In this document: in pieces, positions 1 through 64,000 of the stretch
How positions within the stretch are numbered: position 1 is the stretch's first letter
How the letters are laid out: each line of letters starts with the position of its first letter
Assembly: GCA_032433765.1 (NCBI GenBank)
Contig: JAVIAB010000092.1
Coordinates: 35,825,316 to 35,889,315, forward strand
Length of the DNA stretch: 64,000 nucleotides
Reading direction: 5' to 3'
Source of the DNA: Megaustenia siamemsis
Lineage: Eukaryota > Mollusca > Gastropoda > Stylommatophora > Ariophantidae
Translations under genes and position numbers: made by a program
The notes under the pieces: model-generated
The model's database searches: none
What the model was told of the DNA's origin: nothing
The model's input: only the letters and a program-made list of their open reading frames with translations

Positions 1-150
1 AACTGGAAAAATTGAGGGACGAAGAGATAGAGGGAAGCAAAGAGAAAAAATAACAGACAGCTTAAGAGAATATCTTGGCAGAAGGTATATCATCATTTTT
101 TGGCCATGTGATGAGAATAGAACAGGAATGTATTCTATACATATATAGTT
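1..150 (+). repeat. LINE 3'-end fragment
   Basis: The first bases translate in one frame to a basic Gly-Arg-Arg-Asp-Arg-Gly-Lys type stretch. This stretch recurs near the 3' end of the endonuclease/reverse-transcriptase LINE fragments at 1200-1375 and 36230-36400. Only the extreme C-terminal coding part is left, with broken frames. It is identified by likeness to those copies inside the window and is otherwise too short to classify. Confidence 0.45.
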
Positions 151-525
151 TGTGACGGCATGAGCTGATGAATTGTAGTGGTCAATGTCTTGATATAAGA
201 GACCAAAGAAAGTATGAGAGCTGTACATCTGATGTCCACGTATATTGATTTCAAGAGTTTCTTCATCATTGTAATTCATCAGTTTTTACTTTGACTTGAA
301 GAGATGAGTTATGTGTTCCTGTCCTTGTATCGTGTAATAACATGTCACTAGTCCTGTGATGTTAAATGTGTTGAATCTGTGTCGCTGAAATACCGCAAAA
401 GATGAAAAAATATTGCTGCTCATGTTAGTTTGACCAAGACGAACTAAACTTGGGTTACAGTGGGCACATTCATAAAACAATATAAACTGTAATGAGCAAG
501 AAGAGAATTAAGATCTAGCAGAGAG
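151..525. other. intronic or flanking sequence, nothing recognised
   Basis: AT-rich DNA without a supported gene. The only ORF (286-480, minus) has no recognisable domain and no support from splice sites. The host gene's upstream exons are not visible here. Confidence 0.4.
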
Positions 526-700
526 AATTAATAGAGCTGCTTGCACAAAACAGAGACAAATGGTGAAATTTGATAAAATATCTTTAAAAGAATTGAAAAC
601 TGCTAGAACTAAAATTCAGATAAGAGAAGGTGTATCTTGGTCTACGCCCTATGGGCCGGCTACGGCTCGAAAGGTCAATAGATAGATAGAGAGAATTAAG
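526..700 (+). repeat. 3' end of a LINE with (GATA)n tail, copy 1
   Basis: This stretch matches, in the opposite orientation, 3452-3600 and 42845-43000. It ends in the same 3' signature (TACGGCTCGAAAGGTCAATA) followed by GATA repeats. The longer copy at 42833-43265 translates on its minus strand to a reverse-transcriptase C-terminal tail, so this is read as the 3' terminus of that LINE family. Confidence 0.6.
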
Positions 701-779
701 AGAATATAAACATTATATCCGTCACCTAAACACACGCCTAAGATTCATTAAATACTAATATGTTGAATAAAACTCAAGA

Positions 780-1375
780 CCACTAAATATATGGGCAACT
801 AATATGTTGATATCATCAGAAGATACACCACAGAAGTAAAAAGCAGAATAGCTCAGGCCAAAATGTCATTTAAAAAAATAAAAAATATATTATGCAACAA
901 ATCTATGTCAATAGAAGTGTCAAAGAAAGTTCATCGGTGCTATACAGAACCAATTCTGACATATGGAAGCAAATCATGGACAGTAGACAAACAAATGAAA
1001 AGACGATTAGAGGCCACAGAGATGGGATTTCTCAGAAGAATGTTGAAAGTTCCCTGGACAGCTAAAAAGACCAATGAGGAAATTCTCAAAGAGGCGAACA
1101 CTAAAAGGGAACTCCTAAACAACATCAGAAAGAAACAATGAACATTTTTCAGGCACATCATGTGAAGAGTTTGAATACTTGGTTACAAGTGGCAAAAAAA
1201 AAAAAAAGGGAAAGAGAGATCACGGACGACAAAGAGAGAAAATACTGGATAGCTTGGTGTCATGGCTTGGAAAACGGTCAACAATAGAATTGATACGATG
1301 CACGTTAGATAGAAGAAGATTGTGGAGGGCATAATCGCCTACGCCAACCGGTATGGCACATGACGATGATGAATA
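780..1375 (+). pseudogene. LINE reverse transcriptase C-terminal remnant
   Basis: An open stretch at about 863-1138 encodes the C-terminal tail of the animal LINE family usually annotated as endonuclease-reverse transcriptase. It includes the YGSKSWTV and FLRRMLKVPWTAKKTNEE motifs that follow the catalytic domain. The catalytic YADD box is absent, the copy is 5' truncated, and the frame breaks near 1140. It continues in other frames to an ending about 1370 (…LITYAS-like in related copies). Sister copies are at 32600-33240, 35890-36420 and 43305-43745 (minus). It is a dead fragment in an intron or the 5' flank of the DCST-like gene. Confidence 0.75.
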
Positions 1376-1592
1376 TATTGAACACAACTCTAATATCACA
1401 AGATATTCGGGCAACTAATATGTTGAACAGAACTCAAGATCACTAAATATATGGGCAACTAATAGGTTGAACAGAACTCAAGATCACTAAATATATGGGC
1501 AACTAATATGTTGAACAGAACTCAAGATCACTAAATATATGGGCAACTAATATGTTGAACAGAACTCAAGATCACTAAATATATGGGCTAGA
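1376..1592. repeat. 44-bp tandem repeat
   Basis: About four to five copies of a unit containing AATATGTTGAACAGAACTCA and CACTAAATATATGGGCAACT lie head to tail. A diverged copy stands apart at 755-810, before the LINE fragment. The LINE may therefore have inserted into a pre-existing array. Confidence 0.8.
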
Positions 1593-1850
1593 TATTCCGA
1601 TTGTTTACGATGAATAATGATATCGTATGACAGGGAACAGACGATTATGTTCACTTTCGTGCGGTTTCACCTTATGTCTTTTGGCGTGTGCTGAAACTGC
1701 TATGATGGGGCTACAGCTACCTTGTTTGTATGGAAGATGAGATAGTAATTCGGATGATTCCACTGGCACGGGCGGTGGAGCAATTATGGATTTTAATTCG
1801 TTTGCAATGATACCGGGGCCTTCCATAACCATAACCATAACTGTATACAG
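1591..1850. repeat. dispersed repeat (SINE-like) ending in CCATAA repeats, copy 1
   Basis: About 255 bp closely match 30650-30906 from the shared start (ATTCCGATTGTTTACGATGA) to the shared end (GGGGCCTTCCATAACC) and a short CCATAA tail. Minus-strand ORFs (77 codons here) are not preserved in the second copy, so it is treated as non-coding. Two copies show that it is dispersed. I do not recognise the family. Confidence 0.7.
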
Positions 1851-2009
1851 ACGTGTACATTATCAGTGATTTACTGAAACCATCGATTTACGTATTTATT
1901 TATCTCCTGAAAGCAGCTACTCTAATTGATTTCTCACTTTGTGACGATGACTGCCAACGAACCCAAACAGCAATGAACAATGGGTCTCTGTTGACTCCTA
2001 TCATCATCA

Positions 2010-2655
2010 TCATTGAGTGCCGTCTCCGCAACGAAGGTTGGCTACCATGGAGCGCCATTCTGCTCTATCTCTTGCTTTGATGGTGCAGGTTGTCATCGGT
2101 TGATTTGTCCATCTTTTGATGTTACTCGTCCATGTTAATCTTGGTCTGCCTCTGCCTCTTTTACCTTGTATTTTCTCCTCCAGGATTACTTTCAGTAGGC
2201 TGTTGTGTCTTTTAACATGACCCAAGAATCGCATTTGTCTTGTTCTAATTGTGTTGAGAAGTTCTCTTTTCATTTTTAGTTGTGTTAAGACTTCATCGTT
2301 TGTTTTCTTTTCCTTCCATCCAATTCTACCTATTCTTCTATATATCCACATTTCAAAGGCTTCAATTCTCTGTTCTGTTTTCTTGTCTAATGTCCATGTT
2401 TCAGCACCATATAGGAATATTGAGAAGATGTAACATTTTGCTATTCTTAGTTTTAGCTCTGGTGTTATTTGTTTTGATGTTAGTATGTCCTTCATGACAT
2501 TAAAATTACTTTTTGCCATTCCTATTCTTTTGTTTATTTCAGTTGTACATTTTCCATCACTGGTTATAGTATGTCCAAGGTAGTTATAGTTCTGAACTGT
2601 CTCAAGGTCTATTCCTTCAATTTTGATATCCACTTGTGGGTTTTGAGTATTTTCT
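2010..2655 (-). pseudogene. LINE reverse transcriptase C-terminal fragment (5' truncated)
   Basis: A 207-codon open frame without an initiating ATG covers the end of a reverse transcriptase and its tail. Visible landmarks are NYLGHTITSDGKC (thumb entry), LYGAETWTLDKK, FEMWIYRRIGRIGWKEK and RQMRFLGHVKR. The catalytic palm is missing because the copy is truncated near 2650. It is less decayed than the other LINE tails here, so it is a younger insertion or a different subfamily. It ends 150 bp before the first visible exon of the DCST-like gene, on the opposite strand. Confidence 0.8.
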
Positions 2656-2786
2656 TACAACACTCTCCTATAACAACCTATGACTCCTATAACAAACTCT
2701 AACACACATAACGTTGACTAATGTTTCCAATAAAACAGATTGATATAAATGTAAGATTTATTGAGCTGTCTTTGGTTTATTGATAG

Positions 2787-2961
2787 GAAGATGTTGCATT
2801 ACATAAGACTGTTTGCCGACGAACTGAGAAAAGCTTTTAATGCACTTCTGAGAGCTGTGAAGGAGATCTTGTCCATGATAGGAAAAGTGTTTAAATGGCT
2901 AGCAAGTATAGTCGACGTTTGCAATGAAAGAATGGGGGCACCTTACCGGAAATGTAAAAAG
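2787..2961 (+). CDS. DCST1/DCST2: DCST-like gene, exon 1 of the visible part
   Basis: This is the first recognisable exon of a DC-STAMP domain-containing protein (DCST1/DCST2, sperm-fusion and E3-ligase type membrane proteins). The acceptor is TTGATAG|GAAG and the donor AAAAAG|GTAAGC. It enters with one base of a split codon, then 58 codons, and leaves in phase 0. The peptide is amphipathic (RLFADELRKAFNALLRAVK … GKVFKWLAS … CNERMG). It ends with Cys and Lys residues that lead directly into the next exon. Earlier exons with the N-terminal membrane helices must lie upstream of the window. DCST1 and DCST2 cannot be separated here. Confidence 0.75.
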
Positions 2962-3207
2962 GTAAGCAAGTGGCAAATGTACATTGAGACAACCTAAGGA
3001 CAGACATAGATCTCCAACAAACAGTTACGTATATAAGGACAACCTGAGGCCAAACTTACATCTATTGTCTATACAAACAGATATATGCAACCGAACAATC
3101 TGAGTTGAGGCTAGTCAGATATTTATACACAAACAAATATACATATGTGAAAGAATGTATGATCAGACACAAACCAATAACAACAATTAAGTTTATACCA
3201 GATCATA

Positions 3208-3451
<244 letters not shown>

Positions 3452-3770
3452 TGACCTTTCGAGCCGTAGCCGGCCCAAAGGGCGTAGACCAAGATACTCC
3501 TTCTCTTATCTGAATTTTTGTTCTAGCAATTTTCAATTCTTTTAAGATATTTTATCAAATCTCGCCATTTGTCTCTGTTCTGTGCAAGCAGCTCTATCTC
3601 ATTGAGGGAGCCGAATCCTGCTGCTCTTGCCTATCTCATCAATGTTCTTCTCAGTGTCTCTCTGGGTCTTCCTCTTTTTCTCTTACCTGTTGTTTCGCAT
3701 ATGAGGGCTTGCTTTGCTATTCGGTTATTATCTCTTCTCATCAGAGATAATGTATAGTACATCAGACTAT
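3452..3770 (-). repeat. 3' end of the (GATA)n-tailed LINE, copy 2
   Basis: On the minus strand this reads into the same sequence as 42845-43130: the LINE C-terminal coding end (RDKWRDLIKYL-like residues) and then the TACGGCTCGAAAGG terminus and GATA tail. Frames are broken. It shares its terminus with 526-700. Confidence 0.65.
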
Positions 3771-3799
3771 AGTTCTAGCTTGTTTAATGTTGTGCATTA

Positions 3800-4085
3800 A
3801 TACACGATCCCGTGTGTTACCGGGGCCTCATTATGAGGGAGGTAAAGAATAGTGACACTGTGACCTTCCAGGCATGTCGTAAGAGACGACTAAGGAGGTT
3901 GATCGATGGCTTGACAAGCTGTCATTGTAAAAAGTATTGTTATGGAAACAGCGCCATAGATTTTAGATCAGTAATCTCTGCAATATGTGCCCTTTTGGCA
4001 CGCAAGGTTTCTGTTTTTGAGATTATGGTTCTGCCCTATGTGCCATCTTCGGCTCGAAAGGACAATAGATAGATAGATAGATTAA
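3800..4085 (+). repeat. SINE-like repeat with a (GATA) tail
   Basis: This repeat contains ACCTTCCAGGCATGTCGTAA and GAGACGACTAAGG, a kind of box seen in invertebrate SINEs. It ends with GGCTCGAAAGGACAATA followed by GATAGATAGATAG. The end is almost the same as the 3' terminus of the GATA-tailed LINE copies, which would be expected for a SINE mobilised by that LINE. Family identity is inferred. Confidence 0.5.
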
Positions 4086-4309
4086 TACACGACACTAAAC
4101 AATGCAGATAATGCAGTTGACGTCTGCTTTTGATAAAATAATTGATAAGTTTAAGATTAATGAAACAAAAACTGCTCGTGCAGGACTGATAAGTTCAAAA
4201 GTAGACTGTAGCAAAGCGAAAATGGGTGAGGTGAAGTGGAGACGCTGATGACTTCTCAACTAAGTAATACACAATATTCAACAGTTAACAAGTACTGAGA
4301 CCTGATAAT

Positions 4310-4560
4310 CTACTTTGAGCTTCTTTGATAGCATTTCTGTTATAACGTCTGTCATATCGTAGTGGTCTAGAAGTAATCCGTTCATTTCCGGAAAGGAAGG
4401 TAGCGGGTTCGATTCCATAACACGCGGTTGGAGTTTTCACTTCGAATCCGTGTTTTCTTCGTGACTTTATCCTTCCCTGATATCTGAGTAGTGAGATCCA
4501 ATGTCTAGACATCTCGGATAACGGCAATAAACTGGAGGTTCTATAGAGTACATGGCGGTT
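4310..4560 (+). repeat. tRNA-headed SINE, short reference copy
   Basis: A tRNA-like head has an A-box-like GTAGTGGTCTAGAAG and a B-box-like AGCGGGTTCGATTCC. A body with GTGACTTTATCCTTCCCTGA and GAGATCCAATGTCTAG follows, then a tail with CTCGGATAACGGC. The same segments in the same order are found spread over 7345-20410, where two minisatellites and a Polinton separate them. This copy shows the unexpanded state. Confidence 0.6.
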
Positions 4561-4734
4561 AAAGTTTAAAAGAATTGGCTAAAAATTTGATCGCAGCCAG
4601 GACAAAGATTGATAAGCAAATCTGTCAAAGCCGAAAACGGATATGTTGAGCTGAAAGTGCAGAAATGATGGTTTTGCCATAAACTAGCCACTCAAAGCAT
4701 TCAAATCCACTTAATGAGTTAAGACTAAGAAGAA

Positions 4735-5165
4735 GAGCCAAGGGTAATGGTCTTATCTTTCCAAATAGCTTCTAGCCTTGCAATGGCTGCTTTAATTTAT
4801 GCTATTCTAGCCGATATTCCAGGTTTCGAGCCTTCATCGCTGACAGTTGATTCTTTTTAACAAATGATCTACATGCCATATTCACCGGATGTTTGTTCTA
4901 TTCGTAATATCAGGTCTGTTAGTTCTTGTTCTCTTCCTACCAAACCATTGATGTCATGAGCAAATCGCATGTTGATCTAATAGAAATAAGGACAATGCTC
5001 TCAATGTCTTCTAAAGCATTTTTCATGTTTCTTTTCAAGGCGATAGTAAGTAAGATAGGGGAGAGTTAAGCAACCCAGTCGAACTTCAAATGTTGTTCTG
5101 AACCATTTCCCTCGGTTTCCGTTGATAAGGCCTGCGCTTAATACATAAATGAAGTGTGCTTTTCT
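4735..5165 (-). pseudogene. LINE reverse transcriptase remnant (palm region)
   Basis: Minus-strand translation in broken frames gives a VR.GC-like box, then MRFAHDINGLVG. The latter corresponds to the catalytic F/YADD box of a non-LTR reverse transcriptase, with the first catalytic Asp replaced by His. A thumb-like region follows. It is badly decayed and cannot be active. It lies in the intron before the exon at 5409. Confidence 0.6.
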
Positions 5166-5408
5166 GGCGGCGCGCAGTTCCGGTACATTCCCACTCGCAT
5201 TCCCCCTTTCGCTTCAAGATTTGAGATTTATTTCACTAACAGTTTTTTTCCCTTGCTCCAAGAAAACACACACACACACTCATAAACCTCAAACATTTCA
5301 TCTGCTGAAAGGGATTTAGCTTCCATGAAGATGTCAAACGTGATATGATATATGTTTTTGGGAAGAGTAACTTATAGTCCTAGTCAATGAATGGTTTTTT
5401 AATTGCAG

Positions 5409-5567
5409 GCTTTTGATGATGCATACGACAGGTGCAGGGACGCGTTGGGATTTTTTAAGTTTTTGTGTTTCATAGTGGACCTGGTGAGCAACATTTGCCA
5501 CATCGTCAGGATCGGTGAACTCTTGTGCCTGATAATGTCTGCCGTCAAAGATCTCATTCTGGAAAAG
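5409..5567 (+). CDS. DCST1/DCST2: DCST-like gene, exon 2 of the visible part
   Basis: The acceptor is TTTAATTGCAG|GCT and the donor GAAAAG|GTACGT. It has 53 codons in phase 0 on both sides. The peptide has a Cys-rich start (DDAYDRCRDALGFFK) followed by a hydrophobic, probably membrane-associated segment with further Cys residues (LCFIVDLVSNICHIV … ELLCLIMSAV). Cys-spaced loops next to membrane helices are typical of DC-STAMP family ectodomains. Continuity with the neighbouring exons in one frame supports it. Confidence 0.75.
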
Positions 5568-6024
5568 GTACGTCATTGTCTTCATTAGAACAATCAACTA
5601 CTTACAATGTAGGAATGAACGTAAAATCAGTTTGTATGAATGAAAACACAAATAAAACAATCTGCAGAGGTTAGAAAATCAATAATGTCAGATTAATACG
5701 CTGCCTTGTTATCGTGCCTTTTTTCTCGTAATACTGGGATCTTAACAACAGAACTGCGGCGAAATATACAATCATTTGATGCTGTGGTAAGGTAGGGGAT
5801 GTCATCTTTATACATTACATGTAAAGAGGTCTAACATAGAGTCTAAACATAGAACCTAACATCTAAGTCACTTTAGTCACAGAAAATATAACACGAATCA
5901 CCCTAGATCATGCGTTACTTCACTTGTATGCGATGAATGTAGACAATTATGATTGGTTAGTTCTACTGCACCAGTCATTGTTTACAAATGTAAAAGGGGT
6001 AAATAGGTCAATTTTGTGTTTCAG
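5568..6024. other. intron, no gene seen
   Basis: AT-rich intron. Around 5820-5950 there are weak, diverged likenesses to the 53-bp minisatellite unit that follows exon 3. No ORF or RNA gene is supported. Confidence 0.5.
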
Positions 6025-6134
6025 GTTGGTCCTCCTGTGATGGCAAAGATCGACGACATAAAGGAAATGTTTTATTTTAACGTCACCATCAATTATCATT
6101 TCCATTATAACATGAACCAGTCGAAACCATACGC
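6025..6134 (+). CDS. DCST1/DCST2: DCST-like gene, exon 3 of the visible part
   Basis: The acceptor is TTGTGTTTCAG|GTT and the donor TACGC|GTAAGT. It has 36 codons plus two bases, completed by the first base of the exon at 21450. The peptide (VGPPVMAKIDDIKEMFYF, then NYHFHYNMNQSK) resembles the extracellular loop of DCST proteins, where an aromatic/Asn-rich stretch precedes the second half of the domain. NVT and NQS form potential N-glycosylation sites. The end of this exon together with its splice donor seems to be the source of two 53-bp minisatellites in the following 15.3-kb intron. Confidence 0.75.
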
Positions 6135-6720
6135 GTAAGTCTCTGCAGTCATAGAATACACAACATGAAACATTCTAACCCAGAAATATAGGTCGCTACA
6201 GTAATAAAATATAGAACATGAACCAGTCTAGACCATACGAGCAAATCTCTGTTGTTGTGTAATGTACAGTGTGAATCAGTCTAGATCATTCACGTGAAGC
6301 TCTGAAGACAACATGAACCAGTCTAGACTATGTACATAAGTCTCTATATTCATAGTGTGTGCAACATGAAACAGTCTAAACTATGTACATAAGTCTCTAT
6401 ATCATATCCATAGTGTGTACAACATGAAACAGTCTAGACTATGTACATAAGTCTCTATATTCATAGTGTGTACAACATGAAACAGTCTAGACTATGTACA
6501 TAAGTCTCTATATTCATAGTGTGTACAACATGAAATAGTCTAAACTATGCAGGTATGCAATTTCAATCATACAGCTTAAAACAATCCAGATCTTAGAAAG
6601 GAGTCTTGCCACTCATAGAAAAAAAATACAAACTTGACCATACACATAAGACTCATATAATAATAAAAACAACAGGAATCTAGAAATGTATGTAGAAATA
6701 CGTCGCTTTACTCATAGAAC
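6105..6720. repeat. 53-bp minisatellite derived from the exon 3 splice-donor region (left array)
   Basis: Degenerate tandem copies carry an AACATGAACCAGTCTAGAC core followed by TACATAAGTCTCTATATTCA. The first unit is the exon 3 end itself (ACCAGTCGAAACCATACGC, then GTAAGTCTCTGCAGTCAT). Later units have ATAAGT where the real donor has GTAAGT. The best-preserved copies lie at 6300-6540. A related array is at 20700-21235, at the other end of the same intron. Confidence 0.8.
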
Positions 6721-6723
6721 ATA

Positions 6724-6994
6724 GGGAGCCGTGATAGCTCAGTGGTTAGTGAACTGGACTACAAAGGACAAGGGGTAGGGTTCGATCCCAACCGACGGCT
6801 TCCGGGTTCACCCAGCCTTAAATGGGTACCGGATTTTTTTCTGGGAAAGTAAAGCAGCACGGGCGTAATACCGACCACATTACCACAAAAATCATGTGCT
6901 GAAGGTCTGTAAAATATAGGGTCACTAACACCATATTTCCTTATACGCCACTTGGCGTGACGGGGGTACTTTACTTTTTTTTTTTTTTTTTTTT
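6724..6994 (+). repeat. tRNA-headed SINE, full-length copy
   Basis: The head starts GGGAGCCGTGATAGCTCAGT (A box) and has GGGTTCGATCCCAACC (B box). The body holds CCCAGCCTTAAATGGGTACC. The conserved end is ATACGCCACTTGGCGTGACG followed by TACTTTACTTT and a T-rich tail. At least nine full or partial copies of this family occur in the window. It interrupts the diverged edge of the 53-bp minisatellite. Confidence 0.85.
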
Positions 6995-7095
6995 AACTCA
7001 TAGAGCATACAAGAGGAATCAGTCAAGATCATGCGATGGATGCTCCACTTATGTGCGATGAATATAGCATTTTAAAAAGCCTAAACAATTACAAA

Positions 7096-7233
7096 GGGTG
7101 TCCGGTTAGCGCAATCGATAGGCGGTTGGCTTACCACGGCAACAGCCGGGGTTCGTACCCTGGGTCACTAACACCATATTTCCATATACGCCACTTGGCG
7201 TGACGGGGGGTACTTTACTTTACTTACTTACTT
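7096..7233 (+). repeat. SINE with a different tRNA head on the same tail
   Basis: The 5' part (GTCCGGTTAGCGCAATCGAT … CCGGGGTTCGTACCC) is a tRNA-like head clearly different from that of the 6724 copy. The 3' part (CACTAACACCATATTTCC, then CGCCACTTGGCGTGACGG and TACTTTACTTT) is the same tail. This is a shared-tail SINE subfamily. Confidence 0.75.
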
Positions 7234-7344
7234 GAACAATTACAAAGTAGTGACTCTAGTACAACAGATATAGAACAGTTGAGACATTACAAGTGGTTAA
7301 CTCATGTTGTAGAGAGATGTGTATGTGGGGGGGGGGGGGGGGGG

Positions 7345-7432
7345 GGGGAGGATGGTCTAAGGCTACCACGATTGGATAAGAAGGTTGCGGGTTCAATTCC
7401 ACCACAGACTTTGGGAATTTTTCAAAAATATG
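7345..7432 (+). repeat. 5' head of a SINE split by minisatellites
   Basis: ATGGTCTAAGGCTACCACGA and GGTTGCGGGTTCAATTCC align with the head of the SINE at 4310-4560. A run of about 20 G precedes it. The matching body is found only after 9520, and the tail only after 20340. Confidence 0.6.
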
Positions 7433-9520
7433 TGGCTTCTGTGTGGCTTCTGTGTGGCTTCTGTGTGGCTTCTGTGTGCCTTCTGTGTGCCTTCTGTGTG
7501 ACTTCTGTGTGGCTTCTGTGTGCCTTCTGTGTGGCTTCTGTGTGACTTCTGTGTGGCTTCTGTGTGACTTCTGTGTGGCTTCTGTGTGACTTCTGTGTGA
7601 CTTCTGTGTGACTTCTGTGTGGCTTCTGTGTGACTTCTGTGTGGCTTCTGTGTGGCTTCTGTGTGACTTCTGTGTGGCTTCTGTGTGACTTCTGTGTGAC
7701 TTCTGTGTGACTTCTGTGTGGCTTCTGTGTGGCTTCTGTGTGCCTTCTGTGTGGCTTCTGTGTGACTTCTGTGTGGCTTCTGTGTGACTTCTGTGTGGCT
7801 TCTGTGTGACTTCTGTGTGACTTCTGTGTGGCTTCTGTGTGACTTCTGTGTGGCTTCTGTGTGACTTCTGTGTGGCTTCTGTGTGACTTCTGTGTGACTT
7901 CTGTGTGCCTTCTGTGTGACTTCTGTGTGACTTCTGTGTGCCTTCTGTGTGCCTTCTGTGTGACTTCTGTGTGGCTTCTGTGTGGCTTCTGTGTGACTTC
8001 TGTGTGGCTTCTGTGTGACTTCTGTGTGGCTTCTGTGTGGCTTCTGTGTGCCTTCTGTGTGCCTTCTGTGTGACTTCTGTGTGGCTTCTGTGTGGCTTCT
8101 GTGTGGCTTCTGTGTGGCTTCTGTGTGACTTCTGTGTGGCTTCTGTGTGCCTTCTGTGTGCCTTCTGTGTGGCTTCTGTGTGCCTTCTGTGTGACTTCTG
8201 TGTGGCTTCTGTGTGACTTCTGTGTGGCTTCTGTGTGGCTTCTGTGTGACTTCTGTGTGGCTTCTGTGTGGCTTCTGTGTGACTTCTGTGTGGCTTCTGT
8301 GTGACTTCTGTGTGACTTCTGTGTGCCTTCTGTGTGGCTTCTGTGTGACTTCTGTGTGGCTTCTGTGTGACTTCTGTGTGGCTTCTGTGTGACTTCTGTG
8401 TGGCTTCTGTGTGGCTTCTGTGTGACTTCTGTGTGGCTTCTGTGTGGCTTCTGTGTGACTTCTGTGTGGCTTCTGTGTGACTTCTGTGTGACTTCTGTGT
8501 GCCTTCTGTGTGGCTTCTGTGTGACTTCTGTGTGGCTTCTGTGTGACTTCTGTGTGGCTTCTGTGTGCCTTCTGTGTGGCTTCTGTGTGGCTTCTGTGTG
8601 GCTTCTGTGTGGCTTCTGTGTGACTTCTGTGTGGCATCTGTGTGGCTTCTGTGTGGCTTCTGTGTGACTTCTGTGTGCCTTCTGTGTGGCTTCTGTGTGA
8701 CTTCTGTGTGGCTTCTGTGTGACTTCTGTGTGGCTTCTGTGTGGCTTCTGTGTGGCTTCTGTGTGGCATCTGTGTGGCATCTGTGTGGCTTCTGTGTGAC
8801 TTCTGTGTGCCTTCTGTGTGGCTTCTGTGTGGCTTCTGTGTGGCTCCTGTGTGGCATCTGTGTGGCTTCTGTGTGGCTTCTGTGTGCCTTCTGTGTGGCT
8901 TCTGTGTGCCTTCTGTGTGACTTCTGTGTGGCTTCTGTGTGACTTCTGTGTGGCTTCTGTGTGGTTTCTGTGTGGCTTCTGTGTGACTTCTGTGTGCCTT
9001 CTGTGTGGCTTCTGTGTGACTTCTGTGTGGCATCTGTGTGGCTTCTGTGTGCCTTCTGTGTGGCTTCTGTGTGGCATCTGTGTGGCTTCTGTGTGACTTC
9101 TGTGTGGCTTCTGTGTGACTTTTGTGTGGCTTCTGTGTGGCTTCTGTGTGACTTCTGTGTGGCTTCTGTGTGACTTCTGTGTGGCTTCTGTGTGGCTTCT
9201 GTGTGGCTTCTGTGTGACTTCTGTGTGACTTCTGTGTGGCTTCTGTGTGCCTTCTGTGTGACTTCTGTGTGGCTTCTGTGTGGCTTCTGTGTGGCTTCTG
9301 TGTGGCTTCTGTGTGGCTTTTGTGTGACTTCTGTGTGCCTTCTGTGTGGCTTCTGTGTGGCTTCCTGTGTGACTTCTGTGTGACTTCTGTGTGGCTTCTG
9401 TGTGGCTTCTGTGTGGCTTCTGTGTGGCTTTTGTGTGACTTATGTGTGCCTTCTGTGTGCCTTCTGTGTGGCTTCTGTGTGGCTTCTGTGTGACTTCTAT
9501 GTGGCTTCTGTGTGGCTTTA
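7432..9520. repeat. 11-bp minisatellite, about 190 units
   Basis: This is an unbroken array of the unit TTCTGTGTGNC, where N is G, A or C and almost every other position is constant. Rare other variants are GGCATC, GGTTTC, GGCTTT and one GGCTCC. The unit length is not divisible by three and contains no stop codon. Long ORFs (up to 551 codons) therefore open in all minus frames, encoding the same HTEATQKSHRS-like peptide; they are artefacts. It lies inside the SINE whose head is at 7345. Confidence 0.97.
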
Positions 9521-10506
9521 CTCTCGTCCGGCCTCTGGATAGTTAGATCCGATGTCTAGCCTTCTCTCTGGATAGTTAGATCCGATGTCTAGTCCTCTCT
9601 CTGGATAGTTAGATCCGATGTCTAGCCCTCTCTCTGGATAGTTAGATCCGATGTCTAGCATTCTCTCTGGATAGTTAGATCCGATGTTTAGCCCTCTCTC
9701 TGGATAGTTACATCCGATGTTTAGCCTTCTCTCTGGATAGTTAGATCCGATGTCTAGCCTTCTCTCTGGATAGTTAGATCCGATGTCTAGCCTTCTCTCT
9801 GGATAGTTAGATCCGATGTCTAGCCTTCTCTCTGGATAGCTAGATCCGATGTCTAGCCTTCTCTCTGGATAGTTAGATCCGATGTCTATCCTTCTCTCTG
9901 GATAGTTAGATCGATGTCTATCCTTCTCTCTGGGTAGTTAGATCGATGTCTAGTCCTCTCTCTGGATAGCTAGATCCGATGTCTAGCCTTCTCTCTGGAT
10001 AGTTAGATCCGATGTCTTTCCTTCTCTCTGGATAGTTAGATCGATGTCTACCCTTCTCTCTGGGTAGTTAGATCCGATGTTTAGTCCTCTCTCTCGATAG
10101 CTAGATTCGATGTCTAGCCTTCTCTCTGGATAGCTAGATCCGATGTCTAGCCTACTCTTTGGATAGCTAGATCCGATGTCTAGGCTTCTCTCTGGATAGT
10201 TAGATCCGATGTCTAGCCATCTCTCTGGATAGTTAGATCCGATGTCTAGTCTTCTCTCTGGATAGTTAGATCCTATGTCTAGCCCTCTCTCTGGATAGTT
10301 AGATTCGATGTCTAGCCTTCTCTCTGGACAGTTAGATCCGATGTCTAGCCTTCTCTCTGGATAGTTCGATCCTATGTCTAGCCCTCTCTCTGGATAGTTA
10401 GATCCGATGTCTAGCCCTCTCTCTGGATAGTTAGATCCGATGTCTAGCCTTCTCTCTATATAGTTAGATCCGATGTCTAGCCTTCTCTCTGGATAGTTAG
10501 ATCCGA
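9521..10506. repeat. 33-bp minisatellite (left side), interrupted by a Polinton
   Basis: About 29 units carry CTCTGGATAGTTAGATCCGA and TGTCTAGCCTTCT. The unit equals the body of the SINE at 4310-4560 (GAGATCCAATGTCTAG), so it is an expansion of SINE sequence. The array is cut at 10506 by the Polinton terminus and resumes at 19886 with a diverged unit type. Confidence 0.95.
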
Positions 10507-11392
10507 AGTAGTAAGGAAGGGTGTTTTGAGCAAGGATTTTAACATTTTCACATGTATCGTGCATCACAATCTTGTATCGTGCAGCACATTTTGGCATGTA
10601 TCGTGCAATCTCGACCTCGTTTATCGCGGGTGGTCGGTCTTATCTCAGGTGACCTCGCCGGGTGGTCGGTCTTATCTCAAGTGCTTATCTCAAGTGGTCG
10701 GCCTCGCGGGTGGTCTTATCTCCTTATCTCAAGTGTGCGTGCTGGCTATGGAGACCAGTGGTTCTAAAACTTGTAGGTGTGCTGGCTATGGAGACCAGTG
10801 GTTCTAAAACTTGTATGTCAGTCTAAAACTTGCGGGGGTTTGTGTTATCATCAATGTGTGATGGCAACAAGAGGCAAAAAAAGGCAAAGGGGTGTTAGTA
10901 ACCAGGTGTTAGCGATATGACACATCCACGTCGATCATCATCGGGCCACATCATCGGGCCACCTCGGTCATCATCGGCGCTGGTCGGCGGTCGCTGGTCG
11001 TCGGCGGTCGTTGGTCGTCGCTGGTCGTCGTCGCTGGTCGGCTCGGGCAACATCATCATGTGTAGTGATTAAATAGTGACGCTCTCTCTCTCTTATCATC
11101 ATCATCATCATCATCAAGCCACACCCTCAATATCATCCCTTCATGTCTTATCATCACCAAGCCACACAAATTGACACATCATCAGCATGTGCCACCCTCA
11201 ACAGCATCATCATGTACCACCCTCAACAACATCATCATCATGTGCCACCCTCAACAACATCATCATCAAGCCACACCCTCAACTCTCTCTCTCTCTCTCT
11301 CTTTCACGCTAAAGCAAAACAAAAAAGTCGCTCTATATTTCACATATATTTATTAATACAACAAATACACAACATATATGAGAAAATATATA

Positions 11393-11760
11393 TTACTGTC
11401 CGATTGTTGATAATTTTAAGCGTCCGTGGGCCCCTCGAAGCCGAATTAGCCACGGGGCGAGCAAACTATAAATGATACGATCGTTTATGTGCTGTCTCGA
11501 TGAAAAAGGCATGAGAATTCTGTTAAGTTTCGCGCCTCGACACTTAAGAAGTATATAATAAGCACAATATAGACCGCACGTGTTGGTAAACAAATCTTGC
11601 AACACCCGCGGGCCGGGTCGGTGTTTATGACAAAGGCGGCGGTCGTCGTTGGGTCGATGCTGGGAGGTAAGTGGTTTCGTGGAATGACACTAACAAGGGA
11701 ACAACGCCGAACGAAAATATTCGACATCAAAAGGTTGTAAATCTCCATCGTGTTCATCTT
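11393..11760 (-). pseudogene. deleted copy of the Polinton protease gene in the left terminal repeat
   Basis: On the minus strand the start (MNTMEIYNLLMSNIFVRRCS) and the end (NTCGLYCAYY … LKLSTIGQ) of the protease at 18468-18977 are both present. The segment equivalent to 18614-18758 is missing, at a CCCGGC/CCGCGG junction. The loss is not a multiple of three, so the frame breaks. The region of the catalytic His and Asp is gone while the Cys region remains. It is a by-product of end duplication, not a second gene. Confidence 0.9.
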
Positions 11761-11771
11761 CTCTATCGCTC

Positions 11772-12003
11772 AAACAGTGAAGTCTGTTAGAATCTGCCTT
11801 GTCTTCGACACCTCGAGCACTGAGTCCAACTCGGCGTAGACGATGACTTGGAGGGGAGTAGTTGTGGGAGCGGCAAACTTGAGTTCTATCGACAAGGGTC
11901 CGCTTGTGGCTAGCTAAAAATGGGAGCCGTCCAGTAGACTAGACGAGAGGTCAAAACCAAATAGACAATATCCGTCCTTGAACTCTCTATAAGCAACGTT
12001 AAT
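11772..12003 (-). pseudogene. copy of the major-capsid gene tail in the left terminal repeat
   Basis: The reverse complement equals 18228-18455, the last about 75 codons of the major capsid reading frame. It includes the same in-frame TAG seen in the main gene at 18309. The copy starts in mid-gene and has no promoter. It marks the point at which the right end was copied to the left. Confidence 0.88.
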
Positions 12004-12038
12004 ACAACAAATACACAACACATATGAGAAAATATATA

Positions 12039-12668
12039 TTACTGTCCGATTGGTGATAATTTTAAGCGTCTCTGTTTCCTCCCTCCTGTTTTGGCGGTAC
12101 TGTCTGTTTGTGTTAAATGTCTATCAAACACAGGGGCGTAGGAAGTTTCATTTGCCTTCACAACACAACCGCCCTCCATTTTGACAAAACCTTGATCAAA
12201 GCTGGAATAGGTAATTGGTGACTCAGCTGAAACACCCGGGACATCCATAGTGGCCGCCGGATCTGTCGTCTGATTAACAAGAGCGAGGTTCCCTTGGTTA
12301 ACAAAAGGAGGGGTCGTGTAGTTGATGAGATTCGGGTTAACAAGAGATGGTGTGTAGTTCTGGTGGCTAACAACAGGCAGCGTGTAGTTGAGGTTAGCAT
12401 ATGCGGTTAAAATGTCTTCTCGCATATCAACTAAAGCGATAAATTCCTCTCTCGATAGTGTTATCCCAGTTCGGGTAGCAAACTTAAAAAAACTCTCACC
12501 GGTATATGTCCTTATATTTATCAACGGTCTGTTACGAAAAACACAAACCGAGACTGCCTTAACGCCATCTTTAGACAACGGAACTACAGTCTCATTTCCG
12601 CGTGACATAAATATGCGCTGATCACTGGCATCAAACGAAATTGGCGTATTCAAGCTACACGACTCCAT
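12039..12668 (-). CDS. PC4-like single-strand-DNA-binding protein of Polinton 1 (tentative)
   Basis: There are 209 codons from the ATG at 12668; the frame is open a little further upstream, but only with GTG. Residues about 35-80 show two beta-rich stretches (KAVSVCVFRNRPLINIRTY). A GITLSREEFIALVDMREDI helix motif then follows, resembling the strand-helix end of the PC4/p15 coactivator fold (known in families as …SLSxExWxxLxxLxxxI). The rest is Asn/Pro/Thr-rich and probably disordered, with NYT repeats. The last codons (RLKLSPIGQ) lie in the ancestral terminal repeat and echo the protease C-terminus. It is divergent from the ATPase block and has its own TATA box. The fold assignment is inference only. 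Confidence 0.45.
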   Translation of the reverse strand: MESCSLNTPISFDASDQRIFMSRGNETVVPLSKDGVKAVSVCVFRNRPLINIRTYTGESFFKFATRTGITLSREEFIALVDMREDILTAYANLNYTLPVVSHQNYTPSLVNPNLINYTTPPFVNQGNLALVNQTTDPAATMDVPGVSAESPITYSSFDQGFVKMEGGCVVKANETSYAPVFDRHLTQTDSTAKTGGRKQRRLKLSPIGQ

Positions 12669-12745
12669 AGTCAAAGCAAAAACAAACACAAGCCACCTGG
12701 TAACAGACGCTGGTTATCTATGTGTGTACACTACTCGGCTGGGGG

Positions 12746-12753
12746 TTTTTATA
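12746..12753 (-). promoter_or_regulatory. TATA box for the PC4-like gene
   Basis: The minus strand reads GGTATAAAAACCCCC about 78 bases before the ATG at 12668. That leaves room for a start site near 12720 and a short leader. The plus strand has a weaker TTTTATATAGG at about 12942 before the ATPase gene. Confidence 0.55.
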
Positions 12754-12798
12754 CCTGCTACGTTTATCGTAGCGAGGACCATTTATTTATAGTAGCTA

Positions 12799-12860
12799 AC
12801 GCAATATGTTATCAGGCGAGGTAATATGTTATCAGGCGAGGTAATACGTTATCAGTCGTG
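12799..12860. promoter_or_regulatory. three tandem 20-bp direct repeats between divergent Polinton genes
   Basis: The core AATATGTTATCAGGCGAGGT occurs twice in tandem, and a third diverged copy (AATACGTTATCAGTCG) follows. They sit in the only large non-coding gap of the element (12669-13068), between the PC4-like gene and the ATPase gene. Such repeats may be binding sites for a regulator or replication protein. The role is inferred from position only. Confidence 0.5.
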
Positions 12861-13068
12861 TTGCGACATGTTCCGTGACTTCAGGAAGGGTCCAAACAGG
12901 GTGATAGGTTGGAAATATGATGTGTGTGTGTGTGAAATAATTTTATATAGGATGTGGTTTTTTAAAATAAGTGTTAATTGAAGAAGTGAAACCTGGCGGG
13001 CTGACCTAAATCACTCCTTGTTATTTTTGTGGGTGGTATAATCACTAAAGTTGGTAGCACTTGTGAGG

Positions 13069-13686
13069 ATGGATCCCCGATGGAATCATCCTTTCACAGC
13101 TCTGATAGCCGGTCCTACCGGGTGTGGGAAAACGGTATTTGTGCAAAAGTTTATACAGAACCTTCACGAGTTAGCTGTCCCCGTACCGGAGGAAGTTATA
13201 TGGTGTTATGCGGAATGGCAACCGATATACGAGACTATGAGGTCAGTGAGATTTATCGAGGGTCTACCAGACGTCGATAAATTGGAAGGTGGTAAGAAGA
13301 GAAGACTGATCGTCATCGATGACTTGATGTCTGAGACGGACGAGAGGGTAACAAAATTATTTACCAAAGGTAGTCATCACAGAGATATTAGTGTGATGTA
13401 CATTGTTCAAAACCTATTTGGAAAAAATAAAGAACATCGAACCATAAGTCTCAATACGCACTATTTAGTCCTTTTCAAGAACCCGAGAGATGGGAGTCAA
13501 ATTATAAATCTGGCCAAACAAATGTACCCAGGACAGGCGGGGTACCTCCAAGATAGTTTTAAGGACGCGACAGCGTCTCCTCACGGTTATTTGCTGATCG
13601 ATCTTCGTCAGGACACACCTGATAATCTTAGGGTGAGAACAAAAATATTCCCAGGGGAGAGACAAATCGTCTACGTACCAAAGTAG
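13069..13686 (+). CDS. Polinton packaging ATPase (FtsK/HerA, A32-like)
   Basis: There are 205 codons from the ATG at 13069 (MDPRWNHPFTALIAGPTGCG); upstream in-frame codons lack an ATG. Residues about 14-22 form the Walker A box AGPTGCGKT. Residues about 82-93 (RRLIVIDDLMSE) form the Walker B box with the acidic pair. Further on lies an SHHRDISVMYIVQN segment, the usual arginine/sensor region of this family. These ATPases drive genome packaging in double-jelly-roll viruses, and Polintons carry one. It opens the rightward gene block, with only six bases to the next gene. The frame is intact. Confidence 0.9.
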   Translation: MDPRWNHPFTALIAGPTGCGKTVFVQKFIQNLHELAVPVPEEVIWCYAEWQPIYETMRSVRFIEGLPDVDKLEGGKKRRLIVIDDLMSETDERVTKLFTKGSHHRDISVMYIVQNLFGKNKEHRTISLNTHYLVLFKNPRDGSQIINLAKQMYPGQAGYLQDSFKDATASPHGYLLIDLRQDTPDNLRVRTKIFPGERQIVYVPK

Positions 13687-13692
13687 AGAATC

Positions 13693-14019
13693 ATGTGTGA
13701 TGAATCACTTAGACGGTACGGTGAAATATTAAAATGTATGCGCGCCGCCTCGCCGAGCGGTTTAAGAACCATATTAAAAATAGCCTCTCCCAAACTCATT
13801 AACTTTTTGTGCGAGTGTTGTCATAACATATTAAAAGGTAATGTTAGACTCACGCAGCGACAGAAGTGCGAGCTACGTCGACACAAGCACAAGTTGAGAC
13901 TTCTCACTAAAAAGAAACCGAATCTTAAGCGGCGGAAAGAGATTCTACAAACCGGTGGGTTCATAGGGGCTTTGCTCCGTCCTATATTAAGTATTCTCGG
14001 GGGCGTACTAGGTGCATAA
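13693..14019 (+). CDS. small basic Polinton protein with hydrophobic C-terminus
   Basis: There are 108 codons. Residues about 20-45 contain LKIASPKLINFLCECCHNIL and are followed by KGNVRLTQRQKCELRRHK. A Lys/Arg-rich stretch comes next, and the last 20 residues are hydrophobic (GALLRPILSILGGVLGA). From memory, a protein of this layout recurs in Polinton and adintovirus genomes between the ATPase and integrase genes. Its function is unknown to me. A basic body with a membrane-active tail could suit a virion core or minor capsid role, which is inference. The frame is intact. Confidence 0.65.
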   Translation: MCDESLRRYGEILKCMRAASPSGLRTILKIASPKLINFLCECCHNILKGNVRLTQRQKCELRRHKHKLRLLTKKKPNLKRRKEILQTGGFIGALLRPILSILGGVLGA

Positions 14020-14021
14020 CA

Positions 14022-14489
14022 ATGGCCAAAAAAATGATATTGATGGATCCTCGATTCCTCGAGGGTCTTACACAGACTACTAACCCGTCGTATAGCCCTC
14101 CCGAGGCAATCGGTGACAACTTGAGAGATTTAGATGATGAAATGCAACGTATCCTATTCCGAGATGATTTAGCACCCGCCGATAAGGCCAGAGTGTACCA
14201 ACGTGCCCTGCATCAATATTTAACTAGATTGGAGCAGTATAAACGTCGCTCATTGGGTTCGGTCGATCTCATTCAACACAACACGACAACAGAAAAAACA
14301 CATTCCCCACCACCACCACCAATCGAAGTATCACCAGCGCAGACCAAGACACCACCAACACCACCAGCAGCCGAAACCCCAAATCTAGGTAATGAAACCA
14401 CTCCACCCGTAACCACGTATAAACTGAGACCTAAAAAAAGAAAGAGCGGAATCCCAACACCAAAATGGGAACGGTGGAGAAAATATTGA
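14022..14489 (+). CDS. Polinton ORF upstream of integrase (possibly the integrase N-terminal part)
   Basis: There are 155 codons. The first half is helical and acidic/basic (LMDPRFLEGL … DLDDEMQRILFRDDLAPADK … YQRALHQYLTRLEQYKRR). The second half is Pro/Thr-rich and ends in a basic patch (KLRPKKRKSG). It overlaps the integrase open frame by 62 bases in another frame. The overlap contains an A7 run at about 14433-14439, where a one-base slip would join the two. It could be a separate gene, the first part of an integrase polyprotein, or half of a frameshifted gene. Confidence 0.55.
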   Translation: MAKKMILMDPRFLEGLTQTTNPSYSPPEAIGDNLRDLDDEMQRILFRDDLAPADKARVYQRALHQYLTRLEQYKRRSLGSVDLIQHNTTTEKTHSPPPPPIEVSPAQTKTPPTPPAAETPNLGNETTPPVTTYKLRPKKRKSGIPTPKWERWRKY

Positions 14490-15534
14490 GATTCATTACT
14501 TTGACCCTAGTCGACCAGCGGCTTATAGTGGTGCAACGGCCCTGCAACGTAACACCAAACTGGGACTCGCAAAGATCAAACAATGGTTGAGTCATCAGGA
14601 TACCTATACCCTTCATAAACCAATTCGTCGCAGATTTGAAAGGCGTCCCATTATAACGAGTGGCCCCCAACAGCAATATCAGGCAGACCTAATTGATTTG
14701 AGACATTTGAAAAACCACAACGACGGCTATTCCTATTTGGTTTCTTGCGTGGACGTTTTCAGTAAATTCGCGTGGTCTGTACCGATACGAACCAAAACGG
14801 GGAAATCCTTAGTGGAAGCCGTCGGAAAGATATTTCGCGATGGGAAACCCGCGAGTTTTCAAACGGATAAGGGGTCAGAGTTTCTGAACAGAACATTTCA
14901 GAAATTCCTCGCTGACAACAACGTTCACTTTTTCACTACGCAGAACGAAGATATTAAGGCCGCCGTGGTAGAACGCTTTAATAGGACTCTAAAACAACGG
15001 ATGTGGCGATATTTCACGAAATCCAATACGTTGTCTTATGTCCGAGTCCTACCCGCCCTACTTCGAAGTTATAACCATTCGTATCACAGAAGTATAAAAA
15101 TGGCACCGGTCGACGTCAACGCAGACAATCACGAACAGGTATGGAACACGTTGTATAATAACAAACGCAACTTAAAATTTCAAAGACCCCCGTATAAGCC
15201 CGGTGATCGAGTTAGACTGGTCCTGGGCAGAGCCAATTTTAAAAAGGGTTATGCCCCGGCTTGGACGGAGGAACTGTTTTCCATCAGTCGAGTAAATGAA
15301 ACAAACCCCGTTACATATGTGTTGAAAGACGATAAGGGTGATGAGATAGAGGGGTCATTCTACACACCGGAAATTCAAAAAGTTGGAGACAAGCACGAGT
15401 ACAGAATCGAGAGTATCATAACCGAGCGACGCACATCATTCGGGCGAAGAGAGAGTTTAGTCAAATGGTTCGGGTACGATTCCTCATTTAACACTTGGAT
15501 ACCGTCCAAGGACATTGTCAGGTACAAAAACTAG
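14428..15534 (+). CDS. Polinton integrase (retroviral-type DDE) with chromodomain
   Basis: The frame is open from 14428 but holds no ATG before the catalytic core. An N-terminal part (IEIHYFDPSRPA … KQWLSHQDTYTLHKP) precedes the catalytic domain. Acidic residues are visible in QADLIDL, FQTDKGSEF and AAVVERFNRTLK, which form the DDE triad. The C-terminal 50 residues (YRIESIITERR … LVKWFGYDSSFNTWIPS) form a chromodomain, which in other elements targets histone marks. Translation must start upstream by frameshift, by splicing from the 14022 frame or at a non-ATG codon; otherwise a one-base indel has broken the gene. Catalytic residues are intact. Confidence 0.9.
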   Translation, partial: DLKKERAESQHQNGNGGENIEIHYFDPSRPAAYSGATALQRNTKLGLAKIKQWLSHQDTYTLHKPIRRRFERRPIITSGPQQQYQADLIDLRHLKNHNDGYSYLVSCVDVFSKFAWSVPIRTKTGKSLVEAVGKIFRDGKPASFQTDKGSEFLNRTFQKFLADNNVHFFTTQNEDIKAAVVERFNRTLKQRMWRYFTKSNTLSYVRVLPALLRSYNHSYHRSIKMAPVDVNADNHEQVWNTLYNNKRNLKFQRPPYKPGDRVRLVLGRANFKKGYAPAWTEELFSISRVNETNPVTYVLKDDKGDEIEGSFYTPEIQKVGDKHEYRIESIITERRTSFGRRESLVKWFGYDSSFNTWIPSKDIVRYKN

Positions 15535-15536
15535 AG

Positions 15537-15835
15537 ATGAGAGCAGAAGACGAAGAAGGGGAAACTTTTGGCGGAGAGCCCGATTGCGAGCCGTAAACTC
15601 GGGAGTGAGGATAGAGAGCGAACCACGCAGGGGATCGGTGTTTGGGAAACTATCCCCCTATTTAGAACTTGTCTTTATTTGTCAAGTGGTAGTTATATAT
15701 ACCGTTGTCGCGGTTTCGCTGTTCAATCTGACCACCGAAAAGTCAGATGCCAAGGAGGGAAAACTGTGGATAGCCCTACTGACCAGCTGTTTGGGTTACA
15801 TGCTACCGAATCCAAAGTTGGAGAGGCGACGGTGA
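15537..15835 (+). CDS. small Polinton membrane protein, frame probably broken
   Basis: An ATG at 15537, two bases after the integrase stop, opens 19 acidic codons ending in TAA at 15594-15596. In another frame a basic stretch is followed by two hydrophobic segments (YLELVFICQVVVIYTVVAVS; KLWIALLTSCLGYMLPNPK) and a KLERRR end. I recall a short protein with a similar LGYxLPNPKL end from Polintons. The best reading is one gene with a small indel between about 15570 and 15610. No ATG fits the second frame alone. It lies 15 bases before the penton gene. Confidence 0.45.
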
Positions 15836-15850
15836 AACGAACAAAAAAAA

Positions 15851-16648
15851 ATGAGTTTTTATGTCACCCTACCCAGCAATGCATCTATGGACCTTTTTAA
15901 GGATAATAACCCCGGCCACTTTTTCGTTAAACTCCCTCAGACCATTGACATTTCGGCGCAGTATGAGATCGCACTGGTGGAGATACAGTTTCCGCTAAAT
16001 TATTTCAATGTAATAGAGGGTGATGTCTGGATTCGGTACGAATCTCTCGCTAACGACGATATTTGCGACGCTAGATTTTATTTCAACGTGACATTGGAGC
16101 CTGGGTTATACACGAAACCCGATGCGTTCATCGGCGCGTTGAATGCCTCGATCATAAAAGCGGAGGATGAGTCGAACGGGGATGCGAAAGGGAAGTAAAT
16201 GAGATTCATTTACGCAAAAGAGGTGAATAAAGCCATCTTGAAACTTTACGAAAAAGGAGTCAGTGTTACCATAAGCGACACTTTGAAAAACATGTTAGCC
16301 TTTCCCACGACCTCTATATCAGACACGGCTCCCGATATTTTCAGCGTGGGGGTAATGGACTTGGAAAGCGTTGCGAAGAATGTCTACGTCTACTGCGATC
16401 TCGTTTCCCCCAGACCGGTCGGGGATGTGATGGTACCTCTCCTCAGGAGCGCGCCTGTTCTCAATAGAAATAACACCTCGGTGTTTCAGATCTACGATAA
16501 GCCTCACTACCTACCCCTGAGTAGATTTTCCTTCGATACCGTCGAGATCCTTTTAGCCAACGAACACGGAAAAACCATTCCATTCACCAGCGGAACGTCG
16601 GTGCTAACGGTACACTTTCGAGTGAAGAAACATCTCGAGCTGGTATAA
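15851..16648 (+). pseudogene. Polinton minor capsid (penton) gene with an in-frame stop
   Basis: The start MSFYVTLPSNASMDLF is the usual beginning of Polinton penton-base-like (single jelly-roll) proteins, which sit at capsid vertices. A TAA at 16196-16198 interrupts the frame after 115 codons and is followed at once by ATG and 149 further codons in the same frame. The combined size (about 265) equals the usual length of the family. The downstream half keeps good character (SVTISDTLKNMLAFP … VPLLRSAPV), so the stop is recent. Alternatives are readthrough, re-initiation at the abutting ATG, or a sequencing error. Confidence 0.85.
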
Positions 16649-17148
16649 TGGTGAGACACACCCCCCTTCATCGCGATGTTGAGTTATACGAAGACTTTTA
16701 CTGTTGTCAGGCGGGTGATGGGATGCCCGTGTTTATAGGAGGTCGAAGTCAGAGCGGTCGGGGAATCGGTAGTTTCTTCGGTGGAATCGGGAGGGCTATT
16801 TTACCCTGGTTAAAAACCGGCGGTAAGGCCTTGCTCAGAGAAGGATTGGGGACCGGTCTGCAGGTCGCACAGGACGCATTAGCCGGGAAAAATGTCGGTG
16901 AAGCTTTCAAAGACCGAGCTAAGGAGGCCGGTCAGCGGTTGCTACACGGGGCCGTAGACCACCTGCGTGATAACGACCAATCAGGAAGTGGTTTACGACA
17001 AATCAGAAAGCGAGTTATGAAGTTACCCCCGCCGGGAGAACCGGTTACGAAGATGATAAAATCGACAGCTAGACAGGTCCCCCTTCATTCGGTGTACAAC
17101 CAGAAGAAGAAGAAGAAGACGAGGGTGGCAAAGGATATTTTCGACTAA
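16648..17148 (+). CDS. pX/pVI-like minor virion protein of Polinton
   Basis: There are 166 codons; the ATG overlaps the penton stop region by one base. The N-terminal part has YCCQAGDGMPVFIGG, followed by a Gly-rich amphipathic region (GIGSFFGGIGRAILPWLKTG) and a helical middle (LQVAQDALAGKNVGEAFKDRAK). A basic C-terminus ends in a run of Lys. The layout resembles the adenovirus-type membrane-active core proteins that accompany double-jelly-roll capsids. The position between penton and major capsid genes is usual for Polintons. The frame is intact. The function is inferred from family likeness. Confidence 0.65.
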   Translation: MVRHTPLHRDVELYEDFYCCQAGDGMPVFIGGRSQSGRGIGSFFGGIGRAILPWLKTGGKALLREGLGTGLQVAQDALAGKNVGEAFKDRAKEAGQRLLHGAVDHLRDNDQSGSGLRQIRKRVMKLPPPGEPVTKMIKSTARQVPLHSVYNQKKKKKTRVAKDIFD

Positions 17149-17150
17149 TA

Positions 17151-18455
17151 ATGTCCCTCGTTCACCCCAAATCGTGCGAATGTCTTCACTCTGGTTTGGA
17201 TTTATTTAGCGTTCCACCCACACAGACATCTCTAGACTCTGGACAGTTTATTGAAATTCGTCCGATCGCAGCCTTGTCGCATAGCGCACCGATAGAGTTT
17301 TTCATTTCTGGAAACAGCGATGAGTATCTAGATCTTTTCAACACGTTTTTGCAGCTGCGGGTCAAGATCACCCTCCCGAATGGTGATAGTGTACCACCCG
17401 ATGCTGAGGTAGGACCGGTCAACAATTACCTTCACAGTCTATTTTCACAAGTCGACGTATCGTTAAACGACACGTTGGTTACACCGTCGGAGAATACCTA
17501 TCCTTTTAGAGCGGTGTTTGAGGCTACGCTAAACAACGGGGAGGATGCGAAAACGGGATACTTGACGGCCGCTCTGTTCTACAAAGACACAGCTGGCCAC
17601 CATGACGATTTGAAAGAAAATGAGGGTTTTAAAACACGGCGCGATTTGACTTCGGGTAGTAAAGAGGTTGAAATGATGGGTCGTTTGCACTCTGATGTCT
17701 TTGTGCAGGATCGTTACATGTTAAACAGAGTCGATGTGAAGATAAAACTCACGCCCTCGAAGGATGTGTTCAGCCTCATGACTCACGATAGGTCTGCGGG
17801 TTACAAGAGTGTTATCACCTACGCCGCGCTCGTGGTCAGGAAAGCTAAGCTAAACCCCGCGATTTCTCTGGCTCACGAAAAGGCTCTCTTGAGCGGGAAT
17901 GCTCGGTACCCGATCAAGAGGGTTACCATCAAGACATTTTCCATCGCTAGCGGGATGTTCTCCCACAGTCAAGACAATTTATTTTTGTCTCAAACACCGA
18001 CCCGTGTAGTGATAGGTCTGATTACGGCCAGTGCGTTTAATGGCGTTTATTCAGCTAACCCGTTCAATTTTCAACACTTTGGTCTGATTTATATGAACCT
18101 GACGGTCGACGGGAAATGCATCTCGGGAAAGCCTCTAACTATGGACTTTGAACGAAATCAATATGCGAGAGCTTTTTTCGGCACAAATCTGGCCATGGGT
18201 CTGATTGGTAAAGACGCCGGGAATAACGTTGCTTATAGAGAGTTCAAGGACGGATATTGTCTATTTGGTTTTGACCTCTCGTCTAGTCTACTGGACGGCT
18301 CCCATTTTTAGCTAGCCACAAGCGGACCCTTGTCGATAGAACTCAAGTTTGCCGCTCCCACAACTACTCCCCTCCAAGTCATCGTCTACGCCGAGTTGGA
18401 CTCAGTGCTCGAGGTGTCGAAGACAAGGCAGATTCTAACAGACTTCACCGTTTGA
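17151..18455 (+). CDS. Polinton major capsid protein (double jelly roll) with an in-frame TAG near the end
   Basis: There are 386 codons from the ATG at 17151 to a TAG at 18309. The same frame then stays open for 47 more codons to a TGA at 18453. The extension (SGPLSIELKFA … QVIVYAELDSV) has beta-strand character, and I expect it to be the true end of the second jelly roll. The stop would therefore remove the last strands of the capsid fold. The stop is followed by CTAG, a context that favours readthrough in some eukaryotic messages. Landmarks include SAPIEFFISGNSDEYLDL near the start and GLIYMNLTVDGKCISGKP late. The same TAG is present in the duplicated copy at the left end. Confidence 0.88.
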
Positions 18456-19064
18456 GCGATAGAGAAGATGAACACGATGGAGATTTACAACCTTTTGATG
18501 TCGGATATTTTCGTTCGGCGTTGTTCCCTTGTTAGTGTCATTCCACGAAACCACTTACCTCCCAGCATCGACCCAACGACGACCGCCGCCTTTGTCATAA
18601 ACACCGACCCGGCACACGAACCCGGTGAGCATTGGGTGGCCCTCTTTTACAACGGGCTCGGTGAATGTGAGTATTTCGATTCCTACGGTTTGCCTCCCAG
18701 ACATGTGGATATTTTAAACTTTATAGAGCAAAACTCACACGCTCCATTCGTCTTCAACCCGCGGGTGTTGCAAGATTTGTTTACCAACACGTGCGGTCTA
18801 TATTGTGCTTATTATATGCTTCTTAAGTGTCGAGGCGCGAAACTTAACAGAATTCTCATGCCTTTTTCATCGAGACAGCACATAAACGATCGTATCATTT
18901 ATCGTTTGCTCGCCCCGTGGCTAATTCGGCTTCGAGGGGCCCACGGACGCTTAAAATTATCAACAATCGGACAGTAATATATATTTTCTCATATGTGTTG
19001 TGTATTTGTTGTATTAATAAATATATGTGAAATATAGAGCGACTTTTTTGTTTTGCTTTAGCGT

Positions 19065-19101
<37 letters not shown>

Positions 19102-19885
19102 GAGGGTGTGGCTTGATGATGATGTTGTTGAGGGTGGCACATGATGATGATGTTGTTGAGGGTGGCACATGATGATGTTGTTGAGGGTGGCACATGATGA
19201 TGATGTTGTTGAGGGTGGCACATGATGATGCTGTTGAGGGTGGCACATGCTGATGATGTGTCAATTTGTGTGGCTTGGTGATGATAAGACATGAAGGGAT
19301 GATGTTGAGGGTGTGGCTTGATGATGATGATGATGATAAGAGAGAGAGAGCGTCACTATTTAATCATTACACATGATGATGTTGCCCGAGCCGACCAGCG
19401 ACGACGACCAGCGACGACCAGCGACCGCCGACGACCAGCGACCGCCGACCAGCGCCGATGATGACCGAGGTGGCCCGATGATGTGGCCGGATGATGATCG
19501 ACGTGGATGTGTCATATCGCTAACACCTGGTTACTAACACCCCTTTGCCTTTTTTTGCCTCCTGTTGCCATCACACATTGATGATAACACGAACCCCCGC
19601 AAGTTTTAGACTGACATACAAGTTTTAGAACCACTGGTCGCCATAGCCAGCACGCACACTTGAGATAAGGAGATAAGACCACCCGCGAGGCCGACCACTT
19701 GAGATAAGCACTTGAGATAAGACCGACCACCCGGCGAGGTCACCTGAGATAAGACCGACCACCCGCGATAAACGAGGTCGAGATTGCACGATACATGCCA
19801 AAATGTGCTGCACGATACAAGATTGTGCTGCACGATACATGTGAAAATGTTAAAATCCTTGCTCAAAACACCCTTCCTTACTACT
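18228..19885 (-). repeat. right long terminal inverted repeat of Polinton 1
   Basis: This is the inverted counterpart of 10507-12003. It is about 160 bp longer, because the left copy lost 145 bp in the protease and microsatellite lengths differ. It holds the capsid-gene tail, the protease gene, (GA)n at 19068-19100, TGATGATG repeats to about 19345, and CGACCAGCG-rich repeats at 19390-19455. Confidence 0.9.
18468..18977 (+). CDS. Polinton cysteine protease (adenain/Ulp1-like)
   Basis: There are 169 codons, complete. The catalytic layout of adenovirus-type C5/C48 proteases is visible: His in PGEHWVALFYN (residue about 48), Asp in CEYFDSYG (about 66), the oxyanion Gln in RVLQD and the nucleophile Cys in NTCGLYC (about 107). 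The enzyme matures capsid proteins in related viruses. It is the last gene of the rightward block and ends inside the terminal repeat. A deleted copy lies inverted at 11393-11760. Confidence 0.9.
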   Translation: MNTMEIYNLLMSDIFVRRCSLVSVIPRNHLPPSIDPTTTAAFVINTDPAHEPGEHWVALFYNGLGECEYFDSYGLPPRHVDILNFIEQNSHAPFVFNPRVLQDLFTNTCGLYCAYYMLLKCRGAKLNRILMPFSSRQHINDRIIYRLLAPWLIRLRGAHGRLKLSTIGQ

Positions 19886-20345
19886 ATCCGACGTCTATCC
19901 CTCTCTCTGGTTAGTTAGATCCGACGTGTAGCTCTCTCTCTCTCTGGATAGTTAGATCCGACGTGTAGCCCTGTCTCTGGATAGTTAGATCCGACGTGTA
20001 GCTCTCTCTCTCTCTGGTTATTTAGATCCGACGTGTAGCCCTGTCTCTGGATAGTTAGATCCGACGTCTATCTCTCTCTCTCTCTCTGGATAGTTAGATC
20101 CGACGTCTATCTCTCTCTCTCTCTCTGGATAGTTAGATCCGACGTCTATCCCTCTCTCTGGTTAGTTAGATCTGACGTGTAGCCATGTCTCTGGATAGTT
20201 AGATCCGACGTCTAGCTCTCTCTCTCTCTCTCTCTGGATAGTTAGATCCGACGTCTAGCTCTCTCTCTTTCTCTCTCTGGATAGTTAGATCCTATATCTA
20301 GCCTTTATTCTGGATAGTTAGATCCAATGTCTTGCCCTCTCGAAT
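19886..20345. repeat. minisatellite (right side of Polinton 1), CT-expanded unit
   Basis: This continues the 33-bp array from the left side, with units carrying GGATAGTTAGATCCGACGTC or GACGTGTAG and variable (CT)n spacers. Left units mostly have GATGTCTAG and right units GACGTCTAT or GACGTGTAG. The two sides have therefore diverged since or before the insertion. Confidence 0.93.
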
Positions 20346-20410
20346 AATGGCGGGAAAACAGGAGGTCCCGTGTACACTCGGCGCATGTTAAAGAGCCCTT
20401 GGAAGTTGGA
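20345..20410 (+). repeat. 3' tail of the split SINE
   Basis: CTCGAATAATGGCGGGAAAA and the following GGAGGTCCCG align with CTCGGATAACGGCAATAAAC TGGAGGTTC in the short copy at 4520-4545. This closes the SINE that opened at 7345. Confidence 0.5.
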
Positions 20411-20432
20411 AACAGAAAATATTGAGCCAAAA

Positions 20433-20735
20433 ATGGCCTCTGCTAGGGCAAAATTGACGGGAAAAAATCTACTCCAAAATGTCAAAACTCTCGACGATAA
20501 AAGTGAGAGTAGTTCTGAAGATGGAGAATATCTGCCTCTATGTAGAGAAACTCTTGAGCACACGACTGCCGATGTAAAAAAATATTTTCAAAATATATTA
20601 ATGCAATATTCAGACCCTCGGGACTTAGCTATAGATATACAACTGACGTTTGCAAACAAAACAAAACAAACAAAAACTCATGTAAAAGATTATACAACGC
20701 GAACTAGTCTAGACCTTACAGGTGCGTCAGTCCAG
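20433..20735 (+). other. unidentified 101-codon ORF
   Basis: The frame from the ATG at 20433 reads MASARAKLTGKNLLQ, then an acidic SESSSEDGEYLPL stretch and a helical stretch (DVKKYFQNILMQYSDPRDLA). It runs into the 53-bp minisatellite at its end. No domain is recognised, and no splice or promoter support is seen. It may be a fragment of a retroelement gag or of an old gene. Composition is more protein-like than that of the surrounding intron, so it is recorded at low confidence. Confidence 0.3.
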
Positions 20736-21235
20736 TAATTGAATATACAGCACAAACCAGTCTAGACCTTACAGGTGCGTCACTCCAGTAATGGATTATA
20801 CAGCACAAACCATTCTAGACCTTACAGGTGCGTCACTCCAGTAATGGAATATACAGCACAAACCAGTTTAGACCTTACAGGTGTGTCACTCCAGTAATGG
20901 AATATACAGCACAAACCAGTCTAGACTTTACAGGTGCGTCACTCCAGTAATGGATTATACAGCACAAACCAGTCTAGACTTTACAGGTGCGTCACTCCAG
21001 TAATGGAATATACAGCACAAACCAGTCTAGACTTTACAGGTGCGTCACTCCAGTAATGGAATATACAGCACAAACCAGTCTAGACTTTACAGGTGCGTCA
21101 CTCCAGTAATGGATTATACAGCACAAACCAGTCTAGACTTTACAGGTGCATCACTCCAGTAATGGATTATACAGCACAAACCAGTCTAGACCTTACATGT
21201 ACGTCACTCCAGTAATGGATTATACAGCAGCACAA
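20700..21235. repeat. 53-bp minisatellite with splice-donor-like sequence (right array)
   Basis: About ten well-preserved units carry AAACCAGTCTAGACCTTACA directly followed by GGTGCGTCACTCCAGTAATG. They align over the whole length with the exon 3 end plus its donor (ACCAGTCGAAACCATACGC, then GTAAGTCTCTGCAGTCAT). Each unit keeps an AG|GTGCGT donor-like site and a CTCCAG acceptor-like site 39 bases before the next donor. Exon 4 begins 215 bp further on. Confidence 0.9.
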
Positions 21236-21449
21236 ACCAGATTTTTGCAAGTAAACTCTCCAATTCAGATTTGTGTAGTTACACATTCTTTGTTACAGAA
21301 GTGGTCGGAAAGTGAAATTGTAGCTCAAAATCCCATGTAATGATTTGGTTGAAAATGTAATTTCTGTTGGACTTTATTTTCAGTAATATAAAGTACTAAT
21401 AATAAACCTTGCTTTATTGATGTACATTATTTTCTTTCAATGGCTTCAG

Positions 21450-21639
21450 TGAAATAAGGAAAGCTATTATAAAAGAAGTGAAGGAAAAGCTAAGCATAAT
21501 TGATGTAATTCAAGCTATTGTCGACAACGTCATGCCTTGTACCATTATCTTTGTGGTTATCAGAGCTATCCAGTATCGGCGAGGTTATATCAACAGAGAC
21601 GGGTTTGATAACATATATATCACAAGATATTTTTTCCAG
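21450..21639 (+). CDS. DCST1/DCST2: DCST-like gene, exon 4 of the visible part
   Basis: The acceptor is ATGGCTTCAG|T and the donor TTCCAG|GTAGGA. One base completes the codon from exon 3, and 63 codons follow in phase 0. A helical, charged stretch (IRKAIIKEVKEKLSIIDVIQ) leads into a membrane helix (PCTIIFVVIRAIQY). The diagnostic DC-STAMP sequence RDGFDNIYITRYFFQ comes next. DCST1/2, SPE-42 and Sneaky share this FDNxYIT motif, which is the main evidence for the gene's identity. The intron before it is 15.3 kb and contains Polinton 1. Confidence 0.88.
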
Positions 21640-22575
21640 GTAGGAAGACATTTGTTTAAATAGTGAAAATCGCTGTTTATCTAATAAGTGAATAGTAAAA
21701 ATCCTGGAAAGAAGTTATCGCGCTTGTAAAAAAAAAAAAAAAAATCAGTGCTCAATAAAAAAAAAAATTATTATAAAGATTGTTTTGAAATGTCTCTTTC
21801 CTCGGGGATTATGTGAATATAATCTAAAGAGCTGATGCGTCGAGTGTGAAGTTGCAAAGTATAAGGATAAGTTAAAAATAATTCTTTTTTTTTTCCTTCT
21901 TCAGCTTTTGTTCGACAATTACTTTTCTTCACCGTCCGTTCTAAAAAAAAAAAAAAAAAGAAGACGTTAACTGGTCGTAGTTGCGCTGTGTTGTGGTTTA
22001 CAGTAAGCTGTGGTTTCAGTGCTTTTTTCAACCAACACATCCGACTTCAGCATGACTATTTTTTTTTTTTAACAACAAATTGCCTTTTCTCATGATCATC
22101 TTGACTGATTAGTTGGTTGGCAGAGCCACAGCAGGAGCATAGTAGGATCTTGATCATCTGTGATTCTCTGATCTCACATGAAAAGCTAATTTGAAACTAC
22201 TGACTGTTTTCATCCAAAGTGCTATTTCGTTCATTCTGAGAAATAAATTAGGCATTGTGTGTTTTCAAAATGCTGCCTGCAATAATATTAAATAATTTCT
22301 TCTTTATGCACTATTAAGACTTTTAGAGGCACATTATGTATTTATTTTTGCTAATAGCTTCAACAATAACCTTGCATATATTTAGAGTCATGGTAGCGTT
22401 ATGACTTGGCAGTTCAATTCCAGTATGACGCTCTCTAGTTGATTCAGCGTTATAGTAACATTTTTATTACTTTTATTTTCATTCAATAATTATCACAATT
22501 AGTTTACTCACGATTACTCCGATAACTTTAGGTTCCCCTTAACTTCTTTGCCTACAAAACAACAATTATTTGTAG
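21640..22575. other. intron, no gene seen
   Basis: AT-rich intron with A and T homopolymers at about 21728, 21760, 21945 and 22065. Short ORFs lack recognisable domains. A weak tRNA-like stretch at 22385-22435 was not accepted. Confidence 0.5.
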
Positions 22576-23045
22576 TCAGGGTTGTCTCCCCAAGGAATCA
22601 GTCTCCTCTAGAAAAGCAGTCTCCTCAAGGAAAGCAGTCTCACCAAAGATAGCAGTCTCCTCTAAGCAAACAGACTCAACAAGGAAAGCAGTCTCCTCAA
22701 AGCAAACAGACTCACCAAGGATAGCAGTCTCCTCAAAGCAAACAGACTCACCAAGGATAGCAGTCTCCTCAAAGAAAACAGACTCAACAAGGATAGCAGT
22801 CTCCTCAAAGAAAACAGACTCAACAAGGATAGCAGTCTCCTCAAAGAAAACAAACTCAACAAGGATAGCAGTCTCCTCAAAGAAAACAGACTCAACAAGG
22901 ATAGCAGTATCCTCAAAGAAAACAGACTCAACAAGGATAGCAGTCTCCTCAAAGAAAACAGACTCCCCAAGGAAAGCAGTCTTCCAAAGGAAAGCAGTCT
23001 CACAAAAGATAGCAGTCTCCTCAAAGAAAACGGACTCACCAAGGA
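22576..23045. repeat. 36-bp minisatellite
   Basis: Units carry GGATAGCAGTCTCCTCAAAG then AAAACAGACTCAACAA. The period is divisible by three, so the minus strand encodes repeated ETAILVESVFFE. No start context, signal or domain was found, so it is taken as non-coding. Confidence 0.92.
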
Positions 23046-23120
23046 TAGGGGTTAAGGCAAAAAAAAAATGCAAATGAATGCATAAAAATGCGAAGCTTTT
23101 AAAATAAAAATAAATTTCTA

Positions 23121-23258
23121 AAACAAAATAATCGAAAAATGTTAAAGAAAAGCAAATTGACTTCCCTTGTGTCGTGGGCACTTTCCCGTCCTGACTAGTG
23201 CCCACGACACAAGGGAAGTCAATTTGCTTTTCTTTAACATTTTTCGATTATTTTATTT
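23121..23258. repeat. foldback hairpin, 62-bp arms
   Basis: Left arm 23121-23182 and right arm 23197-23258 are reverse complements with about one mismatch, separated by a 14-base loop (TTCCCGTCCTGACT). It lies exactly between two related minisatellite blocks (22576-23045 and 23440-23890). Confidence 0.9.
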
Positions 23259-23439
23259 TGGATATTTCATTACTAGTTAGCCATGTAGGATTAGTTATAT
23301 TTACTTACATATCTGTGTGTGTTGTTGTTTGCCTGTTCCTGCTGAAGGCCTATTGAGCCGAAACGTAGTTCAAATCTGTGTCGTCTACTAACCACGTAAA
23401 GCTTTTACCATACATTTTTTTCTATTTTTTTTCAATTTT

Positions 23440-23890
23440 CCCTCACCAAGGATAGCATTCTCCTCAAAGAAAACATACTCAACAAGGATAGCAGTCACCT
23501 CAAAAAAAACAGACTCACCAGGTATAGCAGTCTCCTTAAAAAAAAAAGACTTACCAAGGATAGCAGTCTCACCAGGGATGGTAGTCTCACCAAAGATAGC
23601 AGTCTCACCAAGGAAAGCAGTCTCACCAAGGATAGCAGTCTCACCAAGGATAGCAGTCTTCTCAAGGATAGCAGTCTCCCCAAGGAAAGCAGTCTCATCA
23701 AGAATAGCAGTCTCCCCTAGGAAATCAGTCTCCTCTATGAAACCAGTCTCCCCACGGAAAGCTGTCTCCCCCAAGGAAAGCAGTCTCCCCAAGGAAAGCA
23801 ATCTCCTTAAGGAGATCATTATCCCCAATGAAATCATTATCCCCAAGGAAAGCTGTCTCCCCAAGGAAAGCAGTCTCACCAAGATTAAAG
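23440..23890. repeat. 18-bp minisatellite related to the 36-bp one
   Basis: Units carry CCAAGGATAGCAGTCTCA with variants; some double units match the 36-bp array at 22576-23045. The two blocks were probably one array, later split by the hairpin and its flanking 330 bp. Confidence 0.88.
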
Positions 23891-23950
23891 AATAGCTTCA
23901 ATTAAGTTTATATCAAGCTTTTCTTCACTTAAGTTAAAACGGTTAGTTAA

Positions 23951-24195
23951 GTGCCCCCGTCACGCCAAGTGGCGTATAGGGAATATGGTGTTAGTAACCA
24001 CAAATTTTACAGACCTTCGGCACATGAATTTTGGGGTAATGTGGTCGGTATTACGCTCGTGCCGCTTTACTTTCCCAGAAAAAAATCCGGTACCCATTAA
24101 AGGCTGGGTGAACCCGGAAGCCGTCGGTTGGGATCTAACCCTACCTCTTGTCCTTTGTAGTCCAGTTCAGTAACCACTGAGCTATCGTGGCTCTC
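23951..24195 (-). repeat. tRNA-headed SINE copy (minus)
   Basis: It starts with CCCCCGTCACGCCAAGTGGCG (tail) and ends with the reverse complement of the tRNA-like head (CCACTGAGCTATCGTGGCTC). It is nearly full length and matches 6724-6994. Confidence 0.85.
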
Positions 24196-25004
24196 TTTTT
24201 TCTTCACTTGGGAGACATTATTGCTGTAATAAACCTGCTCGTCCTACATGTATTTTTTAAAAAAAAGTAAATCTTTCAACCTCTGTAACCTCTCCCTGTT
24301 ATCCGGTCTTTATTTCACAAGGGTGCTCTCCATGCAATTAATCTTGACGTCAGGCTGTACTCGTATATTCCATTAATCTAGTGTAGATTTACAAAGACGT
24401 CTCAAATTGTGTGATTGGCACATTTATTTTTATTTCCTTTCATGAAACTATTAGGAGCAACAAAAAAGTTGTAAAATACGAGAATTTATGCGACGTCATG
24501 TCTCAAAGTAGAAACTAAAAGAAAGTAGATTTATGAATGAATCTTATAACCAGTATTACATTATTTGCATTATCCAGCATAGCGTCTCCACTTATTGGTG
24601 ATAACTTTATATGAATGGCCATGTTCTGCAGGGAAATTACACAAATGATGCTCTCCAGTTTTCTTCTCCAAATATTGACTGCGGTGGTTCATTATCAACA
24701 GTGATCTATCTATCCATCTCTCTTTCACTTGAAATATTGTCTAAATCTGCAATGTCGTTTCCTGTATAAATTCTACTGTCTTTTTTAATTCTTGCAGTGG
24801 CCTATATAGTTTATCAGCAGTGGTGAAATCCAGCTAGTTGAGATGTTAGCACAGAGCGGTAGTTATGATGAACATGGTTCGATATATCAATGATTAGTTC
24901 GCTAATGTTCGAGCATTAACGCTGCACAAGTTTGCACATCCCTCCGAACTCACTTCAAACTTACTTCATTAAAATTGTCTTTATACTTTGCTTTGCTATA
25001 GGTT
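24196..25004. other. intron, no gene seen
   Basis: AT-rich intron. The only weak signal is a tRNA-like stretch at 24835-24895 (TAGTTGAGATGTTAGC … ATGGTTCGATAT), too degenerate to call. Confidence 0.5.
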
Positions 25005-25065
25005 GAACCCTACCTCTTGTCCTTTGTAGTCTAGTTCACTAACCACTGAGCTATCGCGGCTCCCT
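25005..25065 (-). repeat. SINE head fragment (minus)
   Basis: About 60 bp match only the tRNA-like head of the common SINE (CTAACCACTGAGCTATCGCGGCTCCC). The body and tail are absent, so this is an isolated head left by deletion or an incomplete insertion. Confidence 0.75.
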
Positions 25066-25238
25066 ATGTTATTCTATAGATACGTCATAAACTTGTGTGA
25101 AATATGTAATTATATAGTTTTGTCAAGCATTTTAAGCAATTATGACCCTCGAAAATGTAAATAAAATATGCACTTTTATTATTTTATCTTGGACTTGAAA
25201 TGTGAACGTTTTTTTTTTTTGTTTCCTTGTCTGAGCAG

Positions 25239-25346
25239 ATTGAAGCCCGCAGAAATGAGCTTGAGCAAGAGACACTGTTTCCACTGAGACATGGCGAGAA
25301 ATTTAAATACATCCCAACATTCACTTTCTGGTTGGCCAAAAAAGAG
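25239..25346 (+). CDS. DCST1/DCST2: DCST-like gene, exon 5 of the visible part
   Basis: The acceptor is TGTCTGAGCAG|ATT and the donor AAAGAG|GTAATT. It has 36 codons, phase 0 on both sides. The peptide IEARRNELEQETLFPLRHGE continues the DC-STAMP motif of exon 4: in DCST proteins the FDNxYITxYF box is followed by an I-x-A-R-R cluster and an L-x-P-L box. It ends KYIPTFTFWLAKKE, which looks like the start of a cytosol-to-membrane transition. Confidence 0.85.
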
Positions 25347-25671
25347 GTAATTTATTTCATGTTAAAAGATGCAAGACTGATGTGGCCATATCGGCAACAT
25401 CTATTTGTTTTAATAGCAATAGTTCTTATTTTTCTTTTCTTCTTCATTTGGTTTCAAGTATCGAGATAACAGAAGGGTTACAATCTTATCTTATTGGCTG
25501 GCCTCTTCTGCTGTCACGTTTCTACTTGTTTCTAGTATCCAGTCTATCTTCTTTCTTGATTATGTCCTCTACTCTTGGTTTGTTATTGTTGTGGCATTAG
25601 TTGATAATTGTGTGAGTCGTGTTTTCCTGTTCAGTCTTGCCCTGTAGTCGCACTATTTAAATGTGTTATTG

Positions 25672-25795
25672 CTTAGTGTACTCTTGTTGGAATAATCCAC
25701 AACTGTCATCTCAGCTCTTGCTGCACTCTTGTTGGAATAATCCTCAACCGTCTTCTCAGCTCTTAATGTACTCGTGTTGGTATAATCTCAACTAT
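25672..25795. repeat. short tandem repeat, about 48 bp, three units
   Basis: Three diverged units carry CTCTTGTTGGAATAATCC and TCAGCTCTT in direct order. No function is suggested. Confidence 0.7.
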
Positions 25796-26980
25796 ATTCT
25801 TTGCTCTTCATTTACTATTTTGACTCTGGCACTGACACCCATGCCAGTCACTTGCCACATTTCAGTCATTATTATTATTTCAGTCAATGATTATTGTGTA
25901 TCTTCTTGATTTGCTTCTAGAATAAAACTTTCATTTTGGTTCTTATAAACACAACGTGGAGATAAAGATTGTACTGAAGATCTCCCTCTTCTTTTATTAA
26001 GTTCTATTGTAGTTTCTGTGTTAGGTAAAGTTGGACACATTTCAGTGCATCTTCATCCTATTTATATTTCAAGATTGTTGTTTTCTGTCATCAGATTGAC
26101 TAGAAATTTGAATCTATCTACTTCCTTTAGTTGTTTTTTTTACGTATCAAAATGTTATTTTGTCAACATCTATCTGTGGCAAAGTTCTTTACTTTCATTT
26201 TTGTCAACTTATGTGTGAATAACAGAGGGATAGCACAATATCATTGTTCTAATTCCTGCCGTAACCTCAAAATTGTACTAACATGCTGTTGATGTTCTTA
26301 CTATGTCACTCTAGTGTTGTTTAGATAGATTTTTGCATGCATTAAGTAGTTGTTGATTTACTCTGTATATTTGCATTTTTTTTAGTCATAATTAATCACT
26401 GTTGAATTGTGAATGACTTTCCTGATTTATGGGGATTACATATGGATTTTGGTTGCACTTTGCTTTATTTCGAATAATGAATTGATGCATATATTTCTTT
26501 GGAAACCCATTGATGAGTTGCTAATCAGCTGCTCTAGAATTAGTGTATATCATTTCTCAACGCATACGTTTTCCCTGCTTGGGTTAGCGGGAATTTCCTT
26601 TTTATTACTTGGATTTTTTTTTTTCTACTGCATTTCAAATTCCATGAAATTGTTAGGAGAACTAAGGAAGAGTATGTCAACGTGTAAACTCATATACAAA
26701 ATACATTAGGCACGGCTGCTTCCTTTAATCTAAAAATGTAGTATTTTAGTTATAATCATAAATAGGTTGCTACTTATTTAAATGAAGATGTCCCGAGGAA
26801 ATTCTGACTAACTTTCCCTTTTTTCCCCCGCGGAACCACCACAAGTGTATCGCTTTTTGTTTCGCAATAAGTTTTATTTTTTTTAACTGCAATCGTTGAA
26901 ACTACAAAACTTCCATTTTAAATTAATCATTACGTCTTCACACGTTTAGGGTGCTGGAGCAATAGACAAGGGGTTATAAA

Positions 26981-27022
<42 letters not shown>

Positions 27023-27040
27023 TGTGTGTATGTGTGTGTA
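26981..27040. repeat. (TG)n microsatellite
   Basis: A run of TG with a short CGCGCG interruption at about 27006. Cys-Val ORFs across it are artefacts. Confidence 0.93.
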
Positions 27041-27701
27041 CCTGCACGTCCATTGGGAATTTTCCTGTTTCGGTTCTCATCTGTGTTGTATTTTTTTTAA
27101 ATTTATTAAGTTTATTTTTGTTTTCTCTTATAATGTAGTAAATCTCCCTCTCCTTCTGTCATTTCATTTCGCTTCTTATCCAATTGTTAATTCTCTTTAA
27201 TCTACTAGTTCCGCTCATTCTAATGCATGTAGTATAGTTTTTTTATAGAGTTCTTCTAGTTTTCTGAAGTGGACCACATGTTGACCGAAATATAAATAAT
27301 AAACAAATAATTTTGATTTGTTCCTGTTTTGTAAAGCTGTCACCATACTTTTACAACCCACGTATATAGGCCTATATATATATATATACATGTATATGAA
27401 AGCAAACATACCAAAAACCAATTCAATAAAACGCTGAAACAAAAACATGAGTGTAACACCAGAAAGGACTTTAGCACACAACAGACTGCGTGTACGTATG
27501 GCACCTCTTTCATTGCACCTCAACAAGAACGTAGAAGCATCGTTCGAACTCCGATTTTAGGCACTAACTTTAGTTCCTCCACTAAAGTTGGATGTAACAT
27601 AAACAAATGATGTGTAATTTGTATTTCTAACTATGATAGATGCATTCAAATTTTCTACCATAAACTGCAGCGGGAGTTGTTTTTTGTTGTTGTTGTACTA
27701 G

Positions 27702-27899
27702 GTCAAGAAACTTATAAAAGGAGTGCTGTTCTGGCTGTTTGCGGTTTTCCATGCGGTCTACTACATTGTGTGTGACTATGCCCTGTACTGGGTTCTAGAC
27801 CTCGTGCGAAGAAACATGGATATTCGGACTAGCGCTGCCCTTCCTCCACATTTGCAGTTCCATGTCAGTGGCAAGGGACCAATGTCAGACATGTTTAAG
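27702..27899 (+). CDS. DCST1/DCST2: DCST-like gene, exon 6 of the visible part
   Basis: The acceptor is GTTGTACTAG|GTC. The donor AAG|GTTGTT is a weak GT donor. It has 66 codons, phase 0. A long hydrophobic helix (GVLFWLFAVFHAVYYIVCDY) is followed by ALYWVLDLVRRNMD and a polar loop (PPHLQFHVSGKGPMSDMFK). The helix followed by a D-x-x-L/V-xx-RR region and a conserved polar ectodomain fits the late membrane segments of DCST proteins. The weak donor may make this exon sensitive to alternative splicing. Confidence 0.85.
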
Positions 27900-28149
27900 G
27901 TTGTTCTCTTTTAAATCATAGCTTACCTCGTAATTTAGTCGTTAATGTTGCACTTTGTCAAATATGATCATGAGGTTACTTGCTTGGTTTTTGTTTGTTC
28001 AGCAGATTGTATCTATTTTGGGAATATATTCTGTGATGTGGGCATTTGAGTCTTAATACCTTATTAAAATGCGTTTTGAAACATGTACGGCATTTGATGT
28101 CTTGAGAGACAGTTGATAGCGACCAATCATAACATGTCAGTAAAAGTAG

Positions 28150-28376
28150 TAAAGTACCCCCCGTCACGCCAAGTGGCGGCGTATAGGGAAATATGGTGTT
28201 AGTGACCCTATATTTTACAGACCTTCAGCACATGATTTTTGGGGTAATGTGGTCGGTATTACGCCCGTGCTGCTTTACTTTCCCAGAAAAAATCCGGTAC
28301 CCATTTAAGGCTGGGTGAACCCGGAGCCGTCGGTTGGGATCGAACCCTACCTCTTGTCCGTAGTAGTCCAGTTCAA
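28150..28376 (-). repeat. SINE copy lacking its head (minus)
   Basis: It matches the tail and body of the common SINE from CCCCCCGTCACGCCAAGTGG to CCTACCTCTTGTCC, and stops before the A-box part. The tail has an extra GGC (AAGTGGCGGCGTATAGG), shared with the 31569 copy. Confidence 0.82.
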
Positions 28377-28489
28377 ACATGTCAGTAGTTTGGTTATATA
28401 TCTTATTGTCTTATACTGGAGGTTGTTTTACTGAACAGCTTCTCTCGTGACAGAGTCGACCAATATTGGATAGACAACTCCGATCGTAG

Positions 28490-29010
28490 GAAAAGCAAGA
28501 GCATTTGTGGTGCCTTATCTGATCTCCTTTCTCCTAAGCCTTTTGTCTTCTGACTTTGACATCAACGCTTCCTCGAATATTAACCTGCTTTTTTCATTTT
28601 TATTTATTGTTGTACTCCATGTGACACGCTGCCAGACTTTCCCAGTTTCGTTCGCCGATAGAGAATTCACTCAATGAAGCCCTGCAAACATCCTTATACC
28701 TCATCACTGGTCTACCTTTTTTGCCCTCTTTCAGACCCTAAGTTCGCCATAAAATAGTTGTTTGGGAATACGAATGTTGTCTAATCTTCTCACGTGACCC
28801 AGCCACCTTAGTTTTCGACTCCTAAGTGTTGCCATGATGTATGGGAGTTTGGGTCGTTACCAGACGCAAGAGTTGGTTACTTTGTCCGGCCATTTAATGT
28901 TCATTATCTTGTAAAGGCAACACACATGAAAGCTGTTTAACGTTCTCTCTCGTCCTGCATAGGTCATCCAAATTTCTGATCCATATGAAAGTGTACTAAG
29001 CTCACAGCTA
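28490..29010 (-). pseudogene. LINE reverse transcriptase C-terminal remnant
   Basis: The minus strand in several frames gives GSEIWMTYAGRERTLNSFHV, then MNIKWPDKVTN and RKLRWLGHVRR followed by PKQLFYGEL. This is the familiar C-terminal tail of a common animal LINE reverse transcriptase. Several stops and shifts show age. The palm domain is not included. Confidence 0.75.
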
Positions 29011-29150
29011 TTAACAATTTTTCACACGAAGTATTGTCATATATACGGAATAAACTCAAGCCAAGCTTGCAACAATATGTCATTTTATCGTGTCAACAGT
29101 CCATATATATATATATATATATACATAACCGTTATTTTCTATTTTTACAG

Positions 29151-29396
29151 TCAATGGTGAGTGTTGTGCAGCCTGTATCGGATGATGGACTCGACATAGA
29201 CACCAGTGCCTGCCTGCCAAACCCTATTACTCCCAACTATGCCGTCTACCGAACAGTTGCAATCATCATGACCATTACATTCTTTCTGACAATCTTTGAG
29301 GCATATGCCATGAGGCTCAGACATATTGTTGGTGCATGTTTCTACCCATACCGAGAGAGATACCGTGCTGTTTGGCTCTACAACCACATACTTACG
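29151..29396 (+). CDS. DCST1/DCST2: DCST-like gene, exon 7 of the visible part
   Basis: The acceptor is ATTTTTACAG|TCA and the donor CTTACG|GTATAT. It has 82 codons, phase 0. A short ectodomain with paired Cys (TSACLPNPITPN) leads to a membrane helix (TVAIIMTITFFLTIFEAYAM). Juxtamembrane RLRHIVGACFYPYRERYRAVWLYN then follows. The C-x-P-x-P before the last helix and the YPxRExxRxxWLYN segment after it are strong signatures of the DCST C-terminal half. Confidence 0.9.
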
Positions 29397-29504
29397 GTAT
29401 ATGTAATCATGTTTGTGAATGTGATCAGTTACACCAGAATCAGAAACGCATATTTTAAGGGATGTTTTTTCTTCATCCACCTTCAACTCCCTGTGGAGCA
29501 TAGG

Positions 29505-29960
29505 TCTTCAAGAAACACTTTCCAAGTCGTTCTGTTTTTTTTCCATTCTTTTAAGATAATTCCATGTCTTCCCCATCATCTTCATCTCTGCTTCCATCTG
29601 TCTTCTCCAAGAATATTTTGGTCTTCCACTTTGTCTTGTTCCCTGGGTATTCAAAAAAAGGGTCTGTTGTGCAATACTCTCAGTTGGCTTCCGCAGTGTG
29701 TGTCCTATCCAGCGCCATCGTCTTCGCTGTATCCACTGGTATTTGACTGGCACTTGTCCATCTGTAACTTCCACTGGTATTTGACTGGTACATTTCCATA
29801 ATGCTATGTTAGTGATTTTGTCCTGCCGTTTCCATCCTGTTATTCTACGCAAGCATCTATTAATGAAGGTCTGTATCTTCATGACTGTCATTTTTGTTGT
29901 TCTCCACGTATCACAGCCATAAAATAACGACTGACTTAACTTTGGGGTTGAACATTTTTA
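29505..29960 (-). pseudogene. LINE reverse transcriptase C-terminal remnant (different family)
   Basis: A 127-codon minus-strand frame reads FINRCLRRITGWKRQDKITN, then RRRWRWIGHTLRKP and GRPKYSWRRQMEAEMKMMGKT. It is the tail of a LINE reverse transcriptase distinct from the GATA-tailed family. It contains an internal duplication around KCTSQIPVEVTDGQVPVKYQ. It lies only about 110 bp after exon 7. Confidence 0.75.
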
Positions 29961-30090
29961 TTTTTGTATTTAACCTAATTTCATTGGATTTCCATATATT
30001 TCCCAGTGCAAGGGAATTATTAAACACAATTTTACAAAATAAAGTTCCCTCTTATTTAATTTTTCATGAGATATGTCTTGAAAAGTAAAA

Positions 30091-30232
30091 AAGTAAAGAG
30101 CCTCATCACGCCAAATGGTGTACAGGGAATATGATGTTAGTGACCATAATTTTTACAAACCTTCAGCACATGATTTTTTGGGGTAATGTGGTTGGTATTA
30201 CGCCAGTGCTTCCTTACTTTCTCGGAAAAAAA
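30091..30232 (-). repeat. SINE tail fragment (minus)
   Basis: A diverged tail and central part of the common SINE (CTCATCACGCCAAATGGTG … GGTATTACGCCAGTGC); head missing. Confidence 0.7.
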
Positions 30233-30649
30233 GTCCTACTAAGATACTTTTTAAATATTTCCTTATTTTTCATCTTGTTTATGTTCTAGCTAGAATTAAT
30301 CAATATCTATTTTTAGACTTGCAATATTTTCTGAAGTTGCTCGACATTCTTTTCTGTTGCACACGTTGCACGCTTCAATTATTAACTATCCATAGTACAA
30401 CTTAATTAAGGATTCGTTGTATTTTAATACTTCCATCTAAATATACAGAGAACTAAAATAATATCCAACGATAAAAGAAAAAAGAGAAATAAAAAAACAC
30501 ACAAACTCATCAACAAAGAACTAAAGTTGCAACAAACTATGAATATCCGGATCTGTAGTTGCTAACAATAGAGACTGCAAGAATAAGATCAAAAGAAGAC
30601 ATGTAATATAATATATTACCAAATCTCTTTTATTTATGTTTTGATCATG
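30233..30649. other. intron, nothing recognised
   Basis: AT-rich DNA with A-rich stretches (30470-30520) and no supported ORF, RNA gene or repeat match inside the window. Confidence 0.45.
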
Positions 30650-30906
30650 TTTCGATATTCCGATTGTTTACGATGAATGATGATATCGTATGACAGGGAA
30701 CAGTTGGCTGTGTTCACTTTCTGCGCGATTTCGCTTTATGTCTTTTGGCATGTGCTGAGACTGCTACGATGGGGACTACAGTTACCTTTCTTTGTTTGGA
30801 GATGAGTTAGTATTTTGGATGATTCCACTGGCACGGGCGGTTGAGCAATTATGGATTTTAATTCGTTTGCAGTGATACCGGGGCCTTCCATAACCAATAA
30901 CCAATA
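30650..30906. repeat. dispersed repeat (SINE-like), copy 2
   Basis: Matches 1591-1850 over its full length, ending GGGGCCTTCCATAACCAATAACC. It is followed by an A-rich stretch. Confidence 0.7.
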
Positions 30907-31189
30907 TTACCAAAAAGAAAAAAAAATTAAAATTGATTGCTATGAAGAACTTGTGGCACAATGCCAACAAGGCAACAGAAGTATAACTACTGTGAGCATG
31001 TCTTCCCTATAGCAACATATGGTTTGTTGAATCCTGGACAATCTCGCAAACAATAATGAAGAAAATTTGTTCATTCGAAAAAAAAATGTTCCAGAAAAAT
31101 TCTCTTGGATAATGAAAATGAGCAATGAAAAAGTATTAATTGATCTAAATTTAGGAAAGAAATAGTTAATAAATATCTTACATATAAAA

Positions 31190-31530
31190 TTAAAAATAAT
31201 ATGGCCCTGTCAAAAGTCACTGTGGCTTGAAAGGAACAATAACGGAAAGCATGGTTCCCCATAAAAACGAGACAGGCAGACCAAGAAGAATGTAGTTTTT
31301 AAAACAGGAAGAAATAATAACAATTTTGTTGTGCAAAGAAGAGCTGAAATAAATTGTGACGACTGTAAAAGAATCAAAGGGGGAGAATGGGAGAAAAATA
31401 TATAATATTTTAAGAAAATGGCACGACAGATAATCAGCATCAGAACTGACCATTAACCCTACATGCAGGAAGTTATGGAAAGCTCTGATTACGTATGCCA
31501 GCTGTCACGTTACTTGATGGTGATGCTACA
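31190..31530 (+). repeat. old LINE 3'-end remnant
   Basis: In broken frames the end reads LWKALITYASCHVT, matching the LWRDMITYASRPGT end of the LINE at 32600-33240. Upstream Arg/Lys-rich sequence fits the usual basic region. Strongly decayed. Confidence 0.5.
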
Positions 31531-31568
31531 AATAGCACCTTGCTTTAAAATATTTGAACACTATTAAT

Positions 31569-31831
31569 AGTAAAGTAAAGTAAAGTACCCCGTCACGCCA
31601 AGTGGCGGCGTATATGGAATATGGTGTTAGTGACCATAAATTTTACAGACCTTCGGCACATGATTTTTGAGGTAATGTGGTCGGTATTACGCCCGTGCCG
31701 CTTTACTTTCCCAGAAAAAATTCCGGTACCCATTTAAGGCTGGGTGAACCCGGAAGCCATCGGTTGGGATCGAACCCTACCCCTTGTCCGTTGTAGTCCA
31801 GTTCACTAACCACTGAGCTATCGCGGCTCCC
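31569..31831 (-). repeat. full-length SINE with 14-bp target-site duplication
   Basis: The full element runs from the tail (CCCCGTCACGCCAAGTGGCG) to the head (CACTGAGCTATCGCGGCTCCC). It is flanked by TGAACACTATTAAT at 31555-31568 and 31832-31845. The perfect direct repeat defines the insertion and shows LINE-type (L1-like length) target duplication. Confidence 0.9.
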
Positions 31832-31902
31832 TGAACACTATTAATGCTAGTGACTAATTTGTTTTTTTATTTCTTATCAATTGCTACAAAGCTATTTTTT
31901 TT

Positions 31903-32056
31903 ATGGTGAGTTACGGTAGCTCAGTGATTAGTGAGCGGGCGAACTAAGGATAAGAGGTCAGCTTCGATCCCGGTGAGCTCCTATGTTCACCCAGCCTTAA
32001 ATGGGTACTGCTTATTTCTGGGGAAAGTATGACAGCCTGGTGTAATACCAACCAGA
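31903..32056 (+). repeat. SINE fragment with diverged head
   Basis: The head GTTACGGTAGCTCAGTGATT and the B-box-like CAGCTTCGATCCCGG precede CCCAGCCTTAAATGGGTACT. The tail is missing. It lies 70 bp from the 31569 copy in the opposite orientation. Confidence 0.72.
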
Positions 32057-32570
32057 TCTTCTTTTTTTTCTTCTATCCTTCCTCTATTACCGTTGGCGTC
32101 GAGGGGAGATACAATCTGCGATTCTTTGCTCTTCTGTTGGCCTCTTCTGGTGTTATCCCTCCTAGTGACTCTAGTATTCCCTTTATCCATCTCTTTCTTG
32201 GTCTTCCTCTTAATCTGGCGTTTGTTTATGGCTCTTTGAGTCATTGTTAGTTCTTTTTGTCTTGTTATGTGGCCGAATCAATTTATCTGTTGTTTCTTTA
32301 TGTATTCGATGGCTGGTTCAATCTCGAGTTTCTTTCTCAAGTCGGTGTTTCTTGCTCTGTCCCTTAAGCTGTTTCCTGTCATTCTTCTGACACCTCTTGT
32401 CCGTGACCCATCTTCTAATCGTGTTATTTCTATACATTTTTGTTGTTTTCACACACAAACTTATGATCGCGATTGTTTCTCCATTATTTTGTCTCTGAGC
32501 ACTGTTGTGTGTGTGTATGTTACATTGTCCTCTGCCGCTGTGCTAGTTCTGTCGCAGACCAACCAGATCA
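32057..32570 (-). pseudogene. LINE reverse transcriptase C-terminal remnant
   Basis: Minus-strand frames give RMTGNSLRDRARNTDLRKKL, then QQINWFGHITRQ and a basic tail. The same block (RPMTGNSMRDRIRNQELRKK) appears on the plus strand at 41118-41520, so these are two copies of one LINE family. The palm domain is absent. Confidence 0.72.
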
Positions 32571-32599
32571 AATATATAAAATGTGTAATTTGCCATTGA

Positions 32600-33240
32600 A
32601 ATATATGGATACTAACGCAATAAGGGTGTTAGACAAAGTTGTGTGCTATCACCAGATTTGTTTAATATTTATAGTGAGATTATTTTAAGATCCATAAGGG
32701 ACATGCCTGGAATAACAATTGGAGGTCATAATATAAATAATCAAATTATGCTGATGATACACTCTTAATCGCTAAGAGCGAAAATGAGTTACAAGAAATG
32801 TTTGACATTATAGTGAAAGAAAGCAAAAATAAAGGACTCAGCCTTAATAGCAAAAAGACAGAGGTAATGGTAACAACAAAGAAAAAGACATCACTTCAGT
32901 GCAAAATAAAGACAAGTGGAACAATATTAAAACAGGTAAATGAATTTAAATATTTAGGAACTTTGTTAACCTCAGACGGAAGATGTACAAAAGAGGTGAG
33001 ATGCAGATTGGCTCAGGCAAAAGCAGCTTTCCAAAAAATGAGGAAGATACTATGCAATCCATTTTTGACAATAGAAAAAAGAAAAAAAGAGTTCTTAAAT
33101 GTTATGTAGAGCCAGTCTTAACATATGGATGCGAATCATGGACAATAGGTCAACAACAGAAATGATAAATAGCCTAGATTGAAGGTTGTGGAGAGACATG
33201 ATCACCTACGCCAGTAGGCCCGGTACTTGATGATGATGAA
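32600..33240 (+). pseudogene. LINE reverse transcriptase fragment with catalytic YADD
   Basis: Frames together give SPDLFNIYSEIIL, then an interrupted YADDTLLIAKSENE and GLSLNSKKTEVMV. Further on are VNEFKYLGTLLTSDGRCTKE and YGCESWTIGQQ, and the end reads RLWRDMITYASRPGT. This is the palm, thumb and tail of a non-LTR reverse transcriptase with several one-base breaks and an internal loss around 33165. It is the longest decayed LINE copy here, and its 3' end is the family end also seen at 1370 and 36410. Confidence 0.82.
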
Positions 33241-33900
33241 CGCAATATTCCGTCTACTTGATTGGAGGGAAGCCACATTTTATTATGGGCAATTATACAC
33301 AATTATTTTTACTATAGTTTGTTTCAGATTGTTTGCCTCCCTAATTCCAGTAATATCTCGAAAACCGTCTGATGGAATACCATGATTTTTTGCATGCGAC
33401 CTTAGATTTTCAATGACGTAACGAATTTATCATTTAAATTATCGTATGTGTTACCGTTTCCTCAAAGCGGCAACTTCCTTTGATCTCCTTCATATTTGTA
33501 TTTATTTTGACACAAAAAACAGAATGTACGGTAAATGAAGATCTTTTACACTTTTTAGAGGAAAAGGCGTAACTTTTATTTTTATATAAGGGACATTATT
33601 ACTTTATAATAAGAGAGTAAGTAAGTAAGTGTTCCTGTCATGCCTGAAGGTGTATAGGGGAATAAACCGCCACAATTGCACTTTTTCACAACATGCTACC
33701 CATTTGGATTGGGCTCTTTTAATTATACAACTAATATTGAATCAAATCAAAATAGGCCGAACATTCACCGAATAGAAATTATTTATTTTAAGAACACAGA
33801 ATACATCGTCAACTCACTAAAAAAACAGTTCCTGAAGTGGTCCGTATCCAGAGTTTCCAACTCCAACAAAGTCACTTCAGTAAGTTCAAACAAATGAGTT
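33241..33900. other. intron with a short SINE-tail remnant
   Basis: AT-rich sequence. A diverged minus-strand SINE tail (AAGTAAGTAAGTGTTCCTGT … GGTGTATAGGG) is visible at about 33612-33668. No gene is seen. It may contain one flank of the DDE transposon that follows, but I could not define its inverted repeat. Confidence 0.45.
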
Positions 33901-35178
33901 TTATTCAGAATCTGCCGAATCTAATAGACGTATTACCATTTTTGGTTGAATAACCCACAGACCATCGTTTCTCCAATACTTATCTTCCTCAACCATAACA
34001 TGGTCTTCACAACTAGCCCAATAATCTTTGTCTATGTTTGAAATAGCAACATTGGTAAGCTCTTTAACATCAGATAATTTGAAAGTTTTATTTTCGGATG
34101 CTACTTGCCCTTTGATCTTTGCCCAAACTAATTCAATAGGATTTAGGTGTGAGTGATATGGAGGCAGCCTCAAACATCTATGACCATGTTCTTCAATTAA
34201 TTTATCTATTTGAAATATCTTTGGCCGTTGTATCTGTTTTACAAGTGAAAGTAATTCAGGCTTGAGATACATATCGTTAAATGGTATTTGTTCCCTTGTC
34301 GGCCATGTCTTTATTTCAGCTTTAGTGCTTGATGATGTTGGAACTTTATCTTCTTGTGCCACTTTGTTATGGTAAGATGCATTATCCATGATCAAACAAG
34401 ATGGTCGATCTAATAAAGGCAAAAGAGTGTCTTTAATCCAATCTCTGAACATATGACTGTTCATCTCTGAATGATAATCCTGGTTATCAGTTGACTTTGC
34501 AATAAAAACAAGTTCAGCATTCTCCACCAGGCCATTATTTTTGCTCCCAGCATGTGCCACTATAAGGCGCTTTCCTTTGCTGCTAGGTACATACCTTTTA
34601 ATAGTCCCATCTAATGACTGCCATTCTTTTTCATTTGTGTGGTGGGCATTAATCCATGTTTCGTCCAAGTACACAATGTCATAATCTTCATTACGCATTT
34701 GTCTAACTTCACGTAAATATTTGCTTCTTGCAGCTACTAAATGAGGTTTCTCGCAAATGATGTTTCTTCCACAAGAATATTTTCTAAAAGTGAAGCCTAA
34801 ACTCCGCACACTTCTCCATAGTGTGGTTTTTGATACATCAATACTGGTGTTCTTTTTAAGCCAAATCTTAAGTTTCCGTATGGTAACTTCTTCCCCTAAG
34901 TCAAACATTTTACAAATCTCTCTGCGGACAAGTTCTCTGTCAAAACTGTCTAACAAATGTTTTCTTCCTCGACTTCTTTCTTTCCTTGAACATTCACATT
35001 GAACATTTTTCACTGATCTATGAAACGACCGTTTACTTAAACCTAACACGTGCATCGTTCTCTTTTCAGGATTTGATATGCTGTGATATAGACTCCCTCG
35101 TTTTGCCTCTCTACAAAAATATAAATATAATTTCTTTGTAATATTTTGTTCAGTAACAAATTTCAACTTTAAACTCAT
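33901..35178 (-). CDS. IS630-Tc1-mariner transposase, Sailor-like (long D-E spacing)
   Basis: There are 425 intact codons from the ATG at 35178; the frame extends four codons upstream without an ATG. The N-terminal half is a helix-turn-helix DNA-binding region (VTIRKLKIWLKKNTSIDVSK). The catalytic residues are seen in DIVYLDETWINA, SCLIMDNASYHN and SHLNPIELVWAKIKG. By my count 83 residues separate the second Asp and the Glu, far above the 34-39 of usual Tc1/mariner. The DD82E Sailor group has about this spacing. An insertion with TKAEIKTWPTREQIPFN fills the gap. No terminal inverted repeat was found by eye, so it may be an old full-length element or a domesticated gene. Confidence 0.8.
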   Translation of the reverse strand: MSLKLKFVTEQNITKKLYLYFCREAKRGSLYHSISNPEKRTMHVLGLSKRSFHRSVKNVQCECSRKERSRGRKHLLDSFDRELVRREICKMFDLGEEVTIRKLKIWLKKNTSIDVSKTTLWRSVRSLGFTFRKYSCGRNIICEKPHLVAARSKYLREVRQMRNEDYDIVYLDETWINAHHTNEKEWQSLDGTIKRYVPSSKGKRLIVAHAGSKNNGLVENAELVFIAKSTDNQDYHSEMNSHMFRDWIKDTLLPLLDRPSCLIMDNASYHNKVAQEDKVPTSSSTKAEIKTWPTREQIPFNDMYLKPELLSLVKQIQRPKIFQIDKLIEEHGHRCLRLPPYHSHLNPIELVWAKIKGQVASENKTFKLSDVKELTNVAISNIDKDYWASCEDHVMVEEDKYWRNDGLWVIQPKMVIRLLDSADSE

Positions 35179-35889
35179 TGTTAAGGGCACAACTCACAAA
35201 ACACGCCTATGTAAATAATTTGATTTTGTATTTTTGGTGACGTTATACTAATGACGTGATACAAAAAGTTGACAATTTTAATCCAGTAAGTGCAAAACCA
35301 GAATTGCGCACCGAATATAAGAGAAATTTGCTACACATATGTGCAAATATTGACAAAAATCTGACATTTGCAATTCAATAGTGTAAACCGGTGCCTTTAC
35401 CCACCAACATATAAAGGAAATTCCCAAATGAAGATGTTTAAATCATTCTTGAAGTGATATGGAAGGGGTAAATACTCTTAAATTTTGATTCAAATGTGCC
35501 CAAGTTTAATCATACTTTTATCCTCCTGGTAAGCAAGCGCACAAGAAAAACCAGCAGTTTGTTTGCAATGAATTTATTTTTTCTATTACGTTATGAGATT
35601 CAGTAGGTTACATGCAAAATATCAGCACTGTAACACAAATGGTTGCTGAGCTGTGGTTTTTTGAAGTGAGGCAAAAAATCTGAAGCGAACTATAGACATC
35701 ATTAAAAGTCTATTATATACAAGTATATACGCAGACTTGATTCAGTATTCAATCGTTTACACATTATATCACATTAACTTTGTATTTTTCTTTTGGCTCT
35801 ATTCATATAACAATTAATACTTATTAATATTTATAATGTGCTTTATTTCTTGTCTCAATTTCAGATCAATATTAACATTTGACCTGCCA
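35179..35889. other. intron, nothing recognised
   Basis: AT-rich DNA. It probably holds the 5' flank of the transposon at 33901-35178. I saw no clear repeat pair with 33500-33900. Confidence 0.4.
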
Positions 35890-36420
35890 GTTAGTAATTT
35901 AGTTTATCTGTATGGCAGCATTTCAGAAAATGAAAAAATATCTTATGCAACAAATCTATTCCAAAAGAAATGAGAAAGAGAGTTCATCGATGCTATATAG
36001 AACCAATTCTGGCCTATGGAGGCGAATCATGGACAATAGATAAACAAATGAAAAGACGATTAGAGGCCATAGAGATGGGATTTCTCAGAAGAATGTTGAA
36101 AGTTCACTGGACAGCTAAAAAGACCAATGAGAAAGTTCTCAAAGAGGTCAACACAAAAAGGGAGCTCTTAAAAAACTCAGAAAGAAGCAATCAACATTTT
36201 TTGGGCACATCATGAGAAGAGGAAAGTTGGTTACAACTGGCAAAATAAAAGGAAAGAGAGATCGCGGACGACAAAGAGAGAAAATACTGGATAGCTTGGT
36301 GTCATGGCATGGAAAACAGTCAACAACAGAACTCATACGATGCACTGTGGATAGAAGATTGTGGAAGGACATGATCGCCAGCGCCAACTGGTACGGTACA
36401 TGATGATGATGATGATGGTA
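35890..36420 (+). pseudogene. LINE reverse transcriptase C-terminal remnant
   Basis: A close copy of the tail at 863-1375: RVHRCYIEPILAYGGESWTI, then FLRRMLKVHWTAKKTNEKVL, a basic GKRDRGRQREK stretch and LWKDMIASANW at the end. Frames shift near 36170. It ends in ATGATGATGATG, the usual 3' tail of this family in the window. Confidence 0.8.
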
Positions 36421-37106
36421 TGGCAAGTGTGTCATTCTCCATAATTATATCAATGTACTCCCTAGTTACATGTCAATTTTTATTTTTTGTCTCTATAATT
36501 TCCTTGCTTATTTGAGAAGATTTAGCGGAATTGCTCTCTATCGTTTGAATCGTGTGCTGTTATGTTAAAGTAAAACATTTCTTATTTCTACTTTGTGAGT
36601 TTGCCTACAATATCCTGGTTGTCTTCCAAAGCTTTATTCTTAAAAATGTTTAACTCTAAAAGATCTGATTTGAAGTTGTGTGTGTTCATGGTTTTCTATA
36701 TTGTCATTGATTGACATCGTGATCTGTTCCAAAGCGAAATATTTTCAGCAATAAAAAAATATATAATTTATGAAAGAGTTTTATGAATTTCTTTTGAAAT
36801 TTATTCAAAATTATTCAACATTATTGAATATTGTTATTATTTAACAATAAATATGGAAGAAAGTCAAATAAGGTATATTTTAATTCAAAAAAATTAAACA
36901 TTTTTGGTAGGTGGAATAAACATTCTTTACATAAGAGTTTGTTTCCAAGGGGCTGAGAATATATTAGTTGAAAACCTGGAAGATACGAGGCAGTTTGTGT
37001 CGATATAATGGATTTTTATATTTGTTGGTGGTATTTTCTTTGAATGACCTCTTTTGTGCCAGAAATTAAGAAAATGACATTCTTTAGTAAAACATTATAT
37101 ACTGAA
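36421..37106. other. intron, nothing recognised
   Basis: Strongly AT-rich. It contains no ORF with a domain, no RNA gene and no repeat shared with the rest of the window. Confidence 0.5.
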
Positions 37107-38436
37107 GGGAGGTCAAAAAGTAATGCACACCAATTTTTTTCTCGGAAACTATTCGGGCAAAATGTGTGAAATTTTCACAGATTGTAGTTGAACATCCCCT
37201 TTACACTACCTATTTTTCAACATAATCTCCGTCCAAGCGTATTGCCTTACGCCAACGCGAAACTAGGTCATGAATGCCTCGTTTGTACCTAGTTTTGTCC
37301 TGCTCGCGTAGCCATTTTTTAACTGCACGGATCACATCCTCATCATTGTCAAAGTGTGTCCCACGCAGGAATTTTTTGAGTGGTCCAAACAGATGGAAAT
37401 CTGAGGGAGCCAGATCAGGGCTGTAAGGAGGATGGGGCAGTACAGTCCAACCAAATTTGTTGATTGCTTCCCGTGTTACCAGACTTGTGTGAGGGCGTGC
37501 ATTGTCATGTTGAAGCAACAAATCTGCAGATGGCTTATTAGGCCGAACTCTGTGGAACCGATTTGTGAGTTTTGTCAGTGTATTGATGTAAGCTGTCGAG
37601 TTGATTGTCTCACCTCTTGTCATTACATCAACAAGAATCACACCATCAATGTCCCAGAAGACAGTGATCATCATCTTTCCGGCTGATGGAGATGTTTTGA
37701 ATTTTTTTCTTTTTGGTGACTGCGGATGATGCCATTCCATTGACTGCATTTTTGTTTCAGGCTCATAATAATGTGCCCACGTTTCGTCACCGGTAACAAT
37801 TTTTGACAAAAACATTTCTCCTTCAACACAGAAACGCTCCAACAATTCAGAACAGAATGTTTTCCTTTGAACTCTGTGATCATTTGTTAGGCACCGAGGA
37901 ACCCATCGAGCGCAAATCTTTGAATATCCGAGAGTTTTAAAAATTGCGATTGCACTTCCCTTGCTGACTGTAAGCTGCAATGCCAATTGCTGACTAGTGA
38001 TACGCCTATCCTTACGAATAATGGCATCAGCCCGGTTTAACATGTCTGTGCTGGTAGCCGAGACAACACGCCCAGAACGCGGTAAATCATGCAGCTCCAC
38101 TCGTACACTTTCTGCAGCTTTAATTCTCTGAACCCAGCGACTAACTGTGCTCCTATCGACTGCAGAACATTTGTACACTGCACACAGTCGTTTATGAATG
38201 TTTGCCACAGTTTCTTTTTCCGCAACCAGAAATTCTATGACAATTCGCTGTTTGTAACGGACATTGTTGACAAGCTCCATTTTAACGGTTCATAGATTGC
38301 GTAATATTTTTCAGAATGCTGTGCAATTTGGTGCACATAATTGGAACATGTCATATTCCAAGTGTGCAAAATTTCATATTCCTATCTTTATTATTAGCCG
38401 AGAAAAAAATTGGTGTGCATTACTTTTTGACCTCCC
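37107..38436 (-). mobile_element. mariner element, intact
   Basis: The terminal inverted repeats are GGGAGGTCAAAAAGTAATGC followed by ACACCAATTTTTTTCTCGG at the left, and the reverse complement at 38397-38436. The 1330-bp length is standard for mariner. TA dinucleotides lie next to the right end (38437) and near the left end (37099-37102), but the left junction is not clean. It encodes one intact transposase. Confidence 0.92.
37210..38280 (-). CDS. mariner transposase (DD34D)
   Basis: There are 356 intact codons. The N-terminal paired-type helix-turn-helix domains (residues about 5-110) include STVSRWVQRI and HDLPRSGR. The catalytic core has IVTGDETWAHYYEP (first Asp), LLQHDNARPH (second Asp) and PPYSPDLAPSDFHLFGPL, in which the third Asp follows 34 residues after the second. 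This is the DD34D triad of mariner, as in SETMAR-type transposases. The WVPRCL linker motif (WVPHEL in the family) is present at about 125. Full length and unbroken, so it may be active or only recently dead. Confidence 0.95.
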   Translation of the reverse strand: MELVNNVRYKQRIVIEFLVAEKETVANIHKRLCAVYKCSAVDRSTVSRWVQRIKAAESVRVELHDLPRSGRVVSATSTDMLNRADAIIRKDRRITSQQLALQLTVSKGSAIAIFKTLGYSKICARWVPRCLTNDHRVQRKTFCSELLERFCVEGEMFLSKIVTGDETWAHYYEPETKMQSMEWHHPQSPKRKKFKTSPSAGKMMITVFWDIDGVILVDVMTRGETINSTAYINTLTKLTNRFHRVRPNKPSADLLLQHDNARPHTSLVTREAINKFGWTVLPHPPYSPDLAPSDFHLFGPLKKFLRGTHFDNDEDVIRAVKKWLREQDKTRYKRGIHDLVSRWRKAIRLDGDYVEK

Positions 38437-39546
38437 TACGTATATATAAATAATAAGACTTCTAATTTATTTTGAATTTCAACTTTATGGTACTTTGTTA
38501 TTGTCACTTAGATTCATTATGATGGCTGTCTGTCTAAACTGCTTAGCATATGTTATAGTAACATAGTCCATTCATAAGTTGAAAAACACGTTTGCTATCG
38601 ATTTGCGTGAAAACTACATGTTAGATCGCAGTTCTTTTTGCATTCAGTCTTATATATAACGTTATATAAATATGTTTTGCTCTTTTGCGACTCCCTGCAT
38701 GCCATTCGGACCTCAAATCGATCGAGCTTGTTGAACTGAAGTCAAAAGACAAGTTAGAGAACAGAACTTAACGTTAAACACTGTAATGTTAAGTTCTGAT
38801 ACTTGAGTCGCTCTCAAGAATAAGCATTCAGCTCTGGAAGAAGTGTGTTGTATATGTGCCGCATTGGAAGACGAGTACTGACAACGAGATGGATTATTAT
38901 TTGTCTAGCCATTAATAATTATAAACCTCTTGGAATCGTCAGATTCGAAATGACGAAGACCATATTTTGTTGACAGACTCAATAACCACTCGTGATGATT
39001 AAACCTAATGTTGAGCAAATGGTTAAGTGTATGTACAATGGAAACAAATATATTGCCATTTCAAAATGCGTCTACCATCATTTGGACACCATGGGGTCTG
39101 ATGGTGACCGAAGGGCAAGACTAACTGTAGCAATCTGAAGTCACCTTTATGATTACACACGACGGGCAACACACACAAAATGACTTGATCTATAAAAGTA
39201 TTATGTATATACGACTCTGAAAAGAACTGAACTGGAAATTAACTATGGTACTGTAAAATCTAAAATTTGAATCAACTTATTTGCAATGGTCATAAAAGAT
39301 CAAATGAATTCGCCTATGTACAAAATCTGTTGTATCTGTGTAGTAATGAACAGTAATATTTTTGCGTCATAGATATTCTAAGCTGCATGCAAAAAAATCA
39401 CTGCAATATAACAGATAGTTTTCACGTAAATCGAAAAGAAAAGTGTTCTTGAATTTATGAACAGACTATAACACTTGATTAATGCTCATTAAGAGAGCGG
39501 ACAATTTGTTCAACTGTAGTATTTAATATTTTCATTTTGTTTCCAG
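38437..39546. other. intron, nothing recognised
   Basis: AT-rich intron between the mariner element and exon 8. No ORF with a domain or repeat match was seen. Confidence 0.5.
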
Positions 39547-39665
39547 ACTAGAGGAGGTTTTTTGTTTTTCCTAAGGCGACAGCTTCGAAGGAAATTTAAG
39601 AAAGAAAAATCCATCCACAAAATTAGTATTACCAGCAGATTGGTGGCACAGTTTCGTTGTTGCAA
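39547..39665 (+). CDS. DCST1/DCST2: DCST-like gene, exon 8 of the visible part
   Basis: The acceptor is TTGTTTCCAG|ACT and the donor TTGCAA|GTAAGT. It has 39 codons plus two bases. The peptide is very basic (TRGGFLFFLRRQLRRKFKKE, then KISITSRLVAQFRCC). It joins exon 7 in frame and reads into the Cys-rich finger of exon 9. This is the cytosolic segment between the last membrane helix and the zinc finger of DCST proteins. Confidence 0.82.
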
Positions 39666-40329
39666 GTAAGTGACTGAGGTAGTGGATAGATAATTTTTAG
39701 AAAAAAAGAGAGAGATAAAGAGAGAAATAAATTGCAGAGCCACGATTAAATATATTTAGAAAGGGAGTGATGTGGATAAGCTCACCTTCCTCTGTTACTG
39801 CATTTAAAATCTCTGACTAGAACTGACTTATATTTATGTATATTCCTTCATTACATGTTGTCCATCTCAGAACTCTAGAAATTATCAAACATTATTATTT
39901 CTGTCAGTCTCCCTCTGTACTCGGTAGTTGTTTTTATTTAATTCTATCTTCGGTCCTTATTTTTTTTATAATACTACCCTGAATCTAGTCATTTAATAAA
40001 AAGCCTTCATATTGCATGTGCTCAGTATTCTTATCTTTGTTTTTATATATTTTCTTCTCTCTGGTGTTACTGGTACGTGCGATTACTAAATCACATATGG
40101 TGCCCCATAGATCTCCATAGTTTGACTCCTACAAACACACATTTATATGTGACCATAAGTTTAGAAAAAGCTGCTGGACGGAGGTTGGAGTGAGGGGTGG
40201 GTTAAGGCATACAAATGCGAGTCTGCCCTCTCGGACTCTCTCACTCATGGCCATATTTTGTTTGCAAGTCTCTATTGTTCAGTTCCACTGACCTTCAGAT
40301 CCATTTGGTGCATAGCCTAGTTTACCAAC
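39666..40329. other. intron, nothing recognised
   Basis: AT-rich intron with no supported gene or repeat. Confidence 0.45.
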
Positions 40330-41130
40330 AGGCAGTGTTTATATACAAGTAGATTTGTCTATTTCAAGAAGTAATCCTTCAGCCAACGAAGCTAAATCTG
40401 GCACATCCTTATGTAAATGCTCACAAATCATCATGATTGACCCATAACACTTCTTAATGTTGTGAATAATTGTATAATGACTGAACCAGCGCACATCTGT
40501 AACTTCTGGAATTTTCAGCCTAGGATCTTTTAACAATTTTTTGTTTATGTCACGTAGAACTGTTTCTCGTTTTGTAGATTGGTGGAACAGCTTATATATG
40601 TCTCTGACTACATAAAAAAGAACCTTTTCACATAGGGGGACATATGAACACGTGCCGATGCACGTGACAATACATGAGCCCTACAGTGTATATAGGGAAT
40701 AGTCTTTCATGATTGATATGACATCCCTTGTGTGAACTCCGGAGATACTGTCTGAAATATTAGGACCTCCATCAAATCAATTCTGACTCCACTTTCAGTG
40801 CAGTTTATGATGATTTTAGGTGATGTATTTATTTTGAAGTGGAATTAAGCACAAAAAATGACTCTCTAATTTCTCCAGCCTGTCACACATCACACACACG
40901 AAGACAGTTCAGATTTGTTGGTGGTGTCTGTGGATTCATTAGCCATTAAACCAAATGGTTTCCCCTTAATTTCAGTAGCAAACTGTTCAAGTACCTCTCC
41001 CATGTAACATTTCACAAGCTGTGTCTTTACTGCAGTATGTAGCTCGTTCACTCTGTTTCTGAAGCCAGTCACGTAAACCCACGGTCCCATCAAATTTCTC
41101 GCAATGCTCTACCAATGCCAGTCCTGGGAC
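40330..41130 (-). pseudogene. hAT-type transposase-derived remnant
   Basis: Broken minus-strand frames give VEQFATEIKGKPFGLMANES, TDTTNKSEL, a CRAHVLSRASA-like box, and IPEVTDVRWFSHYTIIHNI. These match the order D-E-S-T-D, C-H-A and T-R-W seen in hAT transposases and in the ZMYM/ZNF862-like genes derived from them. Many stops are present. The family is inferred from these short motifs. Confidence 0.6.
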
Positions 41131-41520
41131 TCAAGAACGATAAGAAAAATAACCATCACCGAAATGAAATGTGTTAGACCCATGACAGGAAACAGCATGA
41201 GAGATAGAATCAGAAATCAAGAACTGAGAAAAAAGCTACGAATAATTCCCGTAAAAAAAGCACCAAGATAAAATGGTGTGACTATGTGATGAGACAGAAA
41301 GATAAAAACACAACGAACTATCGAAAAAAAAACAAACGTAAGAGAACACCAGACTTAAGGGCAGACCACGAAAACGATGAATTGATGAAATAGTATAAAT
41401 TATATATTATTACAAGGAAACATAACAGCAGGAGAAGCCAACAGAAGAGCAAAAGACCGCAAAATATAAATCTCCTCGACGCTGAAAGACAAATGAAGAA
41501 GGAAAGAAAGAGAATATTTT
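41118..41520 (+). pseudogene. LINE reverse transcriptase C-terminal remnant
   Basis: CVRPMTGNSMRDRIRNQELR and a basic tail match, in the opposite orientation, the copy at 32057-32570. Frames are broken. At 41525-41640 a weak tRNA-like stretch (GGTAGTGGTTAGTGCACTAG) follows. Confidence 0.65.
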
Positions 41521-41918
41521 TTTCTTTCATCCTTAGGGTAGTGGTTAGTGCACTAGCCAGTGGACCAGATGATCTGAGTTCACTTCCAACTGTGGCAATT
41601 CTTGTTTCTGACTCCACTCAAAGTGCACTAACAGCATATCCCCTCCCAAATCCCGTATAATGATTGAAGTGACAACATTGTTTTACTTTATTTAATATGT
41701 TTGCTATTATGTTTAGTCATATATGTTTTATTATATAAGTTTCAATACATAGTTATCAGTATGTTTCTAACCACACTGGTATTTAATCAACAGGTGGGTA
41801 TCGATTTTGTGTATGACATCTCATAGATCTATTGTCTGATCATCGCCATCATCTTATATGTGATTACATTGATAGATTCACCCTATTCATGCTCAGCCAA
41901 ACCAATCAGATAGTGTAT

Positions 41919-42158
41919 AAAGTACCCCCCGTCACGCCACGTGGCGTATAGGGAATTTGGTATTATGACCTTCGGCACATTATTTTTTAGATAATGTGGT
42001 CGGTATTACACCCACGCCGCTGTACTTTCCCAGTAAAAAAATCTGGTACTCATTTAACTCATTTAAGGTTGGGTGAACCTGGAAGCCGCCGATCAGGATC
42101 GAACCCGACCACTTGATCTTTGTAGTCCAGTCTAACCACTGAACTATCGCGGCTTCCC
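41919..42158 (-). repeat. SINE copy (minus)
   Basis: The common SINE from tail (CCCCCCGTCACGCCACGTGG) to head (CCACTGAACTATCGCGGCTTCCC), with a small internal duplication (ACTCATTTAACTCATTTAAG). It lies 77 bp before exon 9. Confidence 0.85.
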
Positions 42159-42235
42159 AGACATGCTGATGATAATAAAAGATAATATTTATGATCAATA
42201 TTTATGTAGCAGCTGAAATCTATTTTTGTCACCAG

Positions 42236-42404
42236 ATTTCTGTTCAAGATCCTGGGCCGCCGCAGAAAGCATTGCCTGTCGTGTGGAATAGAAGGCAAAG
42301 CTGATGACAATGACACCTTCATTCACTGTGACAACTGCCAGTCGCCATATTGTAACGAATGTTTTATCAACATGGGCAATGTCTGCACGGCTTGCATGAA
42401 CCCT
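42236..42404 (+). CDS. DCST1/DCST2: DCST-like gene, exon 9 of the visible part: RING-like zinc finger
   Basis: The acceptor is TTGTCACCAG|ATT and the donor AACCCT|GTAAGT. One base completes the exon 8 codon, and 56 codons follow in phase 0. The peptide has four Cys pairs: CLSC, CDNC, CNEC and CTAC, with a His in TFIHCDNC. This is the C-terminal C4C4/RING-like finger of DCST1, DCST2 and SPE-42; DCST1 has been reported to act as an E3 ubiquitin ligase. All eight metal-binding Cys are present, so the domain looks functional. A 20.1-kb intron with Polinton 2 follows. Confidence 0.92.
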
Positions 42405-42832
42405 GTAAGTACAAGAAGAGCTGGTGCTTGCCTCTTTTTGTAACTCTTTTGTATTCGATCTCTATAGATTTGTATTAAACATGGATTGTGCATTTATGTG
42501 AATGCAATAGACAGGATGAAGTTATGGTGGCTAAGTAACTAATCTGCTTGTTACTTTCTAAAAGGACACTGGTTCAATTCCCAGATATATAGTAAGGTTT
42601 CTGAAAAGCAAAACGACCTCAGAGTCACACATCCTATGTATGAAAAGACATGATAGACACTCATTCAGTGTTTGATTCAATATTCTAGAATGTGGTGTCA
42701 TCATCAAATGTGAGTATCAGGCTGATTGATTGTTAAAATAATGTGTTCACACAATTAAGCTTTTAGGTTGAATAAAGACACCAGGTTTTACCTTTACGAT
42801 AACTGATATTATTATCACAACTATCATTTTAC

Positions 42833-43265
42833 ATTCCATCTATCTATTGACCTTTCGAGCCGTAGCCGGCCCATATGGCGCAGACCAAGATACTCACTCT
42901 CTTATCTGAATTTTTGTTCTAGCAGTTTTCAGTTCTTTTAAAGATATTTTATCAAATCTCGCCATTTGTCTCTGTCCTATGCAAGCAGCTCTATCTCATT
43001 GAGGGGGCCGATTCCTGCTGCTCTTGCCTCTCTCATTAATGTTCTTCTCAGTGTCTTCCTCTTTTCCTCTTACCTGTTGTTTCCCACATGAGGGCTTGCT
43101 TTGCTATTCGGTTACTATCTCTTCTCATCACATGTCCAACGTATGACCATCGTCTTTTCTTTATTACTGAAGATATTAGTGGTTGATTGACGATTTCTCT
43201 AATTTCCTCGTTTGTTTTGATTTCGTTCCACGCTATACCAAGTATTTTCCTTAGACATCATTTTA
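42833..43265 (-). repeat. (GATA)-tailed LINE 3' end, copy 3
   Basis: The longest copy of this end in the window. Minus-strand frames give a basic region and NRIAKQALMWETTGKRKRK. Next come LMREARAAGIGPLNEIELLA and RDKWRDLIKYL, and then the TACGGCTCGAAAGGTCAATA terminus with a short GATA tail. It shows that the repeats at 526 and 3452 come from a LINE. Confidence 0.72.
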
Positions 43266-43304
43266 CATTAGCAATCAATATTTCTAAATAGCTTTATTTA
43301 TATA

Positions 43305-43745
43305 TACCATCATCATCAAGTACCGGGCCTAGTGGCGTAGGTGATCATGTCTCTCCACAACTTTCGATCTCGGCAGCTATTTATCATTTCTGTTGTTGAC
43401 CTTCTGCCAAGCCATTCTCTTAAGCTGTCTGTTATTTTTTTCTCTTTGCTTCCCTCTATCTCTTCGTCCCTCGATTTTTCCAGTTGTTACAATATATTCC
43501 AGTTGTTCTCTTCTCATTACATGGCCCAAAAATGATGATTATCTCTTACTAACATTGGAAATTAGCTCTCTTTTTGCTTTGACCTCTCTCAGAATGTGAG
43601 AATCTCAGAACCTCTTCATTACTCTTCTTAGCTGTCCATGGTATTCTCAACATTTTTCTGTAAAACCAAATTTCTACAGACTCCAGTGATTTTCTTGTCT
43701 GTTGTCCTATTGTCCATGACTCGCATCCATATGTTAAGATATATA
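43305..43745 (-). pseudogene. LINE reverse transcriptase C-terminal remnant
   Basis: The minus strand encodes LTYGCESWTIGQQTRKSLES, then VEIWFYRKMLRIPWTAKKSNEEVL. After breaks, the usual basic stretch and the LITYA-type 3' end follow at about 43330. Same family as 32600-33240. Confidence 0.78.
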
Positions 43746-44039
43746 TATATGTTGTGTGAGTGTTCATATATAAGTCCAGGTATGTATATACGTGTGTGTA
43801 TATGTACATAAGAAATATATTTAAATGAGTATAATAAATGTACAGGCTCAAATGTGTATGGCGATAACAAAGATACAAAGGGAGATTCAGAAGCAACCAA
43901 ACGAATTGTTACAGTTGATTTTTTAAGGAAAGTGAGAAAAATAAAAGACAACCTGGCAGAGGAAATTGGAAACAGTGAACATTGCTAGCTAGATTTGGAA
44001 CATCTTGCAAAAAAAATGGCTATGAACTGATTGAAATGT

Positions 44040-44483
44040 AAAAACTTTGTTCTTGCCTCACAAGACACAACTACCAGAGCTTGTAAATCACAACATAGGA
44101 CACAACTACCAGAGCTTGTAAATCACAACATAGGACACAACTACCAGAGCTTGTAAATCACAACATAGGACACAACTACCAGAGCTTGTACAGCTTGTAA
44201 ATCACAACATAGGACACAACTACCAGAGCTTGTAAATCACAACATAGGACACAACTACCAGAGCTTGTAAGTCACAACATAGGACACAACTACCAGAGCT
44301 TGTAAATCACAACATAGGACACAGCTACCAGAGCTAGTAAAGCTTGTAAGTCACAACACAAGACACAACTACCAGAGCTTGTAAATCACAACATAGGACA
44401 CAGCTACCAGAGCTTGTAAATCACAACATAGGACACAACTACCAGAGCTTGTACAGCTTGTAAGTCACAACACAAGACACAAC
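44040..44483. repeat. 35-bp minisatellite (left of Polinton 2)
   Basis: Units carry ACAACTACCAGAGCTTGTAA and ATCACAACATAGGAC, with some longer units (extra CAGCTTGTAA). About 12 units. It ends at CACAAC (44478-44483), where Polinton 2 begins, and resumes at 61609. Confidence 0.95.
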
Positions 44484-44981
44484 AGTAGTATAGCAGGAAG
44501 GATCTGGTTAGTATTTAGGCGCTAAATTAACAAAGATATATAGGGCGGCGCGCGGCGCGCATAAAGCGTGTGGCGCAGGGGGAGTTAACCGTGACATTTC
44601 GTGTCGGGATGTTGACCTCTAGTCCCGGTGACCCCGGAAGTGCGCTGTTTATGTCTGGTGTGTGCTGACTTTGGAGCGCTTGGTGTACTTGAGCGATAGT
44701 GATAGGTTAGTAGATTATACAACATCAATGAAAAACGATCAATATAAGACAGAAGACAAAGATATATTTTATTCTTTTATTATCTCAATAGGTGTATAAC
44801 ATACATTGATATTATATAACATTACAAAAATATTCAGTACAGTGAGTCAATATATAGTACATGGATAACATTTATTTATAGCTATGTAGTTGGGTGTCTG
44901 CTTAGCGTTGTGTCATAAATGAATCATAAGGGGTGAAACTGTTAGAGATTGCTGGTTAGGCTAAGCGGGTAGTGTAAAGAG

Positions 44982-45372
44982 TTAAATATCTAAAGGCATA
45001 GTCGAGACGTTATCATCAGCTACCTTTCTTTTTATATAGAAATAGGAAAGAGCATTTCTTGTTTGACTGTAGGAAAATATGGAATTATTTAAGACTTTGA
45101 AACCTACATTTTTCCCACCCTTGGCCTTTTGCGTGGCTAGAACCTCTAAAAACATATCTTTATCTAATTTGTTGTGTTGCTTGCTTAGCCCTTTACAACT
45201 GATTTTATCGTAATCCCCACTACAATGGTACGTCTTACTACATAAGCTAACAAGAGCTGTCCCTTCGTACTCTAGTTTAAAAAGCCCGGGCGTTCGTTTG
45301 GTGTATGCTTTAACACACTTACAGTTTATACAGTCTGTCTTGCTAGTATGTTCATCGCAGCGATGGTTGTAT
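44982..45372 (-). pseudogene. PolB C-terminal end, left-arm copy
   Basis: The minus-strand frame is open to the TAA at 44982-44984 and encodes the same peptide as 60692-61114, without an ATG. It reads CINCKC where the right copy has CINCKG, so the second Cys of the pair is kept here. It corresponds to the last about 120 residues of a Polinton-type DNA polymerase B. The rest of the gene is replaced by the 31-bp array. Confidence 0.65.
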
Positions 45373-45665
45373 AGGGGTCGTCTAGTGTGTCGTGATGGTT
45401 GTATGGAGGTCGGCTAGTATGTCGTGATGGGTGTATGGACGGCGTCTAGTGTGTCATGATGGGTGTATGGAGGTCGTTTAGTGTATCGTGACGGGTGTAT
45501 GGAGGTCGTCTAGTGTGTCATGATGGATGTATGGTGGTGTCGGCTAGTGTGTCGTGATGGGTGTATGGAGGTCGTCTAGTGTGGTATGAGGGGTGTATGG
45601 AGGTCGTCTAGTGTGATATGAGGGCTGTATCCCGGGCGTCTAGTGTGACATGATAGTTGTAGGTA
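45355..45665. repeat. 31-bp minisatellite, left arm
   Basis: Units carry GGTCGTCTAGTGTGTCGTGA and TGGGTGTATGGA, about ten copies. It starts exactly where the PolB-like reading frame loses family likeness, so it may have grown from polymerase sequence or replaced it. Confidence 0.92.
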
Positions 45666-46018
45666 GAATGTCTGGTATATCATACTTTTATACAACCAAT
45701 AAGAAAACATGAAAAAACGAAGGAATTCAACAATACTTATCTTAACAACTTTACATCAATACAGTTGAATAACCTGTTATCGTTAACCCTTACCATACTT
45801 TAAGAGAAAACATTCAAACTTACAGTATAAAATATAGTCTCAATCATCTACAATGAATATAACCTATTATCGATAAGCGTTAACATACTTTAAGAGAAAA
45901 CAAGCCAACTTACTGTGCAAAACGCCGCTAGAGTGAACAGTAACTTTCCTTGAATCAACCAAACTTATAACACAAAGGCTCGCATGAGACTAGTTTAAAT
46001 ATAGCCTGGTAGCAGATT

Positions 46019-46108
46019 TTAACCAATCAGCGAGTGAGTACGTCAACATCGCTTGATATCGGGATTAACCAATCAGAAAAGAGTATTAACATAGGAGGCG
46101 GGGCGAAG
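46019..46108 (+). promoter_or_regulatory. promoter-like module with CCAAT boxes and a GC box, left arm
   Basis: CCAATCAG occurs at 46023-46030 and 46069-46076, and a third copy lies inside the ORF at 46131-46138. A GC box (GGAGGCGGGGCGAAG) lies at 46094-46108, directly before the ATG at 46111. The segment GGATTAACCAATCAGAAAAG is duplicated. The arrangement resembles an NF-Y/Sp1-type TATA-less promoter. The same module is at 59722-59812 in the right arm. Confidence 0.6.
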
Positions 46109-46110
46109 AA

Positions 46111-46419
46111 ATGGCTGACAGGTGGATTAACCAATCAGAAAAGCGCGTTAGCCGAAGCGTAGGTAGTGGCTGTCGGGTCAGTGGTGGGGGAAAAATGTTG
46201 GGTGGTGGGTTAATTGATCTCGTTTTGACCCCTGAGGCAATTCCAGAAGAGTTCTATGACCTCATTTTGACCGCTGAAGGCTTTAATACCAATGTTTCCC
46301 ACTTCAACGAACGACATACATCATTAAAGGTGATTACTTCAGCTCTTAGACTTTGGAGTTCCATATCTTTATCACTTCAACGAATGACAGACAACAGTAA
46401 AGATGATCATTTCAGGTAA
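46111..46419 (+). CDS. 102-codon ORF of unknown function, left arm (first exon?)
   Basis: ATG at 46111; the stop TAA overlaps a strong splice donor (TTCAG|GTAAGAAAA at 46416), so the ORF may be the first coding exon of a spliced gene. The peptide has MADRWINQSEKRVSRS and a Gly-rich stretch. An internal near-repeat follows (GLIDLVLTPEAIPEEF and YDLILTAEGFN). It is preserved with one residue change in the right arm. No domain is recognised. Conservation may reflect only recent arm duplication. Confidence 0.45.
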   Translation: MADRWINQSEKRVSRSVGSGCRVSGGGKMLGGGLIDLVLTPEAIPEEFYDLILTAEGFNTNVSHFNERHTSLKVITSALRLWSSISLSLQRMTDNSKDDHFR

Positions 46420-46424
46420 GAAAA

Positions 46425-47830
46425 CTTAGTTCCAAACCCTAAAATTTTGGTTCATACTCACAAAGTTGAACACAAACTCTACAAATTTAGGCCCAAAGTT
46501 GTAATTGTTAGACACGAAAGTCGTAAATGTTATATGCAAAGTCCAAAAGTTTGTCAAAAAGACAACCTAAACTCAAAATAATTAGACACAAAGCCCAACA
46601 ATTTATAGGCAAAGTCCAAAAAGTTACTCCAAAAGACAACTAATATAACACTTAATCCCAAAATTGCGTCTCATAACCAAAAAGTTGAACTCAAAACCCT
46701 AAAAACTTACTCCCAAAGTGGTACTAGTTCACCACAAAAGGCGTAATTGTTATATTCAAATCCAAAAGTTTGTCAAAAAGACAACCCAAACTCAAAATAG
46801 TTAGACACAAAGCCCAACAATTTATATGCAAAGGCCAAAAAGTTACTTCAAAATACAACTAATGTAACACTTAACCCCAAAATTTCGTCGCATAACCAAA
46901 CAGTTGAACTCAAAAGCCTAAAAATTTAGTCCCAAAGTCGTAATTGTTCGACACGAAAGTCGTAAATGTTATATGCAAAGTCCAAAAGTTTGTCAAAAAA
47001 GACAACCTAAACTCAAAATAGTTAGACACGAAAGGTAAAAAAAAAAAAGTATATGCAAAGTCCAAAAGGTTACTCCAAAAGACAACTAATGTAACACTTA
47101 ACCCCAAAATTTCGTCGCATAACCAAACAGTTGAACTCAAAAGCCTAAAAATTTAGTCCCAAAGTGATACTAGTTCGACACGAAAGACCAAATAGTTATA
47201 TTCAAAGTCCAAAAGTTTGTCAAAAAGACAACCTTAACTCAAAATAGTTAGACACAAAGCCCAACAATTTATATGCAAAGGCCAAAACGTTACTCCAAAA
47301 GACAACTAATGTAACACTTAACCCCAAAATTTCGTCGCATAACCAAACAGTTGAACTCAAAAGAATAACAATTTAGTCCCAAAGTCGTAATTGTTCGACA
47401 CGAAAGTCGTAAATGTTACATGCAAAGTCCAAAAGTTTGTCAAAAAGACAACCTAAACTCAAAATAGTTAGACACGAAAGGTAAAAAAAAAAGTATATGC
47501 AAAGTCCAAAAGGTTACTCCAAAAGACAACTAATGTAACACCATTGCACAAAAATTTCGTTGCGTAACCAAAAAGTTGAACTCAAAACCCTACAAAATTT
47601 AAACCCAAAATCAAAATAGTTAGACACGAAAGACCAAATAGTTATATTCAAAGTCCAAAAGTTTGTCAAAAAGACAACCTTAACTCAAAATAGTTAGACA
47701 CAAAGCCCAACAATTTATATGCAAAGTCCAAAAAGTTACTCCAAAAGACAACTAATGTAGCACTTAACCCCAAAATTTCGTCTCATAACCAAAAAGTTGA
47801 ACTCAAAACCCTAAAAAGTGTCCACTTATC
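46425..47830. repeat. about 200-bp tandem array, left arm
   Basis: Degenerate units share GTCCAAAAGTTTGTCAAAAA, GACAACCTAAACTCAAAATA and AACCCCAAAATTTCGTCGCA. Each unit mixes several short AA(C/A)TC-type motifs. No ORF has support. The mirror array is at 58010-59410. Confidence 0.9.
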
Positions 47831-48149
47831 AACCAAAGTCTTTAATACAGCTGAGAAAACCCTAATAAATAATTACAATTTACTAAAAATGTTGCACTTG
47901 ATGATAGCTGCGACTGTGTCTAAATCATTATTGAAAATATTCATAGAACTCTAGTAAAAACCAAACACACTAAAACACCACATTGAAAGAATGAACTTAA
48001 AGTTCACGCCCCTGTCACAACTCTGCTAAGAAAAGTACGACAAAGCATGAAAGTTATGGCCCCTGCTATAACTCTACTAAACGAAAGTATTACCAAACAC
48101 GTAGGTTACACTCCTACCATAACCCACTAAGAAAAACAAGATTTTGCTT
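47831..48149. other. left-arm spacer, no gene seen
   Basis: Low-complexity AT-rich DNA with phrases such as GTTACACTCCTACCATAACC. It is mirrored at 57650-58009. Confidence 0.5.
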
Positions 48150-49480
48150 AAAATACCACATTATGATTGTTACGCCCCTTGTCCCTTTATGAGGGGTACG
48201 CCCATGAAACTGTTAGAAATAGTAAATTTACACTCTAGGGCTACTCCAAACTTTACATTAAGCATCCCCGTATCAAGAATTTACTTAAAAGTCACTTTTA
48301 GGGTTGTTACGCCCCTTGACCCTTATGAGGGGACGCCCATGAAACTGTTAAAGATAGTAAATTTAACCTCTAGACATACCCCAAACTTTATATTAAGCAT
48401 CCCTGTATCAAGAATTTACATAAAAACAACTTTTGAAATTACTACCCCTGTACCCATTTTTGGCGGTTACGCCCATGAAACTGTTAAAGATAGTAAATTT
48501 AACCTCTAGACATACCCCAAACTTTATATTAAACATCCCCGTATCAAGAATTTACTTAAAAACCACTTTTATGAGTGTGGCCCCCTTACCCATTTTTGAT
48601 GGTTACGCCCATGAAACTGTTAAAAATAGTAAATTTAACATCTAGACATACCCCAAACATTATATTAAGCATCTCCATATCAAGAATTTACATAAAAACA
48701 ACGTTTGAAATTACTACCCCTGTACCCATTTTTGGCGGTTACGCCCATGAAACTGTTAAAAATAGTAAATTTAACATCTAGACATACCCCAAACTTTATA
48801 TTAAGCATCTCCATATCAAGAATTTACATAAAACCAACTTTTGAAATTACTACCACTGTACCCATTTTTGGCGGTTACGCCCATGAAATCGATAAAAAAT
48901 TGAAATTTAACATCTAGACATACCCCAAACTTCATTTTAGTCATCCTCATATCAAGAATTTACATAAAAATCACTTTTGAAATTACTACCCCTGTACCCA
49001 TTTTTGGCGGTTACGCCCATGAAATCGATAAAAAATTGAAATTTAACAGCTAGACATACCCCAAACTTTATATTAAGCATCCCCATATCAAGAATTTACA
49101 TAAAAATCACTTTTGAAATTACTACCCATGTACCCATTTTTGGCGGTTACGCTCATTAAACTGTTAAAAATAGTAAATTTAACATCTAGACATACCCCAA
49201 ACTTTATATTAAGCATCCCCATATCAAGAATTTACATAAAAATCACTTTTGAAATTACTACCCATGTACCCATTTTTGGCGGTTACGCCCATGAAACTGT
49301 TAAAAATAGTAAATTTAACATCTAGACATACCCCAAACTTTATATTAAGCATCTCCGTATCAAGAATTTACTTAAAAACAACTTTTGAAATTACTACCCC
49401 GGTACCCATTTTTGGCGGTTACGCCCATGAAATCGATAAAAAATTAAAATTTACCCTATTGGTATACCTCAAACATAATA
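48150..49480. repeat. about 136-bp tandem array, left arm
   Basis: Units carry GGCGGTTACGCCCATGAAAC, TAGACATACCCCAAACTTTA and ATCAAGAATTTACATAAAAA. The period is not divisible by three, so overlapping 70-codon ORFs recur and are artefacts. About ten units. The mirror copies are at 49735-50045 and 56673-57650. Confidence 0.93.
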
Positions 49481-49544
49481 TTTGAAACGCCCATGTATCA
49501 AATTTACATGAAAAATCAACCAAAAATTAGTAGTATATATCCAG

Positions 49545-49690
49545 TGATTGGACCCCTGAAAGTATTTCCAGAAGCACCTAAATCCTTATATAAATAGTCT
49601 ACCCTCACATGGAAGCACATTTTTTGGTGCCGTTTTTCCTTATATGAGAGTCTACCCGGTCAATCACTGGATATACACTACTAATTTTTG
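49545..49690. other. centre of the palindrome
   Basis: The flanks AACCAAAAATTAGTAGTATA and its mirror (ACTACTAATTTTTGGTTGAT) meet across about 110 bp of non-symmetric sequence that contains imperfect inverted stretches (CCTTATATAAATAGTCTACC / CCTTATATGAGAGTCTACCC). The centre holds no gene. Confidence 0.85.
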
Positions 49691-50058
49691 GTTGATTTTT
49701 CATGTAAATTTGATACATGGGCGTGTCAAATATTATGTTTGAGGTATACCAATAGGTTAAATTTAAATTTTTTATCGATTTCATGGGCGTAACCGCCAAA
49801 AATGGGTACCGGGGTAGTAATTTCAAAAGTTGTTTTTAAGTAAATTCTTGATACGGAGATGCTTAATATAAAGTTTGGGGTATGTCTAGATGTTAAATTT
49901 ACTATTTTTAACAGTTTCATGGGCGTAACCGCCAAAAATGGGTACATGGGTAGTAATTTCAAAAGTGATTTTTATGTAAATTCTTGATATGGGGATGCTT
50001 AATATAAAGTTTGGGGTATGTCTAGAGGTTAAATTTCAATTTTTTTTTTTTTTATCGA

Positions 50059-50090
50059 GTGACGTCATAGGACGCACCAAGATGGCATCT
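50059..50090 (+). promoter_or_regulatory. LINE 5' end with CRE and YY1-like sites
   Basis: The first bases of the LINE are GTGACGTCATAGGACGCACC followed by AAGATGGCATC. TGACGTCA is the palindromic ATF/CREB site. CCAAGATGGC matches the YY1 core that directs start-site choice in mammalian L1. Both lie within 30 bases of the 5' junction defined by the target duplication. Confidence 0.6.
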
Positions 50091-50396
50091 TATTTACATT
50101 CGAGCCATGGCCTAAACAATGTTGACTATGAACATTACGATTTCTGCTATCACAGCGAGTTGGCAGATTTTTAGAAATGCAATCAAGGTTTGAAAATAAA
50201 TGTTTGTACACAGTTCGTTAACCTTCGCTGTAGATAAAGTCTTTATTCTGATGGCTTTTTCATGACCTTGGAAACTAAGGACCTAACTTGTGCAAACGGT
50301 TGGTTTGAGGAAAATTGTACCTTACAATGTCACTGCCATAATGACTCAGTTTGTGACAAGAAATCAACTTCAGACTGGTTCTAACAGACTCCAATT

Positions 50397-53300
50397 ATGA
50401 CAGAAACTACTGCTGATCGGAAGGGCTTCAAAAAACAGCTGAATTTAATACATTGGAATGCGGAGGGCATATACCACAAGAAACAAGCTCTAACAATTAG
50501 ACTAGCAGAGGAGGAGATAGATGTTGCTTGCATCCAGGAATCTCATCTTAATCCTCAGCACAGATTCATGATCAGGGGCTACCAAACATTTAGACAAGAC
50601 AGGGAAGGTCACAAGGGTGGAATTCTTATTCTTATTAAAAATTCCGTCCCAGCAAAGATGATAGATGTATTCACAAATGGAGAGGCAGAGATCATTGGTG
50701 CAGATTTATACATTAACTCCGCTTGTATAAGGATATATAATATATACTGTCCAAATGACAAATTACTGAAGCTGGAGTCAATGGAATTAACACCATCAAA
50801 GTGTCTGGTAGTAGGAGACTTTAACAGCCACTCTGAAAGATGGGGATATAGGGAGTCCAATGTTCGAGGTGAAGAAGTAGAAGAATGGGAAATAGACAAC
50901 AACCTATTCCTCATAAACTCTAGGGAGGACCCCCCAACCTTCTACTCAAGAAGATGGAAAACAACTTCCACCCCTGACCTAGCGTTTGCAACTGGAGACA
51001 TGTCTATCAAAATAACCAGAAAAGTGCTGAACCAACTTGGAGATAGTGACCATAGACCAGTCAAACTTTCAGTGGCTCTTGCTCACAAACAGGAGTTGCA
51101 AATACCTCTTCCACGCTGGAATTATAAGAGAGCAGATTGGGCAAAGTTTGCAAGGCTCACTGATGCATATACTGCACCTATCAACACCCACGAAAAGAAG
51201 GTAACAAATATGATAGAGCGGTTAACATATGGCATCATGAGAGCTGCTAAAGAATCCATTCCTAGAGGAGCAAGAAAAAACTACAGGCCATACTGGAGCA
51301 AGGAAATACAAAGACTAGAAGAGGAACTGGACTCTGCCAGAGAACTAGCTGAAACATCACACACCACAGAGAGCAATATTGCCTACAAAGCAGCCTCGGC
51401 CAAATACAGACGAGAGGTCATGACTTCAGCCAGACAGAGCTGGATAGACAAAACAGAGAGCCTTAATCTAGACAAAAATGGTCATAAACTATGGAAACTT
51501 GCGAAACCTCTGAGTGGCGAAAACACTTGCCGACCACCAATATCATTAGCACACAATCAGAACATCCTCACAGGCAAAAGGGCAGCAAATCTACTGATAG
51601 AGACTTACAAAAACATTAGTAGAATAAACATTCCAATAGACAAACAGAAAGCTGCAAGGCAGGAAAACCAAGATGCAAAACACATGCCTTTTGCACCAGA
51701 AGAGCATCAGACGACCATCTTTACCCCAACTGAATTAGATGTTGCACTCAAAGGATTGAAGCTCAAAAGTTCACCTGGTAAAGATGGAATCTCCAACGAA
51801 ATGCTTCTAAATCTGGGGCATAAAGCCAAGAGCCAGCTTCTAAGGATACTAAATGCTAGCTGGAAGAGCGGTCATGTGCCGGCAATCTGGAAAGAAGCTA
51901 TTATGGTGCCCATTCTCAAGTGTGGAAAAGACCCACTAGACCCAAGTAGCTATAGACCAATTAGCCTACTGAGCTGCCTGAGTAAACTCATGGAAAGACT
52001 GGTTAACAGAAGACTTGTGTGGCATTTGGAGACAAAACAACAAATCGTACCACAACAAAATGGCTTCCGTAAGCACCGATCAACTGAAGACCTGGTCACC
52101 TACATTGCACAGGAAATAGAGGATGCTCTACAAGAAAAGAAACACACGCTGGCAGTGTGGGTCGACATGGAGAAGGCTTTTGATAGGGTTTGGCGTGAGG
52201 GTTTAAAGAACAACCTTTTTAGACTTGGCATCCAGGGTCGTTTATTCAATTGGGTCTCTCAATACCTTCAGGATAGAACGGCCAGAGTACAAGTTCAAGG
52301 TCAACTAAGTAAGAAGGTCTCTATCGAGCAAGGTGTCCCACAAGGCGGAGTCTTGTCCCCAACACTCTTTTTAATTTTCATAAATGACATCGTAATGGAC
52401 ATTCCACCCAGAATACACTCAGCAATATACGCAGATGATCTGGCGTTATGGACTCGCGAGGAAAGTATGTCAGTGGCTGGTTCCAGGATGCAAGATGCCC
52501 TAGGTGAACTTGAAAAGTGGACGAACACCTGGTTCTTACCAATCAACGAAAGGAAAACTTCATACACAATTTTCAGCCTATCAAGGAAAACACTCTCTGC
52601 AAATTTGAAGTTAAAGGATCATACACTACCTATTGATCACAGCCCAACATATCTTGGTGTCACTATGAATCGCAGAATGACTTGGAAAAATCAGATAGAC
52701 AGAGCAAGGATGAAAGCCAGGAAACGAACAAATATTATGAAGAAATTGGCAGGAACGGACTGGGGGGCAGACAGCAATATTTTGAAAAGACTATATGTAG
52801 GAAGAGTCAGACCAGTTCTAGAATATGGAGTCACAGCCTGGGCTATGGCTTCCAAATCACACCTTTGTAAAATTAACAGAATACAGAACCAAGCTGCCCG
52901 TATCATTACTGGTGCTATGAAATCTACACCTATCAAGACTCTAGAAACAGTAACAGGCTTACAACCCTTAGATGACAGACGGGTCACTAAAGTTTTGCAA
53001 CAAGCGGAGAAATATAGAAGGCTCCTTAGCCACCCCATGCAACAAAGAATATCTGGTTCTGGAATTGTACGACTTAAGAGGAGCAACTTCGCTGCAATTG
53101 CCAATGAACTAACTACTGGAGACCCAGTTCTTTCCCAAACAATATCGAAACCCTTGGGCCCATCTGATATGTCTCCTCACGGAAAACATAAAATACCAGA
53201 ACTTCAGGAAAACATAACAGGAATCATGAAAAAAGGCACCCAATCAGACACAGAAAGAAAACACGTAGCAGAAAAACATATACACGATACTTACCCACAG

Positions 53301-54107
53301 GACTCTTGGTCCCACATATATACAGATGGCTCTGCTACAAATGCCACCAGAAATGGAGGGGGAGGTGTGTTCTTGACGCTGACCAATCAGGACGAGATCA
53401 ACAAGTCAATAGCTACTGGAAAATTCTCTAACAACTTTAAAGCAGAAACTGAGGCCATCAGAGAAGCTGCAACACTGGCTACTCAACACAAAAATAACAT
53501 GCACAATAAATTGGTGATTCTGACTGATGCACTATCAGTACTATCAGCTCTAATAAACCACAAGAACAATGAACTAGATGACTTGAGAACAACCCTGGAC
53601 CAACTATGCAATAACTTCCAGAGAGTAGTCATTCAGTGGATACCATCACACTGTAATATACACGGGAACGAACGAGCAGACAAATTAGCTAAAGAGGGAG
53701 GGAGATTACCACAAGAGAACAATCCGCTCAGTTATGATGAAGCCAAATCCATCCTCAAGGGTCAGTTCCATGAAAAATGGAAACGTGAACACCCAAAGCA
53801 TAACGAGAGTGACGGATACCACCAACTATCAAGGAGGGATCAAGTCATCATACTTCGCCTACGCACAGGCCACAATAGAATGAGAAATCACATGTTCACC
53901 AAATTCAAAATAGGAACTACCAGCCTATGCCACTGTACACTGGACAATATGACAACAAAACATGTTCTACAGGATTGCCCCCAGTACACGGACCTAAGAA
54001 GAGCAATGTGGTCCACGCCCACCTCCCTGGAGGAGAAATTATATGGGGCGATCGATTCGCTTAAACAGACAGCTGACTTCATGAGAGAGACTGGAATCCT
54101 ACTCTGA
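50397..54107 (+). CDS. LINE polyprotein: endonuclease, reverse transcriptase, RNase H (intact)
   Basis: There are 1236 uninterrupted codons. Residues about 15-235 form the APE-type endonuclease (LIHWNAEGIYHK, CIQESHL, VVGDFNSH, SDHRPV). Residues about 470-730 form the reverse transcriptase (FRKHRSTEDL, QGVPQGGVLSPTLFLIFIND and IYADDLALW at about 677). Residues about 970-1105 form RNase H (IYTDGSA, AETEAIREA, ILTDALSV, NERADKLAKEG), with all four acidic residues. A C-terminal CHC…H…C cluster (CHCTLDNMTTKHVLQDC) follows. RNase H in a single long ORF suggests an I/Ingi-like clade. No ORF1 is seen between the 5' end and this gene. It appears translatable. Confidence 0.95.
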   Translation: MTETTADRKGFKKQLNLIHWNAEGIYHKKQALTIRLAEEEIDVACIQESHLNPQHRFMIRGYQTFRQDREGHKGGILILIKNSVPAKMIDVFTNGEAEIIGADLYINSACIRIYNIYCPNDKLLKLESMELTPSKCLVVGDFNSHSERWGYRESNVRGEEVEEWEIDNNLFLINSREDPPTFYSRRWKTTSTPDLAFATGDMSIKITRKVLNQLGDSDHRPVKLSVALAHKQELQIPLPRWNYKRADWAKFARLTDAYTAPINTHEKKVTNMIERLTYGIMRAAKESIPRGARKNYRPYWSKEIQRLEEELDSARELAETSHTTESNIAYKAASAKYRREVMTSARQSWIDKTESLNLDKNGHKLWKLAKPLSGENTCRPPISLAHNQNILTGKRAANLLIETYKNISRINIPIDKQKAARQENQDAKHMPFAPEEHQTTIFTPTELDVALKGLKLKSSPGKDGISNEMLLNLGHKAKSQLLRILNASWKSGHVPAIWKEAIMVPILKCGKDPLDPSSYRPISLLSCLSKLMERLVNRRLVWHLETKQQIVPQQNGFRKHRSTEDLVTYIAQEIEDALQEKKHTLAVWVDMEKAFDRVWREGLKNNLFRLGIQGRLFNWVSQYLQDRTARVQVQGQLSKKVSIEQGVPQGGVLSPTLFLIFINDIVMDIPPRIHSAIYADDLALWTREESMSVAGSRMQDALGELEKWTNTWFLPINERKTSYTIFSLSRKTLSANLKLKDHTLPIDHSPTYLGVTMNRRMTWKNQIDRARMKARKRTNIMKKLAGTDWGADSNILKRLYVGRVRPVLEYGVTAWAMASKSHLCKINRIQNQAARIITGAMKSTPIKTLETVTGLQPLDDRRVTKVLQQAEKYRRLLSHPMQQRISGSGIVRLKRSNFAAIANELTTGDPVLSQTISKPLGPSDMSPHGKHKIPELQENITGIMKKGTQSDTERKHVAEKHIHDTYPQDSWSHIYTDGSATNATRNGGGGVFLTLTNQDEINKSIATGKFSNNFKAETEAIREAATLATQHKNNMHNKLVILTDALSVLSALINHKNNELDDLRTTLDQLCNNFQRVVIQWIPSHCNIHGNERADKLAKEGGRLPQENNPLSYDEAKSILKGQFHEKWKREHPKHNESDGYHQLSRRDQVIILRLRTGHNRMRNHMFTKFKIGTTSLCHCTLDNMTTKHVLQDCPQYTDLRRAMWSTPTSLEEKLYGAIDSLKQTADFMRETGILL

Positions 54108-54121
54108 TCGAGTCTTGATCG

Positions 54122-54122
54122 C

Positions 54123-54162
<40 letters not shown>
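54122..54162 (+). repeat. (GA)n tail of the full-length LINE
   Basis: TGATCGCAGAGAGAGAAAGA and further GA follow the stop at 54107 after a very short 3' end. A matching TGATCGCAGAGAGAGAGAGA ends the second LINE fragment at 56634-56660. The family therefore ends in GA repeats, not poly(A). Confidence 0.85.
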
Positions 54163-54163
<1 letters not shown>

Positions 54164-55600
54164 ATGACAAAACTACAGGGATATGCCCAAACAATGACAT
54201 TTATCAGCACGAATATTTTGGACCCCAGTGTCAGTACTTGGTTCTCGTGTACAAATACGCCTAAAAATTCTGAACCTACTTTCCTGTTTAATTACAACGA
54301 CACCACTTGTAACTCGGACGCAAATTCTACATCAGTTGAGGCAACTCTCATTCAATCTTTGCTGTTCTCATGGTTTAGGATTTATGCAAATGACTTAATA
54401 GTTCCGGACAGTTTCACGACATTACTAAATGGTTCTGCCTCATGTAGCAATGATTCAAGGTTTGTAGTTAGTCAGCACGAGATTGATGTCTTTTGCTCTG
54501 GGGCTGATCTGATCAACAAGTTATGATTGCAGGGTCGATAGTTGCAAATATCTGCTCCATCCACATAGGCGGGGGTCGGAATGTGGCTCTCAATCAGAAC
54601 ACAAACCAGGCCGACACGTTTAATTCTTGTTATACAGGAGACGAATGTGGACCAGAGGCCGCAGTAAATGACAAAAGAAGGACCAATCTCTATGACAATG
54701 ACTGCACACACACAAAACTGAGAAGTGGAAACAGTCCTGTTTACTGGTATCTGAACTTTGCCACGCCCCAGTAGATTCACTCACACCATTCGATTCTATC
54801 ATCAAGCTAGCACTAAGATTCGGGTAAAGAATGCCACTCAAAAGGCTTCCTCTGACAGTGGCGGTGTAGTGTTCCAGTCTAATGATATATCATATCCAAA
54901 TGTTTCTATGAACACTATTGTAGTCACCACACAAACGCCAATGGCACACATTAAGACTGAGTTCTCACCGATCATTTCGCAGGCCGGCAGTGAACCGACG
55001 GTGTGTGAGGCGCAAACATTTGCAGACACCTATTGTCTGGACGGGTATTCTTGGTCGTTTTGTGCAGTGTATAGTGGGTGTAGCAAAAGCTGCGACTTCA
55101 TCATTGGTACGTGTCACGGCAAATGCTCACATGGGGTCTATGGACACGATTGCTCCAGGTCTTGTCTCAGTGTCTGTCCTTTATGTGGGAAAAATCTTGA
55201 AAATGACTACAATGTAAACATCCTGGCTATACCTGTAATGACACTTGTCCCGATGGTAATTTTGGGCTACAGTGCGAACAGACATGTTCTGATGGCTGTG
55301 ACATCATATGTGACCCGGAAAGTGCATACTGCACGTGCAAGGAAACGTACTACGGGTCAGACAGCACTCTCAAATGTCCAGACAACTGTTTCAACGACAC
55401 ATCTGAACAGTCAGCCGGGAACAGTGCATGCAAGGGAAAGTTCTACGTGTCAGACTGCATTCTCAAATCTCCGGACAACTGTTTGAACGAAACCTGCGGA
55501 CAGTTAATCGAAGCCTGCGTCTCGTATGTCAATGATTCACACGTTAAGAAGAGTCTGCAGACTAACCCAAGCATATGGATACCTCAATGTGTTTATGTGC
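54164..55600 (+). pseudogene. fragment of an EGF-like / galactose-binding-like multidomain gene
   Basis: Frames that shift several times give an EGF end (TGICPNNDIYQHEYFGPQCQ) and then a jelly-roll F5/8C-like segment (SWFRIYANDLIVPDSF, GGGRNVALNQNTNQ, AVNDKRRTN, YWYLNFATP). A further beta-rich stretch and two or three EGF/MEGF-type units follow (CHGKCSHGVYGHDCSRSC; CPDGNFGLQCEQTCSDGCD; YCTCKETYYG). This order recurs in large mollusc receptor-like genes, where it is often followed by a membrane helix and a kinase or phosphatase; none is seen here. At least four frame breaks are present. Introns are not evident, so it may be processed or one large exon. It lies inside the LINE insertion. Confidence 0.7.
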
Positions 55601-56310
55601 TAGACTTGGCTCATTTCTTGGTGTTTTTCCGTGAAGACATGACTCATATCTTAATGTTTTTCTGTGCTAGTCATGGCTCATATCTTGGGGTGTTACTGTG
55701 CTAGCCATGGATCAAATCTTAGCTTAAGTGTATGTTGTGTGTGTGTGTGTGTGTGTGCTAGCCATGGCTCATATCTAGATGTGTGTCATCTTAGTCATAT
55801 CTCATATCTTGGTGTGTCCGTGTTAATCATGTCTCTTATCTTTATGTGCGTCTCAGTTTAGTAATATATCATAACTTAGTGTGTATCTGTGTTAGTCATG
55901 TGTCATATCTTTGTGTGTGCATGTCTGGGTTAGGGATATCTCATATCTTTGTTTGCATGTTTATGTTAGTCATATCTCATATCTTTGTGCGTACATGTCT
56001 GTGTCTGTCACATCTCATATTCTTGTGTGTGCATGGCTACGTAAGTCACATCTCATATCTTTGTGTGTGCATGCCTATGTTAGTCATATCTTATATCTTT
56101 GTGTGTATGTCTATGTTAGGTATGCGTCATATCTTTGTGTGTGCATGTCTAAGTCAGTCATATCTCATAGCTTTATATGCATGTCTATGTTAGTCATGTG
56201 TCATATATCTTGATGTGTGTCAGTGTTAGTCATGGCTCGTATCGCTGTGCACTTGTCTGTGTTATTCACATCTCATATCTCTGTGTGTGCATGTCTGTGT
56301 TAGTCACCTC
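55600..56310. repeat. about 50-bp tandem repeat within the transduced segment
   Basis: Units carry TAGTCATATCTCATATCTTT then GTGTGTGCATGTCTATGT, with a (GT)n stretch at 55737-55757. Degenerate, 12 or more units. It looks like intronic minisatellite DNA that follows the last EGF-coding stretch, so the source locus was probably genomic, not fully spliced. Confidence 0.88.
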
Positions 56311-56564
56311 TAGTGACTCGGGCAGATGGTGCTCGTAAACCTGGGAGGGTAGACCATCTAAGGGCAGAGTCCCCCTACAGAAAAGACAATCTGCTGCCTT
56401 GCAGGAAGATTGGGGACAATCAAAGGCTAAGGAAAGCAAACCTGAAAAAATGCTGGCTGAAATCGGATGCACTGGGCCACTGGCGCAGAACACAGTGCAA
56501 CGTATTAACGGGTGTTCAGTCAGAGTGGATCTGGCGGACTCTAAATGTGACGTTCTGTCTGTGG

Positions 56565-56660
56565 GGGCGATCAACACCCTTAACCTGACAGTTGACTTCA
56601 TGTGGGAGTCTGGAATCCTACTCTGACTGAGTCCTGATCGCAGAGAGAGAGAGAGAGAGA
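56565..56660 (+). repeat. second LINE 3' end with GA tail
   Basis: GGGGGCGATCAACACCCTTA to GACTTCATGTGGGAGTCTGG and TCCTACTCTGACTGAGTCCT match the last 85 bases of the full-length LINE (54045-54130), including the stop and GA tail. Sequence before about 56565 (56313-56560) is not clearly from that LINE. Confidence 0.75.
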
Positions 56661-56672
56661 ATTTTTTATCGA

Positions 56673-57650
56673 TTTCATGGGCGTAACCGCCAAAAATGGG
56701 TACAGGGGTAGTAATTTCAAAAGTGATTTTTATGTAAATTCTTGATATGAGGATGACTAAAATGAAGTTTGGGGTATGTCTAGATGTTAAATTTCAATTT
56801 TTTATCGATTTCATGGGCGTACCCGCCAAAAATGGGTACAGTGGTAGTAATTTCAAAAGTTGGTTTTATGTAAATTCTTGATATGGAGATGCTTAATATA
56901 AAGTTTGGGGTATGTCTAGATGTTAAATTTACTATTTTTAACAGTTTCATGGGCGTAACCGCCAAAAATGGGTACAGGGGTAGTAATTTCAAACGTTGTT
57001 TTTATGTAAATTCTTGATATGGGGATGCTTAATATAATGTTTGGGGTATGTCTAGATGTTAAATTTACTATTTTTAACAGTTTCATGGGCGTAACCGCCA
57101 AAAATGTGTACTGGGGTAGTAATTTCAAAAGTTGTTTTTATGTAAATTTTTGATACGGGGATGCTTAATATAAAGTTTGTGGTATGTCTAGATGTTAAAT
57201 TGACTATTTTTAACAGCTTCATGGGCGTAACCATCAAAAATGGGTAAGGGGGCCACACTCATAAAAGTGGTTTTTAAGTAAATTCTTGATACGGGGATGT
57301 TTAATATAAAGTTTGGGGTATGTCTAGAGGTTAAATTTACTATCTTTAACAGTTTCATGGGCGTAACCGCCAAAAATGGGTACAGGGGTAGTAATTTCAA
57401 AAGTTGTTTTTATGTAAATTCTTGATACAGGGATGCTTAATATAAAGTTTGGGGTATGTCTAGAGGTTAAATTTACTATCTTTAACAGTTTCATGGGCGT
57501 CCCCTCATAAAGGGTCAAGGGGCGTAACAACCCTAAAAGTGACTTTTAAGTAAATTCTTGATACGGGGATGCTTAATGTAAAGTTTGGAGTAGCCCTAGA
57601 GTGTAAATTTACTATTTCTAACAGTTTCATGGGCGTACCCCTCATAAAGG
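56673..57650. repeat. about 136-bp tandem array, right arm
   Basis: Reverse-complement units of those at 48150-49480 (GTTTCATGGGCGTAACCGCC, TAAAGTTTGGGGTATGTCTA). Confidence 0.93.
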
Positions 57651-58009
57651 GACAAGGGGCGTAACAATCATAATGTGGTATTTTAAGCAAAATCTTGTTT
57701 TTCTTAGTGGGTTATGGTAGGAGTGTAACCTACGTGTTTGGTAATACTTTCGTTTAGTAGAGTTATAGCAGGGGCCATAACTTTCATGCTTTGTCGTACT
57801 TTTCTTAGCAGAGTTGTGACAGGGGCGTGAACTTTAAGTTCATTCTTTCAATGTGGTGTTTTAGTGTGTTTGGTTTTTACTAGAGTTCTATGAATATTTT
57901 CAATAATGATTTAGACACAGTCGCAGCTATCATCAAGTGCAACATTTTTAGTAAATTGTAATTATTTATTAGGGTTTTCTCAGCTGTATTAAAGACTTTG
58001 GTTGATAAG

Positions 58010-59410
58010 TGGACACTTTTTAGGGTTTTGAGTTCAACTTTTTGGTTATGAGACGAAATTTTGGGGTTAAGTGCTACATTAGTTGTCTTTTGGAGTAACT
58101 TTTTGGACTTTGCATATAAATTGTTGGGCTTTGTGTCTAACTATTTTGAGTTAAGGTTGTCTTTTTGACAAACTTTTGGACTTTGAATATAACTATTTGG
58201 TCTTTCGTGTCTAACTATTTTGATTTTGGGTTTAAATTTTGTAGGGTTTTGAGTTCAACTTTTTGGTTACGCAACGAAATTTTTGTGCAATGGTGTTACA
58301 TTAGTTGTCTTTTGGAGTAACCTTTTGGACTTTGCATATACTTTTTTTTTACCTTTCGTGTCTAACTATTTTGAGTTTAGGTTGTCTTTTTGACAAACTT
58401 TTGGACTTTGCATATAACATTTACGACTTTCGTGTCGAACAATTACGACTTTGGGACTAAATTTTTATTCTTTTGAGTTCAACTGTTTGGTTATGCGACG
58501 AAATTTTGGGGTTAAGTGTTACATTAGTTGTCTTTTGGAGTAACTTTTTGGCCTTTGCATATAAATTGTTGGGCTTTGTGTCTAACTATTTTGAGTTAAG
58601 GTTGTCTTTTTGACAAACTTTTGGACTTTGAATATAACTATTTGGTCTTTCGTGTCGAACTAGTATCACTTTGGGACTAAATTTTTAGGCTTTTGAGTTC
58701 AACTGTTTGGTTATGCGACGAAATTTTGGGTTAAGTGTTACATTAGTTGTCTTTTGGAGTAACCTTTTGGACTTTGCATATACTTTTTTTTTTTTACCTT
58801 TCGTGTCTAACTATTTTGAGTTTAGGTTGTCTTTTTTGACAAACTTTTGGACTTTGCATATAACATTTACGACTTTCGTGTCGAACAATTACGACTTTGG
58901 GACTAAATTTTTAGGCTTTTGAGTTCAACTGTTTGGTTATGCGACAAAATTTTGGGGTTAAGTGTTACATTAGTTGTATTTTGAAGTAACTTTTTGGCCT
59001 TTGCATATAAATTGTTGGGCTTTGTGTCTAACTATTTTGAGTTTGGGTTGTCTTTTTGACAAACTTTTGGATTTGAATATAACAATTACGCCTTTTGTGG
59101 TGAACTAGTACCACTTTGGGAGTAAGTTTTTAGGGTTTTGAGTTCAACTTTTTGGTTATGAGACGCAATTTTGGGATTAAGTGTTATATTAGTTGTCTTT
59201 TGGAGTAACTTTTTGGACTTTGCCTATAAATTGTTGGGCTCTGTGTCTAATTATTTTGAGTTTAGGTTGTCTTTTTGACAAACTTTTGGACTTTGCATAT
59301 AACATTTACGACTTTCGTGTCTAACAATTACAACTTTGGGCCTAAATTTGTAGAGTTTGTGTTCAACTTTGTGAGTATGAACCAAAATTTTAGGGTTTGG
59401 AACTAAGTTT
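58010..59410. repeat. about 200-bp tandem array, right arm
   Basis: Mirror of 46425-47830 (GGTTGTCTTTTTGACAAACT, TTTTGAGTTCAACTTTTTGG). No gene. Confidence 0.9.
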
Positions 59411-59412
59411 TC

Positions 59413-59721
59413 TTACCTAAAATGATCATCTTTACTGTTGTCTGTCATTCGTTGAAGTGATAAAGATATGGAACTCCAAAGTCTAAGAGCTGAAGTAATC
59501 ACCTTTAATGATGTATGTCGTTCGTTGAAGTGGGAAACATTGGTATTAAAGCCTTCAGCGGTCAAAATGAGGTCATAGAACTCTTCTGGAATTGCCTCAG
59601 GGGTCAAAATGAGATCAATTAACCCACCACCCAACATTTTTCCCCCACCACTGACCCGACAGCCACTACCTACGCTTCGGCTAACGCGCTTTTCTGATTG
59701 GTTAATCCACCTGTCAGCCAT
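59413..59721 (-). CDS. 102-codon ORF of unknown function, right arm
   Basis: Same ORF as 46111-46419 with one conservative change (Val to Ile) and the same promoter-like module upstream. The end reads TTTTAG|GTAAGAAA, which keeps a good splice donor. It points toward the palindrome centre, as does the left copy. Confidence 0.45.
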   Translation of the reverse strand: MADRWINQSEKRVSRSVGSGCRVSGGGKMLGGGLIDLILTPEAIPEEFYDLILTAEGFNTNVSHFNERHTSLKVITSALRLWSSISLSLQRMTDNSKDDHFR

Positions 59722-59812
59722 TTCTTCGCCCCGCCTCCTATGTTAATACTCTTTTCTGATTGGTTAATCTCGATATCAAGCGATGTTGACGTACTCACTC
59801 GCTGATTGATTA
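59722..59812 (-). promoter_or_regulatory. promoter-like module, right arm
   Basis: The minus strand carries the GC box GGAGGCGGGGCGAAG just before the ATG and an upstream CCAAT box in the duplicated GATTAACCAATCAGAAAAG. The outer box is changed by substitution (AATCAATCAGCG), so the right arm has one box fewer than the left. Confidence 0.55.
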
Positions 59813-60184
59813 AAATCTGCTACCAGGCTATATTTAAACTAGTCTCATGCGAGCCTTTGTGTTATAAGTTTGGTTGATTCAAGGAAAGTTACTGTTCACT
59901 CTAGCAGCGTTTTGCACAGTAAGTTGGCTTGTTTTCTCTTAAAGTATGTTAACGCTTATAGGTTATATTCTAACAGGTTATATTCATTGTAGATGATTGA
60001 GACTATATTTTATACTGTAAGTTTGAATGTTTTCTCTTAAAGTATGGTAAGGGTTAACGATAACAGGTTATTCAACTGTATTGATGTAAAGTTGTTAAGA
60101 TAAGTATTGTTGAATTCCTTCGTTTTTTCATGTTTTCTTATTGGTTGTATAAAAGTATGATATACCAGACATTCTACCTACAAC

Positions 60185-60725
60185 TATCATGTCACACTAG
60201 ACGCCCGGGATACAGCCCTCATATCACACTAGACGACCTCCATACACCCCTCATACCACACTAGACGACCTCCATACACCCATCACGACACACTAGCCGA
60301 CACCACCATACATCCATCATGACACACTAGACGACCTCCATACACCCGTCACGATACACTAAACGACCTCCATACACCCACCATGACACACTAGACGCCG
60401 TCCATACACCCATCACGACATACTAGCCGACCTCCATACAACCATCATACCCCACTAGACGACCTCCATACACCCATCATAACACACTACCCGCCCTCCC
60501 TGTACCAATCACGACACACTAGACGACCTCTATACACCCATCACGACACACTAGACGCCCTCTATACACCCAATATGACACACTAGACGACCTCCGTACA
60601 CCCATCACGACACACTAGACGCCCTCTATACACCCAATATGACACACTAGACGACCTCCGTACACCCATCACGATATACTAGCCGACCTCCATGCACCCA
60701 TCACGACACACTAGACGACCCCTAT
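60185..60725. repeat. 31-bp minisatellite, right arm
   Basis: Units carry CATCACGACACACTAGACGA and CCTCCATACACC, about 17 copies, more than in the left arm. The last unit supplies the ATG of the PolB-like frame. Confidence 0.92.
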
Positions 60726-61114
60726 ACAACCATCGCTGCGATGAACATACTAGCAAGACAGACTGTATAAACTGTAAGGGTGTTAAAGCATACACCAAAC
60801 GAACGCCCGGGCTTTTTAAACTAGAGTACGAAGGGACAGCTCTTGTTAGCTTATGTAGTAAGACGTACCATTGTAGTGGGGATTACGATAAAATCAGTTG
60901 TAAAGGGCTAAGCAAGCAACACAACAAATTAGATAAAGATATGTTTTTAGAGGTTCTCGCCACGCAAAAGGCCAAGGGTGGGAAAAATGTAGGTTTCAAA
61001 GTCTTAAATAATTCCATATTTTCCTACAGTCAAACAAGAAATGCTCTTTCCTATTTCTATATAAAAAGAAAGGTAGCTGATGATAACGTCTCGACTATGC
61101 CTTTAGATATTTAA
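60692..61114 (+). pseudogene. Polinton-type DNA polymerase B, C-terminal end only (right arm)
   Basis: A 140-codon frame whose first 12 codons come from the 31-bp minisatellite. The rest (TPGLFKLEYEGTALVSLCSK, then KISCKGLSKQHNKLD and SYSQTRNALSYFYIKRKVAD) resembles the end of PolB proteins of Polintons and adintoviruses as I remember them: TPGLFK, the SKTY region, the SCKG box, the YxQ…YFYxKR box and a final LDI. None of the polymerase or exonuclease motifs is present. It lies about 500 bases from the element terminus, reading outward. Likely a remnant, not a functional gene. Confidence 0.65.
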
Positions 61115-61608
61115 CTCTTTACACTACCCGCTTAGCCTAACCAGCAATCTCTAACAGTTTCACCCCTTATGATTCATTTATGACACAACGCTAAGCAGAC
61201 ACCCAACTACATAGCTATAAATAAATGTTATCCATGTACTATATATTGACTCACTGTACTGAATATTTTTGTAATGTTATATAATATCAATGTATGTTAT
61301 ACACCTATTGAGATAATAAAAGAATAAAATATATCTTTGTCTTCTGTCTTATATTGATCGTTTTTCATTGATGTTGTATAATCTACTAACCTATCACTAT
61401 CGCTCAAGTACACCAAGCGCTCCAAAGTCAGCACACACCAGACATAAACAGCGCACTTCCGGGGTCACCGGGACTAGAGGTCAACATCCCGACACGAAAT
61501 GTCACGGTTAACTCCCCCTGCGCCACACGCTTTATGCGCGCCGCGCCCCTATATATCTTTGTTAATTTAGCGCCTAAATACTAACCAGATCCTTCCTGCT
61601 ATACTACT
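61115..61608. other. right terminal region of Polinton 2
   Basis: Non-coding. It includes AATAAAAGAATAAAATATAT (61315-61334), which offers a polyadenylation signal for the outward PolB-like frame, and the GC-rich end (GCGCGCCGCGCCCC). Mirror of 44484-44981. Confidence 0.6.
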
Positions 61609-61735
61609 CACAACTACTAGAGTTTGTAAATCACAACATAGGACACAGCTACCAGAGCTTGTACAGCTTGTAAGTCACAACATAGGACACAGTTACCAGA
61701 GTGTGTAAGTCACAACTACCAGAACTTGTAGTTTA
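61609..61735. repeat. 35-bp minisatellite (right of Polinton 2)
   Basis: CACAAC (61609-61614), then about three to four diverged units of the array at 44040-44483. Confidence 0.88.
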
Positions 61736-62494
61736 TATATATAAGAAATAATTATAAACTAAGAATCTACAATTTTAAAGAAAAAAAATTACTGTTAATT
61801 AGTTCTGAATCAAGGGGAAACACAAAAATGATAATCTAGTTATGCTTTCAGAAATACTTGGTTAGAGAAGTGGTTCGAAGTCGATGGTCATTTGGACCCC
61901 TGGGGGTGGGTCAAATCCGGGGGGGGGGGTAAAAATGCATAATTGGGGTGGGGGGAGGTGTCATGGCGTCCATACGCAGGAATGCTGATTATTGTAGAAA
62001 ACAACGCTCAGTTGTCTTCAGAAGATCTAACGCTGTTTTATTTATGGGAATTTATTTCTATTATTTCCTAGTCGCAACGTTGTCTCCAGCTGTTTCAAAT
62101 GTTTCCCCTTCCCAGGAAACAAAAACGTTAACAAGTCATATTTTTTCCACGAAAGGACGGGGAGTCAAGGGAAGAAAACAAGGTTGAAAAAGGGGGGAGG
62201 GGGGGGGAGACACGGTAAAAATAAGGTTCAGAAGAGGTGGTTTATAGGACTACGATCTTTGTCTTGGTGATAGGGAAAAGACACAGCATGACCTAAAGCT
62301 TATTAGACCACGATAGAGATAGTGAGCAAAAGAGAGAAAGGGATCAATAAAAATAAAGAGAAAATTGTTGAGTATGTTCCTTTACTTTAAGAATCTTACA
62401 GAGATTGAGATAATAGGATAGAAATAGCTAAGGATAAGCTCATGAACAGAACGAAATAAACTGTGTTAAAACAATGATTTTACTTGCACTGCAG
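61736..62494. other. intron, no gene seen
   Basis: Contains G-runs at 61919-61930 and 62190-62208, candidates for G-quadruplex structure. The ORF at 61948-62187 lacks a domain. Confidence 0.5.
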
Positions 62495-62554
62495 GTGGAT
62501 TACGGAGATTCCGAAGATCTGAGTGTCGAGACTGACTCCAGTGAGGATGAAGAG
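62495..62554 (+). CDS. DCST1/DCST2: DCST-like gene, exon 10 of the visible part
   Basis: The acceptor is TTGCACTGCAG|GTG and the donor GAAGAG|GTGAGG. It has 20 codons, phase 0. The peptide VDYGDSEDLSVETDSSEDEE is acidic, Ser-rich and probably disordered. It follows the zinc finger in frame. DCST tails vary in sequence, so assignment rests on splice sites, phase and position. Confidence 0.65.
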
Positions 62555-62842
62555 GTGAGGTTAGCAGAGTCAATTTTTAACAAAGAAAAAAAAAACATAC
62601 TTATCGGTAAGAGTATTTTTGGCAACATCTTATCGTTATCAGGTAATTGATCAGCTATTAAGATCCACTGATAATATTTTCTTTGTTACAACAGGGTATT
62701 ATGTCACGCATTAGAAAACATTCTTTAAAATTATAATACGGTGTGTTTGCTCATTATCACACTCACTTCTCACAATTTTGTTATGTTCCACTTGTGTGCG
62801 TGTGGAACATAACTTAGTAATGATTAACTCCCTTACAAACAG

Positions 62843-63262
62843 GACAAGGCTATACGGGTGTCAAATATGGAGCAAAGGAAGCAGAAAGTTTTGAAAAAGC
62901 AGCGAGAGAAGCATCCACCTCATCTAATAAAGAGCTTTCAGGCACGATTTGCATCGACAGCAACAGAGACTGAGTCCGCTTACAGTCAGTACAGTACTCT
63001 CTTAAACAAAGCAGGCTCCAGGCGCAGCTCTTCCTCCTCATCTGTAGATAATGACAACCAAAGCAGTGTTGTGGAGGAGTCAACATCACAATACGACACA
63101 GACTACCAATACCTCAGCAAAGACAGCACGCCCAGCCAGTCTGACGATGACAGGTCACGCAGAAAGAAACTTACTAGGAGGCGTGTACAAAAAGTAACTG
63201 TGGATATATTTAACAAAGACAAAAGTACGACCTCCACATATTGGAGACGTTTGCTCATATGA
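62843..63262 (+). CDS. DCST1/DCST2: DCST-like gene, last exon
   Basis: The acceptor is CTTACAAACAG|GAC. It has 140 codons in phase 0 with the previous exon, ending at TGA 63260-63262. The peptide begins basic and helical (NMEQRKQKVLKKQREKHPPH). A Ser-rich, acidic, disordered stretch follows (SRRSSSSSSVDNDNQSSVVE). It ends with a basic cluster (RSRRKKLTRRRVQK). Such a tail could bind membrane or nucleic acid or act as a phosphorylated linker; this is inference. A possible polyadenylation signal AATAAA lies at 63796. Confidence 0.7.
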   Translation, partial: DKAIRVSNMEQRKQKVLKKQREKHPPHLIKSFQARFASTATETESAYSQYSTLLNKAGSRRSSSSSSVDNDNQSSVVEESTSQYDTDYQYLSKDSTPSQSDDDRSRRKKLTRRRVQKVTVDIFNKDKSTTSTYWRRLLI

Positions 63263-63967
63263 CACCACATAACATACTTTGTTCTTCTTTCCCTCCTCAT
63301 TTGTTTTTCAGCGCTGAGGGGAAACACTGTTGACCTCCCCTGTAGGTGTTTTTAATATTCAATCCATCTTTTTTGTGATGGCCTTTGGTTCTGGTGTTCT
63401 CGTAGCAATGTTTGATGGCTTGTTGTGTTATATTTTCACATTTCTGATCACATAGCCAAACTATTTTATCGAATGAGTGTCAAATTATTATATATATAAA
63501 TACAACTTTATAAGATAGAGGTTTGGTTCATAAACTGATGTTATTTAAAAGTGAATTGAGTTCTGATGCATATCTAGGGATTAACAAACATATAAATACA
63601 AACAAAAAAGATAATAATAACAGGTATCCGAATAAGCACACATTTTTTTGCCTACTATAAATGTCCACGAGTTAAAATTTGGAAGTAATAACTCTCTAAC
63701 TGGCTCAACAAAAATGTTATGTGCAAAAAGAGTAAATCTGCTCATGGCGTCTCTTTGAGCATGGTCTCCATTGTTGGAAGAAGAAAAATAACATGAATAA
63801 ATATCACTTTTTGTTAAAAGTTGAATGGTCAGATTTGTATTTATTGTTGTAGGCTTGTTATGTTCCATTTTATTTATCTATCTTTAAAAATTATACTATG
63901 ATTAAGAGTTAGAAGATTTTATAATCAACGAACTAATTGAATCAGTAGTATATGGGTATATGATTCC
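63263..63967. other. 3' flank of the DCST-like gene
   Basis: Probable 3' UTR and beyond. AATAAA at 63796-63801. ORFs at 63581-63868 (minus) have no domain. Confidence 0.45.
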
Positions 63968-64000
63968 AGAGCCAAGATAACTCATTGGTTAGTGAACTAG
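63968..64000 (+). repeat. SINE head, cut by the window end
   Basis: AGAGCCAAGATAACTCATTG then GTTAGTGAACTAG matches the first 33 bases of the common SINE head. Confidence 0.65.

What the first reader, a model, noticed from the sequence alone, without database searches (positions are those of the whole stretch)
44484..61608. A Polinton-like element that is almost entirely a giant palindrome
Seen: exact inverted ends, 6-bp CACAAC on both sides, arms of about 5 kb that mirror each other in PolB tail, arrays, small ORF and promoter, and a 145-bp centre. Known: Polintons replicate with a protein-primed PolB and make 6-bp target duplications; linear protein-primed viruses such as adenovirus can give defective genomes made of inverted duplications of one end. 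Inference: this is a snap-back or defective-interfering-like Polinton that kept only one terminal region and was still integrated by an integrase supplied in trans. I know of no described Polinton of this kind.
Basis: partly seen in the sequence, partly recalled or inferred. Interest (0 to 1): 0.9.

Follow-up and report, generated by a model that had tools for sequence, protein, structure and literature searches.

The report
Palindromic Maverick elements carrying only PolB
This genome holds hundreds of copies of a mirror-image mobile element with the ends of a Maverick virus; in the copies examined the only recognised gene of its own is a DNA polymerase, whole or in part in each arm, and the element likely copies itself by folding back on one arm and is likely inserted by an enzyme made by another element.

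Summary
44484-61608 is a real insertion: (AGT)2 ends, CACAAC on both sides, flanking minisatellite reading on. The arms mirror each other (~5 kb, ~110-bp centre); a ~6.6-kb LINE insertion splits the right arm.

It is not a lone defect. In the same 2.59-Gb genome a terminal 40-mer has 770 sites and a PolB 40-mer 1,179; of the 100 listed of each, 88 and 80 sit in mirror pairs. PolB-bearing members have PolB in both arms with equal or near-equal scores, often open for ~1,475 aa; the one centre read (12.3-kb element) holds only repeats. The window copy keeps only the PolB tail.

Ends, 6-bp duplications and a VSR-type insertion in PolB point to a group I Maverick derivative. No integrase, ATPase or capsid frame was recognised in the parts read; A32-type ATPase matches (127) lie elsewhere, so helpers are possible but unproven.

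Arms of one element are each other's nearest relatives (15 of 16), elements differ by ~3.5%, and fold-back points differ. Snap-back replication, copying one arm from the other, is the best explanation; protein priming and integration in trans are inferred. Gene conversion between arms is the main rival.

The parts
44478..44483 (.). left 6-bp target-site duplication CACAAC
61609..61614 (.). right 6-bp target-site duplication CACAAC
44484..44492 (+). left terminal motif AGTAGTATA, (AGT)2 as in Mavericks
   Evidence: Maverick motif from PMC8097293 passages
61600..61608 (-). right terminal motif, inverse of the left
44484..49550 (+). left arm of the palindrome
49551..49660 (.). unpaired centre, about 110 bp
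49661..50059 (-). right arm, inner piece
50060..56659 (+). later LINE insertion (endonuclease-RT-RNase H frame 50397-54107, (AG)n at 54123-54160, 54164-56600 non-LINE stretch, second LINE 3' end plus (AG)n); shared TTTTTTATCGA at both edges; not part of the element
56660..61608 (-). right arm, outer piece
44982..45359 (-). PolB C-terminal tail, left arm, reading toward the left terminus
   Evidence: identity to PolB
60692..61114 (+). PolB C-terminal tail, right arm (inside a 140-aa frame)
45362..45661 (+). 32-bp minisatellite, left (mirror 60179-60734)
46111..46419 (+). 102-aa frame, left (mirror 59413-59721 -); found intact in only 9 of 30 arms by exact-start search, so hardly a conserved gene
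46462..47817 (+). 220/446-bp tandem array, left (mirror 58017-59397)
48197..49432 (+). 136-bp tandem array, left (mirror 49729-50045 and 56673-57637); also around the centre of the PolB-bearing palindromes C51 and C90
44059..44483 (.). 35-bp minisatellite in host flank (continues after 61614) = target site

Best explanation
It is a copy that keeps only the PolB tail, in a large family of Maverick-like palindromes whose fuller members carry the gene for a predicted protein-primed DNA polymerase in both arms; it is likely copied as a linear DNA that folds back on itself so that one arm templates the other, and is likely inserted by an integrase supplied by another element. Shown: palindromes with (AGT)2 ends and 6-bp duplications; PolB frames of about 1,475 aa, in several pairs open in both arms; arms of one element nearer to each other than to any other element; several different fold-back points. 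Inferred: descent from Mavericks by loss of the other genes, protein priming at the ends, snap-back of the displaced strand (a half element is then the unit of inheritance, and a new fold point gives a new size class), replication of PolB-less copies by PolB from other copies, and integration in trans by a Maverick integrase.
For: Family size and symmetry: 770 terminal sites and 1,179 PolB sites, backward controls 0; of the 100 listed of each, 88 and 80 in mirror pairs against 0.007-0.009 neighbours per site expected by chance. PolB: 38 of 78 scored hits have frames of at least 1,400 aa without stop; 16 of 16 close pairs are divergent; 10 of 16 have the same score in both arms, the rest within about 2 bits; in 8 of 16 both arms have at least 1,400 aa open. 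The centre of the C51 pair is mirror plus 136-bp array only. Ends and duplications: 13 of 16 elements (10 exact 6-bp, 3 inside microsatellites) and 9 of 9 PolB-bearing elements with both ends found (read by eye). PolB class: homologs, many with PF03175, Vsr match, group I Maverick VSR insertion (PMC10328495 passage), predicted structure of a homolog nearest to phi29 polymerase. Arms: 15 of 16 and 12 of 14 elements have mutually nearest arms; 0.0031 within against 0.0348 between, 0 of 20,000 shuffles; mosaics between elements are the same in both arms. Fold-back points: C107, C105b and C155 lie outside the large arrays and differ; C91c, C49, C90 differ but lie inside arrays. Possible helper: 127 A32-type ATPase matches.
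Against: No terminal protein, extrachromosomal form or transcript was observed. No integrase-bearing element with the same ends was found. The A32 ATPase matches are weak (E 1.7e-10 to 5e-4), the same profile also rings in 2 of 14 control genomes, their neighbourhoods were not read, and 0 of 13 on contigs covered by my partial site lists lie within 25 kb of a listed site, so the helper is unproven and may be another lineage. Arm identity could also come from gene conversion after insertion; arm differences are patchy in some elements (C107: 7 of 9 in the outer 500 bp). C1 and C24 have mirrored host flanks of 100 and 539 bp and no duplication, and C41a matches in only 5 of 6 bases, so some palindromy arose or spread in the chromosome. 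20 of 100 listed PolB sites and 12 of 100 listed terminal sites had no listed partner; 1 and 4 close neighbours had other orientations. C73 arms tie with C41b, and C151b and C24 fail the inner-region test. Both arms of C107 and C90 carry broken PolB frames.
Confidence: 0.6

Rival explanations
1. The palindrome arose once or a few times; cut-and-paste or replicative movement spread it, and gene conversion between the arms after insertion (as in sex-chromosome palindromes) keeps them alike.
For: Differences between arms are unevenly spread in C107, C90, C104 and C91b (variance/mean 1.9-4.4; alignment in arrays may inflate this for C104 and C91b); arm conversion in long palindromes is well known (recalled).
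Against: Different fold-back points in C107, C105b and C155 need repeated new folding; C105b and C155 show no patchiness; the LINE in the window's right arm was not copied to the left.
Confidence: 0.22
2. A non-autonomous element with very long terminal repeats (Foldback/Galileo-like), moved only by a DDE integrase; PolB is cargo and plays no part.
For: Long, internally repetitive inverted repeats occur in Foldback and Galileo (start of abstract of PMC3573991); 6-bp duplications need only an integrase.
Against: PolB is open in many copies and present in both arms; arms are homogenised as units. Ends and PolB are Maverick-type.
Confidence: 0.1
3. Palindromes form in the chromosome after insertion of an ordinary half element, by replication U-turns.
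For: C1 and C24 have mirrored host flanks without a target duplication.
Against: 13 of 16 and 9 of 9 elements with both ends have a matching duplication of at least 6 bp at both ends, which needs the whole palindrome to be inserted.
Confidence: 0.05
4. Assembly artefact (collapsed or misjoined reads).
For: Long palindromes are error-prone in assembly (recalled); no reads were at hand.
Against: Same layout at dozens of loci with different flanks, different lengths and own arm differences.
Confidence: 0.02

Closest known systems
Maverick/Polinton, group I (intact vertebrate Mavericks, PMC8097293, passages seen)
   Same: (AGT)2//(ACT)2 ends, 6-bp duplications; PolB with VSR insertion (PMC10328495 passage)
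   Different: No integrase, ATPase, protease or capsid frame recognised; terminal-site spans of 3-12 kb instead of 15-20 kb (PMC5718144 passage); whole element palindromic
Adintoviruses and bidnaviruses (PMC11071296 passages; PMC4061559 start of abstract)
   Same: Related PolB; best matches in the viral structure library are densovirus-named (bidnavirus-like, my reading) and adintovirus polymerases
   Different: No capsid gene recognised; PolB in both mirror arms
Adenovirus defective/snap-back genomes (recalled, no call)
   Same: Inverted duplication of one end of a protein-primed linear genome, with variable fold points
   Different: Here amplified in a genome, with long polymerase frames in both arms of many copies
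Yeast linear killer-plasmid hairpin/palindrome derivatives (recalled; the listing showed no paper on them)
   Same: Protein-primed linear DNA giving hairpin and palindromic dimer forms
   Different: Cytoplasmic plasmid, not an integrating element
Foldback/Galileo elements (PMC3573991, start of abstract)
   Same: Very long, internally repetitive inverted repeats
   Different: P-element-type transposase

Membership tests
Maverick/Polinton | 6-bp target-site duplication | tested here: met
   window and 12 of 15 further elements, 3 of them inside microsatellites; 9 of 9 PolB-bearing elements with both ends
Maverick/Polinton | (AGT)2//(ACT)2 end motif | tested here: met
   (C116 reads AGGAGT); motif from PMC8097293
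Maverick/Polinton | protein-primed PolB | tested here: met
   family members: by homology and predicted fold of a homolog; the window copy has only the tail. Priming itself not tested
Maverick/Polinton group I | VSR-like insertion in PolB | tested here: met
   Vsr structures E 3e-5 with a profile of 34 homologs; PMC10328495 passage
Maverick/Polinton | retroviral-type integrase inside the element | tested here: not met
   none in the window element (frames of 80 aa or more; 5 frames run through Pfam) nor in the centre of C51 (longest non-PolB frame 118 aa in the array, not run through Pfam); other copies not read fully for it
Maverick/Polinton | capsid proteins, packaging ATPase, protease inside the element | tested here: inconclusive
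   none recognised in the same parts; no dedicated capsid or protease search was made on them; A32-type ATPases lie elsewhere in the genome; PF00770 search not answered
Maverick/Polinton | 15-20 kb length (PMC5718144 passage) | tested here: not met
   44 terminal-site spans 3.4-12.1 kb; C51 element 12.3 kb
Adenovirus-type snap-back genome (features recalled) | free linear DNA with terminal protein | not testable with these tools
   only an assembled genome is at hand
Adenovirus-type snap-back genome (features recalled) | inverted duplication of one end with variable fold point | tested here: met

The most novel reading that the evidence does not exclude
A capsid-less, integrase-less lineage descended from Mavericks has turned one genome end plus its polymerase into a self-replicating mirror genome: a half element is the true hereditary unit, each replication round rebuilds the other half by snap-back, new fold points create new size classes, and the lineage parasitises the integrase of resident Mavericks. 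It would be a nuclear, integrating counterpart of hairpin linear plasmids, with its own PolB-less satellites such as the window copy.
Probability: 0.5. Interest if true: 0.9.

Novelty: new variant of a known kind. Interest (0 to 1): 0.86.

Why it matters
Mavericks are thought to replicate by protein priming, but this has hardly been testable (recalled). A family with hundreds of sites, paired arms and many fold-back points gives a natural record of how such DNA replicates, and suggests that a Maverick can be reduced to a polymerase and an end and still amplify. It would also add snap-back as a source of long palindromes in genomes.

Tried and rejected
Considered and rejected: lone defective copy; the small 102-aa frame as a conserved gene (intact in 9 of 30 arms by exact-start search); the 28-kb middle of C105a as Maverick genes (the two fetched parts, about 13 kb, are head-to-tail Penelope-like RT units); Rfam families in the window (none at gathering score). 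Led nowhere: Pfam and PHROGs on single PolB pieces (only C2H2 fingers were found above the usual cut-offs); viral contigs (1 remote locus); L049, a guessed stretch of another copy, gave no arm match; literature searches for palindromic Polintons or Mavericks (20 of 44 and 20 of 20 papers listed) and for snap-back, linear-plasmid or adenovirus palindromes, in whose listings I saw no such element (titles and starts of abstracts only).
Full report
OBSERVATION. The element runs from 44484 to 61608. Both ends read AGTAGTATAGCAGGAAGG inward, with CACAAC on either side. The flanks are one 35-bp minisatellite which continues across the duplication. The arms mirror each other over about 5 kb around a 110-bp centre at 49551-49660. 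The right arm is split by an insertion of about 6.6 kb (50060-56659) holding an endonuclease-RT-RNase H frame, (AG)n tails and a shared TTTTTTATCGA at both edges (read). So about 10.5 of 17.1 kb is palindrome.

FAMILY. The window lies in a held assembly of 2.59 Gb in 155 contigs. The terminal 877 bp gave 41 scored places, many in +/- pairs 8-12 kb apart (the tool scores only the best candidates). I fetched stretches of 19 further elements; with the window, 18 of 20 show mirror arms. In C154a and C154b no left arm was found in the fetched stretch. A terminal 40-mer, up to 2 mismatches, has 770 sites (384 + 386, backward control 0); of the first 100 listed, 88 form 44 convergent pairs spanning 3.4-12.1 kb, with 3 same-strand and 1 divergent close neighbours. 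Only 5 of these 44 pairs hold a listed zero-mismatch PolB site, and each of the 5 holds exactly two. A PolB motif-A 40-mer has 1,179 sites (583 + 596, control 0); of the first 100 listed, 80 form 40 divergent pairs 0.7-11.4 kb apart, with one same-strand neighbour. At least one of the 20 unpaired PolB sites (C1:10419811) does have a partner, seen but not listed. Both lists are the first 100 zero-mismatch sites in contig order, so the pairing fractions are for those parts of the genome.

POLB-BEARING MEMBERS. A PolB piece gave 78 scored matches, 95-100% identical. Of these, 38 have frames of at least 1,400 aa without stops; 16 close pairs are all divergent; 10 of 16 have the same score in both arms, and 8 of 16 have at least 1,400 aa open in both arms. 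The C51 pair (termini at 103049715 and 103062023, 12.3 kb) has a centre made only of PolB starts, a 136-bp array and a short spacer, 99.3% mirrored over 1,285 bp. It is the only centre read of a pair with PolB open in both arms; C107, C105b and C90, whose centres were also read, have broken PolB frames. The window copy keeps the PolB tail, the 136-bp array and the centre, with other repeats in between. That the palindrome is the family's usual form and PolB loss secondary is inference.

WHAT POLB IS. Homologs (1,928 at E <= 0.001) include proteins of snails, lancelets, echinoderms and corals, many with PF03175; the closest are metagenome proteins at 61-64%, the closest named ones Littorina and Nucella at 52 and 51%. 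A profile of 34 homologs matches Vsr endonuclease (E 3e-5); 19 of 34 match PF03175 and 2 of 34 PF03852. This genome's own PolB pieces match no polymerase family convincingly in Pfam or PHROGs on their own. A ~140-aa VSR insertion marks group I Mavericks (PMC10328495 passage). The predicted structure of homolog P0001 (mean pLDDT 86.9) is nearest to phi29 protein-primed polymerase among solved chains (ranks 1-6, TM by target 0.66-0.69), and to densovirus-named and adintovirus polymerases among viral models. An OTU-like stretch is my reading of the sequence; such a domain is described for this class (PMC11071296, PMC11071308 passages).

ENDS AND INTEGRATION. Exact 6-bp duplications: 10 of 16 elements, 3 more inside microsatellites; C41a matches in 5 of 6; C1 and C24 have none, their host flanks being mirror images over 100 and 539 bp. 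PolB-bearing elements: 9 of 9 with both ends found; the tenth, C73p, lacked its left end in the fetched stretch (duplications read by eye, C90p with a third AGT and C101 in a TA run). The (AGT)2 ends and 6-bp duplications are those of intact vertebrate Mavericks (PMC8097293 passages).

ARMS. For the terminal 876 bp, 15 of 16 elements with both arms have arms nearer to each other than to any other arm; C73 ties with C41b. Mean distance is 0.0031 within against 0.0348 between; 0 of 20,000 label shuffles reach it. For a 580-bp inner region 12 of 14 (C151b and C24 fail), 0.0056 against 0.0635, again 0 of 20,000. Only matches covering at least 75% of a region entered. Trees of the two regions disagree between elements (the window is nearest C116 in one, C105a in the other) while both window arms agree: mosaics arise between elements but both arms carry the same one.

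FOLD-BACK POINTS. C107: left arm and loop are collinear with C90, then jump back about 950 bp. C105b: a loop of about 210 bp inside PolB, with 5 bases between the two matches. C155: 38 bp within the window-type arm. C91c, C49 and C90 turn inside arrays at other places, where the exact point is uncertain. Repeated, different turning points with the same retained end are what snap-back of a displaced strand would give.

MECHANISM. Likely: terminal-protein priming at (AGT)2 ends, strand displacement, self-annealing of the displaced strand, synthesis of the second arm from the first, then integration by a Maverick-type integrase in trans. Only the products are shown. A possible helper exists: 127 matches to the A32-type ATPase family among 150 scored candidates, about two thirds with the same 252-aa open frame (87 by hand count). 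The matches are weak, the profile also rings in 2 of 14 control genomes, 0 of the 13 on contigs covered by my partial site lists lie within 25 kb of a listed site, and their neighbourhoods could not be read. That such ATPases mark Mavericks is recalled.

AGAINST. Arm differences are clustered in C107, C90, C104 and C91b, not in C105b and C155, which leaves room for gene conversion. Mirrored host flanks at C1 and C24 show that palindromes can also grow in place. C107 and C90 carry broken PolB frames in both arms.

NOVELTY. Searches for palindromic Polintons or Mavericks listed no such element, judged from titles and starts of abstracts of the papers listed; the library lacks most subscription papers. 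I file it as Maverick-derived, not as a Maverick, since integrase was tested and not met in the parts read and the length differs. The host species was not identified.

Noticed in passing
window 50060-56659: LINE insertion that seems to carry about 2.4 kb of downstream sequence with frames resembling EGF-rich proteins (my reading; no Pfam support), followed by a second LINE 3' end and (AG)n: looks like a 3' transduction.
   Followed up: partly
C24 (L043, L044, L050) and C1 (L025, L026): Host flanks of the palindrome are mirror images over 539 and 100 bp, with no target duplication: palindromy extends into host DNA.
   Followed up: partly
C49, L027 and L028: Three termini in about 9 kb with microsatellite flanks in opposite senses: a rearranged or nested palindrome.
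   Followed up: no
C105a, L038 and L039: 28 kb inserted between the arms; the fetched parts are head-to-tail Penelope-like RT units (GIY-YIG-like ends, my reading).
   Followed up: partly
genome-wide: 127 A32-type ATPase matches, about two thirds with one 252-aa open frame and near-equal scores: looks like a recently active element family of its own.
   Followed up: partly
window 7001-10000: Strong strand asymmetry (AT skew to -0.88 with GC about 0.5).
   Followed up: no
arms of 16 elements: Terminal and inner regions give different trees between elements, but the two arms of an element mostly share the same mosaic.
   Followed up: partly
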